Positions 1 through 64,000 of a stretch of DNA of 64,000 nucleotides are shown piece after piece. This DNA comes from Rhodothermales bacterium. GTDB lineage: Bacteria > Bacteroidota > Rhodothermia > Rhodothermales > VXPQ01. The notes beneath the pieces are model-generated. The model saw nothing but the letters and a program-made list of their open reading frames with translations. It was not told the origin of the DNA and made no database searches. Both the position numbers and the translations under genes were made by a program. Each line of letters starts with the position of its first letter. Position 1 is the stretch's first letter. The stretch spans positions 1-64,000 of the forward strand of contig JAJDWX010000042.1 of the NCBI GenBank assembly GCA_022825385.1, given 5' to 3'.

Positions 1-162
1 GTGCCAACTGCCAAAGCGCTTGGGCAATCCGCGCCACTTGCAGCCGTGCTCGGCAACGTACAGGATCGCGTTGAGCACCTGGAGGTTCGAGATGCTTACG
101 TTACCGCGCTGTTTGGGAAGCAGCGGTGCGATCCGTTCAAACTGGGCCTCGGTGAGTTCCAT
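1..162 (-). CDS. IS5-family transposase, N-terminal 54 residues (cut by window edge)
   Basis: Reading the minus strand from the ATG at 162 to the window edge gives 54 in-frame residues beginning MELTEAQFERIAPLLPKQRG and continuing through NLQVLNAILYVAEHGCKWRGLP. This is the characteristic start of IS5/IS427-type DDE transposases: a helical N-terminal domain before the DDE catalytic core, which lies outside the window. The enzyme would cut and rejoin DNA at the IS ends. The start sits 84 bp inside the predicted element end (245). The element lies in the DUF262 gene of the BREX operon, so it is a late arrival. Whether the transposase is intact cannot be judged here. Confidence 0.85.
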   Translation of the reverse strand, partial: MELTEAQFERIAPLLPKQRGNVSISNLQVLNAILYVAEHGCKWRGLPKRFGSWH

Positions 163-245
163 GTCTCTGAAATTTGCTTTAGATTGCAGCGTTCATAGAC
201 AACGAAACAAAGGAAATCATGTTCCCGAATAGTGTTCACAGACCC
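1..245 (-). mobile_element. IS5-family insertion sequence, one end only
   Basis: The boundary is placed at 245 because the DUF262 homology stops there. Read outwards-in, the element begins GGGTCTGTGAACACTATTCG, a G-rich end of the kind seen in IS5/IS427 elements, and it is followed inside by a transposase start. The adjoining host bases read CTAAG across the junction, which matches the short TNA-type targets favoured by this family. The other end and the target duplication are outside the window, so the exact boundary could be off by 2-4 bases. Confidence 0.7.
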
Positions 246-1064
246 TAAGATGGGCGGGTCGGCATAAGCGGCTGCTCGATCAACCGCTTCGTTCAGGGCA
301 TCCACATGCGCGTGGAGCGACTTGCCAGTCTCTTCCTCGACCAACGCCACCACAATATCGTAGGTGGAAAGGCGCACTGAACTGGTATTCATCTTGATAA
401 AAACGTCCAGGGCAACCTCCTTGGGCGTCTTGGCCGGCAAGGCCAGATACGGAAGGTTAAACTCCCGGACCTTGGTTCTCAGATCATTGATGACCTGGGA
501 AATGTCCTTGTATGCTTCGAATCGGTCTTCAACGTCGTCCGGAATAGCCTTTTCAGTCCACTCGTCGATCTCCTCACGGATATCCTCAGGGCGCAGAAGG
601 CGGATGGGGATAAATTCCCGTCGCGAGCATTCCTTGGGATCATCCACCCATATGGGGTATAAATTGTGATTTTTGGACCAGCGAGCTTGGCCATATACGT
701 AAGGCAGTTTCGCATCCTTATTGCTCGGATCCTCCTCGAATCCGATAAGGTAGGTTCGGTCGGGATATTTGTCATGTAGGCTGCGCCACAGGGCGGTGAG
801 CCTTTGCTGGCCGTCCAGGAGCTGCTCTGTAACTTTTTCGCCCGATGCGGGAGCGTCCACCATGGTCCGGCTCTTGAACTTCTCTTGATCGCCTACTTCA
901 AGTGTAAGCGTTGCGCCTGATGGCAACCCGCGCAGAACCGTAGTCAAAAGCCCTGAGACTTCGCTATGTCCCCAGGCCACGAAGCGCTGAAAGCGCGGCA
1001 GCGTAAGCTGTCGCGAGCGAATGCGGTTGAACCATTCCGGTAGAAATCGGTCATGTGCATGCAT
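96..1064 (-). pseudogene. DUF262 (GmrSD/BrxU-like) protein, 3' end replaced by IS5
   Basis: The N-terminal 273 residues (1064 down to 246) are a DUF262 domain. PRFQRFVAW near residue 25 matches the family's PxFQRxxxW signature, and LLDGQQRLTAL near residue 82 is the ParB/Srx-like DGQQR NTP-binding motif. The family includes GmrSD type IV enzymes that cut glucosylated or otherwise modified DNA, and BrxU of a BREX island. After residue 273 (ADPPIL) the frame runs 49 codons into the IS element and stops at 96, so the C-terminal DUF1524/HNH half expected in full-length proteins (about 600 residues) is missing. It is the last gene visible in the BREX operon, 17 bp after the methylase. Probably inactive as a nuclease. 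Confidence 0.8.
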
Positions 1065-1081
1065 AAGTCATGTCTCCTTTT

Positions 1082-3949
1082 TTAATTATCCTCTCCGAAG
1101 CGGGTAAGTGCCTGGTCGTACCACATGAGGAGTTTGGTATCCTCCTGGAGGATTTTTTCGGGTATCTTGTTTGCTACGGCGATTATTGTGGCGTAATCGC
1201 GCTCCTGCCACGCCTTCTTGAATCCGGCCCGGACAGCCTCTAGGCGGAATACCTTCATGCGTTTATGTTTCGTTTCGCGGTATTCCTTGAACTCCCGCAT
1301 TAGGGCCCGTTCGCGCAGTTTCTCCAGGTCGCCGGCCTTGTTCGGGTCCGGGACATACCAGCGGTCCTTCGCCTTGGCCTTGAGTAGGAGATCGTTCTTT
1401 GCCAGATTGCGCAGTTCCTTAAAGTTCGAGGACAGGTAGCTGTGAATCCGGCTGGGTACTTCGCCTTTGCCGTCGTAGCGGAGAAAATTTTGTTCCAGTA
1501 ATTCGGAGAGTTCCAAGGCCTTTTCATGCTTCTGCCAGCCGCCGATTTCTTTCAAGAACTGCGGGTGGACATCTTGGAAAGTCTGTGGCTTCTTGGTGAG
1601 CAGCTGCTTGAGCCACTGAATAGCAGATGCTTCGTCTGAGACAAAGATATAAAGCTGGAGTATTTTCTTGATAGTCATGCGTTTCTTGTCGTACTCGGCT
1701 GCTTGGTCCGGCAGGAAATACATACTGTCGCGGGAGGGAAAACGTTGTTCGAGGCCGGCATAAAATTCTGCGGCTGATATTGGAACAGTTACACCACGCT
1801 GGACATGGAAGGCGACCATACGGTCAAAGAGAAGATAGTTCTGACGCTCGGCGACAATTTCGGCTTGGCCATCTTTTAAAATGAATACAGGGAGCTGTTT
1901 CAGATGTGTCTGAATAAAATTCCAGACGCCATCTTCTGTGCCTGCAGTCAATTTAAAGCGATTTTCGAGACCACCGTTTGGCTTGTAGGCCGAGATCACA
2001 AGGTCCTGCTTGACGGCACCTCGACTGGTCACTTGTTGAAATGATCCTTGTTTTTTGTCGAGCATCCGAACATCAGCTATTACGAATCTCGATTTCCAAA
2101 GAGCTTCTTGAATAGAATTCCATACACTATTTTTTGAATTGTGAAATTCAATCGTTATCCATCTCCCAGGTTTCAATACGCGATGGTATTCATTAAAGCA
2201 ATTTTTCATTAGTGCTTGGTAATCATTGAGTGTTTTTCCTCGTACACGGTCGATTATCGCTTCCCGTGCAGACGCAGTTAATACACCATGCCATGATTCA
2301 AGCAATAAATTTAAATCTGCATAGTAAATATTTTCACCAAACGGGGGATCAGTGAAAATATAGTCAATTGAATTATCTAAAATTTGGGTTTGAGTGCAAT
2401 CGGCGACTGAGGCCATTACAGTGGTTTTCCTGGATTGTTGTCTTGAAAACGCTGATACTAAGCGGTTCAATTTTCCAGATAGCACATAATTGGGGCTGAC
2501 TTCCGAATGTTGTGATGGAATGTAGAATACACCGCTGAGATATTGGTTTACTTGAGAGTATCCAGAAGGCCGAAATCGATTCAGCATTGACATTGTCCAT
2601 ATCGCCTGTTCAACAAAAAACAAAGCCATATGCTGTGCTCTTATGTCATTGATGGATCTGGCATGTCGCCAAAGAGAAGATAATGCATGGGCGGCTCGGG
2701 TGTGGAAAAAATGATGAATACGTGTGATCGCCGCTGGCTGCATTCTACCCGCTCGCCTCATTTGTGAGTCAGGCAGCTCTATTGTCGGGAGTTCCTGGGG
2801 CAATGCTAGCTGCTCAATTTGTTTCAATTTTGCCAAATCATCAGCATCTACCTCCTTTTGAAATTTGGAATTTCCGATGGAATAATTGATGAAAACTGGT
2901 TTACGCTTAGGATGACGAATAATCTCATTAGTTGCTTCGTCGATGTATGAACTGTATAACAGTTCTAAATCATTCTTATGAAGTAATATGCCGCAATTTA
3001 GACAAGCAAAATTCTCTCTTATTCGATTTTCATCAGGATCGAATGCTTGTTGTACAAAAACAACTTCTTCGGCACATTCAGGACATGCATAGATATCACT
3101 CCATACTGTGAAATTAATCTTTCCTGTGCGACAGCCATCTGCATGAGTGGTTTTGTACATCCATCCAATATCACGTTCGACTTCCTCAAGCAGAGAGTGA
3201 CCTAATTTTTTAAATGCGTCAACATCGAATGGTAGGCAGTAATTAGCAGCAACGAAGGTAGCAATGGGTGATAGATCACTTATGAGTGCATTTCGTGTAC
3301 CTATTTTAATTTTATGCTGAATATTATGCATGTGGTGTTTCGATGTCAATGAACCATCTTCGCCAATCGAGTAACCGAGTTCCTTTACGATTTCGTCATC
3401 ACCACACATTTGCGCTGCCACACCAGTCATTCCTGTACCACAGAAACCATCAAAAATAAGATCATTTGGCTCTGTGTAGTGCAGGATGTAGTGCATGATT
3501 GCCTTATACGGAACTTTTGTATGGTAAGCGTGAGCTTTATATATTGGGTCGGTTTTTCCTTCACTCACATCAGAAGCAAATGGTTCCCTTCGATAGTCAT
3601 CACTAGTCGAATCATATGGCTTTCCATAGTGCTTAACGAAATCCTCAATGAACGGATTTGGGCAAGCCGTATAATACGGTGGGTCAGACAAGGCCAGGAT
3701 ATCTTCATCTTTACCAATGGGGAATCCCTCGATCTTGCGAAACTCAGGATCTTTGAGTTTTTCGCGCAATTTCCCCAGGAAATACTCGCGACGTTGTTCA
3801 TCGCTTTCGAAAGTTATGCCGAGACATTCCACTGGATCATTGTCCGTGACTATCTCTTCATAAAAGAGATTGCCCGATTTCGCATTGCCCGGGACCAGTC
3901 TGGTTTTAAACAACTGCTGCTGTCCAGCATCATTTCTGAATTTTGCCAT
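1082..3949 (-). CDS. pglXI: BREX type 3 adenine-specific DNA methyltransferase (PglXI-like, Zn-ribbon)
   Basis: A 955-residue COG1743-type methylase. It has a DPPY motif near residue 90, the SAM-binding FDGFCGTGMTG near residue 170, paired cysteines of a Zn ribbon (ACPEC and ACLNC, about 285-325), and a second DPPF near residue 533. In BREX the methylase marks host DNA so that unmodified phage DNA is recognised. The ATG at 3949 is preferred over the one at 3976 because GAGG lies six bases upstream; either start overlaps the end of the AlbA_2 gene (20 or 47 bp). The stretch from about 2.06 to 3.7 kb is visibly AT-rich compared with its neighbours, suggesting separate transfer. The subtype assignment rests on brxF and brxC upstream. 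Confidence 0.82.
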   Translation of the reverse strand: MAKFRNDAGQQQLFKTRLVPGNAKSGNLFYEEIVTDNDPVECLGITFESDEQRREYFLGKLREKLKDPEFRKIEGFPIGKDEDILALSDPPYYTACPNPFIEDFVKHYGKPYDSTSDDYRREPFASDVSEGKTDPIYKAHAYHTKVPYKAIMHYILHYTEPNDLIFDGFCGTGMTGVAAQMCGDDEIVKELGYSIGEDGSLTSKHHMHNIQHKIKIGTRNALISDLSPIATFVAANYCLPFDVDAFKKLGHSLLEEVERDIGWMYKTTHADGCRTGKINFTVWSDIYACPECAEEVVFVQQAFDPDENRIRENFACLNCGILLHKNDLELLYSSYIDEATNEIIRHPKRKPVFINYSIGNSKFQKEVDADDLAKLKQIEQLALPQELPTIELPDSQMRRAGRMQPAAITRIHHFFHTRAAHALSSLWRHARSINDIRAQHMALFFVEQAIWTMSMLNRFRPSGYSQVNQYLSGVFYIPSQHSEVSPNYVLSGKLNRLVSAFSRQQSRKTTVMASVADCTQTQILDNSIDYIFTDPPFGENIYYADLNLLLESWHGVLTASAREAIIDRVRGKTLNDYQALMKNCFNEYHRVLKPGRWITIEFHNSKNSVWNSIQEALWKSRFVIADVRMLDKKQGSFQQVTSRGAVKQDLVISAYKPNGGLENRFKLTAGTEDGVWNFIQTHLKQLPVFILKDGQAEIVAERQNYLLFDRMVAFHVQRGVTVPISAAEFYAGLEQRFPSRDSMYFLPDQAAEYDKKRMTIKKILQLYIFVSDEASAIQWLKQLLTKKPQTFQDVHPQFLKEIGGWQKHEKALELSELLEQNFLRYDGKGEVPSRIHSYLSSNFKELRNLAKNDLLLKAKAKDRWYVPDPNKAGDLEKLRERALMREFKEYRETKHKRMKVFRLEAVRAGFKKAWQERDYATIIAVANKIPEKILQEDTKLLMWYDQALTRFGEDN

Positions 3950-5816
3950 TCTGATCCTCGCTTCGGTCGGTGTCATTAGACATGCGGCGTGTTTTTAACA
4001 GAGCACCCGCTTCTGTGATTACGTATCTCTGATTTGATGCCCGGGGGTTCTCCGGGTTGGTCATCGCCACAATCCTGGATTGAATCAGTGGATCAAGGTG
4101 GTGTTCCTTGAAATAACCCCTGTTGGTTACGCCAAGGGCCTCCAGAATCTCGGCCAAGCGACGGGGCACATCGCATAACGCTATAATTTTCCAATGAGTT
4201 TCGGAAAGTTCTGTCAGGACAGGAACTTGTCCAGTGGACAAGTCTTCCGTTTTACTTTCGACTTGTGCAGTGGACAAGTCGGGCTTCCCGGACTGAACTT
4301 GTGCAGTGACCAAGTCCTCATCTGGGGCATCAGGTTGATCAGTTTGTCGGAATCGGTCTGCCAGATGCTCTGCCAAGGCGTATTTTCTGCCGTCCTCAAT
4401 GGTTCTGAAGAGCGCTTTCGTAACCAGGGCATTGGCAATTTCCACGGCGTCCGGTCCGGCAAGGTTCGTTACGGCCTTGACCTGCGGAAGTGAGATTGCG
4501 CTCTCGCGGCAGGCAAAAGCAAACGCCCTTGCTTGCTCGTTGGTGAGTTGCACACCGAGGCTTGCCTGGAAAAGAATCTGCTGTTCCGACAGGAGTTCTT
4601 CTTTTGTGAGGGTGAGTTCGAAACACTTGCGCCCCTTGTTGTTGGCAATTGTCGGCGGAACGTGGCCCAACTGCTGCCAGTTGCGGAAGACATCTCGCAG
4701 ACCCCAGCCAGCGTTCTCACTCAGCCCTATGCGCCGGAAAGCAGTCACGATCCTGGGATTTCGGACCTCTTTCTCACCGGGTTCAAGCAGGTCTGTATCA
4801 GTAGCGAAGGCATCGCCAGGATTCCAAAAGACGGTCTGGTCGGAATAGTGGCGTATCTCCGGATTCCTGGAATGATCAGAATAATCCTGATGGATGATCA
4901 GGTTGACCATTGATTCACGAAAGGCGCGGTAGTCTGGAGGCGCATCATCTCTCTGCAAGGTTTTTGGGTCAATTCTGAATGGCCGCTCCGCGAATCTTTG
5001 GTACCAATCAATAAGTAATTGCCAGGACCGAATCAGATTTTCGTCGAGAACGAGACGGTCAATCCATCGCTCGCCGGCATCAGCCCTGTCGCGAGGCAGC
5101 GAGAATCTTTGGCAGTCCACTACCGGCCGTGGAAGGAGTTGCCGGAAAGCTGCATTGGTCCCAAACAGAAAAACCGCTGCGCGAGATGGAGACACTTGGT
5201 TGTGCTGTTCAACAAACATGCCCATTTCCTTGAGAAAATCCGTGTCGGATAGCGTTGCGTGAGATCGGCTCCCCTGCCTTCCCTCATAGACAGTCCGGTA
5301 CCATTTAATGCTTTCCAGATCGAATGCCGTATTAGGGTTCAAATCAACAGGCTGACTGTCGTAACGCTCGGTGGCAGCATCCAGCAGAAAGCGGTTTCGT
5401 TCATTTTCTGAGCAGCGCACATCGCACCCGCCACTGCGAACATATGCCCGACGGATGTCTCCGTTCAGGAAAACCGGTTTATCCGAACGATGGACCTCCG
5501 GCACATAGAAGATGAGCAAGTCTGATTCACCGTGTTTATGCAGTTCTTCACGAACATCCACGATGATGCTCAGCTTGTCGCGTTGCCGCAATGTAGTCAG
5601 GAAGTCATTCTGAACCTTATCGACATCAAGAACGCCGACGACTTCGAACTCCTGTCCGCTGTTCCGAACGCCAAAAACAAGGTGCCCCCCTTCCGTATTC
5701 GCGAAGGCAGAAACCGTTTCATAGGCGCTTCGGGGCACGTCACGTTGCGCCTCCTTGAACTCAACATCTCGCCATTCATGAGCGTTGAGCAGCTTTATCA
5801 ATTTATCTTGAGTCAT
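3930..5816 (-). CDS. AlbA_2 (Schlafen-like) / COG2865 ATP-binding protein inside the BREX operon
   Basis: The N-terminal 100 or so residues are an AlbA_2 domain (DVEFKEAQRDVP, then AFANTEGGHLVFGV). A COG2865-like middle follows with RAFRESMVNLIIHQDYS and a GHKL-like segment, VFWNPGDA. The C-terminus is winged-helix-like, with three 12-residue repeats carrying TAQV/TGQV between residues about 500 and 535. Family members are annotated as ATP-binding regulators or nucleic-acid-binding proteins and often sit in restriction and BREX loci. The gene begins 4 bp after brxC and overlaps the methylase, so it is a cotranscribed member of the system rather than a bystander. Its role in BREX is not known to me. 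Confidence 0.75.
   Translation of the reverse strand: MTQDKLIKLLNAHEWRDVEFKEAQRDVPRSAYETVSAFANTEGGHLVFGVRNSGQEFEVVGVLDVDKVQNDFLTTLRQRDKLSIIVDVREELHKHGESDLLIFYVPEVHRSDKPVFLNGDIRRAYVRSGGCDVRCSENERNRFLLDAATERYDSQPVDLNPNTAFDLESIKWYRTVYEGRQGSRSHATLSDTDFLKEMGMFVEQHNQVSPSRAAVFLFGTNAAFRQLLPRPVVDCQRFSLPRDRADAGERWIDRLVLDENLIRSWQLLIDWYQRFAERPFRIDPKTLQRDDAPPDYRAFRESMVNLIIHQDYSDHSRNPEIRHYSDQTVFWNPGDAFATDTDLLEPGEKEVRNPRIVTAFRRIGLSENAGWGLRDVFRNWQQLGHVPPTIANNKGRKCFELTLTKEELLSEQQILFQASLGVQLTNEQARAFAFACRESAISLPQVKAVTNLAGPDAVEIANALVTKALFRTIEDGRKYALAEHLADRFRQTDQPDAPDEDLVTAQVQSGKPDLSTAQVESKTEDLSTGQVPVLTELSETHWKIIALCDVPRRLAEILEALGVTNRGYFKEHHLDPLIQSRIVAMTNPENPRASNQRYVITEAGALLKTRRMSNDTDRSEDQNGKIQK
4225..4316 (-). 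repeat. Three 20-bp palindromic repeats at exact 36-bp spacing inside the AlbA_2 gene
   Basis: Copies lie at 4225-4244, 4261-4280 and 4297-4316. The first reads ACTTGTCC-AGT-GGACAAGT, so each unit is itself an inverted repeat with 8-bp arms. The 36-bp period keeps the reading frame and encodes a 12-residue repeat (DLSTAQV-like) in the linker before the C-terminal winged-helix region. Confidence 0.85.
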
Positions 5817-5820
5817 GATT

Positions 5821-8800
5821 TCATTCCAGCACGATGCGCACCTTGTCGGGTTCCTTGCCCTTGGTGAGTTCGTCCAGATATTCTTTGAATCGTTTCTTCA
5901 TCTCAGCCGGTGTTGCCGGTGAACCGCCGGAGAGCAGCGCCGCTCGCAGGTCCTCGGTCTTGACGGGCACCTTTTGAAGTCCGGAAAGCACTTCGCTTAG
6001 GGCATGGATGAAATCCTGGTCGAGATCGTCGGGCAGCTCCCGCTTCTTGATAAAGTCGTTCACCAGATTTTGGGGTTCGGGCCTAAGCAGGTCCAGGTTG
6101 CCCTTGGTGGTCGGATCTGCCAGGTTGGCGAGCAGCGTCTGTGTCCAGTTGGCCACCAGCTTGTCCAGTTCGTCATCCAAGCCGTCCAGCATCGTTCCGG
6201 CAGGTGCGGTGGGCGGTTCTGCCTCTGGTTTGTAGCTGCAGTGCGGACATACCGGTGAAGCCTCCATCTCTTGCTCAGTGAGGGCAGAGCAGCTTTTCAA
6301 TCCGGCCAGGCGGTTTTGAAAGTCAGACAGCTGCCGGCGGGGCATCAACTCGATCATGGAGAGTTTCTGCAGCACCTTGAGCCGTTCATCTCCTATGAGG
6401 CCGTTCTTGCGCTTGTTCTCGTGCACGCCCAACCGTGCCCTGGTGTGCATTCCCAAGTAGGTCTGCACATAGGCCTTTTTGAGGTCGATCAGTTTGCGCT
6501 GGGTTTGCTGACGGAAGGTGGCGGCCCTTCGTTTGTCCGGGGCACGAAGCTGGGCGAGCACTTCGTCCTGTGCGTCTTTCATCTTGCGGACCCACTCGTG
6601 TTCGGCGGATAACACTGCCTCGGCGGTGGAGAGGAAGGAGGCGGTGGAACCGAGATCAGCGACCAGTTCCTGGAGGGATTCGATCTCGGTCAGGGAATTG
6701 AGCCCGTCTCGATGGGCAGTAACCTCCTCGGCGTCATAGCGAAAGTTCTTGAGCTTTCCGGGCGAACTGTATGCTTGGAGCGATTCCAGGAAGATTTTGG
6801 TATCATCAAGCCGGGTACGCAGTTTTTGTACCTCTCTCTCGTCCAGGAGATGTCTGCCCCAGAAACTAAAGCCACTTTCCAGGCTCTGCCGCGAAAGCAC
6901 CAGTTTCTCTACCGTCTGGGAGATCGCTTTCTGGAGCTCTTGGACAGGCTCTTCTTTGCCCTGAGTGACAAGTTGGGCCATGCCAGGGGTAAGGCCAATT
7001 AGTTCGAACAAGGCCTTGAGCGCCGGAAGGTTCCAGTCCCTGGGCCGTTCGATATGCTTGAACTGCGTGAGTTCGTCAATGCCGGTTCCTGCCAGTTGCG
7101 ACAGGCCGGTAGCGTCGAATTTCTTGCCCGGAATGGCGAGGACCAGATCACCGGAGTAGACCAGAGCAGCCAGCACGACCGCAACCCATTCAGGTTCCAA
7201 CCGCTGCCTGTCCTTGTCCATGTATTCCACGCCCTTGTCATCCTGGATTAGTTCGGAGCGGTTGACGACTTGGCCGTGGCCTTTCTTCTCGAGTAGTCCG
7301 AGGATGTGTTTGGCATATTTCGATTTGTAGGAGTCGAGTCGTTCGCCGTCGAGCAGTTCCAAAGCGTCGAGTACCGCCGTAGCCTGCCTGGTTCGATTCT
7401 GGCCGGCGATGGCGCGCAAGGCATTCTGCGCGGCTTGGTCCCGGTTGGTCCCGGTGATTAGCACCGAGAAGAAGGGATATTCAGGCGCCTGATCCTGGAA
7501 GTGGGCTTCCAGGCAAATACCCGAGATCGTGTTCACCAGGTCGCGAAAGTTGATGCGTTCATGGGAGCCGATACCGGATAACTCCCGGATCGATTTGCCC
7601 TTGGCCCATGCAGTGAGCGACTTGGATCGGCCCTGATAGGCGACCTCAAAGGCGTCGCCCATGTGCTTTTGCAGCCATTGCACCAGGTTCTGCAGGAAAT
7701 TGGATGACTTGGACTCGTAAGTGGACTTAGCGTGTCCCGACGAGGTCGAAGCCAGGTCCAGGGCTGCCGCATAATTCCTGAGCGAGGTGCGAAATTCGTC
7801 ATCCAGATTCCTGAGTCGCAGGAACAGCTCGTCGGCGTTCTTTTCATCCTTGAAGGGCGGAGGATCGAAGGGCTGGATGAAGTAGAGGTAAAAATCCCGC
7901 GGCGGCACAGCGGTCGACCGTTCGTTAGGCGCGCCGAAAAACAGATACCCCTGACGCGCGGCCTTGCGCTCCAACCATTCCAGCTCGTGCTGCCAGATAT
8001 TGTAGCCGGTCACATAGGTTTGGTCCGTGCACTCCATGACCCGTTTCAGGGCTTCGTAGTAGTAGCGGTCCAGTGTCGAGGAGTCGAGGCTCTCGGCCCG
8101 CTTTTCGATCAGTGCGTCGAAGTCGTCGGTCTTCTTCAGGTCCAGGTAGAACTGGCGGTTGTCCGGGTTCGATGAAATGAACTGCCCGCTGACCGTCTTG
8201 TGGATTTCCCGAAGCACCGTTTCTACCTGGGAGAGCAGGTCGTCGGCCGGATCGCCGCCCAACTCCTCAATGCCCGGTTGATAGAGACAGAGACCGTCGC
8301 GTAGTTCCCCCGCAGTTGCGCCCAAGGTGGCGTGGATGTCGCCGGTGGTGAGCCGGTGAACCGACAGGGCATGAATGATCCGCAATGCCATGGGCTTGTA
8401 AGCCGGGCGCGTAAAGGCTTGCTGGATGCGGGACTCCAGCACCTGACTACAGTCGATTACCGCCTTGATATCCGGTATGGCACGGAATGAGGGGTTCTCC
8501 CGGAGATTGGTCCAGTAAGTGTCATAGGCAATGAGCCCGGGCCGGTCGTCCGGTATGTCCCGGTCGAGCATCTTCTTCATGGCCAGCGAGAGGATCTTCA
8601 ATACCTCGCGCTTCTCCACGACGGTCACCCCTTCGAAGGTGCCGATATAGTCGGGATGCACCGGAAAGAGGCGGACGAACTCGTCCATGCGCTCGTTCAT
8701 GTGGCCGTAGAACTTGCCAAAAGGCGTCAGGTACTCGCGTATCCTGGTCTGCTGTTCGCCGGTCTTCTTGAGCAGCCGTTCGGCCACTACGAACTTGACG

Positions 8801-9549
8801 TCTTTGCGGGCGATGAGGACCTGCTCGAAGCGATCCCGCACCCGGCGGATGCTGTCCGCCACAAAAGAAAAGCGTAGACTGTCGAAGATGGCTTCCTGGA
8901 CGCCGGCCATGAAGCGGAAGCGCAGGTCTTTGCAGACCTCGCCTATTTCACGGAGAAAATTCAGATCCAGGATGAGTTCCTGGTCCCTGCGCGTACGCAG
9001 ATAATCAAGCAGCTCGTCCACGACGAGAAGTAGTCCATGGTCTGGAAACTTCTGATGAAACGCGGCCATCATCTCTTCAAAGGACCGCTTGCTGTTGGAT
9101 ACCTGATCCGCAGAGGGGAAGCTGTAACTCGCGCCCATGTTATCGAGGTGCTCTTCCAACTCGGCCACGAGGATATCCCGAAGCGACATGGTGGTGGCGC
9201 CGATTTCGGTGCGAACTACCTTGAATTGACCGCCGATCTTTCCGGCGGCAGCCGCCACGTCTGGATTGTTCAAGCAGGGGACGAGGTCGGGATTTTCTGC
9301 AAGCGCGGAGATCACCGACATCAGGTGGGACTTACCAGTGCCGTAGTTGCCGACCACCAGAAGACCTTTGTTGTCGGTGGGTTGCTCGAACTGCAGTTGG
9401 GGAATGACAAGGCTCACCAGCCTTTCCGCCATCTCCTCTGAGATAACGTAGGTTTCGACAAGTTGCCGTGCCGCAGCTGCTTGGTCGGCGTCCCGCAGCT
9501 GGACCACGGATTCGATGGCTTCAAACTGGATCAGGTCCCCATATTTCAT
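5821..9549 (-). CDS. brxC: BREX P-loop ATPase BrxC (DUF6079 family)
   Basis: A 1242-residue protein. [11 protein letters not shown] near residue 70 is the Walker A motif, and [12 protein letters not shown] near residue 177 is a Walker B. The long C-terminal half is largely helical, with a CPHC cysteine pair near residue 1100. Length and layout fit the BrxC/PglY ATPase that is present in all BREX types and is needed for phage exclusion. The start is the ATG at 9549; the codon before it is an in-frame GTG. It lies 34 bp downstream of brxF and 4 bp upstream of the AlbA_2 gene in one minus-strand operon. Confidence 0.85.
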
Positions 9550-9583
9550 CACGTCTGCTGCCTTGCAATGGAATTTGTACTTT

Positions 9584-10060
9584 TCATGTCGTCATTTTTG
9601 GGCTTGCCACCAGAAAATCGCGCATCGGATAGCGCCTGTACTCTGGGTGACCCGGCGTGGCATAGGTCAATGAATCTTTAACGATGGCGCCATTCCATGC
9701 GGCTACCACGGTTTTGTTGCGGGAGATTCCCTGGAGCAGCCGAAGCGGGTCCTGCTTCAGACCGACATCGAAAATAACTTCAATGTTGTCGAGCAGGATC
9801 GTCTCTCCATTGCCATTGCCGACGATCTCCCGGAGAAGACGAGGTAGCTGCAGGGCCCGTTGACGCTTCGTCAATTCCAGCATTTGACGAGAAATCTCGA
9901 GGTTGACATTGACGAGGGGTGCACCGGTGCGATCCCGCACATCGTGAAGCGCAGCGGTCTTGCCTGCACCCGCCGGCGCAACAACCAACAGCAGCCGATG
10001 ATAGAGTTCAGCGGCTTGCTTGACCTTCCGTATGATCTGGTCTGCAAGTGGTTCCGCCAT
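9584..10060 (-). CDS. brxF: BREX type 3 small P-loop protein BrxF
   Basis: A 158-residue ATPase: [13 protein letters not shown] (residues 26-38) is Walker A and [12 protein letters not shown] (about 86-97) resembles Walker B, with the conserved stretch [16 protein letters not shown] between them. BrxF is the signature protein of BREX type 3; its biochemical role is poorly known. The ATG at 10060 is preceded by AAAGGAG at good spacing, whereas the open frame continues upstream only because it runs through the tRNA. It is the first gene of the operon, 32 bp downstream of tRNA-Asn on the same strand, so read-through from the tRNA promoter is possible. Confidence 0.85.
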
Positions 10061-10092
10061 CACTTTTCTCCTTTGGGCGGATAAAATCTGGG

Positions 10093-10164
10093 CTCCCCGG
10101 GTAGGACTCGAACCTACAACCCTGCGGTTAACAGCCGCATGCTCTACCATTGAGCTACCGAGGA
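10093..10164 (-). tRNA. tRNA-Asn (GTT)
   Basis: The complement folds as a standard cloverleaf: acceptor TCCTCGG paired with CCGGGGA (one G-U pair), discriminator G, a GCTC/GAGC D stem, a GCGG anticodon stem with loop CTGTTAA giving anticodon GTT, and a GTAGG-TTCGAGT-CCTAC T arm. No CCA is encoded. The BREX operon starts immediately 3' of it. Confidence 0.95.
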
Positions 10165-10165
10165 G

Positions 10166-10391
10166 GGTAGAGGCACAGGACATGGGCCTGCGTCCCGAAA
10201 AACAGCCTATTCCATAAAAACCCCGGCGAAAGGGGCAGGTTCCGAAAGAATCTGCGCAAATGCGTCGCCGGGCGCTTGCCTGCGCGGAACTTTCCGCGCA
10301 CGAAAGGCATTGACAATCCGCCGGGCGCTGGATGCAGGCGACGACGAAGCGCATGCGCGCGAAAGAGAACGCAAGCAACCCGCGCCATCGG
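10166..10391. other. 226-bp spacer between two divergent tRNA genes
   Basis: Noncoding. Reading frames cross it on both strands, but they also run through the tRNAs and show no recognisable protein. Promoters for tRNA-Asn (leftward) and tRNA-Leu (rightward) should lie here; I see no clear consensus boxes. It probably marks the junction between the defence island and core genome. Confidence 0.5.
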
Positions 10392-10478
10392 GCCCAAGTG
10401 GCGGAATTGGTAGACGCGCATGATTCAGGGTCATGTGCCCGTTAGGGCGTGGAGGTTCGAGTCCTCTCTTGGGCACCA
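10392..10478 (+). tRNA. tRNA-Leu (CAG)
   Basis: An 87-nt class II tRNA: acceptor GCCCAAG pairs with CTTGGGC, the anticodon stem CATGA/TCATG holds loop TTCAGGG (anticodon CAG), and there is a variable arm and a GGTTCGAGTCC T arm. The discriminator is A and the 3' CCA is encoded, unlike in the neighbouring tRNA-Asn. Confidence 0.95.
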
Positions 10479-10550
10479 AATGCGGAACGCATACGGAGCT
10501 AAAACGCATCAAGGCGGACGAGCGGGCCTGGACTCGCTGAGCGGTTTGGA

Positions 10551-11798
10551 TCACGGCGCAAACTCGTATGCCACCGGCAGCGCTGCGGCGTCCGTAACGT
10601 TCGAATCCTGCTGACGATAGATATGGATGCGTCCGGCGCCGCAATCCCCGAACTCGTCGCAGGACAACATCCCGACGATGCCCTGAAAGGCGGCGGCTCC
10701 GATCTCCTGCCGCAATGCGAGCCGGTCCACGTATAATTTTCCGTTTTTCTCCACCGCAACGGATTCGATGGCGGCAAAGAGGAGGGTGGCGGCGTCGTAG
10801 GCGTGCGCCCAGTACGGAGAAGCCGGCGCGCCGCCATACGCCTCTTTGAACGCGGCAAGCACCTCGTCGGCGTTTTTTCCGGTGATTTCATTGGCCTCCG
10901 GGCCGTGTTCCAGCGGCGGTCCCGCGAAGTACATGCCTTCTGACTGCGGGGAGGCTAGAAACTCTGGTACGAGCATGGCCGAACCCGTGATGAGCACGGC
11001 GTCTTCCAGTCCGTCGAATTCCTCCGCCTGCTCTGCGAACAGTGCGCCTTCCGCGAGGAAAAGCGGCAGGAAAAGACCCTGTGCTTCGCCCGCCGCGAAT
11101 GCTGCGAGCGCATCGGTCATGTCCGTGGCGCCCTTTTCGGTTGCGGCCACCGCGACCTCCCCGCCGAGTTCTCGAAACGCGTTGGCGAACGCGCCGACGA
11201 GGGCTGTGGTGTACGGATCGCCGTCGTGCACGGCGCCCATGCGACGTAGCCCCAGTTTGCTCCAGGCGAAGTCGGCGACAGCCCGCCCCCGGTAGAGGTC
11301 GTTCGTGACGACGCGGAAATAGCCAGGATAATAATGGGTTCCTGCATTGCCTTCGAGGTCGGAGGTCAGCAGTGGCGAGGAATTGGCTGGCGAGATCATC
11401 GTCAACCCCGCCTCGCTGATTACGGGCGAGGCCGTAACGGCGGAGGCCGAGCACGCGGTGCCGATGACGCCCGCCACCTTCGGGTTTGCGACGATCCGCT
11501 CTGCGCCCGCTCGCCCGCCTTCGGGAGAACACATGGCGTCCACGGGCCGTCCAGCGTCAACCGGGCGGGTATGAATATTCCCGAAATCCAGCGCCGCCAG
11601 TTCTACCGCCTGCGCCAGCGACGCGCCATGGGAGGACGCGGCGCCGGTCATCGGGAGCAACAAACGGATCCGCACCGGTTCGTCCTCGTCGATTTCGGCC
11701 GCGCCAAGCGGCCCCGCCTCGAAGTCGTCGAGCGGATTGCAGCCCGCAAAGCATAGCGCAAGCAGGGCAAGGCAGCCTGTTCGGGTGCGGGATTGCAT
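10551..11798 (-). CDS. Periplasmic amino-acid/amide-binding lipoprotein (Peripla_BP_6, LivJ-like)
   Basis: A 415-residue type I periplasmic binding protein. The signal peptide ends in a lipobox (LALLALCFAGC, Cys about residue 20). The mature part opens with IRLLLPMTGAASSHG, typical of branched-chain amino-acid receptors, and has the GVIGTACSASAVTASPVISEAGLTMISPANSS-type ligand segment near residues 125-155. Such proteins deliver amino acids or amides to an ABC importer or act as sensors. No permease or ATPase genes lie beside it, so it is an orphan receptor here and its ligand is unknown. Confidence 0.85.
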   Translation of the reverse strand: MQSRTRTGCLALLALCFAGCNPLDDFEAGPLGAAEIDEDEPVRIRLLLPMTGAASSHGASLAQAVELAALDFGNIHTRPVDAGRPVDAMCSPEGGRAGAERIVANPKVAGVIGTACSASAVTASPVISEAGLTMISPANSSPLLTSDLEGNAGTHYYPGYFRVVTNDLYRGRAVADFAWSKLGLRRMGAVHDGDPYTTALVGAFANAFRELGGEVAVAATEKGATDMTDALAAFAAGEAQGLFLPLFLAEGALFAEQAEEFDGLEDAVLITGSAMLVPEFLASPQSEGMYFAGPPLEHGPEANEITGKNADEVLAAFKEAYGGAPASPYWAHAYDAATLLFAAIESVAVEKNGKLYVDRLALRQEIGAAAFQGIVGMLSCDEFGDCGAGRIHIYRQQDSNVTDAAALPVAYEFAP

Positions 11799-11969
11799 GG
11801 AGTAGCGTGCTTCTGAAGAATATGTTGCGCTGGAGTATCTGGATAAGGAAGTGAACGCATGCCCGCTGCCTTTGCTTCCACCGCAACGTTTCGCCGATCC
11901 CCCAACACCCCTCTTTTTTCACAATACATTCATATCCCAAGGCAGTCCCGCACCCGCCCGTTCTTTATA

Positions 11970-11986
11970 TTTAGACTGAATTTAAA
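11970..11986 (+). promoter_or_regulatory. Near-palindromic operator in front of the CbiX-like gene
   Basis: TTTAGACTGAATTTAAA, followed by TAAG, ends 40 bp before the ATG at 12027. It matches the box at 15435 in 18 of 21 positions, counting the TAAG extension. The shape resembles metalloregulator boxes of the DtxR/IdeR/MntR or Fur kind; which regulator binds is inference. Confidence 0.55.
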
Positions 11987-12026
11987 TAAGCGCCCTTCCC
12001 TCTGCCTGACTGAACGCTGCCATAGC

Positions 12027-13007
12027 ATGATGACCTGGAAAACAAAACGCGCCTGGATTCCATGCGCTGCCCTCGCCATACTCTTCGCGGCGAGCGGCTG
12101 GACGCCAACCACCTCGCCCGCGCACGAACAAGCAGCGGGGCCTACCGGGGATAGCCTCGGGGTGCTGATCATGGCGCACGGCGGCGGCGCGGAATGGAAC
12201 AAACAGGTTGACGCTTCCATCGCCGGACTCCGGGATCGCTTGCCCGTATCGCTGGCTTTCGGCATGGCGAATCCCGAAACGCTTCAAGCGTCGCTGGATT
12301 CGCTCCGCGCGCGCGGCGCAAGCACGGTGGCGGTCGTGCGACTGTTCATTTCGGGAGACGCTTTCCTGCACCAGACCGAGTTTCTGTTCGGGCTGCGCGA
12401 CGATCCGCCGAAACAGGCGATTATGGGACATCACATGATGGACGGCTCGCATCTCAAACCGCTCAAGACGGACAGCCGTATTTTGCTGGACCGACAGGGC
12501 ATGGGAGGATCCAGCGAAGCCACCCGCATTCTGCTCTCGCGCGCAAACGAGCGCGCGTCCAGCCCGGAAGACACCGGCGTCATGATTATCGCGCACGGCA
12601 TGGGTTCCGAAGAAGACAATAACCGGGTGCTCGACGCCATGCAAGACGCGGCGCAGGCGATCCGGTCCGCGGGCTATGGGGAAGCGCATGTGGCGACGCT
12701 CCGGGAAGACTGGGAGGAACCGAGGGCTCATGCGGAAGAACACATCCGGGCCACGGTGGCGGACATGGCGGAGCGCCAGGATCATGTGGTGGTGATTCCG
12801 TATCGCATATCCGGATTCGGCCCCTATGGCGATGTGCTTGACGGGCTGGAGTACGCGCCTGCCGACGGGTTGCTCCCGCATCATCTGGTTACGGAATGGA
12901 TCGCCGCCCGCGCGACGGCCAATTTCTGCGCAGCGGGCCTGGCGTCTCCCCTTGGATCGTGCGGAGTCCAGCAAGAGCAAGCCGCTCTTGAGCAGCGTAC
13001 CCGGTAA
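12027..13007 (+). CDS. Exported protein with two CbiX/SirB-like (sirohydrochlorin chelatase-type) halves
   Basis: A 326-residue protein with an N-terminal signal segment (WIPCAALAILFAASGW), so it acts outside the cytoplasm. Two similar halves each start with the chelatase-type strand and histidine: VLIMAHGGGAEWN near residue 47 and VMIIAHGMGSEEDNN near residue 188. In CbiX/SirB the histidine of this motif binds metal during insertion into tetrapyrroles; a second histidine cluster (GHHMMDGSH) is near residue 137. Cytoplasmic CbiX makes cobalamin or sirohaem precursors, but an exported form would not see those substrates. It carries the same upstream operator as the HmuR-like receptor at 15.5 kb, suggesting a role in metal or haem handling. 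Confidence 0.7.
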   Translation: MMTWKTKRAWIPCAALAILFAASGWTPTTSPAHEQAAGPTGDSLGVLIMAHGGGAEWNKQVDASIAGLRDRLPVSLAFGMANPETLQASLDSLRARGASTVAVVRLFISGDAFLHQTEFLFGLRDDPPKQAIMGHHMMDGSHLKPLKTDSRILLDRQGMGGSSEATRILLSRANERASSPEDTGVMIIAHGMGSEEDNNRVLDAMQDAAQAIRSAGYGEAHVATLREDWEEPRAHAEEHIRATVADMAERQDHVVVIPYRISGFGPYGDVLDGLEYAPADGLLPHHLVTEWIAARATANFCAAGLASPLGSCGVQQEQAALEQRTR

Positions 13008-13012
13008 GCCGT

Positions 13013-13774
13013 CTACTTTCCCCGAAAAGCCCCGCCGACCTTTACGCCCAGGCCGCCGTCGATGCGAAAGGCCTGTCCGGTGACGAAACTGGCTTCGTCG
13101 CTTGCCAGATAGGCGATCAGGTGGGCGATCTCGCTCGGATCGGCTATCCGGTTCAGTAGGTGCATGCCCCGGATTTCTTCCATCATGGCTTCCGGATCGC
13201 CGGACTGGTCCGCCGCCCATTGTAGCAGCGGCGTCCCCACGCTGCCCGGACATACGGCGGACGAACGGACGTTGTATGGCGCGTAATCCACGGCGATGCT
13301 GCGGGTAAGCCCCAGCATGGCGGCCTTGCTGGTGGCGTAGGCGGCCACATGCTCTTCGCTCATCAAGGCCTGTACGCTCGACACATTCACGATTACGCCG
13401 TCGCGCTGCGCGGTCATGCCCGGCAGCGCCTGCTTCGCGCACAGGAAGGCCCCCTTCACATTGACGGCCTGTACGCGGTCCCATTCTTCTTCGGTCGTTT
13501 CTTCCACGGAGCCATAGGTCTGGACCGCGGCATTGTTGACCAGTACGTCGATGCGCCCGAACCGGTCCAGCGTCTGCCGGAAAGCCCGTTCCACCTGATC
13601 CGCCCGCGATACGTCGCACGGGACGCAGAGGCGGTTTTCCGTATCCTTGTCCCGGGCCGGGGCCACGTCCAGGCAGGCTACGCGGGCGCCTTTTTCAAGA
13701 AACAGTTCCGCCGTAGCGGCCCCGATGCCCTGGGCGGCCCCGGTGACGACCACGATTTTTCCGTCGAAAGACAT
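13013..13774 (-). CDS. SDR-family NAD(P)-dependent oxidoreductase
   Basis: A 253-residue classical short-chain dehydrogenase: VVVTGAAQGIGAA (residues 8-20) is the TGxxxGxG cofactor site, NNAA is near residue 86, the catalytic Ser is in NVSSVQ near 135 and YATSK (about 150-154) is the Tyr-Lys pair. An acidic residue after the second strand (CLD) favours NAD over NADP. The C-terminus has GQAFRIDGGLGV, usual in 3-ketoacyl-reductase-like or sugar/polyol dehydrogenases. It is convergent with the CbiX-like gene (5 bp apart) and divergent from the alditol-oxidase-like gene. Substrate unknown. Confidence 0.85.
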   Translation of the reverse strand: MSFDGKIVVVTGAAQGIGAATAELFLEKGARVACLDVAPARDKDTENRLCVPCDVSRADQVERAFRQTLDRFGRIDVLVNNAAVQTYGSVEETTEEEWDRVQAVNVKGAFLCAKQALPGMTAQRDGVIVNVSSVQALMSEEHVAAYATSKAAMLGLTRSIAVDYAPYNVRSSAVCPGSVGTPLLQWAADQSGDPEAMMEEIRGMHLLNRIADPSEIAHLIAYLASDEASFVTGQAFRIDGGLGVKVGGAFRGK

Positions 13775-14004
13775 AACCTGGAGGGTATTTGCGCGAAATA
13801 ATACGGGATACGCGGTAACAATAACGGCGCATTCGTATAGTATAGGATATTCTGATCAATCTCGTATTTTGGAGATTACGTTGACGATTGCGGTCAAGGG
13901 CGCGCGATTTCGAGCCGTACGTCCATCTTGTCGTGAACGCTGCGCGGCCCATGGCGCCGTGTTTTCGCGCTCCGGGAGCCTCAAGCCAGAACAAGCAAGA
14001 CGCG

Positions 14005-15369
14005 ATGGACAAAAGAACCTTTCTGAAAACCTGTTCCGCCCTGGTGGCGGGCGGCGTCCTGTCTCCGCTGGCCTCCTGCAGGCTGGAAGAGGCCGCGCCG
14101 TCGCCCCAAACGCCCCGGACGAACTGGGCGGGCAATCTCGCCTATTCCACGGACCGGCTGCATCTGCCGCAGACGGTTGCCGAAGCGCAGGACATGGTGC
14201 GGAACGCGCCCAGGCTCCGTCCGCTTGGTTCGCGCCATTGCTTCAACGCCATCGCAGACAGCGCCGAGGCGCAAATATCCCTTGAGCGTCTGGGCCAGGC
14301 CCCGCGTCTCGACGAGGAAGCGAACAGGGTAACGGTGGGGGCGGCTATGCGCTACGGCGATCTTGCGCCCTATTTGCACGAACGAGGCTACGCCGTGCAC
14401 AACCTTGCTTCGTTGCCGCATATTTCTGTGGCGGGGGCCTGCGCTACGGCTACCCATGGTTCTGGCGTGGCGAACGGCAACCTGGCCACGGCGGTCGCTG
14501 CGGTCACGTTCATCGACGCAAGCGGCGACCTGGTCGCGCTCTCCCGCGACGAGGACGGCGACCGATTCGCCGGCGCGGTCGTGGGGCTTGGCGGCCTGGG
14601 ACTGGTTACGGAGGTTACGCTGGATGTCCAGCCTGCGTTCGACATGACGCAGCATGTCTATCTGAATCTCCCGGTAGCCTCGCTGTACGATCATTTCGAG
14701 GAAATCATGTCGAGCGGCTATAGCGTCAGCCTGTTTACGGACTGGCGAACGGATACGGTGAATCAGGTCTGGATCAAGCGGGTGGCCGGGGACGATGCGT
14801 TCGAGGCGGAACCCGCGTTTTTCGGCGCCAATCTGGCGGACAGGAATGTGCATCCGATTATAGAACTCTCGGCGGTGAACTGCACCGAGCAGATGGGCGT
14901 GCCGGGCCCCTGGCATGAGCGGCTGCCGCATTTTCGGATGGATTTTACCCCCAGCAGCGGCAAGGAATTGCAAAGCGAATACTTTGTCCCCATGGAGCAT
15001 GCGCGGGATGCGGCGCGGGTTTTTCAGGGAATGGGGGAGCGGTTCGGGTCGCTCCTCATGATTTCGGAGGTGCGCGCCGTCGCCCGGGACGATCTGTGGA
15101 TGAGCATGTGCTTCGACCGCCCCAGCGTGGCGTTTCACTGCACCTGGGAGCAAGATTGGGACGCGCTCCGACAGCTCCTTCCCGTCATCGAAGAAGCGCT
15201 TGCGCCGTTCGAGGCGCGACCGCATTGGGGCAAGTTGTTTACGATGCCCCCGGACCCGTTGCAGGCGCGGTATCCGAAAGCGTCCGCCTTCAGGGCGTTG
15301 CTCGAGGAGTACGACCCGGACGGGAAATTCCGCAACACATTCCTGGAGGAGAATCTGTTCGGCGGTTGA
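14005..15369 (+). CDS. Exported FAD-linked oxidase (alditol/arabinono-lactone oxidase family)
   Basis: A 454-residue member of the VAO/PCMH flavoenzyme group with a C-terminal ALO-type domain. LRPLGSRHCFNAIAD (about residue 72) holds the histidine that carries covalent FAD in alditol oxidase and L-gulonolactone oxidase. THGSG (about 151) follows in the FAD domain, and RPHWGKLF (about 410) is the conserved C-terminal active-site segment. The N-terminus (DKRTFLKTCSALVAGG, then a Cys after LAS) looks like a Tat-like or lipoprotein signal, so it should be periplasmic. It would oxidise a sugar alcohol or aldonolactone with O2. The ATG at 14005 was chosen because upstream codons precede the signal peptide. 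Confidence 0.8.
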   Translation: MDKRTFLKTCSALVAGGVLSPLASCRLEEAAPSPQTPRTNWAGNLAYSTDRLHLPQTVAEAQDMVRNAPRLRPLGSRHCFNAIADSAEAQISLERLGQAPRLDEEANRVTVGAAMRYGDLAPYLHERGYAVHNLASLPHISVAGACATATHGSGVANGNLATAVAAVTFIDASGDLVALSRDEDGDRFAGAVVGLGGLGLVTEVTLDVQPAFDMTQHVYLNLPVASLYDHFEEIMSSGYSVSLFTDWRTDTVNQVWIKRVAGDDAFEAEPAFFGANLADRNVHPIIELSAVNCTEQMGVPGPWHERLPHFRMDFTPSSGKELQSEYFVPMEHARDAARVFQGMGERFGSLLMISEVRAVARDDLWMSMCFDRPSVAFHCTWEQDWDALRQLLPVIEEALAPFEARPHWGKLFTMPPDPLQARYPKASAFRALLEEYDPDGKFRNTFLEENLFGG

Positions 15370-15415
15370 TCTTTGCGGACTTAATCAGGGTTTTCCTTGA
15401 TTAATTCACAAAGAT
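15369..15415 (+). terminator. Hairpin after the alditol-oxidase-like gene
   Basis: ATCTTTG...TTAATCA pairs with TGATTAA...CAAAGAT around a GGGTTTTCC turn, starting at the stop codon of the upstream gene. It probably ends that transcript, although there is no long T run. Its left arm (GCGGACTTAATCAGGG) resembles the terminal repeat of the MITE-like element at 39.3 kb, so it may be a decayed copy. Confidence 0.5.
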
Positions 15416-15434
15416 ACAGCCAAATACGCCTTAC

Positions 15435-15451
15435 TTTAGATTAAATCTAAA
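15435..15451 (+). promoter_or_regulatory. Palindromic operator in front of the HmuR-like receptor gene
   Basis: TTTAGATTAAATCTAAA is a perfect 17-bp palindrome about its central base, followed by TAAG, 30 bp before the ATG at 15482. It is almost the same as the box at 11970. The position suits a repressor that blocks transcription of the haem-uptake genes when metal is abundant. Confidence 0.65.
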
Positions 15452-15481
15452 TAAGAGCATCGCCTTTCAAGCCTTCTCCTT

Positions 15482-17620
15482 ATGAGGCTATTCCGCCTTT
15501 TCCTTGCGCTTGTCGTCGTGATTCCCGCGGCGACGGCGCGCGCCCAGCACGTTCCAGCCGATTCCGCGAAAACGGATTCGTCTCGCGTCGTCGAAATGTC
15601 GCCTATTGTCGTGACGGCGACGCGCTCCGAGAAGGCGCTTGAGGACGTGGCCCTGCCGACGACGGTCGTTCTGGCCGAGACCATGCGAATGCAGGGGGCC
15701 GTGCGGCTCAGCGACGTGCTTGTAGCGGTTCCTGGCCTGGCCCTGTTCGACGACCATGGGGCGGGGTTGCAGGTGCAGGGCTTTGCGCCGGAGTACACGC
15801 TGATTCTTCTGGATGGCGAACCTGTCATTGGACGGACGGCGGGCACCCTTGACCTGAACCGGTTGACCGTGCAGGGCCTGGACCGGATCGAAATCGTGCG
15901 CGGTCCGTCGTCGTCGCTCTATGGCAGCGAAGCGCTTGCGGGCGTGGTCAATCTTGTCACGGCGCCTGCGGCCGAAGGGTTTCGCGGCGCGCTTGGCGGT
16001 CGGTTTGGTTCGTTTGGCACGACAGACCTTACGGTCGAGGCAGAAGCCGGACGCGAGCAAGGGGGCGCGCGCCTCTTTTTCAACCGATATGCTTCAGAGG
16101 GCTACGATCTTACCCCTGCATCCTTCGGAGCCACCAGCCCGGCTTTCACCGACTGGACCGCCGATTGGCGCAGCCGCCTTGCCCTGTCGGATCGCGTTTT
16201 GCTCCGGCTTGGCGCCCGGGCGACCGTAGAGGATCAGGAAAGCGCCTTCGCGCTAAGGGCCGACGGCGTCGAAGTGCGCTACGACGACGAAGGGCGCCGC
16301 ATCGACTGGAGCCTGCACCCCGAAGCCCGGATTCGGCTCTCTGATCGTTTACGTCTCACGACCACGCTTTACGGAGCGCGTTACCAGACCGAAACCCGCT
16401 ACCGTCGCCAGCGCGACGGGGTCCTCACCTACGAGGACGATTTCGACCAGCGCTATCTGAAGGCTGAGGCCCAGTTCGACGCAATCTGGAGCAGACGCCA
16501 TTTCACGAGCCTGGGCGGCGGCGCGGCGCGGGAACGTCTTGGAGGCGCCCGCTACGGGCCGGACGCCGACGGCGAACGCCCGGCGGCGAACCAGGGTTAC
16601 GCCTTTGCCCAGCACGAATGGCTTCCGTTGCGCCTCCTGGAAGTGAGCGCAAGCGCCCGCTTCGACGCGCACTCCGACTACGCCGCGCGGCTAACCCCGA
16701 AAATCGCTCTGCTCGTTCGTCCGGCGGACAACCTGCGCTTTCGGGCGAGCGTGGGCAGCGGCTTCAAGGCGCCGGCCTTCCGGCAGTTTTACCTTGCGTT
16801 CGCCAACGCCGCGGCAGGGTACTCCGTCTTTGGCGCAACCCGGCTGCAGGAAGGGGTCGCCCGGCTACAGGCCGAGGGGGCGATAGACCAACTCTTTATC
16901 AATCCTGCTGCGCTTGAGGAGATTCGCGCCGAAAATTCGGTTGCGTTCAACATAGGCGGAAGCGTCGAGCCCTTCTCCCGGCTGGCTTTTTCGGTCAATG
17001 CCTTCCACAACAACGTGCGCGATCTCATCGAGACCCAGCCGATCGCGCGCAAGACGAACGGGCAGTTCGTTTTCGGCTATTTCAATCTTGCGCGGATCTA
17101 CACGCGGGGCGTCGAGGCGGATGCGACCATTCGGGCGGCCGCAGGCCGTCAGCATCGGCTCGATATTGCCTTGGGGTATCAATTGCTACAGGCGCGGGAC
17201 CGCGAGGTGGTCGAAGCGCTGGAAACAGGTACTGTGTTCGGACGCGATCCTTCCGGACGGGAATACCGCCTCGGCCTGGGCGACTATGGCGGGATGTTCG
17301 GGCGCTCGCCGCATACGGCGACGTTTCGCGCTGCGTACGCACATGCGCCGCTGGGTCTTACAGCAAGCGTTCGGGGCCGCTGGCGCAGCCGGTACGGCTA
17401 CCGCGATCTGGACGGCAACGCGCTGGCCAACCGCGACGACGAATTCGTAATGGCCTACGCCGTTTTCGACGCCACCGTTACCAAGTCCGTCCCGGCTCCG
17501 GGTTCGGCGGACGCCGAGGTCCAGCTTGGCGTGGATAACGCGCTCGACGTTACGCGCCCGGCGCTGGTGCCGTCGCTTCCCGGACGCCGGCTTTACGTTT
17601 CGCTCCGCCTTACGCTATGA
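15482..17620 (+). CDS. hmuR: TonB-dependent outer-membrane receptor, HmuR-like (haem uptake)
   Basis: A 712-residue protein with a signal peptide (MRLFRLFLALVVVIPAATARAQ). A TonB-box-like EMSPIVVTATRS lies near residue 38. The plug domain (about 48-150) includes GLALFDDHGAGLQVQGF and ends in IEIVRGPSSSLYGSEALAGVVNL, the usual end-of-plug sequence. A 22-strand-type barrel follows, ending in an aromatic-rich LYVSLRLTL. It imports a ligand across the outer membrane with TonB energy. The haem assignment comes from the next gene, an HmuY-like lipoprotein whose frame opens at the stop codon here, and from the operator at 15435. The usual hmuSTUV genes are not next to it. Confidence 0.8.
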   Translation: MRLFRLFLALVVVIPAATARAQHVPADSAKTDSSRVVEMSPIVVTATRSEKALEDVALPTTVVLAETMRMQGAVRLSDVLVAVPGLALFDDHGAGLQVQGFAPEYTLILLDGEPVIGRTAGTLDLNRLTVQGLDRIEIVRGPSSSLYGSEALAGVVNLVTAPAAEGFRGALGGRFGSFGTTDLTVEAEAGREQGGARLFFNRYASEGYDLTPASFGATSPAFTDWTADWRSRLALSDRVLLRLGARATVEDQESAFALRADGVEVRYDDEGRRIDWSLHPEARIRLSDRLRLTTTLYGARYQTETRYRRQRDGVLTYEDDFDQRYLKAEAQFDAIWSRRHFTSLGGGAARERLGGARYGPDADGERPAANQGYAFAQHEWLPLRLLEVSASARFDAHSDYAARLTPKIALLVRPADNLRFRASVGSGFKAPAFRQFYLAFANAAAGYSVFGATRLQEGVARLQAEGAIDQLFINPAALEEIRAENSVAFNIGGSVEPFSRLAFSVNAFHNNVRDLIETQPIARKTNGQFVFGYFNLARIYTRGVEADATIRAAAGRQHRLDIALGYQLLQARDREVVEALETGTVFGRDPSGREYRLGLGDYGGMFGRSPHTATFRAAYAHAPLGLTASVRGRWRSRYGYRDLDGNALANRDDEFVMAYAVFDATVTKSVPAPGSADAEVQLGVDNALDVTRPALVPSLPGRRLYVSLRLTL

Positions 17621-17658
17621 CGCCGCCAATCCTGAAACCCCAACCCGCCGTTCGCGCC

Positions 17659-18369
17659 ATGAAAACGCTTGTCGCTTGCTCCCTGTTTACCGGATTCGTC
17701 CTTTTGTTCGCCGGTTGCGACAGCGCCGATCCCGAACCGGAGCCGGTCCTGCTCAATGTGAAAATGGCCGAGAATATCCCGGCCGATCCGGTTTCGGGCC
17801 GCGACCCCGATACGGGGGCCTCGATCAGCAACAACCTTTTTACGCTCTACGACCTTGAAGCGGGTTCCATCCTGATTCCCTCGTCGCAGACGGACGCCGC
17901 CACCCGGCAGCGCGATTCCGCGTCGACTGCCTGGGATATCGGGTTCAGGGGCACGACGATTATTTTCAACGGGGGAACGAGCGGACCCGGCGAAGCGGCG
18001 GCGCAGCTGCTTGCGCAACCCTTTGCCGAAGTTACAGAAGCGCCCGAAGGGGGCTACGTCGCCGACGGCGAGAACGCATCCTGCCCGGAGGTCTCCACGC
18101 CCGTCGGTCCCGTTCCCGGCTCGCCCTACGCCATCTGTACGGGGTCGGACAACGGCTGGTACAATTATAATCCCGGGACCATGCTGCTCTTGCCTGTTCC
18201 GGGCCGCACGATCATGCTCAGGACGGCGAGCGGCAACTACGCGAAAATGCGGATACTGAGTTATTACCAGAACAATCCGAACCCGCCCGACGCATCGGTT
18301 CCGTCCCGGTATTATACGTTCGAGTATGTCCTCCAGCCCGACGGTTCCCGGGATCTGGCTTCGGAATAA
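17659..18369 (+). CDS. hmuY: HmuY-family haem-binding lipoprotein
   Basis: A 236-residue lipoprotein (lipobox LLFAGC, Cys about residue 18). WDIGFRGTTIIFNGGTSGPG near residue 98 is the conserved core of HmuY proteins, and the C-terminus has YYTFEYVLQPDG. HmuY of Porphyromonas takes haem from host proteins and passes it to HmuR; related Bacteroidota proteins do the same. The ATG at 17659 leaves a compact signal peptide; an in-frame ATG overlapping the receptor stop (17617) is also possible and would give tighter coupling. The haem-ligand residues cannot be confirmed by eye. Confidence 0.8.
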   Translation: MKTLVACSLFTGFVLLFAGCDSADPEPEPVLLNVKMAENIPADPVSGRDPDTGASISNNLFTLYDLEAGSILIPSSQTDAATRQRDSASTAWDIGFRGTTIIFNGGTSGPGEAAAQLLAQPFAEVTEAPEGGYVADGENASCPEVSTPVGPVPGSPYAICTGSDNGWYNYNPGTMLLLPVPGRTIMLRTASGNYAKMRILSYYQNNPNPPDASVPSRYYTFEYVLQPDGSRDLASE

Positions 18370-18639
18370 GGGAAGCGGTCGCGGCGGGCGCCAGACCCTG
18401 GGGTCCAGGCGGTCGCATGGCTTCGCAGGCGGGGTTGTTTCCTGCGATGTCCAAAAGGCCCCTGAAAGGAAATCTTCGCCTTTCCCGAACGCCGGCATGG
18501 CGATAGGGTTGCTTTATTCCATAATAATGTGTTATATTCAAGGTTGCGCTTTGCGTATTTTTTTCGATACCTGCCCGGACCGCCGGATATTCCGGCGCGT
18601 TCGGTTCTTTTTGCTAACCAACTTCAACGGATCTGCATT
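18370..18639. other. 270-bp intergenic region before the cupredoxin gene
   Basis: No coding signal. The right half turns AT-rich, with TTATATT at about 18531-18537 as a plausible -10 region for the cupredoxin gene. Nothing else stands out. Confidence 0.4.
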
Positions 18640-19194
18640 ATGAAGTCTTCCCGATTCCTGTGCCTGTTTTCCCTCCTGGCGCTCCTCTTTGCCGCGTGTG
18701 GCGGCGGCGCTTCTGACGGCGACGCTTCCTCCGACGCCGACCATGCCGCCACAGAAAGCGACATGGCCGCTGCCGAAAGCGATATGGCCGCTGACCACAG
18801 CGACATGGACGTTGTCGAAATCGTGCTCCGTCCGGACGGCGATAACTTAGCGTTCGACGAGAGCTCGACCTCGTTTACCGTTCAGGCCGGGGCCACGGTC
18901 AATCTGACCCTGGAAAATGTGGCGACCGCCGCCGTCATGTTGCACAACGTCGTCATACTGTCGTCGAATGAAGACGAGGTGGCCAACCGGGTAGGAATGG
19001 CGGCCATCGCTGCGGGCGAGGCAAGTGGATTCATTCCGGACGATGCGGCGATTCTGGCGGCCACGCCGCTTGCGCAGCCAGGCGAGACCGTGCAGGTTAC
19101 GTTCGAGGCGCCTTCGGAACCGGGGACCTATCGGTATATCTGCACCTATATCGGGCACCACACCGTGATGCAGGGTACGATGGTCGTAACCTGA
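18640..19194 (+). CDS. Azurin/plastocyanin-like cupredoxin lipoprotein
   Basis: A 184-residue lipoprotein (LLFAAC lipobox, Cys about 19). After the signal there is a low-complexity acidic linker with repeated ESDMAA/HSDM units (about 30-55), then one cupredoxin domain. The type 1 copper ligands are visible: His in MLHNVVIL (about 105), Cys in YRYICTYIGHH (about 171), His two or three residues later and Met in VMQGTM. The order H...C...H...M matches azurin. It probably shuttles electrons in the periplasm or on the outer membrane; its partner is not evident from the neighbours. Confidence 0.85.
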   Translation: MKSSRFLCLFSLLALLFAACGGGASDGDASSDADHAATESDMAAAESDMAADHSDMDVVEIVLRPDGDNLAFDESSTSFTVQAGATVNLTLENVATAAVMLHNVVILSSNEDEVANRVGMAAIAAGEASGFIPDDAAILAATPLAQPGETVQVTFEAPSEPGTYRYICTYIGHHTVMQGTMVVT

Positions 19195-19546
19195 TCGGGG
19201 TCTTCGTCGCGCCGTTCTTTCGGGAGCGGGGATGCAGATACCGGGCTGCCCTGCGCCGGAAACGCTGCGGGGCAGAATGCTTTGCGCTGGAGGTTGCGTT
19301 GTATCGCTGCCTGTCCAGGGTCGGGCTTTGACCTGCTCTTTACGTACGCTTGCAATGGCCATTCCGGTCGAGCGAAGCCGGGAAATAACGGATTATTCCG
19401 ATATTTGGCACGGATATTGTTAAGGAATTACGATACAGTAAACAAAGCCGTTCGGTATATTCCGGTACGCGAAGTATCGGAGGCCGAAAAGAGCCGTGCG
19501 GCGCCGCAAAAGGTTCATGAACGAACATAGCCACGGAGGTAACGAC
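19195..19546. other. 352-bp intergenic region
   Basis: No supported gene. A sigma-54-like element is present at 19405-19421 (listed separately). GGAGGT at 19534-19540 is the ribosome site of the following gene. Confidence 0.4.
19405..19421 (+). promoter_or_regulatory. Possible sigma-54 promoter
   Basis: TTGGCACGGATATTGTT matches the -24/-12 consensus (TGGCACG, 4 bases, TTGCW) except for one base in the -12 box. It lies about 125 bp before the lipoprotein start. No enhancer-binding protein gene is nearby and a single site is weak evidence. Confidence 0.25.
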
Positions 19547-19930
19547 ATGAGAACGTACGCAGCGATTCCCCTTGTATTCGCGCTGGCCATACTGGCCTCC
19601 GGTTGCATCAGCATCAACCATACGATGCTGGATACGGGTCCGCGCCATGCCCCGGTGCCGGGCGCCGAAGTACAGGTATTTTTCGAATCGGACGACCTGC
19701 CGGAGCATACGCGCGTTGCGCTGCTCTACGGCAAGACGTACGAAAACATCACCACGGAAAGCAAGCTGATCGACAAGCTCCGCGCTTCCGCAGGCGAACT
19801 TGGGGCGAACGGGGTCGTGTTGCTGGGGCGGACAGATCTGGGCGGGGAAATCAGAGTATCCGGCGATCCCGTAGCCGGATATGGCGAGTCTGGACGGCGC
19901 GGGCAGGCGCTGGCCATACGGGTGCATTAG
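19547..19930 (+). CDS. Small lipoprotein of unknown function
   Basis: A 127-residue protein. A strong ribosome site (CACGGAGGT) sits 7 bases before the ATG at 19547. The signal peptide ends in ILASGC, so it is a lipoprotein. The mature part contains YENITTESKLIDKLRASAGELGANGVVLLG, a pattern reminiscent of small envelope proteins in which a short, tandem-repeat-free alpha/beta domain handles a conserved GANGV turn, but I cannot assign a family. It is a single gene followed by the palindrome at 19974. Confidence 0.7.
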   Translation: MRTYAAIPLVFALAILASGCISINHTMLDTGPRHAPVPGAEVQVFFESDDLPEHTRVALLYGKTYENITTESKLIDKLRASAGELGANGVVLLGRTDLGGEIRVSGDPVAGYGESGRRGQALAIRVH

Positions 19931-19973
19931 GCGCTGCGCGTTGGGTGTGCGCGCGGCGCCTGCATCCGGCAGG

Positions 19974-20007
19974 TTACCCCACTGAGTACTTTTACTCAGT
20001 GGGGTAA
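19974..20007. terminator. Perfect 34-bp palindrome between convergent genes (also TGAGTA-N4-TACTCA class)
   Basis: The arms TTACCCCACTGAGTA and TACTCAGTGGGGTAA (15 bp, no mismatch) surround CTTT; TTTTGTTTT follows. It lies between two converging genes, so it can act as a bidirectional terminator. Its core TGAGTA-N4-TACTCA and 34-bp layout equal those of the sites in front of two DUF4143 genes at 28766 and 44740, which a plain terminator would not explain. Confidence 0.75.
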
Positions 20008-20036
20008 TTTTGTTTTATCGGCTTCCGGTTTGCTCC

Positions 20037-20639
20037 TCATTCGGTCAGCAGGATGCGGATTACGACGCCGCCCATCGTATCCCCCAGCTCGAAATCGTTC
20101 CTCGGACTGTCCTTGTGCGCATTGTGGCATGCGATGCATGCCGGCGAGACCGCTACGTCGGCGTATATGGCGGTGAAGTACTCTGCGTCGCCAAGCGATT
20201 CCCGGGCGTAGAACGCAGCGGACGGATTATTCGCCACACTGTCGAGTCCCACGATTTCTGCTTCGGTTCCTGGTTCGTTCTGCTTGTTGACGGGCCATTT
20301 GGAAATCAGCGCGTAGCTGAAGGCATCGGTTTTGTTCGCTACCATTTCTGCGCCCATGCGGAACATCTGGGCGGGCAGCGGCAAGGCTTTGTCGTCCTGC
20401 CAGTGTTCGCTGGCGAGAATGACTTCCTCCTGGTCCTGCAAGCGATGCACTACCTGACGCGCATAGACGGTTCGGTCAGATTCCAGGACGGCGTGCAAGG
20501 CGTCTGCCATGGCTTGGGGAGAAATACTCCCCGCTTCGCGTTGGTCTGACGTGGAGGGGCTACTGCAGCAGGCGAGCCCGATCGCGAAGATTCCCGCCGC
20601 GACCAGTCGGAGACAAGGGTTCGAGAGCAAGCGAGTCAT
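20037..20639 (-). CDS. DUF3365 (Tll0287-like) c-type haem lipoprotein
   Basis: A 200-residue protein with a lipoprotein signal (IFAIGLACC). The DUF3365 domain covers the rest: ALISKWPVNKQNEP in the middle and a single CxxCH haem site (CIACHNAH) near residue 168, ending with MGGVVIRILL. DUF3365/Tll0287 proteins are PAS-like domains with a covalently bound haem, thought to sense redox state or gases or to carry electrons. It is the third gene of a minus-strand operon, 29 bp after the multihaem cytochrome. It was assigned by motif, not by search. Confidence 0.8.
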   Translation of the reverse strand: MTRLLSNPCLRLVAAGIFAIGLACCSSPSTSDQREAGSISPQAMADALHAVLESDRTVYARQVVHRLQDQEEVILASEHWQDDKALPLPAQMFRMGAEMVANKTDAFSYALISKWPVNKQNEPGTEAEIVGLDSVANNPSAAFYARESLGDAEYFTAIYADVAVSPACIACHNAHKDSPRNDFELGDTMGGVVIRILLTE

Positions 20640-20668
20640 GATTTTTGCGCTGGAAAGGTTTTCTGAAG

Positions 20669-21973
20669 TTATTCTGTTCGGGAAAGCGCCATGTCTACGC
20701 TCTGGACATGGACTGACGGCATGCCGGAAAAATTGGTTCGAATCTTTTCCGGATCCGCCAGCGCGTCTATGGACAGCGCAAGCGAGTGGCAGGTCATGCA
20801 TACCTCGCGAATCATCTTCTCGTTGGGGCGGAGATTGGCGTTCTGATTGTGCTGCACTGCGATGCGGAGGTCTCCGGCGATGCGTCGTTCTTCTCTCGGC
20901 AAATGGCAGGACGCGCAACTTACCCCGCTTCCCGGCGCGCCTTCGCCGGACATTTCCCGTTCCCATAACCGGGCGTGGGGCGAATCGACATAGGCCGCCG
21001 AGTGTTCGTCGGCATGGCACGAAAGGCAGGCATTCACCGCCGCTTGCCGTACATTTACCGTATGTACGTCGTGGCAGGTTCCGCAATCCAGCGTTTCGTT
21101 CAGCGCTTCCGGGTGCATCGGGAGGCGCGCCATGGCGGGAGACATCGGATCGAGATCGACGGCCTGTCTCATGCCGTGCTTTCCTTGGGTAAAGCCCTGG
21201 TATTCCAGTTCGTGGCAGGCGCTGCACATCGCGTACGGCGGACGATCAGACCAGGCAGCGTCTGCCGCCGCGTGACAATCCGAACAGGCGACGCCCCCGG
21301 CGGCGTGCGCCGAATTTGCCCAGGCCGCAATCAGTTCGGGACGGGACGAGGCGGGCGGGCTGTCGGCGTCGGCGGCGCCGAGCGGCCCCGCATCGCGCAT
21401 TTCCCCGGAAATCCAGGCCTTTCTTTGCGGCCATGCGGCGGGGACGGTCGCCGGTTGCGCCTCGCCGTGTCGCAGGAGGAAGTCTTCGTAGAGCGCCCGG
21501 TTGTCGTGGTAATTGTGGCATCCCGCCGATCCGCAGGAATCGAACCCCATGCCTTCGTGCGTGGGCCGTTCCTCCGTTACGTCGCCGTGACACGAGCGGC
21601 AAAAGTCTTCGGGAAGCGTCACGCCCATGGCTCCGGTGATTTCCGGGCGATGTTCTACATGGCAGGCGATGCATTGCCGCGCGTCGAGGCGGGCAAGGTC
21701 TTCCGCATAGCGAGGATCGTTGAATTTCTCTGGGCCGTGCGAATCTTCGGCGGCCTGAAGGCCGGCCTGGTGGCAGGCAAGGCAGGCATCCTGTCGTATG
21801 CCCTGGAACGGGGCGTGACACGCGTCGCAGGCGCGTTCGATCTGATAATGCCCGCTTGTCGTTTCGCCGGGCAGAAACAGGCGACGGTCTCTTCCGAAGA
21901 AATGAACCACGAGATAGAGCCCGGCGGCTACCGTGGCCACGGTCCAGACGAAAGCGAGGCGTTTGCGGCGCAT
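20669..21973 (-). CDS. Membrane-anchored multihaem cytochrome c (11 haem sites)
   Basis: A 434-residue protein. One N-terminal transmembrane segment (FVWTVATVAAGLYLVVHFF) anchors it with the haem domain outside the cytoplasm. I count ten CxxCH sites (CDACH, CLACH, CIACH, CRSCH, CSDCH, CSACH, CGTCH, CLSCH, CASCH, CMTCH) and one CxxxCH-type site (CGSAGCH). Such proteins move electrons across the periplasm or reduce nitrogen, sulphur or metal compounds. The ATG at 21973 directly follows the TGA of the flavoprotein-diheme-b gene, so the two are coupled and it is the likely electron acceptor. It has no clear catalytic signature (no CxxCK). Confidence 0.85.
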   Translation of the reverse strand: MRRKRLAFVWTVATVAAGLYLVVHFFGRDRRLFLPGETTSGHYQIERACDACHAPFQGIRQDACLACHQAGLQAAEDSHGPEKFNDPRYAEDLARLDARQCIACHVEHRPEITGAMGVTLPEDFCRSCHGDVTEERPTHEGMGFDSCGSAGCHNYHDNRALYEDFLLRHGEAQPATVPAAWPQRKAWISGEMRDAGPLGAADADSPPASSRPELIAAWANSAHAAGGVACSDCHAAADAAWSDRPPYAMCSACHELEYQGFTQGKHGMRQAVDLDPMSPAMARLPMHPEALNETLDCGTCHDVHTVNVRQAAVNACLSCHADEHSAAYVDSPHARLWEREMSGEGAPGSGVSCASCHLPREERRIAGDLRIAVQHNQNANLRPNEKMIREVCMTCHSLALSIDALADPEKIRTNFSGMPSVHVQSVDMALSRTE

Positions 21974-21974
21974 G

Positions 21975-23936
21975 TCAGAAATACCAGGCGGCAAGGATAT
22001 GAAAAAAGATCAGGATGGGCAATGGCCAGATAGAGAGGACATGAAGCCAAAACCCCAGTCGGGTGCGTTGCGATCCCATGCCCGCCGCCGCGGCTCCGCC
22101 GAATGCGCTGGCGGCCAGAAAAGAAATCGTCAGCATCCGGTTCCATCCGGATCCGGTGTGCAGGCCCGTGTGGGCGACGAGCGCGATCAACGCCAGTACG
22201 CCGACGGCGCCGTGCCCGACGCGCCACCATGCGATGTTTCCCCATCGGACGCGTTTCCATCGCTTGCGCAAGGAAAACCCTGCCGAAATCAGCGCACAGC
22301 CCAATAGTATAAACCCGGTGCCCCATCGCCACCCGCTGTCCCGGCGCAGGGTATCCCATATTCCCTGGTCGAGTACGCTGTCGGCGAGCGGGATGGGCGG
22401 GCCGAACGCGATCATGAGGGTCAGGGCGACGGCGATCACCGCCGTAACGAGCAGTCCGGCGCGTTTCTGGTCTTCGGCGGGGGCCGGCGCGCTTCCGGTC
22501 AGTTCTGCAAGAAGCGGCTTGCAGGAACCGCAAACCGTCGAAGCCCCCGTGTGTTCGGCAAGGGCTTCCACGGATGCGCAGCCCTGCGCAATGGCTTTGT
22601 CCAGCGCGCCGCGCGTAATTTCCATACAGTTGCAGACGATGGCGGACGAGGGCCATTCGTTCGGCGGCGCATGCGCGGAACGGCGAGAAAGCGCACCCCT
22701 TCTGCGGAACCTGTTCAGCTGTCTGCGCCGGATGCGCTTGCGCTTTCGGATGATATCCTGGACGAACCCTCGTTCCGCCCAGGCATCGACGGAAGAGGCG
22801 GCGACGACGCGGTTTCGCCATACGGTAATTTGCCGATACGCGCCGCACTCGTTCCAGCGGATTCGTTTTCCAGGTTGGTCCTGATCGCCCATCGCCCAGA
22901 CGTCGGCATCCATGAGCCTCAGCCGCATCGCGGGAGTATAGCCGGAAAATCGCTTTTCGCGGCCCGCCAGAATTTCGGCAAGGGTTTCGGCCATTCGGTA
23001 TCCCGGGGCAACCAGGCCGTACAGGGCGTCCCGATGCCGCGCGCACTCGCCTATGGCGTAAATAGACGGGTCGGTCGTGCGGAGCGTATCGTCCACGACG
23101 ACGCCCCCGAATACAGACGCCACCGCAAGCCCTGCGTCTTGCGCCAACTCGTCTCGCGGCTGGATTCCGGTAGCCATCACGATCATGTCGGCGATCAGGG
23201 GGGCGTCCAGCTGTTGCACGAAAAGGCGCAACCGGTCGCCCTCGGGTTCTATCCGCCGGGCCAGGACGGGGGCGATGGCGCGTATGCCCATCTTGCGGAT
23301 TTTATCGTTCAGTACGGCGGCCCCTGCTATGTCGAGGTGTCCGCACATGAGGTACGGCGCCGCTTCGAGTACGACGATTTCCGGGCCCAAGCGTCGAAGC
23401 GCGGCGGCTATTTCAAGTCCGAGCGGCCCGCCGCCGATCACGATCGCCTTGCGCGCCTGTTCCGCTCGCCGCCCGATGCGGCGCAGGTCGTCGATGGTGC
23501 GGTATACGAAAACGTTTTCGGCGTTCGCTCCTTCGATGGGCGGCACGAAAGGCGCAGAACCCGTGGCCAGGACAAGATGGTCATACCCGATTCGTTCGCC
23601 CCCTGCAAGCCGAACTGTCCGTCGCTCGCGATCTATGGAGGTTGCGGCGTTGCCGGCGACGATCCGAATGCCTGCGGCCTCTGCCCATCCGGGCAGTCCC
23701 AGCGCAAGGCGTTGCGCGTCCCGGTGCTCCAGCCATTCGGTAAGATGGACCCGGTCGTACGCCGGTCCGTTTTCTTCCCCGATAATGGTGACGTCGTAGC
23801 GTTTCAGGGCGTTTAGCGCCTGCATGCGCTCAATCAGTTTGTATGCGGTCATGCCGAATCCGACCACAACCAGCCGTCCGGCAAGACGAGCCGGTTCCAC
23901 GGTTTCCGGAGGGCTATGGGGTTTCGGCGTTTGCAT
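21975..23936 (-). CDS. NirB-like FAD/NAD(P)H reductase fused to [2Fe-2S] and diheme-b membrane domains
   Basis: A 653-residue fusion. Residues about 20-300 are a pyridine nucleotide-disulphide reductase (VVVGFGMTAY for FAD, VIGGGPLGLEIAAAL for NAD(P)H, YAIGECA), like the N-terminus of NirB. About 430-480 is a BFD-like [2Fe-2S] domain (CNC then CGSC). The last 190 residues have about five transmembrane helices; the third and fifth each hold two histidines 14 apart (GHG...AHT and LHV...FHI), the pattern of ferric-reductase-type enzymes that bind two haems b. The sirohaem domains of true NirB are absent. Predicted: NAD(P)H to FAD to 2Fe-2S to haem b to the multihaem cytochrome. Confidence 0.75.
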   Translation of the reverse strand: MQTPKPHSPPETVEPARLAGRLVVVGFGMTAYKLIERMQALNALKRYDVTIIGEENGPAYDRVHLTEWLEHRDAQRLALGLPGWAEAAGIRIVAGNAATSIDRERRTVRLAGGERIGYDHLVLATGSAPFVPPIEGANAENVFVYRTIDDLRRIGRRAEQARKAIVIGGGPLGLEIAAALRRLGPEIVVLEAAPYLMCGHLDIAGAAVLNDKIRKMGIRAIAPVLARRIEPEGDRLRLFVQQLDAPLIADMIVMATGIQPRDELAQDAGLAVASVFGGVVVDDTLRTTDPSIYAIGECARHRDALYGLVAPGYRMAETLAEILAGREKRFSGYTPAMRLRLMDADVWAMGDQDQPGKRIRWNECGAYRQITVWRNRVVAASSVDAWAERGFVQDIIRKRKRIRRRQLNRFRRRGALSRRSAHAPPNEWPSSAIVCNCMEITRGALDKAIAQGCASVEALAEHTGASTVCGSCKPLLAELTGSAPAPAEDQKRAGLLVTAVIAVALTLMIAFGPPIPLADSVLDQGIWDTLRRDSGWRWGTGFILLGCALISAGFSLRKRWKRVRWGNIAWWRVGHGAVGVLALIALVAHTGLHTGSGWNRMLTISFLAASAFGGAAAAGMGSQRTRLGFWLHVLSIWPLPILIFFHILAAWYF

Positions 23937-24032
23937 GCAATGTTTCCCGGGGTGCGAATCGCCTATCCGTGTCTCTTTACCAGATAGAATAGACGCCGCT
24001 TTTCTGCTCAAGCCTCTGTGTTTTTACGCATT

Positions 24033-24077
24033 GCGCCAAATCGCGCCATAAACGCCTGTTGCTTGCCCTTGAGCGTC
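24033..24077. repeat. Left copy of a direct repeat flanking the Calx-beta gene
   Basis: GCGCCAAATCGCGCCATAA followed by ACGCCTGTTGCTTGCC and TTGAGCGTC matches 27091-27146 with two mismatches and an 11-base gap. In the right copy this sequence is the end of the AlbA_2 gene at 27.1 kb; here the matching codons (TLKGKQ on the minus strand) have no gene attached and the stop is changed. Confidence 0.8.
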
Positions 24078-24142
24078 TGGGGAGATCCAGGTTGTTTGCG
24101 CATTTGCGTGAAAATTCATAATTATTTTTTATAATAACGATT

Positions 24143-27055
24143 ATGCGCGTACGGCCTGTTGTTTTTCGATATCTGATCCTGGCGCCGCTTTCTTGGTGGC
24201 TGCTTGCGGGACTTTCTTTGCGGACTGCTGCGCAAGACGTGGTGGTCACGGTAACGCTTTCTACCCCGGATACGGAGGCGGACGAGGGCGATGCAAACAA
24301 CGCGGCGGAGATCGTGTTGACGCTGGACAAGCCCCTGCAATTCCTTGAGCAGCTTGGCGTACCCTTGAGGTTTTCTGGCGGAACGCTGGGCGTCGATTTC
24401 ACATTGACGGCATTGCCGGCCGATCAAGTGACTTACGGGAATAATCTTGTGAAATTCTTTTCTCCGTCTTTTCCCGACCAGAGCCCTGACAGCGGCATGA
24501 AGATCACGTTGCGCCTGGTAGCCATACAGGACAACGATGCGAGAGACGACACTGTGACAGTATCGATCCCGACTACTCTTACCGATGGAGTAACGCCAGG
24601 GTTACAGCCGAATCAACGCTTACTGAATCGCGGCTTGCCCAGCGGAGTGCGCACAGGTAACGGACAAATTATTCTACTTGACGACGATAAGCCAGCAGCG
24701 AGTTTTGCAGCGGCGTCGCGGAGTGCAGGAGAGGGAGCAGGTACGTGGAATGCGACGGTTAATATCTCTCCGGCTCTGCAGGCGGCCACTACGCTCAATT
24801 ACTCGGTGGGGGGTACGGCGACGCGGGGCACGGACTATGGGGAGTTGTCGGGTTCGGTTCAGGCGTCGGCGGGCGCGACGAGCGTGGACATACCTGTGTC
24901 GATCACGGACGACAGCGTGATAGAAAGCGACGAAACCGTTGTTTTGACACTGACCTCTGGCGCGGGCTACAAGTTGGGCTCGCCGAAAACGCACACGCTT
25001 ATCATAAAGGACAACGATGTTGCGCCCCCTGCTGTGTCGGTTGCCCGCTTCGCGGCGGCCTCGTCGAGCGCTTCGGAGGGCGCGGGTTCGCACGCCGTGC
25101 GGGTTACGCTCTCCCCGGTTCCGCAGACGGCCACTACGCTCAAGTACTCGGTGGGCGGTACGGCGACGCGGGGCACGGACTATGCGGCGTTGTCGGATTC
25201 GGTTCAGGCGTTGGCGGGCGCGACGAGCGTGGACATTTCTGTGTCGATCATCGACGACAGTGTGATAGAAAACGACGAAACCGTTGTTTTGACCCTGACC
25301 TCTGGCGCGGGCTACAAGCTGGGGTCGCCGAAAACGCACACGTTTACCATAGAGGACGACGATGACACGTCTCCTCCTCCGCCTCCGCCGCCCCCTGGTG
25401 TGTCGCTTGCCCGCTTCGCGGCGTCCTCGTCGAGCGCTTCGGAGGGCGCGGGTTCGCACGCCGTGCGGATTACCCTCTCTCCGGCTCCGCAGACGGCCAC
25501 TACGCTCAACTATTCGGTGGGCGGTACGGCCACGCGGGGCGCGGACTATGCGGCGTTGTCGGATTCTGTTCAGGCGCCGGCGGGCGCGACAAGCGTGGTC
25601 ATACCTGTGTCGATCATCGACGACAGCGTGATAGAAAGCGACGAAACCGTTGTTTTGACCCTGACCTCTGGCGCGGGCTACGAGTTGGGATCGCCAAACG
25701 AGCATACGCTTACCATAGAGGATGACGATGACGCGTCTCCTCCTCCGCCCCCGCCTCCGCCGCCCCCTGTTATGTCGGTTGCCCGCTTCGCGGCGGCTTC
25801 GTCGAGCGCTTCGGAGCGCGCGGGTTCGCATAATGTGATGGTCAATCTTTTCCCGGTTCCGCAGACGGATATCAATCTCAACTACACGGTGGGCGGGTCG
25901 GCGACGGAGGGTACGGACTACACGCAGCTTTTGCGTTCGGTTTCTGTGCCGCCGGGCGTAGAGAGCGTGGACATTCCTGTGTCGATCACCGACGACGCGC
26001 TGGACGAGGGCGACGAAACGGTTGAGCTGACGATAATCGCCGGTGCGGACTACGAACTGGATTCGTCGAGCAAGCACACATTCATTATCGAGGAGGACGA
26101 CGGTTCCAAGACGACGGCGCGCTTCACGTCGGGTTCGGAGCGCGCGTTGGCTACTGCGGGCGTGCAGAACGCAACGGCCAACCTTTCCCCGGCTCTGCAG
26201 GCGGACATCCTCCTTTACTACAATTTGACCGGGATCACGGGGCACGTGTTGTCTCCGCTGCTGGCGGATGCTGTGTCTGTGCCGGCCGGCGCAACGAGCG
26301 CCACCATCCCGGTTACCATTACCAACGACATGCTGGACGAGGGGTACGACACCGTGTCGCTAACGCTGGCCCTCGGCGGAGGGGAATACAGGCTGGGTTT
26401 GCCGCACGAGTACCTGTTCGTCATTCAGGATCCCGCCGGGCCCGCCGTGAGTGTTTGGGGCGGCGCGCCAGTCACCGAGGGCGAGCCTGCTTTGTTCATG
26501 TTTACGGCGCCATCTGCGTTGGCTTCGAGTTTGCCGTTGAACGTGACATTTACCCAGACCGGCGACTTCGGCGTGCAAACCGGTTCGTTGGCGTTGATGG
26601 ATATCGACCTGAATGTCGCCTTCGCTGTCAGGACAGTGGACGACAATATAATCGAACCAAACGGATCCGTCCGCCTCACGCTGAACGCAGGCGAGGGCTA
26701 TATGGTAGGCGCCCTCGCGTCAGCCGAGGTGATTATCATAGACAACGACTTGGGGGCGACGTCGATCGAGTCCGCAGACCAGGAAGTCCCTGTCGCCTTG
26801 ACGCTGGAGCAGAATTATCCGAACCCGTTCAATTCGTCCACGATGATCGCGTTTTCGCTCCCGAGGTCGCAGCGCGTTGCATTGTCGGTCTACGACATGC
26901 TGGGGAAAGAGGTGAGCGTATTGATGGACGGGGTGCGGCCGGCGGCCCATTACAATATTGCGTTCGACGCTTCGGGCCTTGCCAGCGGTACGTATCTGTA
27001 CGTTCTTCAGACGGAGGAGCAGATGGTCGCCAGGACCATGGCGCTGCTGAAGTAA
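24143..27055 (+). CDS. Large exported Calx-beta repeat protein with T9SS type A sorting tail
   Basis: A 970-residue protein with a signal peptide (LAPLSWWLLAGLSL). About seven Calx-beta-like domains of 100-120 residues follow, recognisable by LNYSVGGTATRGTDY, VPVSITDDSVIESDETV-like strands and closing acidic IEDDDD calcium-type loops. Domains 2-5 are nearly identical, and two are joined by proline tracts (about residues 411-420 and 532-543). The last 90 residues, with EQNYPNPFN, MLGKEV and GTYLYVL, are the type IX secretion sorting domain, so the protein should be attached to the cell surface or released. Calx-beta arrays bind calcium and act in adhesion. A TATAAT ends 7 bases before the start codon, so a leaderless mRNA or an upstream promoter are both possible. 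Confidence 0.85.
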   Translation: MRVRPVVFRYLILAPLSWWLLAGLSLRTAAQDVVVTVTLSTPDTEADEGDANNAAEIVLTLDKPLQFLEQLGVPLRFSGGTLGVDFTLTALPADQVTYGNNLVKFFSPSFPDQSPDSGMKITLRLVAIQDNDARDDTVTVSIPTTLTDGVTPGLQPNQRLLNRGLPSGVRTGNGQIILLDDDKPAASFAAASRSAGEGAGTWNATVNISPALQAATTLNYSVGGTATRGTDYGELSGSVQASAGATSVDIPVSITDDSVIESDETVVLTLTSGAGYKLGSPKTHTLIIKDNDVAPPAVSVARFAAASSSASEGAGSHAVRVTLSPVPQTATTLKYSVGGTATRGTDYAALSDSVQALAGATSVDISVSIIDDSVIENDETVVLTLTSGAGYKLGSPKTHTFTIEDDDDTSPPPPPPPPGVSLARFAASSSSASEGAGSHAVRITLSPAPQTATTLNYSVGGTATRGADYAALSDSVQAPAGATSVVIPVSIIDDSVIESDETVVLTLTSGAGYELGSPNEHTLTIEDDDDASPPPPPPPPPPVMSVARFAAASSSASERAGSHNVMVNLFPVPQTDINLNYTVGGSATEGTDYTQLLRSVSVPPGVESVDIPVSITDDALDEGDETVELTIIAGADYELDSSSKHTFIIEEDDGSKTTARFTSGSERALATAGVQNATANLSPALQADILLYYNLTGITGHVLSPLLADAVSVPAGATSATIPVTITNDMLDEGYDTVSLTLALGGGEYRLGLPHEYLFVIQDPAGPAVSVWGGAPVTEGEPALFMFTAPSALASSLPLNVTFTQTGDFGVQTGSLALMDIDLNVAFAVRTVDDNIIEPNGSVRLTLNAGEGYMVGALASAEVIIIDNDLGATSIESADQEVPVALTLEQNYPNPFNSSTMIAFSLPRSQRVALSVYDMLGKEVSVLMDGVRPAAHYNIAFDASGLASGTYLYVLQTEEQMVARTMALLK
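24690..26105 (+). repeat. Four tandem ~350-bp coding repeats (Calx-beta domains 2-5)
   Basis: Units start near 24693, 25021, 25372 and 25741. Long stretches are identical at the DNA level (for example around the codons for VVLTLTSGAGY at 24940, 25290 and 25650), which points to recent duplication or gene conversion. The fourth unit is more diverged. The CCTCCG-rich proline linkers differ in length between units. Confidence 0.85.
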
Positions 27056-27080
27056 TCGTTCAGAATCGCTTTCCATAATC

Positions 27081-27146
27081 GCGCCAAATCGCGCCAAATC
27101 GCGCCATAATCGCGCCAAGAACGCCTATTGCTTGCCTTTGAGCGTC
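27081..27146. repeat. GCGCCAAATC tandem units and right copy of the flanking direct repeat
   Basis: GCGCCAAATC, GCGCCAAATC, GCGCCATAATC and GCGCCAAGA run in tandem at 27081-27119 and lead into the 3' end of the AlbA_2 gene. The part 27091-27146 is the partner of 24033-24077, so the Calx-beta gene sits between the two copies. Confidence 0.8.
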
Positions 27147-28522
27147 CAATAGGCGCCGCGTCCGCTTCCGTGCAATTCGATCAGGCCCAATGTGCGCAGT
27201 ATTCCCAATTCTCTCTGAATCGTTCTGGTTGTCGTCTGAACGCGCAAATTTTGCTGGATTGACGCACGGGGCATACCCGAGTCTGCGAGGACGCGCAGCA
27301 AATCTTGCTGAAGTTCGCTCAAATCATGTGTCACGCGACCTGGCGGGGTATAATGCGACGGGCGAAAACGGACAATGAGCGCGCCGGGCTGTTCTTCGAA
27401 TTCGGGTGTGGCAAGGCCGGCTTTCTCTGTCAATTCCCCCATCTTGAGCGTACCTCTACCCCAAAGTTCAATCAGGCCTCGACGAAAGAAAACCTCCGCG
27501 ATCAGCGGATTCCAGGGTAGCGAAGCGTGCTGGCTAAACAGGTCCTTCGGGGTAAGGCCGAAATGCAAACGTCCGGTATTGGATATTTCCAATCGATCAT
27601 CGTAAATGGCGAGGCCAAGGGAACCGCTGGCGGTAGCATAATCCCGATGACAAATGGCATTGGCCAGGGCTTCGCGCAACGCTTCGAGCGGATAGAGCGG
27701 GTCGTCCACGCGTTCGAACAAGTTGGGTACGATGCGCCCGGCCACGGGGAGGTGCTGGCGCAGAAAGCGCTGCGCCTCCATAAAAAGATCGAAAGCGTGT
27801 CCGTGAACCTGCTTGTTGTCTTCGAATGCGTCCTTCGTCGTGCCTCGGAAGCGCGCCATCCGGAGTTGGCATTGCGGGTAATACGGAAGCATGCGGTCCT
27901 GTTTACCGAAAAGCGCAACTGCCGCGTTGAGAAGTTTTCCATCGCGCATTACGCCGAAGCCGGTCAAAAGCGCCTCCACGTCTCGCGTGCCTGGTTCGTC
28001 CATACGCCCGCGCTGAATGGCCGCGTCCACTGAGCGGATGACTTCCGCGTTATCGACATCCTCCAGATCGAACTCTTGGGCAGGCATCAACTCCCAGCGC
28101 TGTCTCGAATGCATGCGTTCTTTCAGCAACTGCTCGTATCGCTCCTGTGGCATACGTCTGGTCGTAGGTCCCTCGCGCACATAGGGACGCCCGTCATACG
28201 TGTACGGCCCGCTTTCGCTTCCCGGCACCGAAACGACGATAACGCTTCGCGCATCGTCAAGCGGCGCTTCATCCGGCCGAAGCAGCACATACGGCTCAAT
28301 GCGTCTCAGGGTATTCGCAATTTTCGTCCGCGTGTGAGCCGATACTTCCTGTCCCATGATATTGCCCGCATCGCCCACGCCCAGCAATACGACGCCGCCA
28401 TAACCGTTGAGCATGGCGCAAATGGTTCTTGCCGCCGCTTCGAGTTCGCCAGTGGTTTTTTTAAATTCCACTTCTTCCGATTCTCCGCTGGCGACAATGC
28501 TTTTCACATCGTCAATCGTCAT
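27125..28522 (-). CDS. AlbA_2 / COG2865 ATP-binding transcriptional-regulator-like protein
   Basis: A 465-residue protein. The N-terminal AlbA_2 domain has EVEFKKTTGELEAAARTICAML and GGVVLLGV (residues 15-50); the middle carries LREALANAICHRDYA and IYDDRLEISNTGRL, the GHKL-like ATP-binding features of COG2865. The C-terminal winged helix (QNLRVQTTTRTIQRELGILRTLGLI) is a DNA-binding candidate. It is a different subfamily from the BREX-embedded copy at 3.9 kb. The ATG at 28522 is chosen because the codons upstream lack conserved character. It is divergent from the DUF4143-NACHT operon (286 bp apart) and could regulate it; that is a guess from position. Confidence 0.8.
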   Translation of the reverse strand: MTIDDVKSIVASGESEEVEFKKTTGELEAAARTICAMLNGYGGVVLLGVGDAGNIMGQEVSAHTRTKIANTLRRIEPYVLLRPDEAPLDDARSVIVVSVPGSESGPYTYDGRPYVREGPTTRRMPQERYEQLLKERMHSRQRWELMPAQEFDLEDVDNAEVIRSVDAAIQRGRMDEPGTRDVEALLTGFGVMRDGKLLNAAVALFGKQDRMLPYYPQCQLRMARFRGTTKDAFEDNKQVHGHAFDLFMEAQRFLRQHLPVAGRIVPNLFERVDDPLYPLEALREALANAICHRDYATASGSLGLAIYDDRLEISNTGRLHFGLTPKDLFSQHASLPWNPLIAEVFFRRGLIELWGRGTLKMGELTEKAGLATPEFEEQPGALIVRFRPSHYTPPGRVTHDLSELQQDLLRVLADSGMPRASIQQNLRVQTTTRTIQRELGILRTLGLIELHGSGRGAYWTLKGKQ

Positions 28523-28765
28523 GAAAATCACCCCAAGTGCAAGAACGGAGCATTGGTTCAGGCCATCGTGTATGGCGCCATGGCAGGCTGAACGCACAAA
28601 ATACGCTAACGAGGGTTCGTCTGTCAAGAGCGAACAAATTTGGGGCAAACGGCATGGCGGCAACTGGCGCGGGGGTTTTCCGGGGGAAGCGCTTGCTTTT
28701 TCTTTTACGGTCCCGGGCGCCGCGCTTCCGCTTCCGCGTTCATATCTTCAGGAGAAAAAATGTAA

Positions 28766-28799
28766 TTATTCTATTGAGTAATTTTACTCAATAGCGTAA
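28766..28799 (+). promoter_or_regulatory. 34-bp palindrome directly before the DUF4143-NACHT operon
   Basis: The arms TTATTCTATTGAGTA and TACTCAATAGCGTAA (13 of 15 positions pair) surround ATTT and end 9 bases before the ATG at 28809. It occupies the place of the ribosome site, and no Shine-Dalgarno sequence is visible. It could be an operator or an RNA hairpin that controls translation. It has the same TGAGTA-N4-TACTCA core as 19983 and 44740. Confidence 0.7.
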
Positions 28800-28808
28800 T
28801 TTACAGAT

Positions 28809-30068
28809 ATGAACCCTTTCCAGCGTACGCAAGTCAGCGCCCTCGTTCAGCGGCTGGGCGAAGCGCCTCGTCAGCTGATCGCCCTGTTCGGTCCGCGCCA
28901 GACGGGCAAGACCACCATTGCGCGTCAGGCGCTGGGGCGGATTTTCTGCGAACACCGTTATTGCGCTGTGGACGAACCCGATTCTTTAACCCCTCGTCCT
29001 CCTTTCGATCCGGCCGAGACCACCGTTTCTGTGTCTCATGGTCCGAAGGACGCGACCTGGCTTGTGCGTAATTGGGAATACGCCCGGCGCGAGGCGGGGC
29101 GCCTGGGGAAATTCGTTCTGGTATTCGACGAGATTCAGAAGATTTCCCGCTGGTCGGAAACCGTCAAGGGCTTGTGGGACGCCGACCGCGCCAGCGGTTG
29201 CCCCCTGCATGTGGTTATTCTTGGTTCGGCTCCGCTGCGCATGCAGTCGGGATTGAGCGAGAGTCTTGCCGGGCGCTACGAATCCATACAGGTCAGGCAC
29301 TGGTCGTTCCCGGAAATGGCCAAGGCATTCGATTTCGATCTGGATACGTATCTCTATTTCGGGGGGTATCCGGGCGTGGCTCGTTTCGTTAGGGATGTGG
29401 ACAGGTGGCGGGGCTACGTTCTCGGTTCGCTTATCGAGCCAACCATCGAGCGGGACCTGCTCGACAGGACGCGCGTGTACAAGCCCGCCTTGCTCAAACG
29501 ACTCTTCGAATTGGGCGCTGCATATTCCGGTCAAATTCTGTCCTACAACAAAATGCTGGGTCAACTCCAGGGGGCAGGCAACACGACTACGCTGGCGCGT
29601 TATCTCGATTTGCTGTCGAACGCCGGGCTGCTTGCCGGATTGCCGAAGTATTCGAACCGACCGCACCTTGGCAAATCCTCCAGTCCCAAGTTTACTGTGC
29701 TCAACACGGCCCTGATGACAGCCGGCTCGGGGTATTCCTTTGAGGAGGCGCAGGCGGATCGGACATTTTGGGGACGAATTGTCGAAAGCGCGGCGGGCGC
29801 GCATTTATTAAATACCGCAACGCCCGACATCAAGATTCATTACTGGCGCGAGCGCAATTTTGAAGTAGACTTTGTCTTGCAAAAGGGCAAGCGGATCCTT
29901 CCCGTAGAAATCAAAAGCGGTTTGCACAGATGCGTCTTGCGCGGCATGGAGGAATTCAAGCAGCGTTTTCGCGTGCAGGATTCGCTGGTTGTCGGGGAGG
30001 GGGGCGCACCGCTCAACGAGTTTTTTTCCCTGCCCGCCGGACATTGGTTCGGGGAGACGTCGCCATGA
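28809..30068 (+). CDS. DUF4143 / AAA_14 family ATPase, first gene of the NACHT-nuclease operon
   Basis: A 419-residue protein: ALFGPRQTGKTTIA (residues about 25-38) is Walker A, FVLVFDEIQKISRW (about 99-112) is Walker B and VVILGSAPLRM the sensor strand. The C-terminal DUF4143 half ends with a restriction-endonuclease-like fold signature (NFEVDFVLQKGKRILPVEIKSG). The biological role of this common family is not established; toxin-antitoxin-like or mobile functions have been suggested. It is clearly homologous to the protein at 43479 but has an extra segment of about 20 residues after DEPDSL. Its stop overlaps the start of the next gene (ATGA). Confidence 0.85.
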   Translation: MNPFQRTQVSALVQRLGEAPRQLIALFGPRQTGKTTIARQALGRIFCEHRYCAVDEPDSLTPRPPFDPAETTVSVSHGPKDATWLVRNWEYARREAGRLGKFVLVFDEIQKISRWSETVKGLWDADRASGCPLHVVILGSAPLRMQSGLSESLAGRYESIQVRHWSFPEMAKAFDFDLDTYLYFGGYPGVARFVRDVDRWRGYVLGSLIEPTIERDLLDRTRVYKPALLKRLFELGAAYSGQILSYNKMLGQLQGAGNTTTLARYLDLLSNAGLLAGLPKYSNRPHLGKSSSPKFTVLNTALMTAGSGYSFEEAQADRTFWGRIVESAAGAHLLNTATPDIKIHYWRERNFEVDFVLQKGKRILPVEIKSGLHRCVLRGMEEFKQRFRVQDSLVVGEGGAPLNEFFSLPAGHWFGETSP

Positions 30069-33000
30069 GAGTATCCCGCACCTGCACCGGGATTCGGGAA
30101 ATGCGCGGCGAACGGCGCGAGGAGGCGGTTTCCAGGCCCCTTGAAGCCTTCCGTTTCGTTCCGGCCTATGTGTTGCTTGGCGATCCCGGCGCAGGCAAAA
30201 CGACGGCGTTCGAGATGGAGTGCGAGGCGCTTGGGGAGGAGGCCTATCATCTCCCGGTTTCTGCCGATGAATTTCTGTCATATGATGCGAATGATTTGCC
30301 AGATGAATGGCGAGGCAAGACGATGTTTATTGATGGACTGGATGAGGTCCGGGCAGGTTCTCAGGATGTGGCGGCACAGTTCAGGGAAATTCGGAAGATT
30401 CTTCGCGCACTTGATGCTCCGCGTTTTCGTTTATCGTGTCGCCACGCTGACTGGCGCGGAAGACTCGACGAGAATAAATTAAAGACCATAACTGGAGATT
30501 CTGACCTGATTATTCTTCAACTTGATCCACTGACTCTCGGCGATGTCGAGAAAATTTTGCAAGCCCGATCAGATATTCCCAATGCCAGTAAATTCATTGC
30601 TTTATCCCAAGAGAAACGCATGGGCGTATTCCTGGAGAATCCCCAGACGCTCACATTGCTTGCCGAGGTGGTTGGGGCGGGCGGCGCGTGGCCCGATAGC
30701 CGCAAGGAACTCTTCGAAAAAGCGTGCGAGAAGATGGTTCGCGAGCATAACGAAGAACACCGGGCGGCGCGGGATTGCCAAAACACGCTTGATTCGGAGC
30801 AACTGCTTGACGCCGCCGGGCGGCTTTGCGCCGTGCAATTGATTTCGGGTGCGTATGGGTATACGCGACGTGGCGAGGCGGACGAAAAGTATCCCGCTCT
30901 GGAACAGTGCGGCTACGACCTTGCTGCACTTCGTTCAGCGCTCGCCACAAAGTTGTTCAAGGGCGTTTTCGATAACCGTTTTGTCCCGCTTCATCGCCAC
31001 ATTGCCGAGTTTCTTGCGGCCCGGTATCTTGCATGCGTTATCGAAGAAGGCGTGCCTGCCCGCCGCATCATCGCGCTCATTACCGGAAGGGATGGCATAG
31101 TGGTTACGGAAATGCGGGGCTTGTCAGCCTGGCTTGCCGCGCATAGCAAAGATGCCCGCTCGCACCTCATCGAACAGGATCCCGTCGGCGTCGGGCTATA
31201 CGGCGATATCAGTACGTTCTTGCGCGACGAAAAATGCGCCTTGCTGCATGCCCTGAAGGGCGAGACGTCGCGGCTCGATTTTCCCGAATGGCAACAGGCT
31301 GTGGCCTTTCGCGGGCTTGCCACGCAGGGCATGGAGCCTGTTCTTCGGGATATTCTGGCCAATTCCAGTCGGGAGAAAGCGCATCAAAACGTGGTCGATC
31401 TGGTGGTGCGCGTATTGCAGGCGGGCGAACCGCTTCCGGGCCTTGCCGGGTTACTGCTGAAAATTGTTCGGGACGACACGCGGTGGCCGCGGATTCGTTA
31501 CCCTGCCCTTGGCGCATTTATCCATAACGCGCCAAATAACGAGGATACGATCAGGCAACTAAAAACGCTGCTGGAAGATGTGCGGGCGGAGCGCGTTGCC
31601 GATGCGAATAAGGTGCTTCTCGGTACGTTGCTGACGCATTTATATCCCCGGCATTTATCGCCCCCGGAGGTGTGGGATTACCTTTTAGAAGAAGCGCATG
31701 TGGGGGGAGACACCCAATTCTGGCTCCATGATCTTGTGGAATTGTCCTCGGACGAGCATGTGGAAGAATTGCTTGACGAACTCAACAAGCGGCTTCCCCG
31801 CTTGCGATCCGTTATCGAAGGCCGACACTTTTGCAGTATTTCCCGGGGGCTTCTCGCTCGTGGCCTGAAGGCGCATGGCGACAAACTGGATACGAAACGT
31901 TTGTACGATTGGCTTGACGCGGGTTGGGTTGACGATTTCGGAGGGCAGGACCGCGATGAGGCTGTCGCCGAAATTCGCGCATGGCTGGAAAAACGTCCCG
32001 ATATGCAAAAGGCGGTTCTTTTGGAAGGACTGTCTCGCTGTTCCGAATCCGACGAATTCAGGCTATGCGCAAGTGGTGTTCCAAACCGTTTGCATGGCGC
32101 CCGCCTGCCCGCGGATATTGGCCTGTGGTGTCTTGAAAAGGCTGTTGATATGGCGGACTCGAAATTTCGAGTGGCGGAATACCTATTGAGGGAGGCTTTC
32201 CGTATACTTGAAAGCCAAAAGGGCGACGAGGGGCTATCGCGCGAGGTCTTGCAAGAACAAGCAGGAAAACACGAAGTATTACGCCCGATTGCAGAGCGAC
32301 TTTTACAGCCCCCTCCACTGCCTTCAGACACATTCAAACGGAGGGCGAGCATAATAGAAGAACAGCAACAATTTATGCTTGATCGTTTTCGTTCCAACGA
32401 AGCCGCATTGCGTGGTAGTCGGGTTGACCCCGGTCTGCTTTACGAGATAGCGAGGAAGTATTTTAGCGGGTTCGCGAATTCCGGCGGATTAAAGCTTGCA
32501 AGAGAACGTCCTGTGATTGTCGAACAGGAAGGCCCCGGCGGCGGGGTGCGGGCTGTCGAAAAATGGCTTTACGGCGACCAAAATTTAACCGAGGCGGCCT
32601 TGCAGGGCCTCTGCGGCGTGATCGACAGGGAAGATGTACCGGATGTCGAGGAAGTTTTAGACTTGGAAAGCGAGCGTCGTATGCACTACCTTGGCCTCCC
32701 TTTTCTGGCGGGTTTGGAGGAAATGCAAAGGACGGCACCCGAGGACGATGCGGCAGCGTGGGACGACGCTCGGATTCGAAAGGCAGTTGTTCTTTATTAC
32801 TGTTACGGAAATCATTTGCATATGCCCTCCGGGCAGGGATATTGTCCCGAATGGTATCGAAAACTTATTGCGGAGCGCCCTGAAATCGTTGCGGATGTGC
32901 TGATCCAGTACGGTCGCTGCGTATTTCGGGGTGGTCATGATTACGCGTCGCCTTTTGTCGATAAATTTCAGAATCTTGAGCGTGATTCCGACCATGCGCA

Positions 33001-34336
33001 AGTCGCCAAACACGCGACCCTGCCCCTTCTTCGCGCCTTCCCGATTCTGCGTGCTCCAGAACGGCAAAGCTACCTTTCGCCGCTGAATCATTTGTTATGG
33101 ACCGCCATCAAGCATGCCGACAGTTCCTCGTTCCGGGAGCTCATTGATACAAAACGATCCCTGAAAAGCATTCGGGCCGCTCAGAGGGTGCGTTGGCTGG
33201 CGGCGGCGGCTATGGTTTGGCCCGAAGAATACACGGATATCCTGAAGGATTTCGTACAGGAGGATCGGGACAACCGTGTTCGTTACCTCAAGGCGTTTTT
33301 TGGAAGCCGCATTGGTTATCAACGCGATTGTCGGGAATTGGGTACGTTTTCTGTTACAGGCCGTGAGTTGCTCCAATTCGATGCATCCAGGTTCCCATTA
33401 TGGAAGTTGCTTATTCGTCTTCTGGGCAGTTCTGTCAGACCCGATTGGGATGGAGACCATGCATCTGACCTTGTGCGCATGTTAATTGAAGACCTGACCA
33501 ATGCTCCCGACGAAGCAGCAACCCACGCCCTTGCGCGCCTTGCCGATGACCCGGTGCTGGAGCGTTGGCGCGACGTACTAAAACAGGCGCAAGACAACCA
33601 GCGAACGATCCGCCGGGACGCTGACTATCGCCATCCTGGCGTTGCGCAGGTCTGCAAGACGCTGGATGGGGGTCCGCCCGCTAATTCTGCTGACCTTGCG
33701 GCCTTGGTGCTGGATCGCCTGAACGAAATCGGCAGCAAGATTCGGAGCGGTCCTACTTCGGATTGGCGGCAGTATTGGAATGTTGATTCGTATAATCGAC
33801 CGCTGCGAAAAGAAGCGAAGGGCGCCGAAGATTCGCATGGTCTGTCGCCATGCCTGGAACCGGAAGAAGCCGAAAATTCGCGTGACTTAGCGCCATTCCA
33901 TAGACCGGAGGATGCATGCCGCGACAATCTGTTATCGGATTTGCAGGAAAAATTGAAGCCGTTGGGCATCGACGCCCAGCCCGAAGGACAGTACGCCAAT
34001 GACAAGCGGGCCGATATTCGCGTTTCCTATGCAGGTTTCAATGTGCCCGTAGAAATCAAGAAGAACGCGCACCCGAAGCTCTGGAGCGCGATACACGATC
34101 AGTTGATTGCGAAGTATACGGTGGATCCCGGTGCGGACGGCTACGGCATTTATCTCGTTTTCTGGTTTGGCTCAGAATATACCCAAACTCCGCATGAGAA
34201 CGGGGCCCCGGGCAACGCCGAAGAGATGGAGCGCTGGCTGAAAGCGTCGCTGTCGCCCGAACAAGCCCGCAAAATCTCGGTATGCGTTATCGACGTGAGC
34301 ATACCCGAAGGCAAATCAGCTGGTAAGCGCTCTTGA
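30065..34336 (+). CDS. NACHT-type STAND NTPase with helical repeats and C-terminal PD-(D/E)xK nuclease
   Basis: A 1423-residue protein. Walker A GDPGAGKTT lies at residues 39-47 and Walker B MFIDGLDEV at 87-95, followed by a RLSCRHADW-type sensor segment. Residues about 350-1280 are alpha-helical and repeat-like, as in the sensor part of STAND proteins. Near 1317-1331, RADIRVSY and VPVEIKKN supply the D and E-x-K of a nuclease fold, followed by QLIAKYT and GYGIYLVFWFG. Known Avs defence proteins have the effector at the N-terminus; here it is at the C-terminus. Likely a phage-triggered nuclease. The ATG at 30065 overlaps the preceding stop, so both genes are translated together. Confidence 0.8.
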   Translation: MRVSRTCTGIREMRGERREEAVSRPLEAFRFVPAYVLLGDPGAGKTTAFEMECEALGEEAYHLPVSADEFLSYDANDLPDEWRGKTMFIDGLDEVRAGSQDVAAQFREIRKILRALDAPRFRLSCRHADWRGRLDENKLKTITGDSDLIILQLDPLTLGDVEKILQARSDIPNASKFIALSQEKRMGVFLENPQTLTLLAEVVGAGGAWPDSRKELFEKACEKMVREHNEEHRAARDCQNTLDSEQLLDAAGRLCAVQLISGAYGYTRRGEADEKYPALEQCGYDLAALRSALATKLFKGVFDNRFVPLHRHIAEFLAARYLACVIEEGVPARRIIALITGRDGIVVTEMRGLSAWLAAHSKDARSHLIEQDPVGVGLYGDISTFLRDEKCALLHALKGETSRLDFPEWQQAVAFRGLATQGMEPVLRDILANSSREKAHQNVVDLVVRVLQAGEPLPGLAGLLLKIVRDDTRWPRIRYPALGAFIHNAPNNEDTIRQLKTLLEDVRAERVADANKVLLGTLLTHLYPRHLSPPEVWDYLLEEAHVGGDTQFWLHDLVELSSDEHVEELLDELNKRLPRLRSVIEGRHFCSISRGLLARGLKAHGDKLDTKRLYDWLDAGWVDDFGGQDRDEAVAEIRAWLEKRPDMQKAVLLEGLSRCSESDEFRLCASGVPNRLHGARLPADIGLWCLEKAVDMADSKFRVAEYLLREAFRILESQKGDEGLSREVLQEQAGKHEVLRPIAERLLQPPPLPSDTFKRRASIIEEQQQFMLDRFRSNEAALRGSRVDPGLLYEIARKYFSGFANSGGLKLARERPVIVEQEGPGGGVRAVEKWLYGDQNLTEAALQGLCGVIDREDVPDVEEVLDLESERRMHYLGLPFLAGLEEMQRTAPEDDAAAWDDARIRKAVVLYYCYGNHLHMPSGQGYCPEWYRKLIAERPEIVADVLIQYGRCVFRGGHDYASPFVDKFQNLERDSDHAQVAKHATLPLLRAFPILRAPERQSYLSPLNHLLWTAIKHADSSSFRELIDTKRSLKSIRAAQRVRWLAAAAMVWPEEYTDILKDFVQEDRDNRVRYLKAFFGSRIGYQRDCRELGTFSVTGRELLQFDASRFPLWKLLIRLLGSSVRPDWDGDHASDLVRMLIEDLTNAPDEAATHALARLADDPVLERWRDVLKQAQDNQRTIRRDADYRHPGVAQVCKTLDGGPPANSADLAALVLDRLNEIGSKIRSGPTSDWRQYWNVDSYNRPLRKEAKGAEDSHGLSPCLEPEEAENSRDLAPFHRPEDACRDNLLSDLQEKLKPLGIDAQPEGQYANDKRADIRVSYAGFNVPVEIKKNAHPKLWSAIHDQLIAKYTVDPGADGYGIYLVFWFGSEYTQTPHENGAPGNAEEMERWLKASLSPEQARKISVCVIDVSIPEGKSAGKRS

Positions 34337-34444
34337 AGCCGGAGATGCGGAGACGGAGGCGGCGGCGCAGGAGAGGGGGGCAAGAAAATGACGATCCCTT
34401 ACATTTTAATTGCATAAAGCATCAAAATTCGATACTTTGCGCAT

Positions 34445-35248
34445 ATGAAAACGAAAAAGAAACGCATACGCGCCAGAGATTATATCGCCGACCTTGCCGC
34501 CGCCGGACGGTATCATTTTTGTTCCGGCGAGGCGCGCGAAGCGCTCGGCGTTTCCGCGGACGCTGCCAGACTGGCCCTGAACCGCCTCGCCCGGCAACAT
34601 CTCGTTGCGACCCCGGCGCGAGGGTTCTATGTGATCGTTCCCCCGGAATACCGATCTCTTGGCTGCCTGCCGGCAGATCAGTTTATCCCGGAGTTGATGG
34701 GTCGCCTGAATCTATCCTACTATGCGGGATTGCTTACGGCTGCCCAATATCACGGCGCTGCGCATCATCGTCCACAAGAATTCCAGGTATTTCTGAGTAC
34801 GGCGCGGCGTTTCCTTGAGTGCGGTCCTGTGCATGTGGCGTTCATTACGCGCAAGCGCTTGGGCGAGGTGCCAGTGCAGCGTTTCAACACGCCACGCGGG
34901 GTAATAGATGTTTCCACTCCCGAGGCAACGGCTGTCGATCTGGTTGGATACCACCATCATGCCGGTGGTCTGGATCAGGTGGCGACCATCCTGTCCGAGC
35001 TTGCGGAACGGATCGATTCGCGGAAGTTAGTCGCGGCGGCGAAAACCGCTCCTGTTACCTGGGCGCAGCGATTGGGTTATCTTCTTGAGCGCGTGGGCGG
35101 CGGGCAAACCGTCGGCGCGCTCAAAAGATATGTTGAACAGGCATCTCGCCGTTCTGCCTTGCTCCTGAATGAATCCCCAGGACAGGGTTCGCATCGCGCT
35201 GCCGATTGGAACCTTATCGTCAACGCCGATGTGGAGGCAGAACTGTGA
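34445..35248 (+). CDS. abiEi: AbiEi-family antitoxin (type IV toxin-antitoxin)
   Basis: A 267-residue protein. The N-terminal winged helix (EAREALGVSADAARLALNRLARQ, about 30-52) binds DNA in this family, followed by GFYVIVPPEYRSLG and the C-terminal AbiEi domain (STPEATAVDLVGYHHHAGGLDQVATIL). AbiEi represses its operon and counters AbiEii without direct binding. A promoter is likely in the AT-rich 60 bp before the ATG, which is a new transcription start after the nuclease gene. Its last bases overlap the toxin start (GTGA). Confidence 0.88.
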   Translation: MKTKKKRIRARDYIADLAAAGRYHFCSGEAREALGVSADAARLALNRLARQHLVATPARGFYVIVPPEYRSLGCLPADQFIPELMGRLNLSYYAGLLTAAQYHGAAHHRPQEFQVFLSTARRFLECGPVHVAFITRKRLGEVPVQRFNTPRGVIDVSTPEATAVDLVGYHHHAGGLDQVATILSELAERIDSRKLVAAAKTAPVTWAQRLGYLLERVGGGQTVGALKRYVEQASRRSALLLNESPGQGSHRAADWNLIVNADVEAEL

Positions 35249-36036
35249 TTCCACGCGATTACATTACTGCGTGGCGCTCCCAAGCGCCATGGATACCGGA
35301 TTTTCAAGTTGAACAAGATTTGGTGATAAGTCGAGCGCTCGTCCTGATTTTTTCTCACCCAATGCTCAGGAAATCGCTGGCCTTTCGAGGCGGTACGGCT
35401 CTTTACAAATTGTATATCAAGCCACCCGCCAGATATTCCGAAGATATCGATCTGGTGCAGATCAATGCCGGGCCGGCAGGCCCAATAATGGATGCTCTGC
35501 ACGAAACACTTGATTTCTGGCTGGGCCCGCCTAAGTGGAAACAAAGTGCTGCTCGCGTGACGTTCGTTTATCGATTTGAATCCGAGGACGCTCCGCCCCT
35601 GCGGTTGCGTCTCAAGATTGAAATCAATTCGCGCGAACATTTTACAGCGTTCGGCTTCGTGCATAAATCTTTCAAGGTATCTTCACGCTGGTTCGAAGGC
35701 GCCTGTGCGATATGTACCTACGAATTGGATGAATTGTTGGGTACAAAATTGCGTGCATTATATCAGCGAAAAAAAGGGCGAGATCTTTTCGATCTGGCCA
35801 TCGCATTAAAGAAATCCGATGCCAATCCAGACAGAGTTATTGCGGCTTTTTCCAGATATATGCAGCACGGTGGTCATACTGTATCGCGTACCCGTTTCGA
35901 GCAGAATTTCGAAACGAAGATGCATGACTCGCAATTTCTTGCCGATATCAGGCCGCTACTTGCCAGTGGCTATGAATGGAATATGGATGGTGCGGCGAAA
36001 ACGGTTCAAACGCAACTCATAGAGCGATTGCAATAA
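35245..36036 (+). CDS. abiEii: AbiEii-family nucleotidyltransferase toxin
   Basis: A 263-residue protein. FRGGTALYKLY (about 46-56) with RYSEDIDLVQ (about 62-71) are the GS...DxD nucleotidyltransferase motifs; LLGTKLRALYQRKKGRDLFDLA (about 165-186) is the conserved second block of AbiEii/MenA-like toxins. These enzymes add nucleotides to tRNA acceptor ends or otherwise block growth during phage infection. A GTG start at 35245 overlaps the antitoxin stop. It looks complete. Confidence 0.88.
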   Translation: MIPRDYITAWRSQAPWIPDFQVEQDLVISRALVLIFSHPMLRKSLAFRGGTALYKLYIKPPARYSEDIDLVQINAGPAGPIMDALHETLDFWLGPPKWKQSAARVTFVYRFESEDAPPLRLRLKIEINSREHFTAFGFVHKSFKVSSRWFEGACAICTYELDELLGTKLRALYQRKKGRDLFDLAIALKKSDANPDRVIAAFSRYMQHGGHTVSRTRFEQNFETKMHDSQFLADIRPLLASGYEWNMDGAAKTVQTQLIERLQ

Positions 36037-36045
36037 GCATACTTT

Positions 36046-36705
36046 TTATGACATTCCAACCAACGCCCGCAGCGTGTCCCGGAAATAGCGGAAGCTGGGT
36101 GATTTGTTGGCGTCTACGTCCATATGGGGCGCGATTTTTTCTGCCCATTGGTATTTTTCCCGTCCGCTGGCTCGCCACCCTCTTTTCCCGAGTTGCCTTG
36201 AACCACCTGGGAATACGGCATCGGCGAGCAGTTCCCAGGTTCCGCAAATGGAATCGTTTACGTAGCCATCGAGTATGCTGTCTTTAGCCCCGGGATACGC
36301 GCTTTTGATAGCGGAAAGGTCGCCGAGGAGCCATGCTTCGCCTTCTTCTATGGCAATGCAGAACCGGGTTTCCGGTTTGGGATCGCACGCATTCAGTACG
36401 TTGAATAGTTTCGCGCGGAATGCCTTCAGGCACTTGTTGTCCAGGTCGCAGACCAGAATCACCGCGGCCGGATCATTGGTGGGATCGTCTGCAAATCTTT
36501 TTCCGTACGCTCTGAGCAATCCGGGCAGGTTGTTTAACAGCAGTTTACTTCTTGCCGAGCCGGCATCGGTCAGATTCCTGGGTATAGCGCCTATTCCCTT
36601 GTAGGGGCGAATCTCGAACGTGTCCTGTACGCCGACGATTTTGGGAATCAGAATATCGAGCGCCTTTCCCCCGGATCGATCCTCGACAAGTACTTCAAAA
36701 TGCAT
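36046..36705 (-). CDS. DUF4276 TOPRIM-like protein, partner of the AAA_21 ATPase
   Basis: A 219-residue protein. VLVEDRSGGKAL (residues 5-16) supplies the first-strand glutamate of a TOPRIM-like fold, and AVILVCDLDNK (about 80-90) the D-x-D; IAIEEGEAWLLGD follows near 116. DUF4276 resembles the separated nuclease half of OLD-family enzymes. Its start lies 4 bp after the stop of the ATPase gene, with GAGGTGAG as ribosome site inside that gene's end, so they are coupled. The pairing recalls the ATPase/TOPRIM organisation of OLD/Gabija and PARIS defence systems. Nuclease activity here is inferred. Confidence 0.75.
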   Translation of the reverse strand: MHFEVLVEDRSGGKALDILIPKIVGVQDTFEIRPYKGIGAIPRNLTDAGSARSKLLLNNLPGLLRAYGKRFADDPTNDPAAVILVCDLDNKCLKAFRAKLFNVLNACDPKPETRFCIAIEEGEAWLLGDLSAIKSAYPGAKDSILDGYVNDSICGTWELLADAVFPGGSRQLGKRGWRASGREKYQWAEKIAPHMDVDANKSPSFRYFRDTLRALVGMS

Positions 36706-36709
36706 CCGC

Positions 36710-37972
36710 TCACCTCGCGTCCAGGTAGTCGCTGTACCAAAGTCCGCCGAGGGGGAGCCCCTCTGCAACCATGTTGTTTACAAGCGGATCGTCGCTTGCG
36801 CGCCGTATTTTCGAAAAGCCGTTGGGACTCTTTTCCAGAATCCATACCTCGTTTGGTTCAAGCGCGTCGACCAGATAGGGTTGATGCGTTGTAACAAAAA
36901 CTTGCGAACCCCCTCTGCGCTCACTGGCATGTCTGCGAAATTCGTCGGCCAGCGTCTCAAGCAGTTTGTGATACAGCCCGTTTTCCGGTTCTTCGATGCA
37001 TAGAAATGGAGGAGGAGACGGGTCTTCCAGCAGCAGTAAGTAAGCGAATACCTTCAATGTCCCGTCAGACATTTGCTGGGCATAGAAAGGGTCCTGAAAG
37101 CCCTTGTCGTTGAAACGGAGCAGCAACCGGCCATCGCTGGTTTTTTCCGTGTCGATTTGATCCACGCCTGGAATTTTTCCAGAGATGTTTTTCAGGATAG
37201 CCTGGAAACGCCTTGGATATTCGCGCTCCATGAACTGCACGACATTGCCGAGGTTGTCGCCGTGCGTATTAAGGCGTTTCTGGGGCCCGGCCATTGGCAG
37301 GCTACGCGCCGCATCCGGGGAGAAGTAGCTAAGGTACCATCCCTCCACGAATTGGCGGAAGGCGGAAATACGCGGATGTTCTTTCAAATTGCCAAGCGTG
37401 GCGATGCCGAGTTTGCGCTGGTCTTCCAATGCAACAACCCATTCCGCATTTTCATACTCGTGTTCTTTTCGTTTCCTTAATGAACTTAACGCCGTATCAA
37501 GATCGAAGCCCTCGTCCGCAGTCAAATTTTCTTTCCAGACAAAGCCATTTCCTTTATGCATAGCCAAAAAAGTGCGATGGATATTTTTTCTTATTTCAAA
37601 CATATGTTCAAGAAAAACATAGGGACGTTTTTTTTCATTAATATCAATAATTATTTTATAAGTAAATGAGGGCTTATTTGCCTTTTCCCTGTAATGCAAC
37701 TCGAATTCAATGGGATCTGCCTTGCCCTGTGTTCTTATTCTCTCGAATCCGCCGCGCCCCCGTGCGTCGCAAGCCTCCTCAACGCCCGACTTAAGCGCAT
37801 CCGCAAGAAAACCAAACGCATCGAACAGGGCGCTTTTTCCCACGCCATTCTTGCCAATGACCGCTGTCATGGGAGTAAGCGGTTTGCCCTTGGGTTCGTT
37901 CCAAAGGCAGCCCAGGGTTACGTCCTTGAGCGACTTGAAATTTTTTACCCGAAACCCTTCTATTTTAGGCAT
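36710..37972 (-). CDS. AAA_21-type (OLD/ABC-like) ATPase
   Basis: A 420-residue protein. GFRVKNFKSLKDVTL (residues 5-20) is the usual OLD/RecF-like start, AVIGKNGVGKSAL (about 36-48) Walker A, QMSDGTLKVFAYLLLL (about 320-335) the ABC signature region, and PFLCIEEPENGLY (about 341-353) Walker B with a following VFVTTHQPYLVDAL sensor. Such ATPases sense DNA ends or phage proteins and activate a nuclease partner; the partner here is the DUF4276 gene. The pair is convergent with abiEii. The promoter should be between 37973 and 38045, next to the converging end of the OMP gene. Confidence 0.82.
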   Translation of the reverse strand: MPKIEGFRVKNFKSLKDVTLGCLWNEPKGKPLTPMTAVIGKNGVGKSALFDAFGFLADALKSGVEEACDARGRGGFERIRTQGKADPIEFELHYREKANKPSFTYKIIIDINEKKRPYVFLEHMFEIRKNIHRTFLAMHKGNGFVWKENLTADEGFDLDTALSSLRKRKEHEYENAEWVVALEDQRKLGIATLGNLKEHPRISAFRQFVEGWYLSYFSPDAARSLPMAGPQKRLNTHGDNLGNVVQFMEREYPRRFQAILKNISGKIPGVDQIDTEKTSDGRLLLRFNDKGFQDPFYAQQMSDGTLKVFAYLLLLEDPSPPPFLCIEEPENGLYHKLLETLADEFRRHASERRGGSQVFVTTHQPYLVDALEPNEVWILEKSPNGFSKIRRASDDPLVNNMVAEGLPLGGLWYSDYLDAR

Positions 37973-38045
37973 GGCGTTCTATGCGTTGGCCTGGTTGTCG
38001 TATCCGCGTGGCGGTCCCGGCGCCGCGCCCCCATCCCCGGATTCC

Positions 38046-38999
38046 TCAAAACCAGTACTTCAGATTCACCGTCAGGGCCTGGTAGCTTGCATTAACGAAC
38101 TCCAGGTCCGTCTCGAACGGCGTAACCCCGTCGGCGATCACCGGTTCGTGGCTGCGGATGGTTTCCCAGACCTCGCGGCCTGTCACATCGCCAATCAGGG
38201 CCCAGCGGAACGTCACGCCGACCGAGGTGCGTTCGCTCAGCGCATAGTCCACGCCCGCCAATCCCTGGAATCCGAACACCGTGTCGCTCACGCCCGTGTC
38301 GATAATGCTGGTGGTGCCTGCGGCGGCGCTTTTGGCGACGTCCAGCCAGTCAGGGTTGAATTCAAGTTGCAAATACTCTGCTTCCGGTTTGCGCGTGAAC
38401 TGCGCGAAGTAGCTCAGTTTCGTTACGGTCAGGCCCGCCCCGCCGCCGACGTACGGCGTCCATCTGGAGTCGTTCAGGAAGTCGTAGTACGCATTGACGA
38501 AGAACTGATGCGCCCGGAAGTCTCCGATCCACTCGTGCGGGGGATAGTCGCTGCTCCATTCCGAGTTTTTGTCCCGGAGTACCGTGTTCATCCCCCCGCC
38601 GATCAGTTGCGTGTCGTCGCCCATGTAGCGATGCAGGTATTCCACCTCGAACCGCAGGCGGCCGGTTCTGTAACCGACCATGAGCCCGCTTACCATGCCG
38701 GTGCCCGGCTCAAATTCGTTGGCGGTGATGACGACCGGCGTGTTGTCGAGGCATGCCGGGTCTCCGGTGGGCGGGCTTACCGAAGCCGGGTACAACATTA
38801 CGTCGCAGCGCGTCGGATGGCTGAGTCCGCTTACCGTCGATTCGATAACGGAGGAATTGGCGATCCCTATGGACAGGCCCGCATAGGCGCCGCTGGCGTT
38901 CTCCTGGGCGAAGGCCGGAATCCCGGCAAGCGGGAGGCAAAGCATGGCGATAAGCGCGGCGCGAAAGAGCGGCATGGGTTTGGCGTGTCGGTTTTGCAT
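38046..38999 (-). CDS. Outer-membrane beta-barrel protein
   Basis: A 317-residue protein with a signal peptide (LIAMLCLPLAGIPAFAQ). The mature part has alternating-polarity strands such as LRFEVEYLHRYMGDD, AHQFFVNAYYDFLND and YVGGGAGLTVTKLSYF, and ends in YWF, a C-terminal aromatic typical of barrels inserted by BAM. It resembles OmpA-like or Opa-type small barrels. Two cysteines (CDVM and ACLDN) near 75-95 could form a loop disulphide. The function is not known. The ATG at 38999 gives a normal signal; a later ATG (38975) would also do. Confidence 0.75.
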   Translation of the reverse strand: MQNRHAKPMPLFRAALIAMLCLPLAGIPAFAQENASGAYAGLSIGIANSSVIESTVSGLSHPTRCDVMLYPASVSPPTGDPACLDNTPVVITANEFEPGTGMVSGLMVGYRTGRLRFEVEYLHRYMGDDTQLIGGGMNTVLRDKNSEWSSDYPPHEWIGDFRAHQFFVNAYYDFLNDSRWTPYVGGGAGLTVTKLSYFAQFTRKPEAEYLQLEFNPDWLDVAKSAAAGTTSIIDTGVSDTVFGFQGLAGVDYALSERTSVGVTFRWALIGDVTGREVWETIRSHEPVIADGVTPFETDLEFVNASYQALTVNLKYWF

Positions 39000-39155
39000 G
39001 GTCGTGACGATTGTGAACTGGTTTGCAGGCCGCCTGTACAAGCCGAAGGGCGCCGGGGTTTCCCCTGTAGCGGCTTTTCATGGAACCAATCCAGTATAAG
39101 TAAAGCGTCCAGCGCTCCCTACGAAGCGGTTTTGATCGGCGCATCCTAAAATACC

Positions 39156-39356
39156 ATGCGAAGCGTACAACGCAAATTTCTTGCGCGTTGCCGTCAGCGG
39201 CTGCGGCGGCGGGCGAAAGAGGCCCGCATGGGGTTGCGTCGTCGCGCCCGGCAAGGGAAAGTGCGTCTCGGAGTGCCCAACCGCCCCGAAGTATACGTGC
39301 GCAGGAAGCCTCTTCTCACAGAGAACGAACTTCAGAAGTTGCTAAGGACACTCTGA
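39156..39356 (+). CDS. Small very basic protein, doubtful
   Basis: A 66-residue frame starting at ATG 39156 with many arginines (RRAKEARMGLRRRARQGK) and ending LLTENELQKLLRTL. The last four codons and the stop lie in the terminal repeat of the MITE-like element, so the original 3' end may have been replaced. No ribosome site is clear. It could be a remnant of a DNA- or RNA-binding protein or a chance frame. Confidence 0.3.
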   Translation: MRSVQRKFLARCRQRLRRRAKEARMGLRRRARQGKVRLGVPNRPEVYVRRKPLLTENELQKLLRTL

Positions 39357-39600
39357 TTAAATCCACTTCGCTCAGCGCGTCACGTTTGCCTGACAAGTCG
39401 TCATGCTTGTATCGATGAAATCAGCAGAAAAAATCGTAGATTCGGGTCGTTGGGGACGTGACGCGCCCTTCGGGAGGCTGCGAGGGGCACGCTGGCTGTG
39501 TCATTCCTCATTATGTGGGGGCCTGCCACATCGCTTCGTCATTCCTTGCCAGCGCACCCCTCGCAGCCTCTGAGCTTCGCGGATTTAATCAGAGTATCCT
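39345..39600. mobile_element. MITE-like element with 20-bp terminal inverted repeats and TA duplication
   Basis: The left end AGGACACTCTGATTAAATCC (39345-39364) is the inverse of the right end (39581-39600), with one mismatch. Both ends are flanked by TA (39343-39344 and 39601-39602), as expected for IS630/Tc1-type insertion. The 256-bp inside has no gene but holds a second, nested inverted repeat. No matching transposase is in the window. Confidence 0.7.
39474..39570. repeat. Nested 23-bp inverted repeat inside the MITE-like element
   Basis: The arms at 39474-39496 and 39548-39570 (GAGGCTGCGAGGGG, then a CA/TG difference, then CGCTGGC) pair at 21 of 23 positions, around a 51-nt loop. RNA from either strand would form a long stable hairpin. 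Confidence 0.8.
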
Positions 39601-39659
39601 TAAGCGAGACGCGGGGGGATGTGTGAACTTGTATGGAGAGACAAGCGCCTTATTCTCCC

Positions 39660-40817
39660 TCATTCCCCCTCGTTGAGGACGGCCAGATACTGTTCATAGA
39701 CGAATAGCCGGCCCCGCTGTTTCCCGGTGATTTCCCGCGCAATTCCGTACGTGGCGAGTAGTTCCATGGCCGAGGCGGCGGTCCGAAAAGCCAATCCGGT
39801 CTGTTCGCTGGCGGCAGGCAGCGACAGAATCGGGTACGCCTTCAATGCTTCGTGCAGGCGGAGCGCAGAGCCCGTTTTGCGCCCGGCCATTTGTTCGATG
39901 CGTTCCCGGTCCTTTCGGAACATGTCGGAAAGGCGCTCGGCGGCGAGTACCGCATTTTCGGCGGTCGTCCTGACGCCTTCAAGAAAAAAAGCGAGCCATG
40001 CTTCCCAGTCGCCAGTGTGGCGTATCTGATTCAGCAGGTCGTAGTAGGTCTGGCGATGCTGCTTGAAATACAGGCTCAGGTACAGAAGCGGTTCGCGCAA
40101 CGCGCCGTAGTGGCAGAGCAGCAATGTGATGAGCAGCCGCCCCACGCGCCCGTTCCCGTCCAGGAAAGGATGAATGGTTTCGAATTGCACATGCGCAAGG
40201 CCTGCCCGAATCAGGATCGGGAGTCCGTCCGCCGCATTGTGCAGAAAACGCTCCAGCGCACTCATGCAGTCCGGCACGGCCGTATGCGGCGGCGGGACGA
40301 AAACGGCATTGCCGGGACGCGTGCCCCCGATCCAGTTTTGGGAGCGCCGGAACGCGCCGGGCGTCTGGTTGCTGCCCGGCCCGCGTCGCATGAGTACATG
40401 GTGTACTTCGCGGATCAGGCGATTCGACAAGGGAAAATCTTCTCGCAGGCGAACCAATCCGTGCTCCAGGGCGGCTACATGGTTCGATACTTCGACCACA
40501 TCGTCGAACGGAACCCCCGGCGCCTCGTTCATTTCGAAAAGCAGCAAGTCCGACAAGGACGATTGCGTACCCTCTATTCTGGACGAGAGCACGGCCTCTT
40601 TGCGTACGCAGTGATTCCGGAAAAGCGTTTTATCTGGCAGCAGCGTCGCCATGCTGTCAAGGCGTCCGAGGGCCAGGCTTGCCGCTTCCAGCGCCTGTTG
40701 CAACGAACCGTCCAGCGCAAGCGGCGGGTTGGGAGGCAGCGAATTCGGTATGAAAGACCGGACCCGCTCGCCGCCCGCGGTCGTAACCTCGTATGTGCCT
40801 ATCGTTGCGCGTTGCAT
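39660..40817 (-). CDS. Fic-domain protein (predicted AMP-transferase)
   Basis: A 385-residue protein. HPFLDGNGRVGR (residues 216-227) is the complete Fic catalytic motif, and SSRIEGTQ (78-85) is the N-terminal inhibitory-helix motif (S/T)xxxE(G/N) that blocks ATP in class II enzymes. An N-terminal Fic_N region and a C-terminal winged-helix region (LSLPAASEQTGLAFRTAASAMELLATYGIA) frame the domain. Fic enzymes attach AMP to target proteins and may act as toxins or stress regulators. It is a single gene; its promoter lies between the start and the 40-bp tandem repeats. The target is unknown. Confidence 0.88.
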   Translation of the reverse strand: MQRATIGTYEVTTAGGERVRSFIPNSLPPNPPLALDGSLQQALEAASLALGRLDSMATLLPDKTLFRNHCVRKEAVLSSRIEGTQSSLSDLLLFEMNEAPGVPFDDVVEVSNHVAALEHGLVRLREDFPLSNRLIREVHHVLMRRGPGSNQTPGAFRRSQNWIGGTRPGNAVFVPPPHTAVPDCMSALERFLHNAADGLPILIRAGLAHVQFETIHPFLDGNGRVGRLLITLLLCHYGALREPLLYLSLYFKQHRQTYYDLLNQIRHTGDWEAWLAFFLEGVRTTAENAVLAAERLSDMFRKDRERIEQMAGRKTGSALRLHEALKAYPILSLPAASEQTGLAFRTAASAMELLATYGIAREITGKQRGRLFVYEQYLAVLNEGE

Positions 40818-41218
40818 GACGCTGGATATTTATGTGCAATATGCAAATAAAGGAATTTTTTATTTTATTTTTAATTCCAAATTAAAATAATTCTGTCCAT
40901 ATGTACGCCAGCCTTTAACATGGAGTCTGCCGCGCCCCATATGCAAGGCAGCCTTTAACATGGAACCCATCGCGCCCCATATGCAAGGCAGCCTTTAATA
41001 TGGAGTCCGCCGCGTTCCATACGCAAGGCTGCCTTTAACATGGAACCCATCGCGCCCCATACGCAAGGCAGCCTTTAATACAGCGCTCCGCCGAATGCCG
41101 CCGCCCCTTGCGCATTATCTTGTCGCTTGCGTACCTTGACTGTCAGGCTCCCGGGCGCGCTGTTCGGGAGATTCGTTTTTCAACCCCTGTCCTTTTTCAC
41201 AACCCTGCCTCGTCCGCC
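40818..41218. other. 401-bp intergenic region between Fic and a LamG-like gene
   Basis: It holds an AT-rich promoter-like stretch (about 40850-40890) for the leftward fic gene, then the 40-bp tandem repeats, then about 125 bp before the next start with no clear features. Confidence 0.6.
40897..41092. repeat. Five 40-bp tandem repeats
   Basis: Units start at 40897, 40937, 40977, 41017 and 41057, each beginning CCATA(T/C)G and holding AAGGCAGCCTTTAA. AAGGC-A-GCCTT is a short palindrome. The later half alternates between GGAGTC(T/C)GCCGCG (units 1 and 3) and GGAACCCATCGCG (units 2 and 4), so there is an 80-bp higher-order period. Confidence 0.9.
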
Positions 41219-41932
41219 ATGCGCCGATCCCGTTTCATTCCGCTATGCGCCTGCGCCGCGCTCCTTTTGGCCGTTTCCTTTCCCGCCCAGGCCCAGGAAG
41301 ACCTGGTTCGCCCGGAGGGGTGGCAGGTCCGGTTCGATAATCCCGAAGCGTCCGAGGACGATCTGGAGATGTTCGTGGCGATGCCGCCCGGATGGCATGT
41401 GACCTCCGGCCCGGCGGCGATCTACTGGGGCCCGGATATGGAAGCCTCCGGCGAGTACCGGATGGAAATGGAAGTGTACCTGTTCGACCCGGCGGGCCGC
41501 CGCGAAGCGTTTGGCCTGTTTGTCGGCGGGCAGGACCTGACGGGAGACGCTATCGAGTACACGTATTTCCTGCTGCGCGACGGAGGAGAATTCATTGTCA
41601 AACGCCGCGAAGGGGCCGAAGCGCCCACCATTCACCCCTGGACGGGGCACGAGGCAATTCTTGGCTGGGCCGATCGCGAAGAGGAAGCGTCCTCCGTGAA
41701 GAATGTCCTTGCGCTCGAAGCCGGCGCCGAAACGGTGCGGTTTTTCGTGAACGCCGCGGAAGTGGCTGCCCTGCCTCGGGCCGATCTTGGCGTAGAGGGC
41801 GTGTTCGGCATGCGCGTAAACCATGCCCTCAATCTCCATGTATCCAGGCTGGAGATCGTGGCGCCGGGCGGAGAGGAAGCCGAAATGGAAGAAGCAGCAA
41901 TGGAAGAAGACGAGGCCGAAGCGGACGATTAG
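41219..41932 (+). CDS. Exported LamG/DUF1080-like protein with acidic tail
   Basis: A 237-residue protein with a signal peptide (LCACAALLLAVSFPAQAQ). The body resembles a concanavalin-type (LamG/DUF1080) beta-sandwich: WHVTSGPAAIYWGP, a strand with FGLFVGGQDL, and LNLHVSRLEIVAP at the end. The last 25 residues are almost all Glu, Met, Ala and Asp (EEAEMEEAAMEED). Such domains often bind carbohydrates or occur in polysaccharide-use proteins. It stands alone and overlaps the 3' end of the converging DUF4143 gene by 4 bp. Function uncertain. Confidence 0.6.
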   Translation: MRRSRFIPLCACAALLLAVSFPAQAQEDLVRPEGWQVRFDNPEASEDDLEMFVAMPPGWHVTSGPAAIYWGPDMEASGEYRMEMEVYLFDPAGRREAFGLFVGGQDLTGDAIEYTYFLLRDGGEFIVKRREGAEAPTIHPWTGHEAILGWADREEEASSVKNVLALEAGAETVRFFVNAAEVAALPRADLGVEGVFGMRVNHALNLHVSRLEIVAPGGEEAEMEEAAMEEDEAEADD

Positions 41933-43254
41933 CACGCCGGGCCTGCCCCTTCGCGCTCAATATCCAGAAGAAACCGCCATGCCGGGACGATGTCGATGGT
42001 TCCGGCCTCCACCGGGATGCGTTCCTGCTCCCTGCGGGTTACGATCACGCCGCGGGGCACGTCCAGCGAGGTCATTGCTTCGGCAAGCGCTCTGATTTCG
42101 CGTTGGCGGGTCTGCGGGTGCGCCATGGATTCGCAGACCTGCGCCAGCAGCAGAGACGGATGCGGAATCCGGGCGACAAAATCCACTTCTCGCCCGTTGC
42201 GGGTTCGGACATAGAAGATATTCGGCGTGATTCTGCGCAACGCCAGGAAGACCAGGTTTTCCAGCAAATGCCCTGCGTTCCGCAGTATGCCCGGCCCAAC
42301 GGACGTGGCGAGCGCGTGATCGATCACATAGATTTTCTTCGGATTGGCGTGCGCCCGCGTACGGGAGGCGTCGAAAATGCGCACCGTGAAAAAGGCATAG
42401 GCGTCCTCGAACCATTCGAGATAGTCGGAAACCGCGTCTTTCGGCGCTTTGTGCCCAAGCGATTTCAGGTACCCGGTAAGTTTGTTGATGGAATATTTCG
42501 AACCGACGTTGTCCAGCAGTCGATGCGCCAGGTCGGAGACCGCCCTCGGATACGGTATATTGTGTCGCTCGATCAGGTCGCGAAACAGCATGGCGTTAAA
42601 ATATTCCTGGTGCGTCCTGATTCGCAGGTTCCGGTCGAGCCCGGCCACTTCCGGGAATCCCCCCGTTTCCATGTACTCCTCGAAAGCCTTTTGTATCAGA
42701 AGGCGTTGTCGGCTGGAGCGCGGGGCGTCGGCGTCGAGTCCCTTGTAATCGAGAAACTCCCGGAACGAGAAAGGAAACAGTTCATGCGATAAAGCCCGCC
42801 CCCGCATCTGCGTAGCGATTTCCCGGGACAGCATCCGGGCAGACGACCCAGTGATGTACACTTCGCATTTCTCCGTGCGCATCAGGCGGTCAACGAAGGG
42901 CTCCCAGTCGGGAACAGTCTGTATCTCGTCGAAGAAGCAGTAAACCGTTTCCGTGTTTTTCTTTTCCGGATAGAGCGAGAAATAGGCTTCCGGGATGACG
43001 CCCAGCCCGTCTTGCCGAAGGCCGCGAAGGCGGTCGTCGAAGAAATTCAGGAAAAGGATATTTTGTCGCGGCACGCCGCGTTCGAGCAGGCGCCGGACGA
43101 TTTGGAACAGGAGCGTCGATTTTCCGCTGCGCCGTACGCCCATGCATACGGTGGCCTTGCCGGGCACGGGTTTTATGTCGATGCGCCGGGGGACTCCGGC
43201 ATCGTATTCGGCTTCCTGGCCATTGAGGATGATCTCCTTCAGCGTATCGAACAT
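41929..43254 (-). CDS. DUF4143 / AAA_14 family ATPase (second subfamily)
   Basis: A 441-residue protein. CMGVRRSGKSTLLFQIV (about 37-53) is Walker A, VYCFFDEIQTVPDW (about 104-117) Walker B, and VYITGSSARML the sensor. The DUF4143 part ends with RNGREVDFVARI, a nuclease-like fold remnant. It belongs to the RRSGKS-type branch, distinct from the PRQ(T/V)GKT-type proteins at 28809 and 43479. Consistent with this, its upstream region lacks the TGAGTA-N4-TACTCA palindrome and instead shows a pair of GTTTCC boxes. Confidence 0.85.
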   Translation of the reverse strand: MFDTLKEIILNGQEAEYDAGVPRRIDIKPVPGKATVCMGVRRSGKSTLLFQIVRRLLERGVPRQNILFLNFFDDRLRGLRQDGLGVIPEAYFSLYPEKKNTETVYCFFDEIQTVPDWEPFVDRLMRTEKCEVYITGSSARMLSREIATQMRGRALSHELFPFSFREFLDYKGLDADAPRSSRQRLLIQKAFEEYMETGGFPEVAGLDRNLRIRTHQEYFNAMLFRDLIERHNIPYPRAVSDLAHRLLDNVGSKYSINKLTGYLKSLGHKAPKDAVSDYLEWFEDAYAFFTVRIFDASRTRAHANPKKIYVIDHALATSVGPGILRNAGHLLENLVFLALRRITPNIFYVRTRNGREVDFVARIPHPSLLLAQVCESMAHPQTRQREIRALAEAMTSLDVPRGVIVTRREQERIPVEAGTIDIVPAWRFLLDIEREGAGPAC

Positions 43255-43478
43255 GAGGGCATGAGATTATAATCAGTATTTTTTGTTTCCACTTAAAATA
43301 ATAATTGGCAATATTTGTTTCCGATTTTTCTATAAATCAGAAATTTTTATAACTTATTCGTGATTTTCGGCGATTATGGCCGCGTCGTGCCGGGTCCGCC
43401 CAGACTGCGCCAAGCAAGGGGCGTTTCCCGGCGCAAGGGGTTCCGTCCGGGGGCCTTTGCAAGGGATGGCGGACGGCG
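43255..43478. other. 224-bp AT-rich spacer between two DUF4143 genes
   Basis: Upstream of the 41929-43254 gene (minus strand). GTTTCC occurs at 43285-43290 and 43317-43322, each after a T-rich run, and TATAA-like sequences are common (43270, 43349). It is probably promoter or operator sequence; no gene. Confidence 0.45.
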
Positions 43479-44690
43479 CTATTCTTCTGTCCACGCCTGC
43501 ACCGGCATGGACAAAAAGGTTTCCACCGGGACGCCGTCTCCGCCCACGAGCAGTTTGCGGGCGGGGCCAAAGGTTCGTTCGAAGGCCGCCAGTCCCGGCA
43601 GCCCTTGCCGCGCCGCGCCGCTCTTCACTTCGATTGCGATCAGATTCCGCTTGGTCTGCACGACGAAATCCACTTCGCGGTTGCGTTCGCGCCAGTAGTA
43701 GAGCGCAATATCCCCGGTCATGGCGGCGTTGACCAGGTGGGCGCCTACCGCAGATTCCACCAGGCGCCCCCAGGATGCGCGATCCGTCCGCATTTCGTCC
43801 AGCGTACGTTCGGATTGCGCGCCGATCAATGCGGTATTGAAGACTTGCAATTTTGGGCTGGACGCTCTTCGCCGGACTGCGCCGCCGGCGTACTTTTGCA
43901 AGCCCGCGAGCATGCCTGCCCCGGCCAACAAGTCAAGGTAATGGGCCAGGGTCGTCGTGTTGCCCGCGTCCTGGAGTTGCCCCGTCATTTTGGCGTACGA
44001 TAATATTTGTCCCGAATACGCGCACCCCAGTTCGAACAGCCTGCGCAGCAATGCGGGCTTGTCTATCCGGGACATCAGGAGCATGTCGCGCGAAATGGTT
44101 GTTTCGATAAGCGCGTCCAGAATGTAGCGCGCCCAGCGTTTCGGCTCTTTCGCCAGCGGCGCGGCGCCAGGATAGGCTCCGTAGAAAATATATTCGTCCA
44201 GCGTCCAGCCGAATGTCGCCTGCATTTCAGGGAAACTCCAATGCGGCAGCCGCAGGACCTCGAATCGGCCCGCCAGGCTTTCTGTCAATCCTCGCTGGAT
44301 CAGCAAGGGAGCCGAACCGAGCAGCATGACCCTCAGCGGGCATCCGCGCCGGGCATCCTCGTCCCATAGCCGCTTGACGACTTCGGACCAGTTGGTCGCC
44401 TTCTGGATTTCGTCCAGCACAAGCAGGGCGCCCCGGCCATCGGTTTCCCGGGCCAGCAGGCGCGCCGTTTCCCATTGGGCCTCGACCCATGCCACGTCGC
44501 GGAGGGTGGGTTCGTCGGCGCTGGCGAAATGGTGCGGCAGTCCGCATTCGTCGGCTACATGCAACGCCAGCGTGGTTTTGCCCACTTGCCGCGGTCCGGC
44601 CACGATGTGCATGAACCGCCGTGGTTCCTGCAAGCGGTTCAGCAATTCGGCGGCCTGGGGGCGAATATGCCTTGCGGGGAGGTCGCGCAC
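43479..44690 (-). CDS. DUF4143 / AAA_14 family ATPase (same subfamily as 28809)
   Basis: A 403-residue protein: IVAGPRQVGKTTLALHV (about 29-45) is Walker A, LLVLDEIQKATNWSE (about 87-101) Walker B, VMLLGSAPLLI the sensor. The C-terminal part has REVDFVVQTKRNLIAIEVKSG, matching the D...E-x-K pattern of a nuclease fold. It is alignable over its length with the first gene of the NACHT operon (shared GLTESLAGRFE and HWSFPEM), and both have the palindrome upstream. It has no obvious partner gene. Role unknown. Confidence 0.85.
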   Translation of the reverse strand: MRDLPARHIRPQAAELLNRLQEPRRFMHIVAGPRQVGKTTLALHVADECGLPHHFASADEPTLRDVAWVEAQWETARLLARETDGRGALLVLDEIQKATNWSEVVKRLWDEDARRGCPLRVMLLGSAPLLIQRGLTESLAGRFEVLRLPHWSFPEMQATFGWTLDEYIFYGAYPGAAPLAKEPKRWARYILDALIETTISRDMLLMSRIDKPALLRRLFELGCAYSGQILSYAKMTGQLQDAGNTTTLAHYLDLLAGAGMLAGLQKYAGGAVRRRASSPKLQVFNTALIGAQSERTLDEMRTDRASWGRLVESAVGAHLVNAAMTGDIALYYWRERNREVDFVVQTKRNLIAIEVKSGAARQGLPGLAAFERTFGPARKLLVGGDGVPVETFLSMPVQAWTEE

Positions 44691-44725
44691 TGCGTCTTGG
44701 TCGTTTTGCGGCGGGATATTTACGA

Positions 44726-44769
44726 TTTACTCAATATAATGAGTAAAAATACTCAATACACTGAGTAAA
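44726..44769 (-). promoter_or_regulatory. Symmetric four-half-site operator upstream of the DUF4143 gene
   Basis: TTTACTCA, 6 bases, TGAGTA-AAAA-TACTCA (44740-44755), 6 bases, TGAGTAAA: a 44-bp array that is symmetric about its centre and lies 36 bp before the start at 44690. Repeated half-sites suggest cooperative binding of a dimeric regulator. The centre is the same motif as at 19983 and 28775. Confidence 0.65.
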
Positions 44770-44944
44770 ATGCAAATCAGGAATCCTGCATCAATTTTTT
44801 GCAAGTCCGCGCGCCCACTCCGAATCGCTTGTTCTGGCGCCGTCCGGGCCGTCTATTATCTTTGGCAAGCCTGATGGCGACATCGCCGGCGCTCCGGCGC
44901 AGCGCGGCGCGGCGGAACCGCGTCCTGTTTTGCGCAGGCGCGCC
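44770..44944. other. Intergenic region between the DUF4143 operator and the PQQ dehydrogenase end
   Basis: No supported gene. A minus-strand frame runs through it but ends in PDGARTSDSEWARGLAKN, which I do not recognise. Confidence 0.4.
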
Positions 44945-47095
44945 TTATTCGCCGCCGTCCGCATTGCCCGCCGCCTCGTCCGGCAGCGCAAACGCGACCA
45001 GCATGCCCCCGACAGGCCGGTTCGACTTGCCGCCGCCCGCCGAAATCGTCACATACTGCTTGCCGTCCGCCATGTACGTGCTGGGCGTGGCGTTTCCCCC
45101 GAAGGGCAGGTCGGCTTCCCAGAGCGTCTCGCCCGTTTCCTTGTCGAAGGCCCGGAATTTCTCGTCGGCGGTCGCGCCGATAAACAACACGCCGCCCGCC
45201 GTTACGACCGGCCCGCCGTAGTTTTCCGTCCCGGTTTGCGGGATGCCGCGCGCCGTCAATTCCTCGTATTCGCCGAGCGGCACGGTCCATTTGATATCGC
45301 CCGTGTTCAGGTCCACGGCGTTCAGGGTGCCCCAGGGCGGTTTGATGGCCGGATAGCCTTCCTGGTCCAGCCAGCGCTCGAATCCCCGGAAGGCGTAGGG
45401 CGGCGTCGAGGCGTCCAGGGCGTCTTCCGACGGTTCCCCGGCGGTTTCTACGCCGAAGAGATGGTCCAGAATAGCGTTCAGCGCCTCGTCGGACATTTGG
45501 TCGAAGGGGGGCATGCGCGCGCCGCCCTGCTTGAGCAGCGCGATGGCCCCGTCCCGGCTATACCGTTCGCCAAGGTTCGCGAGGGTTGGAAAGCCCCCTG
45601 CCGGATCGCCGGTTCCGTCCAGGCCATGACACGACGCGCAGAACGCCCGGTAGTACCTGTCTCCCCGGGGCAGCGGGCTGCCGTCTTCTCGCCGCGTCGG
45701 GATGAGTTGGTAGAACCACGGAATCTCGTTCACATTCACGTACAGGATGCCGTCCGGGTCGGCAGCGGACCCGCCCCATTCCATGCCGCCGTCGTATCCC
45801 GGAAACTTGATTTTCTGTTCCAGGCTTGGCGGCGGAAACGATCCGTACGTCCCGGATTGCGTGATCAGGTCGGTGGCGAGTTGGCGGGCTTCCGGGGATA
45901 TGTTCGATACGTCGTCCAGGGTATACTCCTGCCGCATGAGCGGCGCCGGGCGCGTAGGGAAGGGCTGCGTGGGCCAGGCCTCCATATCCGGCAATTCCGA
46001 TACGGGGGCCGGACGCTCCTCGATGGGCCAGAGCGGTTCGCCCGTCTCCCGGTCGAAAACGTACAGCAGCCCCATCTTCGTGCCCTGTGCGACGATGTCC
46101 ACCCATTCTCCGTCGCGCCGGACCGTCAGCAGCGTGGCGGGGGTCGGGTTGTCCATGTCCCACAGGTCGTGATGGACGAACTGGAAATGCCACAGCCGTT
46201 CGCCGTTGCGCGCGTCCAGCGCGATAAGGGAGTTGGCGAACAGGTTTTCGCCGTACCGGTCGCCGCCGTAGAAGTCGGGGCCTGCGGTTTCCGTGGAGGA
46301 ATAGACGATGCCGCGTTCCGTATCTATGGCAATGCCGGACCAGTCCGAGGCGCCGCCGGTGCGTTCCAGATACCCCTCTGGCCACGTTTCCGACCCGAAT
46401 TCCCCCGGACGGGGCAGGGTATGGAATATCCAGACGCGTTCGCCGGTGCGGGCGTCGAGCGCAATGACTGCGCCGGGCACGTTTTCCGCTACCCGCACGC
46501 CGAAGATCACCCTGTCTTCGTAGACGTAGCCGGGCGTGTTCATGCCTGCATTCGGGCGGCCTTCCCAGTCGATGCGGTCGCCTATATGCAGCCAGCCTCC
46601 TTCGCCGAACGAGGGGATCGGCTCCCCGGTTTCTGCGTCGATCGCATACATCCAGGGGCCTTTCGACGTGAAGAGGCGCCGGTCTTCGCCGTCTTCCCAG
46701 TACATCACGCCCCGCTGCCGTCCGCCGCCCCGATGTTTGTCGCCGTCGAAAGGATTGGTTTCGTCGGGGTCGAAGGTCCAGATATGTTCGCCCGTGGCGG
46801 CGTCGAGCGCCGTTACCTTGCGGGTCGGGGTGGCTGTGTACAGCACGCCGTCCACGATCAGGTTATTGGCCTGATACTCTTCCGCGTCTCCGGTATCGTA
46901 GGTCCACGCTATTTCCAGCTGGTGGACATTTTCCGTATTGATCTGATCCAGCAGGGAATACTGGTTGCTGCCGGGATGGCCGAGGTAATTCGCCCAGTCC
47001 GCTCCGGCTCCGACGGGCGCGGGGCTTTCCGAACAGGCGGACAGGGCGGCGGCAAGCGCCATCGCAACAAGCGAGCGAGCGAAAATGCGGGTCAT
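44945..47095 (-). CDS. PQQ-dependent dehydrogenase with cytochrome c domain (membrane lipoprotein)
   Basis: A 716-residue protein with a lipoprotein signal (MALAAALSAC). An eight-bladed quinoprotein propeller carries repeated W-docking motifs (DAATGEHIWTF, DARTGERVWIF, DARNGERLWHF, DKETGETLWEA). Inserted near residues 480-550 is a cytochrome c domain with one haem site (CASCHGLDGTGD) and an axial Met candidate (GARMPPF). The combination matches pyrroloquinoline-quinone alcohol/sugar dehydrogenases that pass electrons to the respiratory chain from the periplasm. PQQ synthesis genes are not in view, and the substrate cannot be told. It precedes an exported amidohydrolase in the same orientation (start 67 bp from the upstream gene's stop). 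Confidence 0.85.
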   Translation of the reverse strand: MTRIFARSLVAMALAAALSACSESPAPVGAGADWANYLGHPGSNQYSLLDQINTENVHQLEIAWTYDTGDAEEYQANNLIVDGVLYTATPTRKVTALDAATGEHIWTFDPDETNPFDGDKHRGGGRQRGVMYWEDGEDRRLFTSKGPWMYAIDAETGEPIPSFGEGGWLHIGDRIDWEGRPNAGMNTPGYVYEDRVIFGVRVAENVPGAVIALDARTGERVWIFHTLPRPGEFGSETWPEGYLERTGGASDWSGIAIDTERGIVYSSTETAGPDFYGGDRYGENLFANSLIALDARNGERLWHFQFVHHDLWDMDNPTPATLLTVRRDGEWVDIVAQGTKMGLLYVFDRETGEPLWPIEERPAPVSELPDMEAWPTQPFPTRPAPLMRQEYTLDDVSNISPEARQLATDLITQSGTYGSFPPPSLEQKIKFPGYDGGMEWGGSAADPDGILYVNVNEIPWFYQLIPTRREDGSPLPRGDRYYRAFCASCHGLDGTGDPAGGFPTLANLGERYSRDGAIALLKQGGARMPPFDQMSDEALNAILDHLFGVETAGEPSEDALDASTPPYAFRGFERWLDQEGYPAIKPPWGTLNAVDLNTGDIKWTVPLGEYEELTARGIPQTGTENYGGPVVTAGGVLFIGATADEKFRAFDKETGETLWEADLPFGGNATPSTYMADGKQYVTISAGGGKSNRPVGGMLVAFALPDEAAGNADGGE

Positions 47096-47162
47096 AGCGT
47101 CAAGGCGTCAAGGCGCCGCCGGGGGATCGGCGGCTGTTGCAGGGGGCTGTTCCATCGCCGGA

Positions 47163-48299
47163 TCACGAATCCGGGAACAGGGCAGGGTCCAGGCCGGGAA
47201 TGATTTCGAGGGCGTTTTTATAGTAGATTTTCCGCAACGTCTCGTCCGGCAGGTCCATGCCGTACATGCTCCAGAAGGCGTGTCGCTTGCGGTAATAGGG
47301 AAAATATTCGTTCGCCGTTTCGAAGATGCGGAAGTAGACATGGTATTCGGACGGTTCCCACGAATCCTTGCCCATGAGTACGCGGTCCTGGTATTTCGTC
47401 AGGAAGGCTTTCGCGGCGCGCGGCTGACGGCCCAGTTCGGCGACGACTGCGCCGAGTTCGGTGTACATGTTGGGCATTTTGTCCAGCAGGCTGCCCAACC
47501 GCCCAAGGTCGTTTCCCAGCCAGCCGAGGTGCGCGCTGAGGAAAATCGTGTTTTCGTGCCGGGCGATCAGGTTCCAGTGTTCGGCCATGAGGGTTTCCCA
47601 GGACGGAACCGGATCGCGTTTGCGGCGCGGCCGCTCCTTGAGTTCGAACCAGCGCTCGTTGAACCGGTCCTGCGGCTCCCAGAAGGAGGCCGGGTCCGCC
47701 GTATGGATGAGCACCGGAATGCCCAGTTCGCCCGCTTTTTGCCAGATGGCGTCGAGTTTCGGGTCGTCGGTATGGACTCGTTCCCCATTTTCGTAGAAGA
47801 TGTCCATGCCGAAGTTTTTGTAAATCTTCAGTCCTTTGGCGCCGTGCCGCACGTCTGCTTCCAGTTGCGCCGCCGCTTTTTCCCCGAAATCCGGGTCGTC
47901 CACGGGGCCAAAGTCGATGTTTGCGTAATGCACGAAGCGCCCCGGGGCATGCCGCTCCGTGTTGGCGACTTTTCGCTGGAGGTCTTCGCCGCTGCCCCCG
48001 CTCAGGTTTACCATGACGGCCATGTTCAAGGCGTCCATCTCCGCCACGATGGCGGCGATATCCTCGGCGGACGCGTCGCCGATGCGCCATTGGTGCGCAT
48101 GGGCGTCCACGAACGGAAATTTCGCGCGGGTCACTTCGCGCCCCTCGACGACCAGCGTGGAGCGGGGCGCGTAGTCTTCCCATTGCATCTCCTGGGACTG
48201 GGCGGAGGGAACGGGCGCGGCAACCGCCAGCGCGACGAAGGCGGACGCTGCGGCGAGCAAGCGAAGGGGCGAGCGGAGCGAGGCGTTTCGGAGCGTCAT
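47163..48299 (-). CDS. Exported amidohydrolase-family (TIM-barrel) hydrolase or decarboxylase
   Basis: A 378-residue protein with a signal peptide (LAAASAFVALAVAAPVPSAQS). FVDAHAHQWRIG (about 64-75) gives the metal-binding HxH of amidohydrolase_2-type enzymes, GIPVLIHTADP (about 193) the third histidine and FLSAHLGWLG (about 250) the fourth; GKDSWEP near 317 contains the Asp. The family includes hydrolases and ACMSD-like decarboxylases of cyclic compounds. It is upstream of the PQQ dehydrogenase, probably in one operon; they may act on the same substrate, but that is inference. Confidence 0.8.
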   Translation of the reverse strand: MTLRNASLRSPLRLLAAASAFVALAVAAPVPSAQSQEMQWEDYAPRSTLVVEGREVTRAKFPFVDAHAHQWRIGDASAEDIAAIVAEMDALNMAVMVNLSGGSGEDLQRKVANTERHAPGRFVHYANIDFGPVDDPDFGEKAAAQLEADVRHGAKGLKIYKNFGMDIFYENGERVHTDDPKLDAIWQKAGELGIPVLIHTADPASFWEPQDRFNERWFELKERPRRKRDPVPSWETLMAEHWNLIARHENTIFLSAHLGWLGNDLGRLGSLLDKMPNMYTELGAVVAELGRQPRAAKAFLTKYQDRVLMGKDSWEPSEYHVYFRIFETANEYFPYYRKRHAFWSMYGMDLPDETLRKIYYKNALEIIPGLDPALFPDS

Positions 48300-48492
48300 G
48301 GCGGGGTCGAAAAGGAACGATGGCGGAAGGGCACTGTCTGGAAAATAACGGAATGCATCCTAAAAAGGAAAAAAGAAGACGCCGCCGCGCGTATTATTAG
48401 GCATTATATAGTATATATTTATCCCCGAGCCTGTAGCCATCTTGCGCCGAGAACCTCATGCAGCGTTTGACCCTCGCAGCGCCGCCCTGCGC
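48300..48492. other. Divergent promoter region
   Basis: Between the amidohydrolase (leftward) and the SpoU methyltransferase (rightward). The middle (48395-48420) is AT-rich with overlapping TATATA-type sequences that could serve both directions. No structure beyond that. Confidence 0.4.
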
Positions 48493-49281
48493 ATGAACGC
48501 CTTGTCCCAGCGTCGCCTGAAGCAAATCCGCTCGCTGGCGCACAGAAAATATCGCGACCGGTACGGAGAGACCATCGTCGAAGGCGCCCGCGCCGTGGAA
48601 GCGGCCCTCGCCGCCGGGGCCGAATTGCGCGCGCTGCTTGTGGCCGAATCGGCGCAGGAGCGGTTTGCCCAGCGGTTTGCTGTTCCGCCGGATCGGACGT
48701 ATGTCGTGTCCGATCAGGCATTGCGCGCCCTATCCGCGCTGGAAACCAGTCCGGGCGTACTGGGCGTTGCGGGGATTCGCAGGCAAACGGCGGGCGCGCT
48801 CGCTTCCATGCAGCGGATCGTATTGCTCGACGGCGTAAGCGATCCGGGGAATGCAGGGACCATTATTCGGACGGCGGCCTGGTTCGGCGTAGAGGCCGTG
48901 GTCGCCGCGCCGGGGTCCGCGGACGCCTATCATCCGAAGGCGGTGCGCGCGTCCATGGGAGGCGTATGGGACGTCGCGCACGTCGAAGCGCCCGATCCGG
49001 CCGGGCTGCTTGCGGAGTTGGCGGCCTGCGGATTTACCCTGTACGGAGCAGACCTGCAAGGCGCTCCCGTGGACGCCTGGACGCCCGCGCTGCCGTCCGT
49101 CCTCGCGCTGGGCAGCGAGGCGCACGGGATTTCCCCGGCTGTTCGGGAGCGCATTACCGAGCGGGTGCTTATTCCGGGCCAGCCCCGCCAGGCCGAAAAA
49201 CCGGGATCGCGCGGGGTCGAGTCGCTGAACGCCGCCGTGGCCGCGGGCATTTTGCTGCATGCCTGGGCGCGGATAACCTGA
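48493..49281 (+). CDS. SpoU/TrmH-family RNA 2'-O-methyltransferase
   Basis: A 262-residue protein: an N-terminal RNA-binding substrate domain (SLAHRKYRDRYGETIVEGARAV) and a C-terminal SPOUT domain with the three family motifs, LDGVSDPGNAGTIIRTA (about 112-128), LALGSEAHGIS (about 206-216) and ESLNAAVAAGILL (about 242-254). It methylates a ribose in rRNA or tRNA with SAM; the exact target cannot be said from sequence. The ATG at 48493 is chosen because the conserved region starts there. It is followed after 78 bp by the phosphofructokinase gene. Confidence 0.9.
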   Translation: MNALSQRRLKQIRSLAHRKYRDRYGETIVEGARAVEAALAAGAELRALLVAESAQERFAQRFAVPPDRTYVVSDQALRALSALETSPGVLGVAGIRRQTAGALASMQRIVLLDGVSDPGNAGTIIRTAAWFGVEAVVAAPGSADAYHPKAVRASMGGVWDVAHVEAPDPAGLLAELAACGFTLYGADLQGAPVDAWTPALPSVLALGSEAHGISPAVRERITERVLIPGQPRQAEKPGSRGVESLNAAVAAGILLHAWARIT

Positions 49282-49359
49282 AGCGGTTTTCATCAGAAAA
49301 TCCTATATTGCAGGGCTGAGCGAATTCTCCAAACCATACGAACCGAGGAAACAAGGAAT

Positions 49360-50514
49360 ATGAAAATCGGCATACTGACCGGGGGCGGCGACGTGCCTGG
49401 CCTGAACCCCTGCATCAAGGCGGTTGCCCTGCGGGGCATGGAGCAAGGAAACGAAGTCGTTGGCATTCGGCGCGGATGGGGCGGTTTGCTCTGGATGGAC
49501 CGGAATGACCCGGCCACGATAGACAAGTATACGGTCGCGCTGGATTTTCCAACCGTACGCAAGATCGACCGCAGCGGCGGCACCGTGCTCCATACGAGCC
49601 GCGTCAATCCGGGTCGCGTGTCGCCGAACGACGTGCCTGGTTTTTTGCAGGGAACCGCCGAGGCGACAGCGGAGGGCACGTTCGATTTTACGGCCCATGC
49701 GATCGCGAATCTGAAGCATCTTGGCATAGACATGCTCATTCCCATCGGGGGAGACGATACGCTGAGTTACGGCGAACGCCTGCATCGGGAAGGGTTTCCG
49801 GTCGTGGCCATTCCCAAGACGATGGACAACGACGTATACGGCACGGATTATTGCATCGGGTTCGGGACGGCGGTTACCCGGAGCGTCAAATTCATTCACC
49901 AGCTTCGCACCAGCACGGGTTCCCATGAGCGCATCGCGGTGATCGAACTTTTCGGAAGAAATTCGGGCCAAACCAGCCTCATCAGCTCGTATCTCGCCGG
50001 GGTAGACCGGGCGCTGATCTCCGAGGTGCCGTTCGATCCGGAGAAACTGGCGGGCCTCGTCATGGAAGACAAGCGCGCCAATCCAAGCAGGTACGCCATG
50101 GTGACGATCAGCGAGGGCGCGTATATGATCGGGGGCGAGGTGATAGAAAGCGGGGAAGCCGATCCGTACGGGCACCGGAAGCTGGGCGGCATCGGAGAAG
50201 CCACGGGCGCGGCGCTGAGCAAGATTACGGGCGAGAAGATTGTGTTGCAGTCCTTTGCGTACCTGATGCGCTCGGGTCCGCCCGACGCGCTCGACCTGAT
50301 GGTCGGCCTGAACTACGCCAACATGGCGATGGACCTGCTCGGAGGCGGCGCCAGCGGCAGGATGGTGGCCTTGCGGGGCGGCGTGTACACGCACATTCCC
50401 ATGGACGAGGTCACCACGGGCGTGAAGCGCGTGGACGTGGAAGAACTCTACGACCTGGACGCCTATCGTCCGAAGGTGCACCATGTGCTGAACAAGCCCA
50501 TGTTCCTGTATTGA
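49360..50514 (+). CDS. pfkA: 6-phosphofructokinase, probably pyrophosphate-dependent
   Basis: A 384-residue [15 protein letters not shown] (residues 4-15) is the nucleotide/PPi loop. [11 protein letters not shown] near 128 has GGDD where ATP enzymes have GGDG, and PKTMDND near 154 has Lys where ATP enzymes have Gly (PGTIDND). Both changes are hallmarks of PPi-linked PFK, which works in both glycolysis and gluconeogenesis. The catalytic Asp of TMDND is kept. TATATTGCAG at 49302-49311 is a good -10 candidate and also occurs before the DUF3276 gene at about 60333. Confidence 0.88.
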
Positions 50515-50584
50515 GGCGAGGGCGCGCCGGTCGAACAGATCTTCGACCCGCGTACGCCGCCGGGGCGTGGCGTCCGATAACGCT

Positions 50585-51364
50585 ATGGGACAACTGGTCA
50601 AGGATAAGGTCATCCTCGTTACCGGCTCGACGACGGGCATCGGGGAATACGCCGCCCGCCGCATTGTCGCCGAGGGCGGAAAGGTCATGATTCATGGGCG
50701 GAACGCCCGCCGCGCCGCGGCGCTTGCGGAAGAACTGGGTGCCGCCGCCGATTTTGCGCTGGGCGATTTGCAGGATCCGGCGGTGGCCGCGCATCTGGTC
50801 GAGGCTGCCGCCGAGCGATTCGGGCGCCTGGACGCGCTTGTGAACAATGCGGCGCTTCTGACGCGCTCCAGTCTTGATACGGCGTCGGTCGAACTTTTCG
50901 ACCGGCAAGTCGCCGTGAATTTGCGGGCGCCGCTGCTGCTTGCGCAGGCTGCCGTATCCCGGTTCAGGAAACAGGGGGGCGGGGGCCATATCCTGAACGT
51001 GGGCTCCATCAATGCGCTGGGCGGCGAGCGCAATCTCCTGGTCTATTCGATGACGAAAGGGGGCCTCATGACGATGACGCGCAACCTTTCGGCGTATCTG
51101 GCCAGCGAGGGCATCCGCGTCAATCAAATCAACGCCGGCTGGACGCTTACGGAAAACGAGAAAAAGATCAAAGTCGAGGACGGGTCCGAAGAAGGCTGGT
51201 GGGAGCGCATTCCGCTCGAACATGCGCCATCCGGTCGCATTTTCGCTCCCGAAGAAGCGGCGGCGCACATTGTGTTCTGGCTTTCGGATCAGGCGGGGCC
51301 CGTCAATGGCTCCGTTTTCGAAATCGAGCAGTGGCCGCTCGTGGGGCAGAACGCGTCCAAGTAG
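50585..51364 (+). CDS. SDR-family oxidoreductase
   Basis: A 259-residue short-chain dehydrogenase: ILVTGSTTGIGEY (about 10-22) binds the cofactor, NNAA is near 86, NVGSIN holds the catalytic Ser near 138 and YSMTKGG the Tyr-Lys pair near 152. Arg in HGRNARR after the second strand suggests NADP. The segment INAGWTLTENE replaces the usual PG loop. It lies 70 bp after pfkA in the same direction. Substrate unknown. Confidence 0.85.
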   Translation: MGQLVKDKVILVTGSTTGIGEYAARRIVAEGGKVMIHGRNARRAAALAEELGAAADFALGDLQDPAVAAHLVEAAAERFGRLDALVNNAALLTRSSLDTASVELFDRQVAVNLRAPLLLAQAAVSRFRKQGGGGHILNVGSINALGGERNLLVYSMTKGGLMTMTRNLSAYLASEGIRVNQINAGWTLTENEKKIKVEDGSEEGWWERIPLEHAPSGRIFAPEEAAAHIVFWLSDQAGPVNGSVFEIEQWPLVGQNASK

Positions 51365-51527
51365 CCGCGCCTGTTCGCCGCATTTTTCCGAAGCGCCCTG
51401 CGGACGCAGGGCCGCCCGCCCGGATATACCCCCGATTCCTGAGGAAAATATGCAAGATCGGGGTTGTTTTTTTATAATGTTTTATATAATTTACAATAAG
51501 AAACATATTATTCATTACATAAGACAA

Positions 51528-51860
51528 ATGAAATCTGCCGCAAACCATACCATGCCCCGTGTCGCTCGGGAAAGCCTGGCCAAACTTGGCGAAGATATTG
51601 CCGTGGCCCGCAAAAAGCGCCGAATATCCACCGTTTCCATGGCGGAGCGCGCTTTTATAAGCCGGGGTACGCTTTACAAACTGGAGCGAGGCGATCCCAG
51701 CGTATCCATGGGCATGTACGCCACCGTACTCGCTATTCTTGGTTTGGCCGAAGGATTGGGGAATGTGGCTGATCGTCGGGACGATACGCTTGGACTGGAC
51801 GTCGAGGAAGACCGCCTGCCCAGGCGCATCGCGTACCCCCGTCGCCGGAAACGCCCATGA
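51528..51860 (+). CDS. hipB: HipB-like helix-turn-helix antitoxin
   Basis: A 110-residue protein with a Xre-type HTH: ARESLAKLGEDIAVARKKRRIS (about 13-34), then SMAERAFISRGTLYKLERG (about 37-55) as the recognition helix region. HipB represses the operon and neutralises HipA. The ATG at 51528 follows an AT-rich 60-bp promoter region (TTTATATAATTTACAA). The stop overlaps the hipA start (ATGA, 51857-51860). An internal ATG (MPRVAR) could also be the start. Confidence 0.82.
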   Translation: MKSAANHTMPRVARESLAKLGEDIAVARKKRRISTVSMAERAFISRGTLYKLERGDPSVSMGMYATVLAILGLAEGLGNVADRRDDTLGLDVEEDRLPRRIAYPRRRKRP

Positions 51861-53074
51861 GCGATGCCATTGAGGTGCATATCGACTGTGGCGAGCAAAC
51901 CTGTCTGGTCGGGTGGTGCCGTTACTTTGGCCGGCGCGGAAGGCCCAGTTCGGTTTTTGAATATGCAAACGAATGGCTGACCAGGCCGAATGCCTTCGCC
52001 ATCGATCCGGCGAATCTGCCGCTTCAAACCGGTCCGTTTTATACTTCGTCGGAAAAATCGGCGTTGCCGGGTGCGCTGCGCGATACCGCGCCCGACCGCT
52101 GGGGGCGATTGCTTGCCCGGCGCGCGCTTCGCAAGCAAGGTCGGTCGCGCACGCTGTCGGAAATCGATTACTTGCTTGCCATTACAGACAGGGCCCGCAC
52201 CGGTGCCCTGCGTTACCGCCGCGAGGGAGAAGAGGCTTTCGACCAGGGCCAAACAACTGGGCGCGTACCGCCCGTTTTCCGCTTATCGGCGCTGCTGAAC
52301 GCCGCCGACGCCATTCATGGCCATACCGAGGAGGCAGAAGACATACGGTTGTTGTTGCATGCAGGCTCGCCCATTGGCGGCGCTCGCCCAAAATCGGTCG
52401 TCGAGGACAAGGACGGCGCCTTGTCCATTGCCAAGTTTCCCAAGCCCGACGATTTGCGCAGCATTCCGCATGGAGAAGTACTGGCCATGACACTGGCCCG
52501 CCAGGCCGGAATACGGGTTTCGGAGGCTCGCCTGGAGGATGTCGCCGGAAGGCCAGTCGCGCTTATAAAACGGTTTGACAGATGCGGCCGGCGACGCATT
52601 CCGTTTTTGTCGGCTATGAGTTTGTTGGGCCTTCAGGATGGCGACGTCGCCACATACATAGACATTGCCGAATGCCTTCGCGTTTGGTCCAGCGCCCCAA
52701 CCGAAGACCTGCACGAATTGTGGCGGCGGATCGTATTCAATGTCTTGGTTGGCAACCTCGACGATCATTTGCGCAACCACGGATTCCTGTACGACGGGCG
52801 GGGGGCGTGGCGTCTGGCGCCCGCCTACGATCTCAATCCGGTGCCTGTAGAGGAGAAAGCGCGGGAATTGACCACCTGGATTTCGGAAGAAGGGCCGGAG
52901 GCGAGCGTGGAGCAAGCCCGCAGGGCCGCTTCGCATTTTGCCTTGAAAAGCGATCAGGCGGATACTATTCTCGCCGAGGTGTCGGCGGCGCTGAAAAACT
53001 GGCGCAAGATTGCGCGACAATTGGGCATGTGCGCGCCGGACATCGGCGCGTACGCTTCGGCGTTTGGAGAATAA
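51857..53074 (+). CDS. hipA: HipA-like serine/threonine kinase toxin
   Basis: A 405-residue protein with the HipA fold: the N-terminal domain (residues 1-100), GARPKSVVEDKDGALSIAKFP (about 176-196) with the ATP-binding lysine, GNLDDHLRNHGFLYD (about 299-313) with the catalytic Asp-Asn pair, and RLAPAYDLNP (about 319-328) with the metal-binding Asp. HipA phosphorylates an aminoacyl-tRNA synthetase and puts cells in dormancy. It looks complete and is coupled to hipB. Confidence 0.88.
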   Translation: MSDAIEVHIDCGEQTCLVGWCRYFGRRGRPSSVFEYANEWLTRPNAFAIDPANLPLQTGPFYTSSEKSALPGALRDTAPDRWGRLLARRALRKQGRSRTLSEIDYLLAITDRARTGALRYRREGEEAFDQGQTTGRVPPVFRLSALLNAADAIHGHTEEAEDIRLLLHAGSPIGGARPKSVVEDKDGALSIAKFPKPDDLRSIPHGEVLAMTLARQAGIRVSEARLEDVAGRPVALIKRFDRCGRRRIPFLSAMSLLGLQDGDVATYIDIAECLRVWSSAPTEDLHELWRRIVFNVLVGNLDDHLRNHGFLYDGRGAWRLAPAYDLNPVPVEEKARELTTWISEEGPEASVEQARRAASHFALKSDQADTILAEVSAALKNWRKIARQLGMCAPDIGAYASAFGE

Positions 53075-53249
53075 CGACGCCCTGCTCCTTACCGCCGACG
53101 AAGCGCTCCGTTGTATTGCGCGGCGCCGCAACGCGTGAGGGGCGTCGCCCGCTTTGCTTCGTCGCAAAACAAGACAGGCGTTGCCCGGTTAGTATCTTCT
53201 GTTTGCGCCCTTTTCATCGCGTTGTATCGTTCTTGCAGGTATTTCCGAT

Positions 53250-53795
53250 TTGTCCAGACACCGTTCCATAGACGCCGCTCTCGTTCTGCAAGCGCGGGAC
53301 GGCGACGATGCGGCGTTCGAGGCGATCGTGAAACAACTCGATCCTGTGTTGCGCGCCTGGTTCGTATCGCGGATCGGGCAGCGGGCGGCCGTGGACGATC
53401 TGGTGCAGAACACGCTGCTGCGTCTGCACCGGAGTCTCCCGGATTTGCAGGACCCCGAGCGGTTGCAGGCGTTTGCTATGAAGGCGGCGCTGTTCGAAAC
53501 GCAGGATTACTATCGGGGGCGCTATGGTCCCCGGGAATACCTTGCGGAGCCGGATGCTTTGTCGGCATGGAGCGAGGCGGTTCCGGAGGCGGACCTGCGC
53601 CTCGACGCGGAGCAAGCGCTGAGCCTGCTCGGCGAGAAGGCGCGTACGATTCTGGAAATGCGCGAATACGGCTATCGCTATGCGGAAATCGCCCGCTCGC
53701 TCGGCACCACGGAAGCCGCCGTGAAAATGCAGGTGCAGCGCGCGCTTCGCAAGCTGCGCAAGGCGCTTGAAGAATCGCCCGGAGGAGACGCCTGA
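53250..53795 (+). CDS. ECF-type RNA polymerase sigma factor
   Basis: A 181-residue protein. Region 2 (ALVLQARDGDDAAFEAIVKQL to DDLVQNTLLRLHRSL, residues 10-70) and region 4 (LLGEKARTILEMREYGYRYAEIARSLGTTEAAVKMQVQRALRKL, cut here by commas in function: -35 binding) are recognisable. The start appears to be TTG at 53250 with AGGT 10 bases before; no ATG is in frame earlier. It is followed by a FecR-like gene and a TonB receptor with STN domain, so it probably responds to an extracellular ligand. Confidence 0.82.
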   Translation: MSRHRSIDAALVLQARDGDDAAFEAIVKQLDPVLRAWFVSRIGQRAAVDDLVQNTLLRLHRSLPDLQDPERLQAFAMKAALFETQDYYRGRYGPREYLAEPDALSAWSEAVPEADLRLDAEQALSLLGEKARTILEMREYGYRYAEIARSLGTTEAAVKMQVQRALRKLRKALEESPGGDA

Positions 53796-53954
53796 TTCGC
53801 CGCGCGCCCGGACGGCGCTCCGCCCGTTTCGCTCCATGGGCAATTTTCTGTACGCTCCGGCCCGTTTTTTTCTTTCAGGCAGCGCGTTACTTTTTCGATC
53901 TCCACAGCGGCTTAACAGAAAGTCAACGCACCGCTCTATGCCCGCATTTGATTC

Positions 53955-55184
53955 GTGCCTTCGTCGTTCGAACATATTGCCGCCATCGCATTGTATTGCG
54001 ACCTGACCCCGGAACGGGCCATGGAATTGCAAGATATTATGGCCTCCGATCCTGCTACCCTTGCGCTCTTCCGGGAATGGCGCGCCGTACGTACGTTGCT
54101 GGCCCGCGAAGTCGGGCGGGCAGACGCGAATTTGGGGGAATTCGCTCTGTTCGCAATGTACGAATGCGGGCGAGCGGATGCGTTGACCGATTCCGAACGG
54201 TCCCGGGCCGAAGAAGTCGCGCCGGCGTTTCGGCGCATGCTTGCGAATAGCCCCGGCATGGCGGCCGTAGCCGGCGACATACGCCGCGACATGGAGGACT
54301 TCGAGGCGCACTGGGCGTCCTGGTTCGCGCCGGAAGCGCCTTCTCTGTCGCGTGCGTTTTCTGTCCGCGCCGTTCCGTCCGTTCGCGCAGACCGCTCCGC
54401 CCGCCCCGCCCGTCCTCTTCAGCGCGTAGCCGCTTCCGGGTCGCGGCGGCGCTTTTTGCAGGCGGGCGTCGGCCTCGTAGCCGCCGCGTTGCTCGCTGCG
54501 CTGGGGGTTTTTCTGTGGCCGTCCGCTTTGCCGGACGTCGTAACGATTCAGACCGCCGCCGCAGAGGTTCGCCTGGTCGAGTTGCCCGACGGCTCCGTCG
54601 CGCGCCTACTCGGCGATTCCCGCGTAACGTATTCGCCCGCCGGGACGAGCCCGGAATGGGCGCGCAGCATAGCCTTCGAGGGCCGGGCCTTTTTCGATAT
54701 TGCGCCGCGCGACGATGCGTTCCTGCTGGTTACGCCGGATGCGGAGGTCGCCGTGCTTGGCACGTCCTTTGGGGCGCATACCGCCGACGACGGGACGGAA
54801 ATCGTGCTGGTCGAAGGCAAGGTGCGGATGCGCGCCCGTTATGGCGCAGACGGCGCGGACCCGTCCGTTGTGCTCGGTCCCGGCCAGATGAGCCGCATGG
54901 CGGCGGGCGTTCCCTCCGATCCGGTATCCGTGCGGGTTCATGAACGGCTTGCCTGGACGGGGCTGTTCCTGTTTCGTACTACGCCGGTGCGCGACATCCT
55001 TCCGGTGCTTTCCGCGCACTACGGCGCGGCGATTTCGGCGGAGGAATCCTTGCTCGACGAACAGGTAACGGGCCGGTTCGCGCAGGACGAACCGCTGGCC
55101 GAAACGCTGGACATCGTTGCGCTGGCTATCGGCGCTGCGGTCGAGGCGGACGCCGCAGGATACCGCATCGTATCTTCCCGCTGA
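53955..55184 (+). CDS. FecR-family anti-sigma/sigma regulator
   Basis: A 409-residue inner-membrane protein. The N-terminal 150 residues are cytoplasmic; RRRFLQAG followed by VGLVAAALLAALGVFL (about 165-190) is the transmembrane segment, with a twin-arginine look. The FecR domain follows (EVRLVELPDGSVARL, FEGRAFFDIA, TPDAEVAVLGTSFGAH), and the last 80 residues (TTPVRDILPVLSAHYGAAI) form the DUF4974/STN-like end. It would pass the signal from the STN-bearing TonB receptor to the sigma factor. A GTG at 53955 seems to be the start; the spacer to the sigma gene is 159 bp. Confidence 0.85.
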   Translation: MPSSFEHIAAIALYCDLTPERAMELQDIMASDPATLALFREWRAVRTLLAREVGRADANLGEFALFAMYECGRADALTDSERSRAEEVAPAFRRMLANSPGMAAVAGDIRRDMEDFEAHWASWFAPEAPSLSRAFSVRAVPSVRADRSARPARPLQRVAASGSRRRFLQAGVGLVAAALLAALGVFLWPSALPDVVTIQTAAAEVRLVELPDGSVARLLGDSRVTYSPAGTSPEWARSIAFEGRAFFDIAPRDDAFLLVTPDAEVAVLGTSFGAHTADDGTEIVLVEGKVRMRARYGADGADPSVVLGPGQMSRMAAGVPSDPVSVRVHERLAWTGLFLFRTTPVRDILPVLSAHYGAAISAEESLLDEQVTGRFAQDEPLAETLDIVALAIGAAVEADAAGYRIVSSR

Positions 55185-55297
55185 GCCGCCAGCTTTTTTG
55201 ATTGAGCGGTTGCCTTGGGCTCGGGGCGATTTGCATTCCGCTCAGAAAATTTTCCGGGGACTTGACCTTGCTGTTTCCGTAACTGCATCATTGTGGC

Positions 55298-55903
55298 ATG
55301 TATCGCGTTCGTATTTTGCCCGTTTTTTTCGTTCTGATCTTGTTTCCGGCCTCGGTCCAGTCCCAGGAGATGCGAAAGGAATACTTTTTTTCTATTTCCG
55401 CCGGGTCTGAATCTTCCATCGTGCGTCTGAAATCTCCCCTTGAACTGGGCAGTGTGCCCCCTGATCAGGTAAAATACGATTATACCAGTCGCCTGAATCC
55501 TCTTCTGACGCTTAATCTGAAGGTTGCCGACGGCATTCACGCCGTGTCCCAGGTAACCTTTACCAGAATAACGGAGCCGCTTCTTGGGGCCTCTTCCTTC
55601 ACGCAAATATGGACTATTATGGGAGGCGTCAGATTGCAGAGTAAAGGCTCTCCTTTGTATCTGAACTTGCTTGGCGGATTAAATACGCATGTGTACGATA
55701 TACAGAGACTCAGTTCGCCAGAAGCGCTTGTGTCCAGATCGCGAAGTTTCGTTCTTGGCGGAAACGCCAATCTTTCCCTGATGACTTTGCCGAACGGAAA
55801 GTTTTTTGTTTCCGCGGGCGCCAGGCGCGCGTTTCATGAAGACACCGGATATGTTTCCTATTATGTTCGGGCGGGCCTGGAAATCGTTTTGATTCGCCAG
55901 TGA
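55298..55903 (+). CDS. Small outer-membrane beta-barrel-like protein
   Basis: A 201-residue protein with a signal peptide (FFVLILFPASVQSQ). The rest is made of alternating strands (LLTLNLKVADGIHAVSQVTF, FTQIWTIMGGVRL, FFVSAGARRAF) with few charges, fitting a small barrel of 8-10 strands, and ends in LEIVLIRQ. It sits between fecR and the STN-TonB receptor, 113 bp after the former, and has a lower GC content than its neighbours. I cannot name a family; its position suggests an accessory of the uptake system. Confidence 0.6.
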   Translation: MYRVRILPVFFVLILFPASVQSQEMRKEYFFSISAGSESSIVRLKSPLELGSVPPDQVKYDYTSRLNPLLTLNLKVADGIHAVSQVTFTRITEPLLGASSFTQIWTIMGGVRLQSKGSPLYLNLLGGLNTHVYDIQRLSSPEALVSRSRSFVLGGNANLSLMTLPNGKFFVSAGARRAFHEDTGYVSYYVRAGLEIVLIRQ

Positions 55904-56014
55904 AAGTAGCAGTCCCGCGGATTTTCGAGGGCGGGACGCCTTCGTTCCCGGAAGGCTTTTTGCGAAAAGGGCGCGGAAAGTGTCGCGTCCGGGGGGAAAT
56001 CGGTATCTTGGGGC

Positions 56015-58636
56015 GTGCGCTGGCTGTTCGTCATATCCTTTTTGCTGCTGTCGCCGCTCTCGGCGGCGGGGCAAACCATTCGCATTGAGGCGGAAGAAGC
56101 GCCGTTGCGCGAGGCGCTGCTTGCCGTGCGGGACCAGGCTGGCGTCGATATTGTGTTCTCGGAGGCGCTGGTCCAGGGTCGCCGTACGGCGTGCGCGTAC
56201 GAAGGGACCTCCGTGGAAGCGGCCCTTGCGTGCGTTCTTGGCCCGGTCGCGCTCGAAGCGCAGCGCGTTCGCCGCAAACAATACGTGGTGGTGCGCGCTT
56301 CCGGCCCGGCCTCCGAACAAACTGCCCGCCAGTGGACCTTGCGCGGATTCGTGCGGGACAGGGAAACCGGCGAAGCGTTGCCCGGCGCGCATATTTACCT
56401 TTCCGAGTTGCGCATCGGGGGGGTAACGAACAACGCCGGGTATTTCGCGCTGTCGTCCCTGCCGCCGGGGGCGTATTCGGCGCAGGTTTCTTTCTTGGGG
56501 TATGCGACCGGAGAACAGCAGGTTGCGGAAACGGCGGCCCCGGTTATCCTGTCGCTTGCTCCGCTGGCCCTTGAAGGAGGCGGGATTGTGGTGGAAGACG
56601 AACGGGCAGACTATGCGGTGGCCGCCGCGTCCCCGGGCTTGCTTAGAGAATCGGTTCGTCGCCTCGAACGACTGCCCTCTTTTCCCGGGGAATCGGATCT
56701 TTTCCAGGCCCTCCAGCACTTTCCGGGCATCCGCAAGACGGGCGAACTGCACGGCGGCATGCTGATTCGCGGCGCTTCTCCGGATCAGAACCTGTATATG
56801 CTGGACGGCGCGCCCGTGTACCATCCCTGGCACGCGTTCAGTCTCATTTCTATTTTCCAGACCGAAACGTTCAAGGACATCAAACTGTACCGAGGCTCGT
56901 TTCCCGTGCAATACGGGGGGAGGATATCGTCGGTGCTGGACGCGCAGATGAAGGACGGATCGCAACAGGAACCCCGCGCGCTCATGGCGGCGAGTCCGCT
57001 TAGCGGCCGCATGGTGATCGAATCGCCGGTTACCGCCAACAGTTCGTTCATGGCGGCGGCGCGCAGGTCCTATCTCGACAAGATTATTGGCCGCGAGCAT
57101 CCTGTGGAGAATGCGGAAGGGCGCCGGGACACGCTTCGCACGGGATACCATTTCTACGATGCGAGCGCAAAATATACGCACCGGTTCAGGGGCGGGGACC
57201 GGCTTTCGGTCAGTTATTACCAAGGCGGCGACGACCTTGATTTGCGCCTGCCCTTCGATTTGTCGCTGGATTTTTCGTCCTGGCTTCGCCCGGCGGATCT
57301 TTTCTTCGAGGTGGCGCAGCATTGGCGCAACCGGTTGATCAGCGCGCGCTACCAGCGCCTGTTCTCCGAGCGTTTTTTCGTTACCGGCACGGCGTATCTG
57401 TCCACGTACGACGCGCGCGAAAGCACCTTGCTGCGCCCCACGATTTCGGCGGTCATGCAATCTGATTACCAGGTGGATCTGCAGGATGCGGGCGCGAAGA
57501 TCGACATAGAGTATTTCCAATCCGTTTCCCACCGGATACAGGTGGGTATGCAAGCCGGCGTACGCGATTTTTCCTCGTCGCTCAATGCGATCATCCGTCG
57601 TTCTGCGGGCGCGGTGGACCGGCATGCGCAGACGAACGAGGCGACGGCGCCTGAACTGGCCCTGTACGCGCAGGATGTGTGGCGGTTGAACGAGCGCTGG
57701 ATCGTCCATCCGGGCGTACGGCTCAATGTGTTCGGGACCGGGTTGCGCACGGATGTGAGTCCGAGCCTTGCGCTGGAGCATGTCGTGGCTCCGCGGCGCT
57801 TGCGCTTGCGCGCCGGGGCAGGTCGAACCATGCAATATCTGCACCGATTGCGCGATCGGTACGCCTTTACGTACGACCTGGTGACAAGCCGCTGGATTCC
57901 GGCCAGCGAAGATATTGCGCCGTCCTCCGGCTATCAGGGTTCCGTAGGGGTGGAGAGCAGGCCCTGGCGGGGGGTAACGCTCCAGGGAGATATATACTGG
58001 CGCCATGTAACGGACGTCTTGCTTCCGGAAGACGAGTTCCGCAGCAAGAACGAACTGGTGGGGCCCGGGATCGACGTGGGCGAGTTGCTTGGACAGTACG
58101 TACGGGGCAATGCGCGGGCGTACGGGGTGGAGCTTGCCGCCGAGGCGGACCGGGGCCCCTGGTCCGTTCGCCTGAACTATGCGGGGGGACGGTCCCTGAC
58201 GCGCTCTCCTTCGCTGGGGGAAGCGTCGTTTCGGCCCGCCCGATACGACGTACCCCGCTCCGTGGGCGTCCTGGCGGCGCGAGAACTTGGAAAATGGCGC
58301 GTCCTTTCCATTCTGGAGGCGCGCAGCGGATATCCGACGACCGTGCCCGTCGCGCAGTACGCCATAGGCGATCCGCTGGACGCAACGGATCGGTATTTGT
58401 ACCGGCCCTACCTGAACAATGGGCGCCTGCCGCCCTATTTTCGGCTGGATATTGCTGCGGAGCGGCGTTTCCGGGCGCTGGGAGCCTCCTGGTTTGCCCG
58501 TTTGCATTTGTACAACGTGACGAATCGCCGCAATGTGACGGCGCGGCAGTATATTCCCTCGGATCAGGGCATGGAAATTCAGGATCGGCGCGGTTTGCCC
58601 ATCCTGCCCCTGTTCGAAATCAGGATGCAACTATGA
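56015..58636 (+). CDS. TonB-dependent transducer/receptor with STN and carboxypeptidase-like domains
   Basis: An 873-residue protein with a signal peptide (LFVISFLLLSPLSAAGQ). The STN signalling domain occupies residues about 20-95 (APLREALLAVRDQAGVDIVF). A carboxypeptidase-regulatory-like beta-sandwich (TLRGFVRDRETGEALPGAHIYL) is next, then the plug (about 190-310, GMLIRGASPDQNLYMLDGAPVYHP, GSFPVQYGGRISSVLDAQM) and the barrel ending in LPLFEIRMQL. The STN domain talks to FecR, making this a transducer that both imports a ligand and switches the sigma factor on. The GTG start at 56015 is accepted because the signal peptide begins there. The next gene overlaps (ATGA). Confidence 0.85.
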   Translation: MRWLFVISFLLLSPLSAAGQTIRIEAEEAPLREALLAVRDQAGVDIVFSEALVQGRRTACAYEGTSVEAALACVLGPVALEAQRVRRKQYVVVRASGPASEQTARQWTLRGFVRDRETGEALPGAHIYLSELRIGGVTNNAGYFALSSLPPGAYSAQVSFLGYATGEQQVAETAAPVILSLAPLALEGGGIVVEDERADYAVAAASPGLLRESVRRLERLPSFPGESDLFQALQHFPGIRKTGELHGGMLIRGASPDQNLYMLDGAPVYHPWHAFSLISIFQTETFKDIKLYRGSFPVQYGGRISSVLDAQMKDGSQQEPRALMAASPLSGRMVIESPVTANSSFMAAARRSYLDKIIGREHPVENAEGRRDTLRTGYHFYDASAKYTHRFRGGDRLSVSYYQGGDDLDLRLPFDLSLDFSSWLRPADLFFEVAQHWRNRLISARYQRLFSERFFVTGTAYLSTYDARESTLLRPTISAVMQSDYQVDLQDAGAKIDIEYFQSVSHRIQVGMQAGVRDFSSSLNAIIRRSAGAVDRHAQTNEATAPELALYAQDVWRLNERWIVHPGVRLNVFGTGLRTDVSPSLALEHVVAPRRLRLRAGAGRTMQYLHRLRDRYAFTYDLVTSRWIPASEDIAPSSGYQGSVGVESRPWRGVTLQGDIYWRHVTDVLLPEDEFRSKNELVGPGIDVGELLGQYVRGNARAYGVELAAEADRGPWSVRLNYAGGRSLTRSPSLGEASFRPARYDVPRSVGVLAARELGKWRVLSILEARSGYPTTVPVAQYAIGDPLDATDRYLYRPYLNNGRLPPYFRLDIAAERRFRALGASWFARLHLYNVTNRRNVTARQYIPSDQGMEIQDRRGLPILPLFEIRMQL

Positions 58637-59574
58637 CGTTTCGGGCAAAGCGCGAGAAAAAGGGCGTCTGGGCAGGCATGTTGTGCGCGTGTCTTGCCGC
58701 GGCGGGGTGCGATACGGTCGCTCCGGTGAACGAGGGGCAGGTCGTCGTGGAGGGTTTTCTCGACGCCGGACAGCCTTTGCAACCCATTATGGTGCGTCGG
58801 ACCTTGTCGCCCCAGGGGCCTTACGATATGGCGCGAGCGGGCGTTGCGGACGCCGAGGTGGAAGTGACGCTGGGGGACAAGGTTGTGCGGTATGCGCCGG
58901 ATCCTGGACAGGCCGGGCGGTACGTTCCGTCGGGGAACGGGGCGGGCCTGGTCGCTGCCGGAGACGCGTTCTCGTTCCGCGTTGGTTGGCGGGATGCGAC
59001 GGTAACGGCGTTCGGGCACGTTCCCCCCGAAATAGCCATCCGCGACGTATCGCTGAAGATTCCGTCGGAGCCTGTTTCGGCAGTGTTGCTTGACTCGCTG
59101 GCGTTGTCGGATACGCTGGCGACGGGCGCCTATACCGGATACATTTATCCCATCGAGGCCACGATCAAATGGGTTGCGCCAGAAGAGGGGGCGTTTTCGG
59201 AAGAACTCTGGGTGCGGGCGCAATTGCAGCCGTTCACCACGTTTTCTTCGCCCATTGTGGACCTGTTTTTGCGTTCCGACGATGTGTTTCGGGAGCAAGC
59301 GCGGCAAACCGAGGCAGCGGAGAGGTCCTGGGCCGGGGTATACGCTGTCAGCGTATCCGGGGAAAACGATCCCTTGCCGGAACATGGCCTGCGCGTTTCG
59401 CTGGTGCGATCCGGAGCGGATTACGCCCGGTTCGCTGCCAGCCGGGACGATCCGGATCGGCGCGAACCCCTTTCCAATGTTACGGGCGGCATAGGCGTTT
59501 TTGCGGCGGTTTCGGTCGATTCCGTGCATGTTCAGGTGGATCAGGCCGGGGAATCGGTCTCGCTGCCGCAGTAG
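58633..59574 (+). CDS. DUF4249-family lipoprotein
   Basis: A 313-residue lipoprotein (ACLAAAGC). It begins its mature part with VNEGQVVVEGFLDAGQPLQPIMVRRT, as in the DUF4249 proteins that accompany TonB receptors in Bacteroidota, where they are thought to be surface or periplasmic accessory lipoproteins for ligand capture. It overlaps the receptor stop by 4 bp, so it is translated with it. The ligand is unknown. Confidence 0.75.
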   Translation: MTFRAKREKKGVWAGMLCACLAAAGCDTVAPVNEGQVVVEGFLDAGQPLQPIMVRRTLSPQGPYDMARAGVADAEVEVTLGDKVVRYAPDPGQAGRYVPSGNGAGLVAAGDAFSFRVGWRDATVTAFGHVPPEIAIRDVSLKIPSEPVSAVLLDSLALSDTLATGAYTGYIYPIEATIKWVAPEEGAFSEELWVRAQLQPFTTFSSPIVDLFLRSDDVFREQARQTEAAERSWAGVYAVSVSGENDPLPEHGLRVSLVRSGADYARFAASRDDPDRREPLSNVTGGIGVFAAVSVDSVHVQVDQAGESVSLPQ

Positions 59575-59599
59575 CGCATGGCTCGAAGAGCGGATTCCC

Positions 59600-60277
59600 A
59601 TGACAAAAGAGATCGACATCGACTTTCAGCCGGGGCGCATTACGTCGCTGCGGGCGGTAAAGCGGTCGCCCGACCGCGTTGCGGTCCATATCGACGACCG
59701 CTTTGCGTTTTCCCTGCACCAGGACGTGGCGCTTGAATTCGGGTTGGCGAAAGGGAAATCGCTTGGCGCAGGCGAACAGGAGCGAATGGTGCGCCGGGAC
59801 CTGGTATGGAAGGCGCGCGCCGTCGCCTTGCGCTATGTGGCGTATCGCGATCGTACGGTCGCCGAGGTTCGCCGCCGGCTGCAGAAGGCGTATTCTGACG
59901 AAGTAGCGGACGAAGCGATTGGGCGTCTTGAAAAAATGGGCTTGCTGGACGACCGGGCTTTTGCCGAGGCGTACGCCGGGCGCCGGTTCCGGCAGGAAGG
60001 GCATGGGCCCGCCCGCGTACGCGCCGACCTGCTGAAAAAAGGCGTAGCGTCCGCCTTGCTGGACGAGGCGCTGGACAAGGTTTTCGTCGGAGAGGATGCG
60101 CTTGCGGACCGCGCGGCGGAACTGGGAAGCGCGCGGTGGCGGAGTCTGTCGAGCGAGGCGGACACAAGGAAGCGAACCAGAAAAGTTTGCGATTATCTCC
60201 TGCGAAGGGGATATCCTTCCGACCTGGCGCATCGGGTTGCATTCGACGTGGCCCGCGAAGCGGATCGGGCCGCGTAA
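59600..60277 (+). CDS. recX: Regulatory protein RecX
   Basis: A 225-residue protein. The three-helix repeats of RecX are visible: ALRYVAYRDRTVAEVRRRLQKAY (about 76-98), AIGRLEKMGLLDDRAFAEAYAGRRF (about 107-131) and GPARVRADLLKKGVASALLDEAL (about 137-159), then a third repeat near the end. RecX binds RecA filaments and blocks or trims them, limiting recombination and SOS. It has an N-terminal beta region of about 60 residues common in this phylum. recA is not in the window. Confidence 0.85.
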   Translation: MTKEIDIDFQPGRITSLRAVKRSPDRVAVHIDDRFAFSLHQDVALEFGLAKGKSLGAGEQERMVRRDLVWKARAVALRYVAYRDRTVAEVRRRLQKAYSDEVADEAIGRLEKMGLLDDRAFAEAYAGRRFRQEGHGPARVRADLLKKGVASALLDEALDKVFVGEDALADRAAELGSARWRSLSSEADTRKRTRKVCDYLLRRGYPSDLAHRVAFDVAREADRAA

Positions 60278-60464
60278 TCGGGCCGCCGGTGGCGGGAACG
60301 CAAAAAAATTGCCTCCCGTTGTAAAAATTGTTATATTGCAGGAATGGACTTTTCATCAAAGTCCGTCCCATTATGTATTGCGGGCAAAGCGCGTGGGTCG
60401 TTGGCTACGCCGTCGTGCCTGCATCATCTTCAAGACCTTCCAAGCACAAACGTACGCAGAACAC

Positions 60465-60824
60465 GTGACGAACGACGAGCTGAATGGACACGACGTCCCG
60501 CCGCAGCATTCTTACCGCGATGAAATTTATTCCCGCCGCGTCCCTGCCGGGAAACGAACCTATTACTTTGACGTCAAGACGACGCGATCAGGCGAAGATT
60601 TCTTCGTAACCATTACGGAAAGCAAACGCGTTTCCGAAAGCCGGCACGAGAAGCACAAGGTTTTCCTGTACAAGGAAGATTTTGGCAAGTTTCTTACAGC
60701 GTTGCACGATGTGGTGAAGCATGTTGTGGACGAACGGCTGCCTGGTTACGATTTCCGCAATTTGCCGGAATTGACCAGCATCGACGACCAGGGGCGTTCC
60801 TCGGGCGGTTCGGAGTACCGCTAA
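60465..60824 (+). CDS. DUF3276 (PUR-alpha-like) nucleic-acid-binding protein
   Basis: A 119-residue protein with the PUR-type core YSRRVPAGKRTYYFDVKTT and SGEDFFVTITESKR, then HKVFLYKEDFGKFLTALHDVV (helix after the sheet). PUR proteins of this group bind single-stranded DNA or RNA; the role in Bacteroidota is not defined. The start is taken as GTG at 60465, giving the family's usual length. A promoter with TTGTAAAAATTGTTATATTG lies at about 60318-60337, which leaves a long leader, so an upstream start is not excluded. Confidence 0.75.
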   Translation: MTNDELNGHDVPPQHSYRDEIYSRRVPAGKRTYYFDVKTTRSGEDFFVTITESKRVSESRHEKHKVFLYKEDFGKFLTALHDVVKHVVDERLPGYDFRNLPELTSIDDQGRSSGGSEYR

Positions 60825-60965
60825 CGCGGGCGTAGCCGTTTTTGCATGGGAAGCTTTGCCGTTCAGACCGGCAGGGCTTTCGCCGTTGCAGATGCAAGGC
60901 ATCGGCAGGACGAGGCTATTTCGGCGCCGTACGTTTCGCGCTTCCGTACCCTTTTGCTTCTTGCC

Positions 60966-62309
60966 ATGCTTCCTGTCGTACCTTTCGCCCGGCGCCGGGA
61001 ACAACTGGAACGCCTTTTTTCGCGTCTTGCCTCGTTCGACGACCAGATCGACGGGACGGTGCGGCGCATCCTGGAAGAAGTGCGTTCGGGCGGCGACGCC
61101 GCCGTACTGGATTGTACGGAGCGCTTCGACGGGGTGCGTCCTGCTTCGTTGCTTGTGGACGCCGAACGGCTTGCCGAGGCGCATGCGGGCCTGAACGATT
61201 CGTTGCGCGGCATTCTTGCCGAGGCGGCGGACGCTATCCGGCGGTTTCACGAAAAAGAGCGGCGGGCGTCCTGGTTTGAAACCGGGGAGGACGGCGCGGG
61301 ATCGGGGCAACGCTATGCGCCCATGGAACGGGTCGGGGTGTACGCGCCCGGCGGCACGGCGGCGTATCCGTCCAGTGTGCTGATGAATGTGATTCCGGCG
61401 CAGGTTGCGGGCGTTGAACATCTGTATCTCGCCTCGCCGCCGGGGCCGGACGGCCTGCCTCACCCGCTTGTGCTGGCCGCGGCCCATATGCTTGGCGTGG
61501 AGCATGTGTTTTCGGCGGGGGGCGCGCAGGCTATCGCCATGTTTGCCTTCGGGACGGAAACCGCGCCGCGCGTGGACAAGATCGCCGGGCCAGGCAATGC
61601 CTGGGTGGCGACGGCCAAGAAGCAGGCGTACGGCCTGGTGGATATCGATTCGGTGGCGGGCCCGAGCGAAATCGTCGTGTTGGCGGACGCTTTCGCCAAT
61701 CCGCGTTTCGTGGCGGCCGATTTGATTGCGCAGGCCGAGCACGACCCCCGGGCTTCGGCGGTGTTGACGACGCCGGACGCTGCGCTGGCGGAAGCGGTTC
61801 GCCGCCATGCCGCCGAGATGACGGCGTCCTTGCCGCGCCGCGCCATCGTAGAGGCCTCGCTTGCCGAGTATGGCGCTTGCATCCTTACCGATACGCTGGA
61901 GGAGGCGATCCAGGCGGCGAACGAACTGGCTCCCGAACACCTCGAAATATTGACGCGGGATCCGGCTTCCGTCTTGCCTCGTATCCGCCACGCAGGCGCC
62001 ATTTTCCTGGGGCCGTTTTCTCCGGAACCGGTCGGCGATTATTTCGCCGGACCGAACCATGTGCTTCCGACCGGCGGCGCGGCCCGGTATGCTTCGGCGC
62101 TGGGCGTCGACGACTTTATGCGGCGGCAATCCGTCATTGCATGGACCGAAGCGCGGCTTGCAAGAACCGCCCCGCGCATCGCTGCGTTTGCGAGGGCGGA
62201 GGGGCTGGAGGCGCACGCCCGCGCCGTAGAGGTCCGGTTGACAGAAGATATTTCCGCGCACAGCGCATCGAACAGGCAAAAGGATGAGTCCGCAAACCCG
62301 CATGGATGA
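60966..62309 (+). CDS. hisD: Histidinol dehydrogenase
   Basis: A 447-residue enzyme for the last two steps of histidine synthesis (histidinol to histidine with 2 NAD). ERVGVYAPGGTAAYPSSVLM (about 120-139), VFSAGGAQAIAMFAFGT, KIAGPGNAWVATAKK (about 204-218) and SVAGPSEIVVLADAFANP are classic HisD blocks; His and Glu ligands of zinc occur in AEHDPRA and ELAPEHLEIL. The ATG at 60966 gives the normal length, while an earlier frame start would add an odd 40-residue leader. It overlaps hisC by 26 bp. Confidence 0.93.
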   Translation: MLPVVPFARRREQLERLFSRLASFDDQIDGTVRRILEEVRSGGDAAVLDCTERFDGVRPASLLVDAERLAEAHAGLNDSLRGILAEAADAIRRFHEKERRASWFETGEDGAGSGQRYAPMERVGVYAPGGTAAYPSSVLMNVIPAQVAGVEHLYLASPPGPDGLPHPLVLAAAHMLGVEHVFSAGGAQAIAMFAFGTETAPRVDKIAGPGNAWVATAKKQAYGLVDIDSVAGPSEIVVLADAFANPRFVAADLIAQAEHDPRASAVLTTPDAALAEAVRRHAAEMTASLPRRAIVEASLAEYGACILTDTLEEAIQAANELAPEHLEILTRDPASVLPRIRHAGAIFLGPFSPEPVGDYFAGPNHVLPTGGAARYASALGVDDFMRRQSVIAWTEARLARTAPRIAAFARAEGLEAHARAVEVRLTEDISAHSASNRQKDESANPHG

Positions 62310-63381
62310 GCTCCTGCGCCGCATTCGTCCGGCGGTTCGCGGCCGCAGCCCGTACCTGGTGGGCCTCCCGGAGGCGACCACGGTAAAATTAAACCAGAAC
62401 GAAAGCCCGTACGACCTTCCGCCGGAGGTCAAGGAGGAGGTGCTTCGGGCGTTTGCGCGTATTTCGTTCAATCGGTATCCAGACGAATTTGCGGAGCCGC
62501 TGACGAAGACGTTTGCTGCCTGGGCCGGATGCGATCCCGACGGGGTGATGGTGGGCAACGGGTCCAACGACCTGGCCGGATTGCTGGGGCTTGCGTTGAT
62601 CGAGCGCGGTACGTCCGTGGCGCTGCCGCGCCCCATGTTTTCCCTCTACGCCAAAGTGGCGCTATTGCACGACGGCGATTTGTTCGAAGTCCCCTGCCGG
62701 GAAGATTTCCGATTCGATACGGACGCCCTTGTTAAGGCGGTTGCGCTGCGCCGCCCGGCGCTCGTTGTGCTTGCCACGCCCAACAATCCTACGGGCCTGG
62801 CCATGACGCTGGACGAGATTGCGGCGGTGGCGGACGCTTCAGACGGATTTGTCGCGGTGGACGAAGCGTATCTGGAATTTTCGGAGGAAGGCAGCGCGCT
62901 CCGGCTGATGGACGAATACCCCAATCTGATCTTGCTGCGCACCTTTTCCAAGGCTTGCGGCCTGGCCGGACTGCGCCTCGGTTTTCTCATAGCCCGTCCC
63001 GACGTGTTGCGCGAATTGCGCAAGGCGAGGATGCCGTTCATGATCGATCCGTTGGCCTCTGCGGCGGCGCGTATTCTGCTTTCTTCCTGGCCAGACGTGA
63101 TTGCCGAGCGGGCGCGGCGCATTCGAGCGGATTGCCTTGCGATTACCTCGGCCCTCGCGGCGATGGAAGGGGTGGAGACGGTGCCGTCTCAAACGAATTT
63201 CGTCCTGTTTCGGACGCCGCTGGACGCGGACCGTCTGAAAGCGCGTTTTCTTGCGGAGGGAATACTGGTGCGCTCCATGTCCGGATACCCCGAATTGCAG
63301 GGATTTCTTCGCGTAAACGCCGGAACGGAAATTGAGAACAAGGCATTTATGACGGCGTTAGAACATGCGCTGTCGGCATGA
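62284..63381 (+). CDS. hisC: Histidinol-phosphate aminotransferase
   Basis: A 365-residue fold-type I PLP enzyme: KLNQNESPYDLPPEV (about 36-50) is the family's N-terminal signature, ATPNNPTG (about 164-171) the cofactor-binding Asn, VDEAYLEF the Asp/Tyr pair, and TFSKACGLAGLRLGF (about 221-235) has the PLP lysine. It makes histidinol phosphate from imidazole-acetol phosphate. Coupled to hisD upstream and to the BFN gene downstream (ATGA overlap). Confidence 0.93.
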   Translation: MSPQTRMDELLRRIRPAVRGRSPYLVGLPEATTVKLNQNESPYDLPPEVKEEVLRAFARISFNRYPDEFAEPLTKTFAAWAGCDPDGVMVGNGSNDLAGLLGLALIERGTSVALPRPMFSLYAKVALLHDGDLFEVPCREDFRFDTDALVKAVALRRPALVVLATPNNPTGLAMTLDEIAAVADASDGFVAVDEAYLEFSEEGSALRLMDEYPNLILLRTFSKACGLAGLRLGFLIARPDVLRELRKARMPFMIDPLASAAARILLSSWPDVIAERARRIRADCLAITSALAAMEGVETVPSQTNFVLFRTPLDADRLKARFLAEGILVRSMSGYPELQGFLRVNAGTEIENKAFMTALEHALSA

Positions 63382-63935
63382 AATATATCAAGGTAGATAT
63401 CATCGGGCTTGCTCCCACTCCTTCGAGTGGAGGCGCCGCCTATGCGCTTATTCTGGGCGAATCGACCGGGGACCGCAAATTGCCGATCATCATCGGGCAT
63501 TACGAGGCGAATGCTATTGGGCTCGAACTGGACAAGATGCAGCCGCAGCGTCCTCTGCCGTACGACTTGCTGCGCGATTCGATGGAGGCGGTCAAGGCCG
63601 AGGTGACCGAAGTGGTTATCGACGAACTGCGGGAAGGCACGTTCTTCGCCAAAATCTGCTATACTCATAACGGGAAAGCCTCCCGTCTCGATTCCCGTCC
63701 GAGCGATGCGATAGCGCTTGCCGTTCGCGTTGGCGCGCCCATTTATGTGGCCCCCGACGTAATGCAAAACGCCAGCATGCGCAGGGAGCAACGGGAAGCG
63801 GCGCCTGTGGCCATGACCCAGCTGCAGCAAATGCAGCATCAGCTTGACGTAGCCGTTCAGGAGGAAAATTACGAAAAAGCCGCCGAACTCCGCGACGAAA
63901 TCAAGCGGTTTCAAAGCGAGCGGCAGCAGAATTAG
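63378..63935 (+). CDS. Bifunctional nuclease-family protein (DUF151) with UVR motif
   Basis: A 185-residue protein. Residues 1-125 are a BFN/DUF151 domain (LPIIIGHYEANAIGLELDKM, RPLPYDLL, SRPSDAIALAVRVGAPIYV), whose plant and Thermotoga relatives have RNase/DNase activity. Near 150-180, QLDVAVQEENYEKAAELRDEI is a UVR motif as in UvrB/UvrC and Clp proteins. It starts inside the end of hisC, so it is cotranscribed with the histidine genes. Confidence 0.85.
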   Translation: MKYIKVDIIGLAPTPSSGGAAYALILGESTGDRKLPIIIGHYEANAIGLELDKMQPQRPLPYDLLRDSMEAVKAEVTEVVIDELREGTFFAKICYTHNGKASRLDSRPSDAIALAVRVGAPIYVAPDVMQNASMRREQREAAPVAMTQLQQMQHQLDVAVQEENYEKAAELRDEIKRFQSERQQN

Positions 63936-64000
63936 CGCGACGGCGCATCGCGCTGCGTCGTTTCCATCTTTAGCCCATCGACATGCAGGCGTCCGCAGAG

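Follow-up and report, generated by a model that had tools for sequence, protein, structure and literature searches.

Quinols are generally regarded as the electron source of periplasmic multihaem cytochromes. Among systems that combine multihaem c with membrane segments, CbcL, MtrH and MtoC have been proposed to act as quinol oxidases or quinone reductases (PMC6295460). Triads of an FNR-2Fe2S flavoprotein, a diheme b protein and a cytochrome c3 are encoded in Rhizorhabdus, Acetobacter, Flammeovirga and an Alteromonas hydrogenase operon, the Alteromonas genes apparently being orf1 and cyt (PMC3102683). For stand-alone sCache_heme proteins (DUF3365/Tll0287), a redox rather than a sensory role has been proposed (PMC12889525). 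Here, we report a three-gene cluster from a Rhodothermales bacterium that probably encodes an inner-membrane relay carrying electrons from NADH to the periplasm.

The window is the whole stretch of 64,000 nucleotides that was analyzed (contig JAJDWX010000042.1, forward strand). Its relevant features are as follows.

19971..20010, plus strand: terminator-like hairpin of 18 pairs, separating a plus-strand lipoprotein gene from the cluster's end
20037..20639, minus strand: stand-alone Tll0287/DUF3365 (sCache_heme) lipoprotein (PF11845, 3.2e-16; one CXXCH, CIACH)
20061..24055, no strand: accessory segment, approximate extent, carried by 2 of the genus's 6 species
20669..21973, minus strand: 434-aa N-terminally anchored 11-haem c-type cytochrome, c3/c7-like (10 CXXCH and 1 CX4CH)
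21975..23936, minus strand: 653-aa fusion of NirB-type FAD/NAD, BFD [2Fe-2S] and five-helix diheme-b membrane domains (domain models, motifs)
21978..22460, minus strand: membrane domain of the fusion, five hydrophobic helices, residues 493-653 (helix and profile analysis)
21999..22043, minus strand: putative haem-ligand pair H632/H646 of helix 5, H-x13-H (motif, alignment)
22170..22214, minus strand: putative haem-ligand pair H575/H589 of helix 3, H-x13-H (motif, alignment)
22500..22640, minus strand: BFD-type [2Fe-2S] domain Fer2_BFD of the fusion, residues 433-479 (6.9e-11; CNC...CGSC)
23037..23876, minus strand: FAD/NAD(P)H domain Pyr_redox_2 of the fusion, residues 21-300 (8.7e-52; GxGxx at 26 and 168)

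The genes are co-directional on the minus strand in the order fusion, 11-haem cytochrome, DUF3365 haem protein, as an earlier sequence-only reading had proposed. That reading also had the cytochrome start touching the stop codon of the fusion; the two are indeed near-contiguous, but one base (C) intervenes (TGA-C-ATG, 1 bp apart).

Matches to Pyr_redox_2 and Fer2_BFD, together with the five helices, bear out the proposed layout of FAD/NAD motifs, BFD cluster and membrane helices in one chain. Against the NirB model TIGR02374, the match of the fusion is confined to the N-terminal part (465 of 794 positions) and scores 387.5 bits, below the cut-off of 578.35. A domain search of the fusion found neither PF03460 nor PF01077 (sirohaem/4Fe-4S domains), both of which true NirB shows, and the sirohaem domains of NirB are thus missing, as the reading had claimed. 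With the N-terminal half of NirB, the fusion shares the NADH/FAD and BFD [2Fe-2S] domains (34-40% identity to NirB-length Bacteroidota proteins over residues about 20-480), but it lacks the NIR_SIR_ferr and NIR_SIR sirohaem domains and ends in the diheme-b membrane domain. In other proteins of the Bacteroidota sample, this input module is joined to reductase domains of either the sirohaem (NirB) or the molybdopterin (Nas) type. It is shared with NasA-type nitrate reductases fused to an NADH/FAD/BFD module (L178, L177), whose output is an N-terminal molybdopterin domain, whereas the fusion here has a membrane domain instead.

In the Bacteroidota genomes covered, only the source species and one sister species were found to carry the fusion; a single-protein search of genome contigs returned the sister species, one BFD match and nothing else, and the viral contigs searched gave no match. 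Literature searches for an architecture of NirB-type input plus diheme b found no report. The new elements are the input of NirB type and its joining to a diheme-b domain in one chain.

The membrane domain was assigned by profile comparison and conserved histidines. In hhalign, its match to the diheme-b family had a probability of 90.5% (E, 1.3e-6; single comparison), and in hmmsearch, a family profile built without the fusion itself gave 17.9 bits, whereas none of 200 shuffled sequences exceeded 5 bits. All four histidines were invariant across 19 divergent sequences (the fusion and 18 distant relatives). The diheme-b character put forward earlier, for which loss of histidine conservation had been set beforehand as the refuting test, is upheld by the two H-x13-H pairs and by their conservation in the 18 distant relatives. 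Membership of the diheme-b family is suggested by homology that is weak by sequence alone yet consistent. The helices had also been called ferric-reductase-like; this part of the reading finds no support in family models, since PF01794 matched neither the membrane part at E values up to 1 nor the whole fusion. As identities for the membrane domain, PF01794, PF01292, PF14358 and PF13301 all scored under cut-off and were rejected. Helices 3 and 5 would lie parallel, and the positive residues fit a cytoplasmic N terminus, so that each haem would be gripped by one histidine per helix. AlphaFold2 models were too poor for use (pLDDT, 36 for the fusion with a 3-row alignment and 51 for the membrane domain with 2 rows).

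The family itself is widespread and apparently uncharacterized, without a good Pfam model. It had matches in 97 of the 370 good-quality Bacteroidota genomes sampled (a count that includes weak matches), and its genes adjoin those of c3-type multihaem cytochromes throughout Bacteroidota as well as on plasmids of proteobacteria, often together with a flavoprotein of another type. Flavoproteins found beside diheme-b/multihaem-c genes elsewhere were FNR-2Fe2S, 4Fe4S-TrxB-like (Fer4 and Pyr_redox) and Pyr_redox-FHA-Fer2, and the predicted b/c pair is thus a common module to which several flavoproteins of unrelated types are coupled. The FNR triads have a homologous membrane domain and share the c3-type cytochrome, and that of Flammeovirga also encodes a DUF3365 protein, like the cluster here; they differ from the fusion in having separate genes and an FNR-type flavoprotein whose [2Fe-2S] cluster is of plant type, in place of one of the NirB/BFD type. 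Bacteroidota clusters with a Fer4/TrxB-like flavoprotein likewise have a homologous diheme b and a flavoprotein adjoining multihaem c, but their cytochromes carry 20 to 61 haems and no fusion occurs; these clusters are likely long-range conduits. Putative relays of similar type with other input enzymes are widespread and seem to be unstudied. One 747-aa "fused" diheme-b frame (genome G039) was rejected as read-through of a high-GC overlapping frame.

The 11 haem motifs of the adjoining cytochrome agree with the earlier haem count. Every one of its 22 cysteines is used by these putative haem motifs, which is not chance; the protein carries a single N-terminal helix and resembles the cytochromes at other diheme-b loci. 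Like CbcL, MtrH and MtoC, the cluster brings membrane segments together with multihaem c, but those proteins have the c haems fused to their membrane domain in place of a flavoprotein, and mostly six membrane segments (PMC6295460). The cytochrome here is on a separate gene, so a CbcL-type single chain of c haems and membrane segments does not occur. The third gene, correctly read before as a DUF3365 haem protein (PF11845 match and one CXXCH), has a signal peptide with a lipobox-like LACC and is alignable to the Flammeovirga member. It is stand-alone, with PF11845 and CXXCH, like the described sCache_heme proteins (PMC12889525).

All three genes are retained in the sister species (protein identity, 93-96%; 15 of 201 residues differ in the DUF3365 protein), and dN/dS for the fusion and cytochrome genes between the two species is 0.15-0.36; the cluster is therefore a locus that has been maintained rather than an artifact of assembly. 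The cluster stands at a site that other species of the genus have empty: in genome G003, the accessory segment and a Calx-beta gene are missing together, and genomes G001, G004 and G005 likewise lack the segment. Terminator-like hairpins occur at 6 sites against 5.0 expected by chance, the stem at the cluster end being the longest by far.

In the proposed relay, NADH would reduce FAD in the cytoplasmic NirB-type domain, and the BFD [2Fe-2S] cluster would then pass electrons first to the b haem on the cytoplasmic side (probably H575/H632) and next to that on the periplasmic side (H589/H646), both held by the one polypeptide. From the b haems they would reach the membrane-anchored 11-haem cytochrome and, beyond it, partners in the periplasm; among proteins encoded nearby, the haem-Cache lipoprotein would be the likeliest such partner. 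NADH over NADPH, outward flow, haem occupancy, the lack of a quinone step and the final acceptor are inferred parts of this scheme; none of the three genes codes for a terminal acceptor. The earlier picture was of a one-operon wire from NAD(P)H through the membrane to the outside. A path from NADH to the periplasm remains plausible, but its extension to the cell exterior finds no support: no outer-membrane conduit was found, with no porin or outer-membrane cytochrome in the cluster, and searches of the species' own genome with PF14537 and PF09699 otherwise returned only alternative complex III and 8-haem and 7-haem TPR proteins, with no large cytochrome.

The diheme-b domain might instead be linked to the quinone pool. 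The protein would then be an NADH:quinone reductase, or a branched enzyme that passes electrons from both NADH and quinol to the cytochrome, and its function would be nearer that of CbcL. Such a link is unlikely, though two points favor it: in loci of the 190-200 aa type, the b/c pair has no identified adjoining flavoprotein and quinone would be the obvious partner, so that diheme-b relatives of this kind may just as well be quinone-linked, and CbcL, MtrH and MtoC, which join multihaem c to membrane segments, are proposed to be quinone-linked (PMC6295460). Here, however, the b domain is covalently joined to an NADH-FAD-[2Fe-2S] donor, so quinone is unnecessary for its reduction. We consider it improbable that electrons run inward, with a periplasmic donor reducing the 11-haem cytochrome and the fusion making NADH from NAD+. 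Flow from H2 to NAD+ is plausible for the related FNR, diheme-b and c3 triad, which lies within the Alteromonas [NiFe] hydrogenase operon, but NirB-type modules are known as NADH oxidizers, and the genes next to this cluster include none for a hydrogenase or for any other donor enzyme of low potential. NAD+ can be reduced only by a donor with a potential of about -320 mV or lower.

Iron or haem acquisition, with the relay as a periplasmic ferric/haem reductase, is suggested by genes for a TonB receptor and an HmuY-like haem-binding protein, which lie with a cupredoxin gene at 15482-19194, about 2 kb off. This seems very improbable: the TonB/HmuY genes are on the opposite strand to the cluster, behind the strong terminator-like hairpin, and 11 haems would be excessive for an assimilatory reductase. 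Those genes also persist in species of the genus without the redox cluster, and HmuY/TonB haem uptake is therefore rejected as its primary function.

For the outward NADH-to-periplasm relay, we tentatively advance a wider reading, somewhat short of an even chance: a single polypeptide may take electrons from NADH to a periplasmic multihaem cytochrome without quinone, as a third output, beside sirohaem and molybdopterin, of the NirB-type module. It would then belong to a set of NAD(P)H-diheme-b-multihaem-c complexes, several in number and each put together independently. The fusion physically couples an NADH oxidizer to a diheme-b domain, and unrelated flavoproteins recur beside the same b/c pair, so that a direct route from NAD(P)H to the periplasm becomes testable in a three-gene system. 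If the reading is true, these complexes together would be an unrecognized class of transmembrane oxidoreductase.

On the minus strand three genes follow one another in the same direction, and domain, motif, and coordinate checks agree with the sequence-only reading as to the fusion layout, its [2Fe-2S] domain and five helices, the multihaem cytochrome, and the DUF3365 gene.

21975–23936, minus strand: fusion gene (653 aa; Pyr_redox_2 at 21–300, Fer2_BFD at 433–479)
20669–21973, minus strand: cytochrome gene (one N-terminal helix; ten CXXCH and one CX4CH)
20037–20639, minus strand: Tll0287/DUF3365 lipoprotein gene (one CXXCH)

The cytochrome gene starts one base past the fusion stop, which keeps the close spacing first described and removes the direct contact; the count of 11 haem motifs held, amended in that one is CX4CH instead of CXXCH, and all 22 cytochrome cysteines fall within these motifs. 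For stand-alone haem-Cache proteins such as the product of the third gene, redox rather than sensory roles have been proposed (PMC12889525, preprint). Fusion residues 493–653 form five hydrophobic helices with exactly two H-x13-H pairs (575/589 and 632/646).

A domain search of the fusion found no sirohaem domain, as the first reading had held, and the NirB model matched only over positions 1–465 of 794 (score under the model cut-off). With this defining domain missing, NirB was ruled out. CbcL, MtrH, and MtoC were also ruled out, as they carry their c haems in the membrane-protein chain, whereas here these are on a separate chain (PMC6295460). A PF01794 ferric reductase was rejected.

Pfam had no recognised family for the membrane domain. 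A tblastn search with the cytochrome turned up clusters on plasmids, where a c3-type cytochrome gene lies beside a membrane-protein gene with the same two H-x13-H pairs (the diheme-b family). Across 19 aligned sequences (plasmid-cluster membrane proteins and relatives from Bacteroidota genomes), only six columns were invariant: one glycine, one tryptophan, and the four histidines, so that the sequence-only reading withstands its own refuting condition on histidine conservation. The fusion domain is likely a distant homologue of this family, since a profile built without the window protein scored it at 17.9 bits (200 shuffled versions of it scored ≤5 bits) and profile-profile comparison gave a probability of 90.5% (E, 1.3e-6).

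The NADH/FAD/BFD region was searched against 394 Bacteroidota genomes. Other strong full-length matches all lay in frames of 836–864 aa or 1172–1225 aa; of the examples tested, one is a sirohaem NirB and the other two, which carry this module as well, are molybdopterin proteins of nitrate-reductase type. Among these strong full-length matches, only the window protein joins the module to a diheme-b domain, and no further true diheme-b fusion was found in 394 phylum and 245 class genomes. A 747-aa frame was rejected as a second fusion, being a read-through artefact. This rarity applies within Bacteroidota; other phyla were sampled only via plasmid records and one exact-peptide scan.

A multihaem cytochrome gene directly adjoins the b gene in 20 of 29 short relative loci, and emerges in several of the remainder when a longer stretch is read. 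The nearby flavoprotein varies: FNR plus plant-type [2Fe-2S] in Rhizorhabdus, Alteromonas (where the genes sit within a [NiFe] hydrogenase operon), and Flammeovirga (which also encodes a DUF3365 protein); the same gene order in Acetobacter, with a gene annotated only as 2Fe-2S; a 4Fe-4S plus TrxB-like protein clustered with cytochromes of 20 and 48 haems; and Pyr_redox+FHA(+Fer2) proteins in clusters whose cytochromes have 10 haems. Loci with 190–200 aa diheme-b versions showed no recognisable flavoprotein next to the b/c pair. The strongest comparative argument that the b/c module would link pyridine nucleotides to periplasmic haem chains by electron transfer is that unrelated NAD(P)H flavoproteins repeatedly pair with it.

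In the Alteromonas plasmid operon (L049:3300–11914), the genes for FNR-2Fe2S, diheme b (apparently orf1), and c3 cytochrome (apparently cyt; PMC3102683) suggest that electrons could cross the membrane directly from H2 to NAD(P); all that was reported of orf1 and cyt is that maximal hydrogenase activity in E. coli does not require them (PMC3102683). Six loci (L087, L092, and L155–L158) share a conserved Bacteroidota cluster of c554-like multihaem protein, cNMP-binding plus Fer4 protein, diheme b, 10-haem cytochrome, FHA protein, and Pyr_redox+FHA(+Fer2) fusion, followed in some by a protein-kinase-like gene; it is apparently an electron-transfer complex linked to phospho-signalling. Another locus in the same order (L084, 1–8044, minus strand) is of EET type: besides diheme b and a 20-haem protein, it has a frame of 1583 aa that contains 61 CXXCH motifs.

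The cluster is a discrete accessory segment, because one compared genome (G003) joins window positions 20060 and 27063 with only 37 bases between and therefore lacks both the cluster and the Calx-beta gene, while the sister species has the cluster and no Calx-beta gene at this site (sequence passing from 24055 to 27061). All three genes recur in the sister species (protein identity, 93–96%; dN/dS, 0.15–0.36 for fusion and cytochrome); the four further species of the genus are without the cluster. The adjoining Calx-beta repeat protein (24143–27055, plus strand; 970 aa) has a T9SS sorting domain. Elsewhere in the window, a defence-like island (96–9552, minus strand) encodes a GmrSD N-terminal domain, a DNA methylase, a Schlafen/AlbA_2 protein with a Fic-like C-terminus, and a full-length DUF6079 protein (1243 aa); a second stretch rich in mobile or defence genes (28809–53074) holds three AAA_14/DUF4143 ATPases, a Fic protein, a HipA-like kinase, and an AbiEii-type AAA ATPase.

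Delivery of electrons to the cell exterior, as originally proposed, is not supported: own-genome searches with PF14537 and PF09699 gave no large outer-membrane cytochrome, matching the window cytochrome, one pentahaem protein, and 8-haem and 7-haem TPR proteins. Gene order and sizes give the pentahaem protein's cluster an alternative-complex-III-like reading. The 8-haem (L115:7669–10074) and 7-haem (L122:388–2670) cytochromes are joined to TPR repeats, with HEAT also in the former.

The fusion would favour NADH over NADPH, to judge from the acidic residue that follows its second beta strand (VVLEAAP). Basic residues indicate that the N-terminal domains would be cytoplasmic, with helices 3 and 5 parallel (inside to outside), an inner b haem between H575 and H632, and an outer one between H589 and H646. 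The C-terminus would then face the periplasm, where electrons could pass to the anchored 11-haem cytochrome; we infer that the relay runs outward, with haems occupied, independently of quinone. The fusion cluster would work most like the FNR/diheme-b/c3 triads. It belongs to a widespread, apparently uncharacterised kind, and the fusion makes a direct NADH-to-periplasm route testable.
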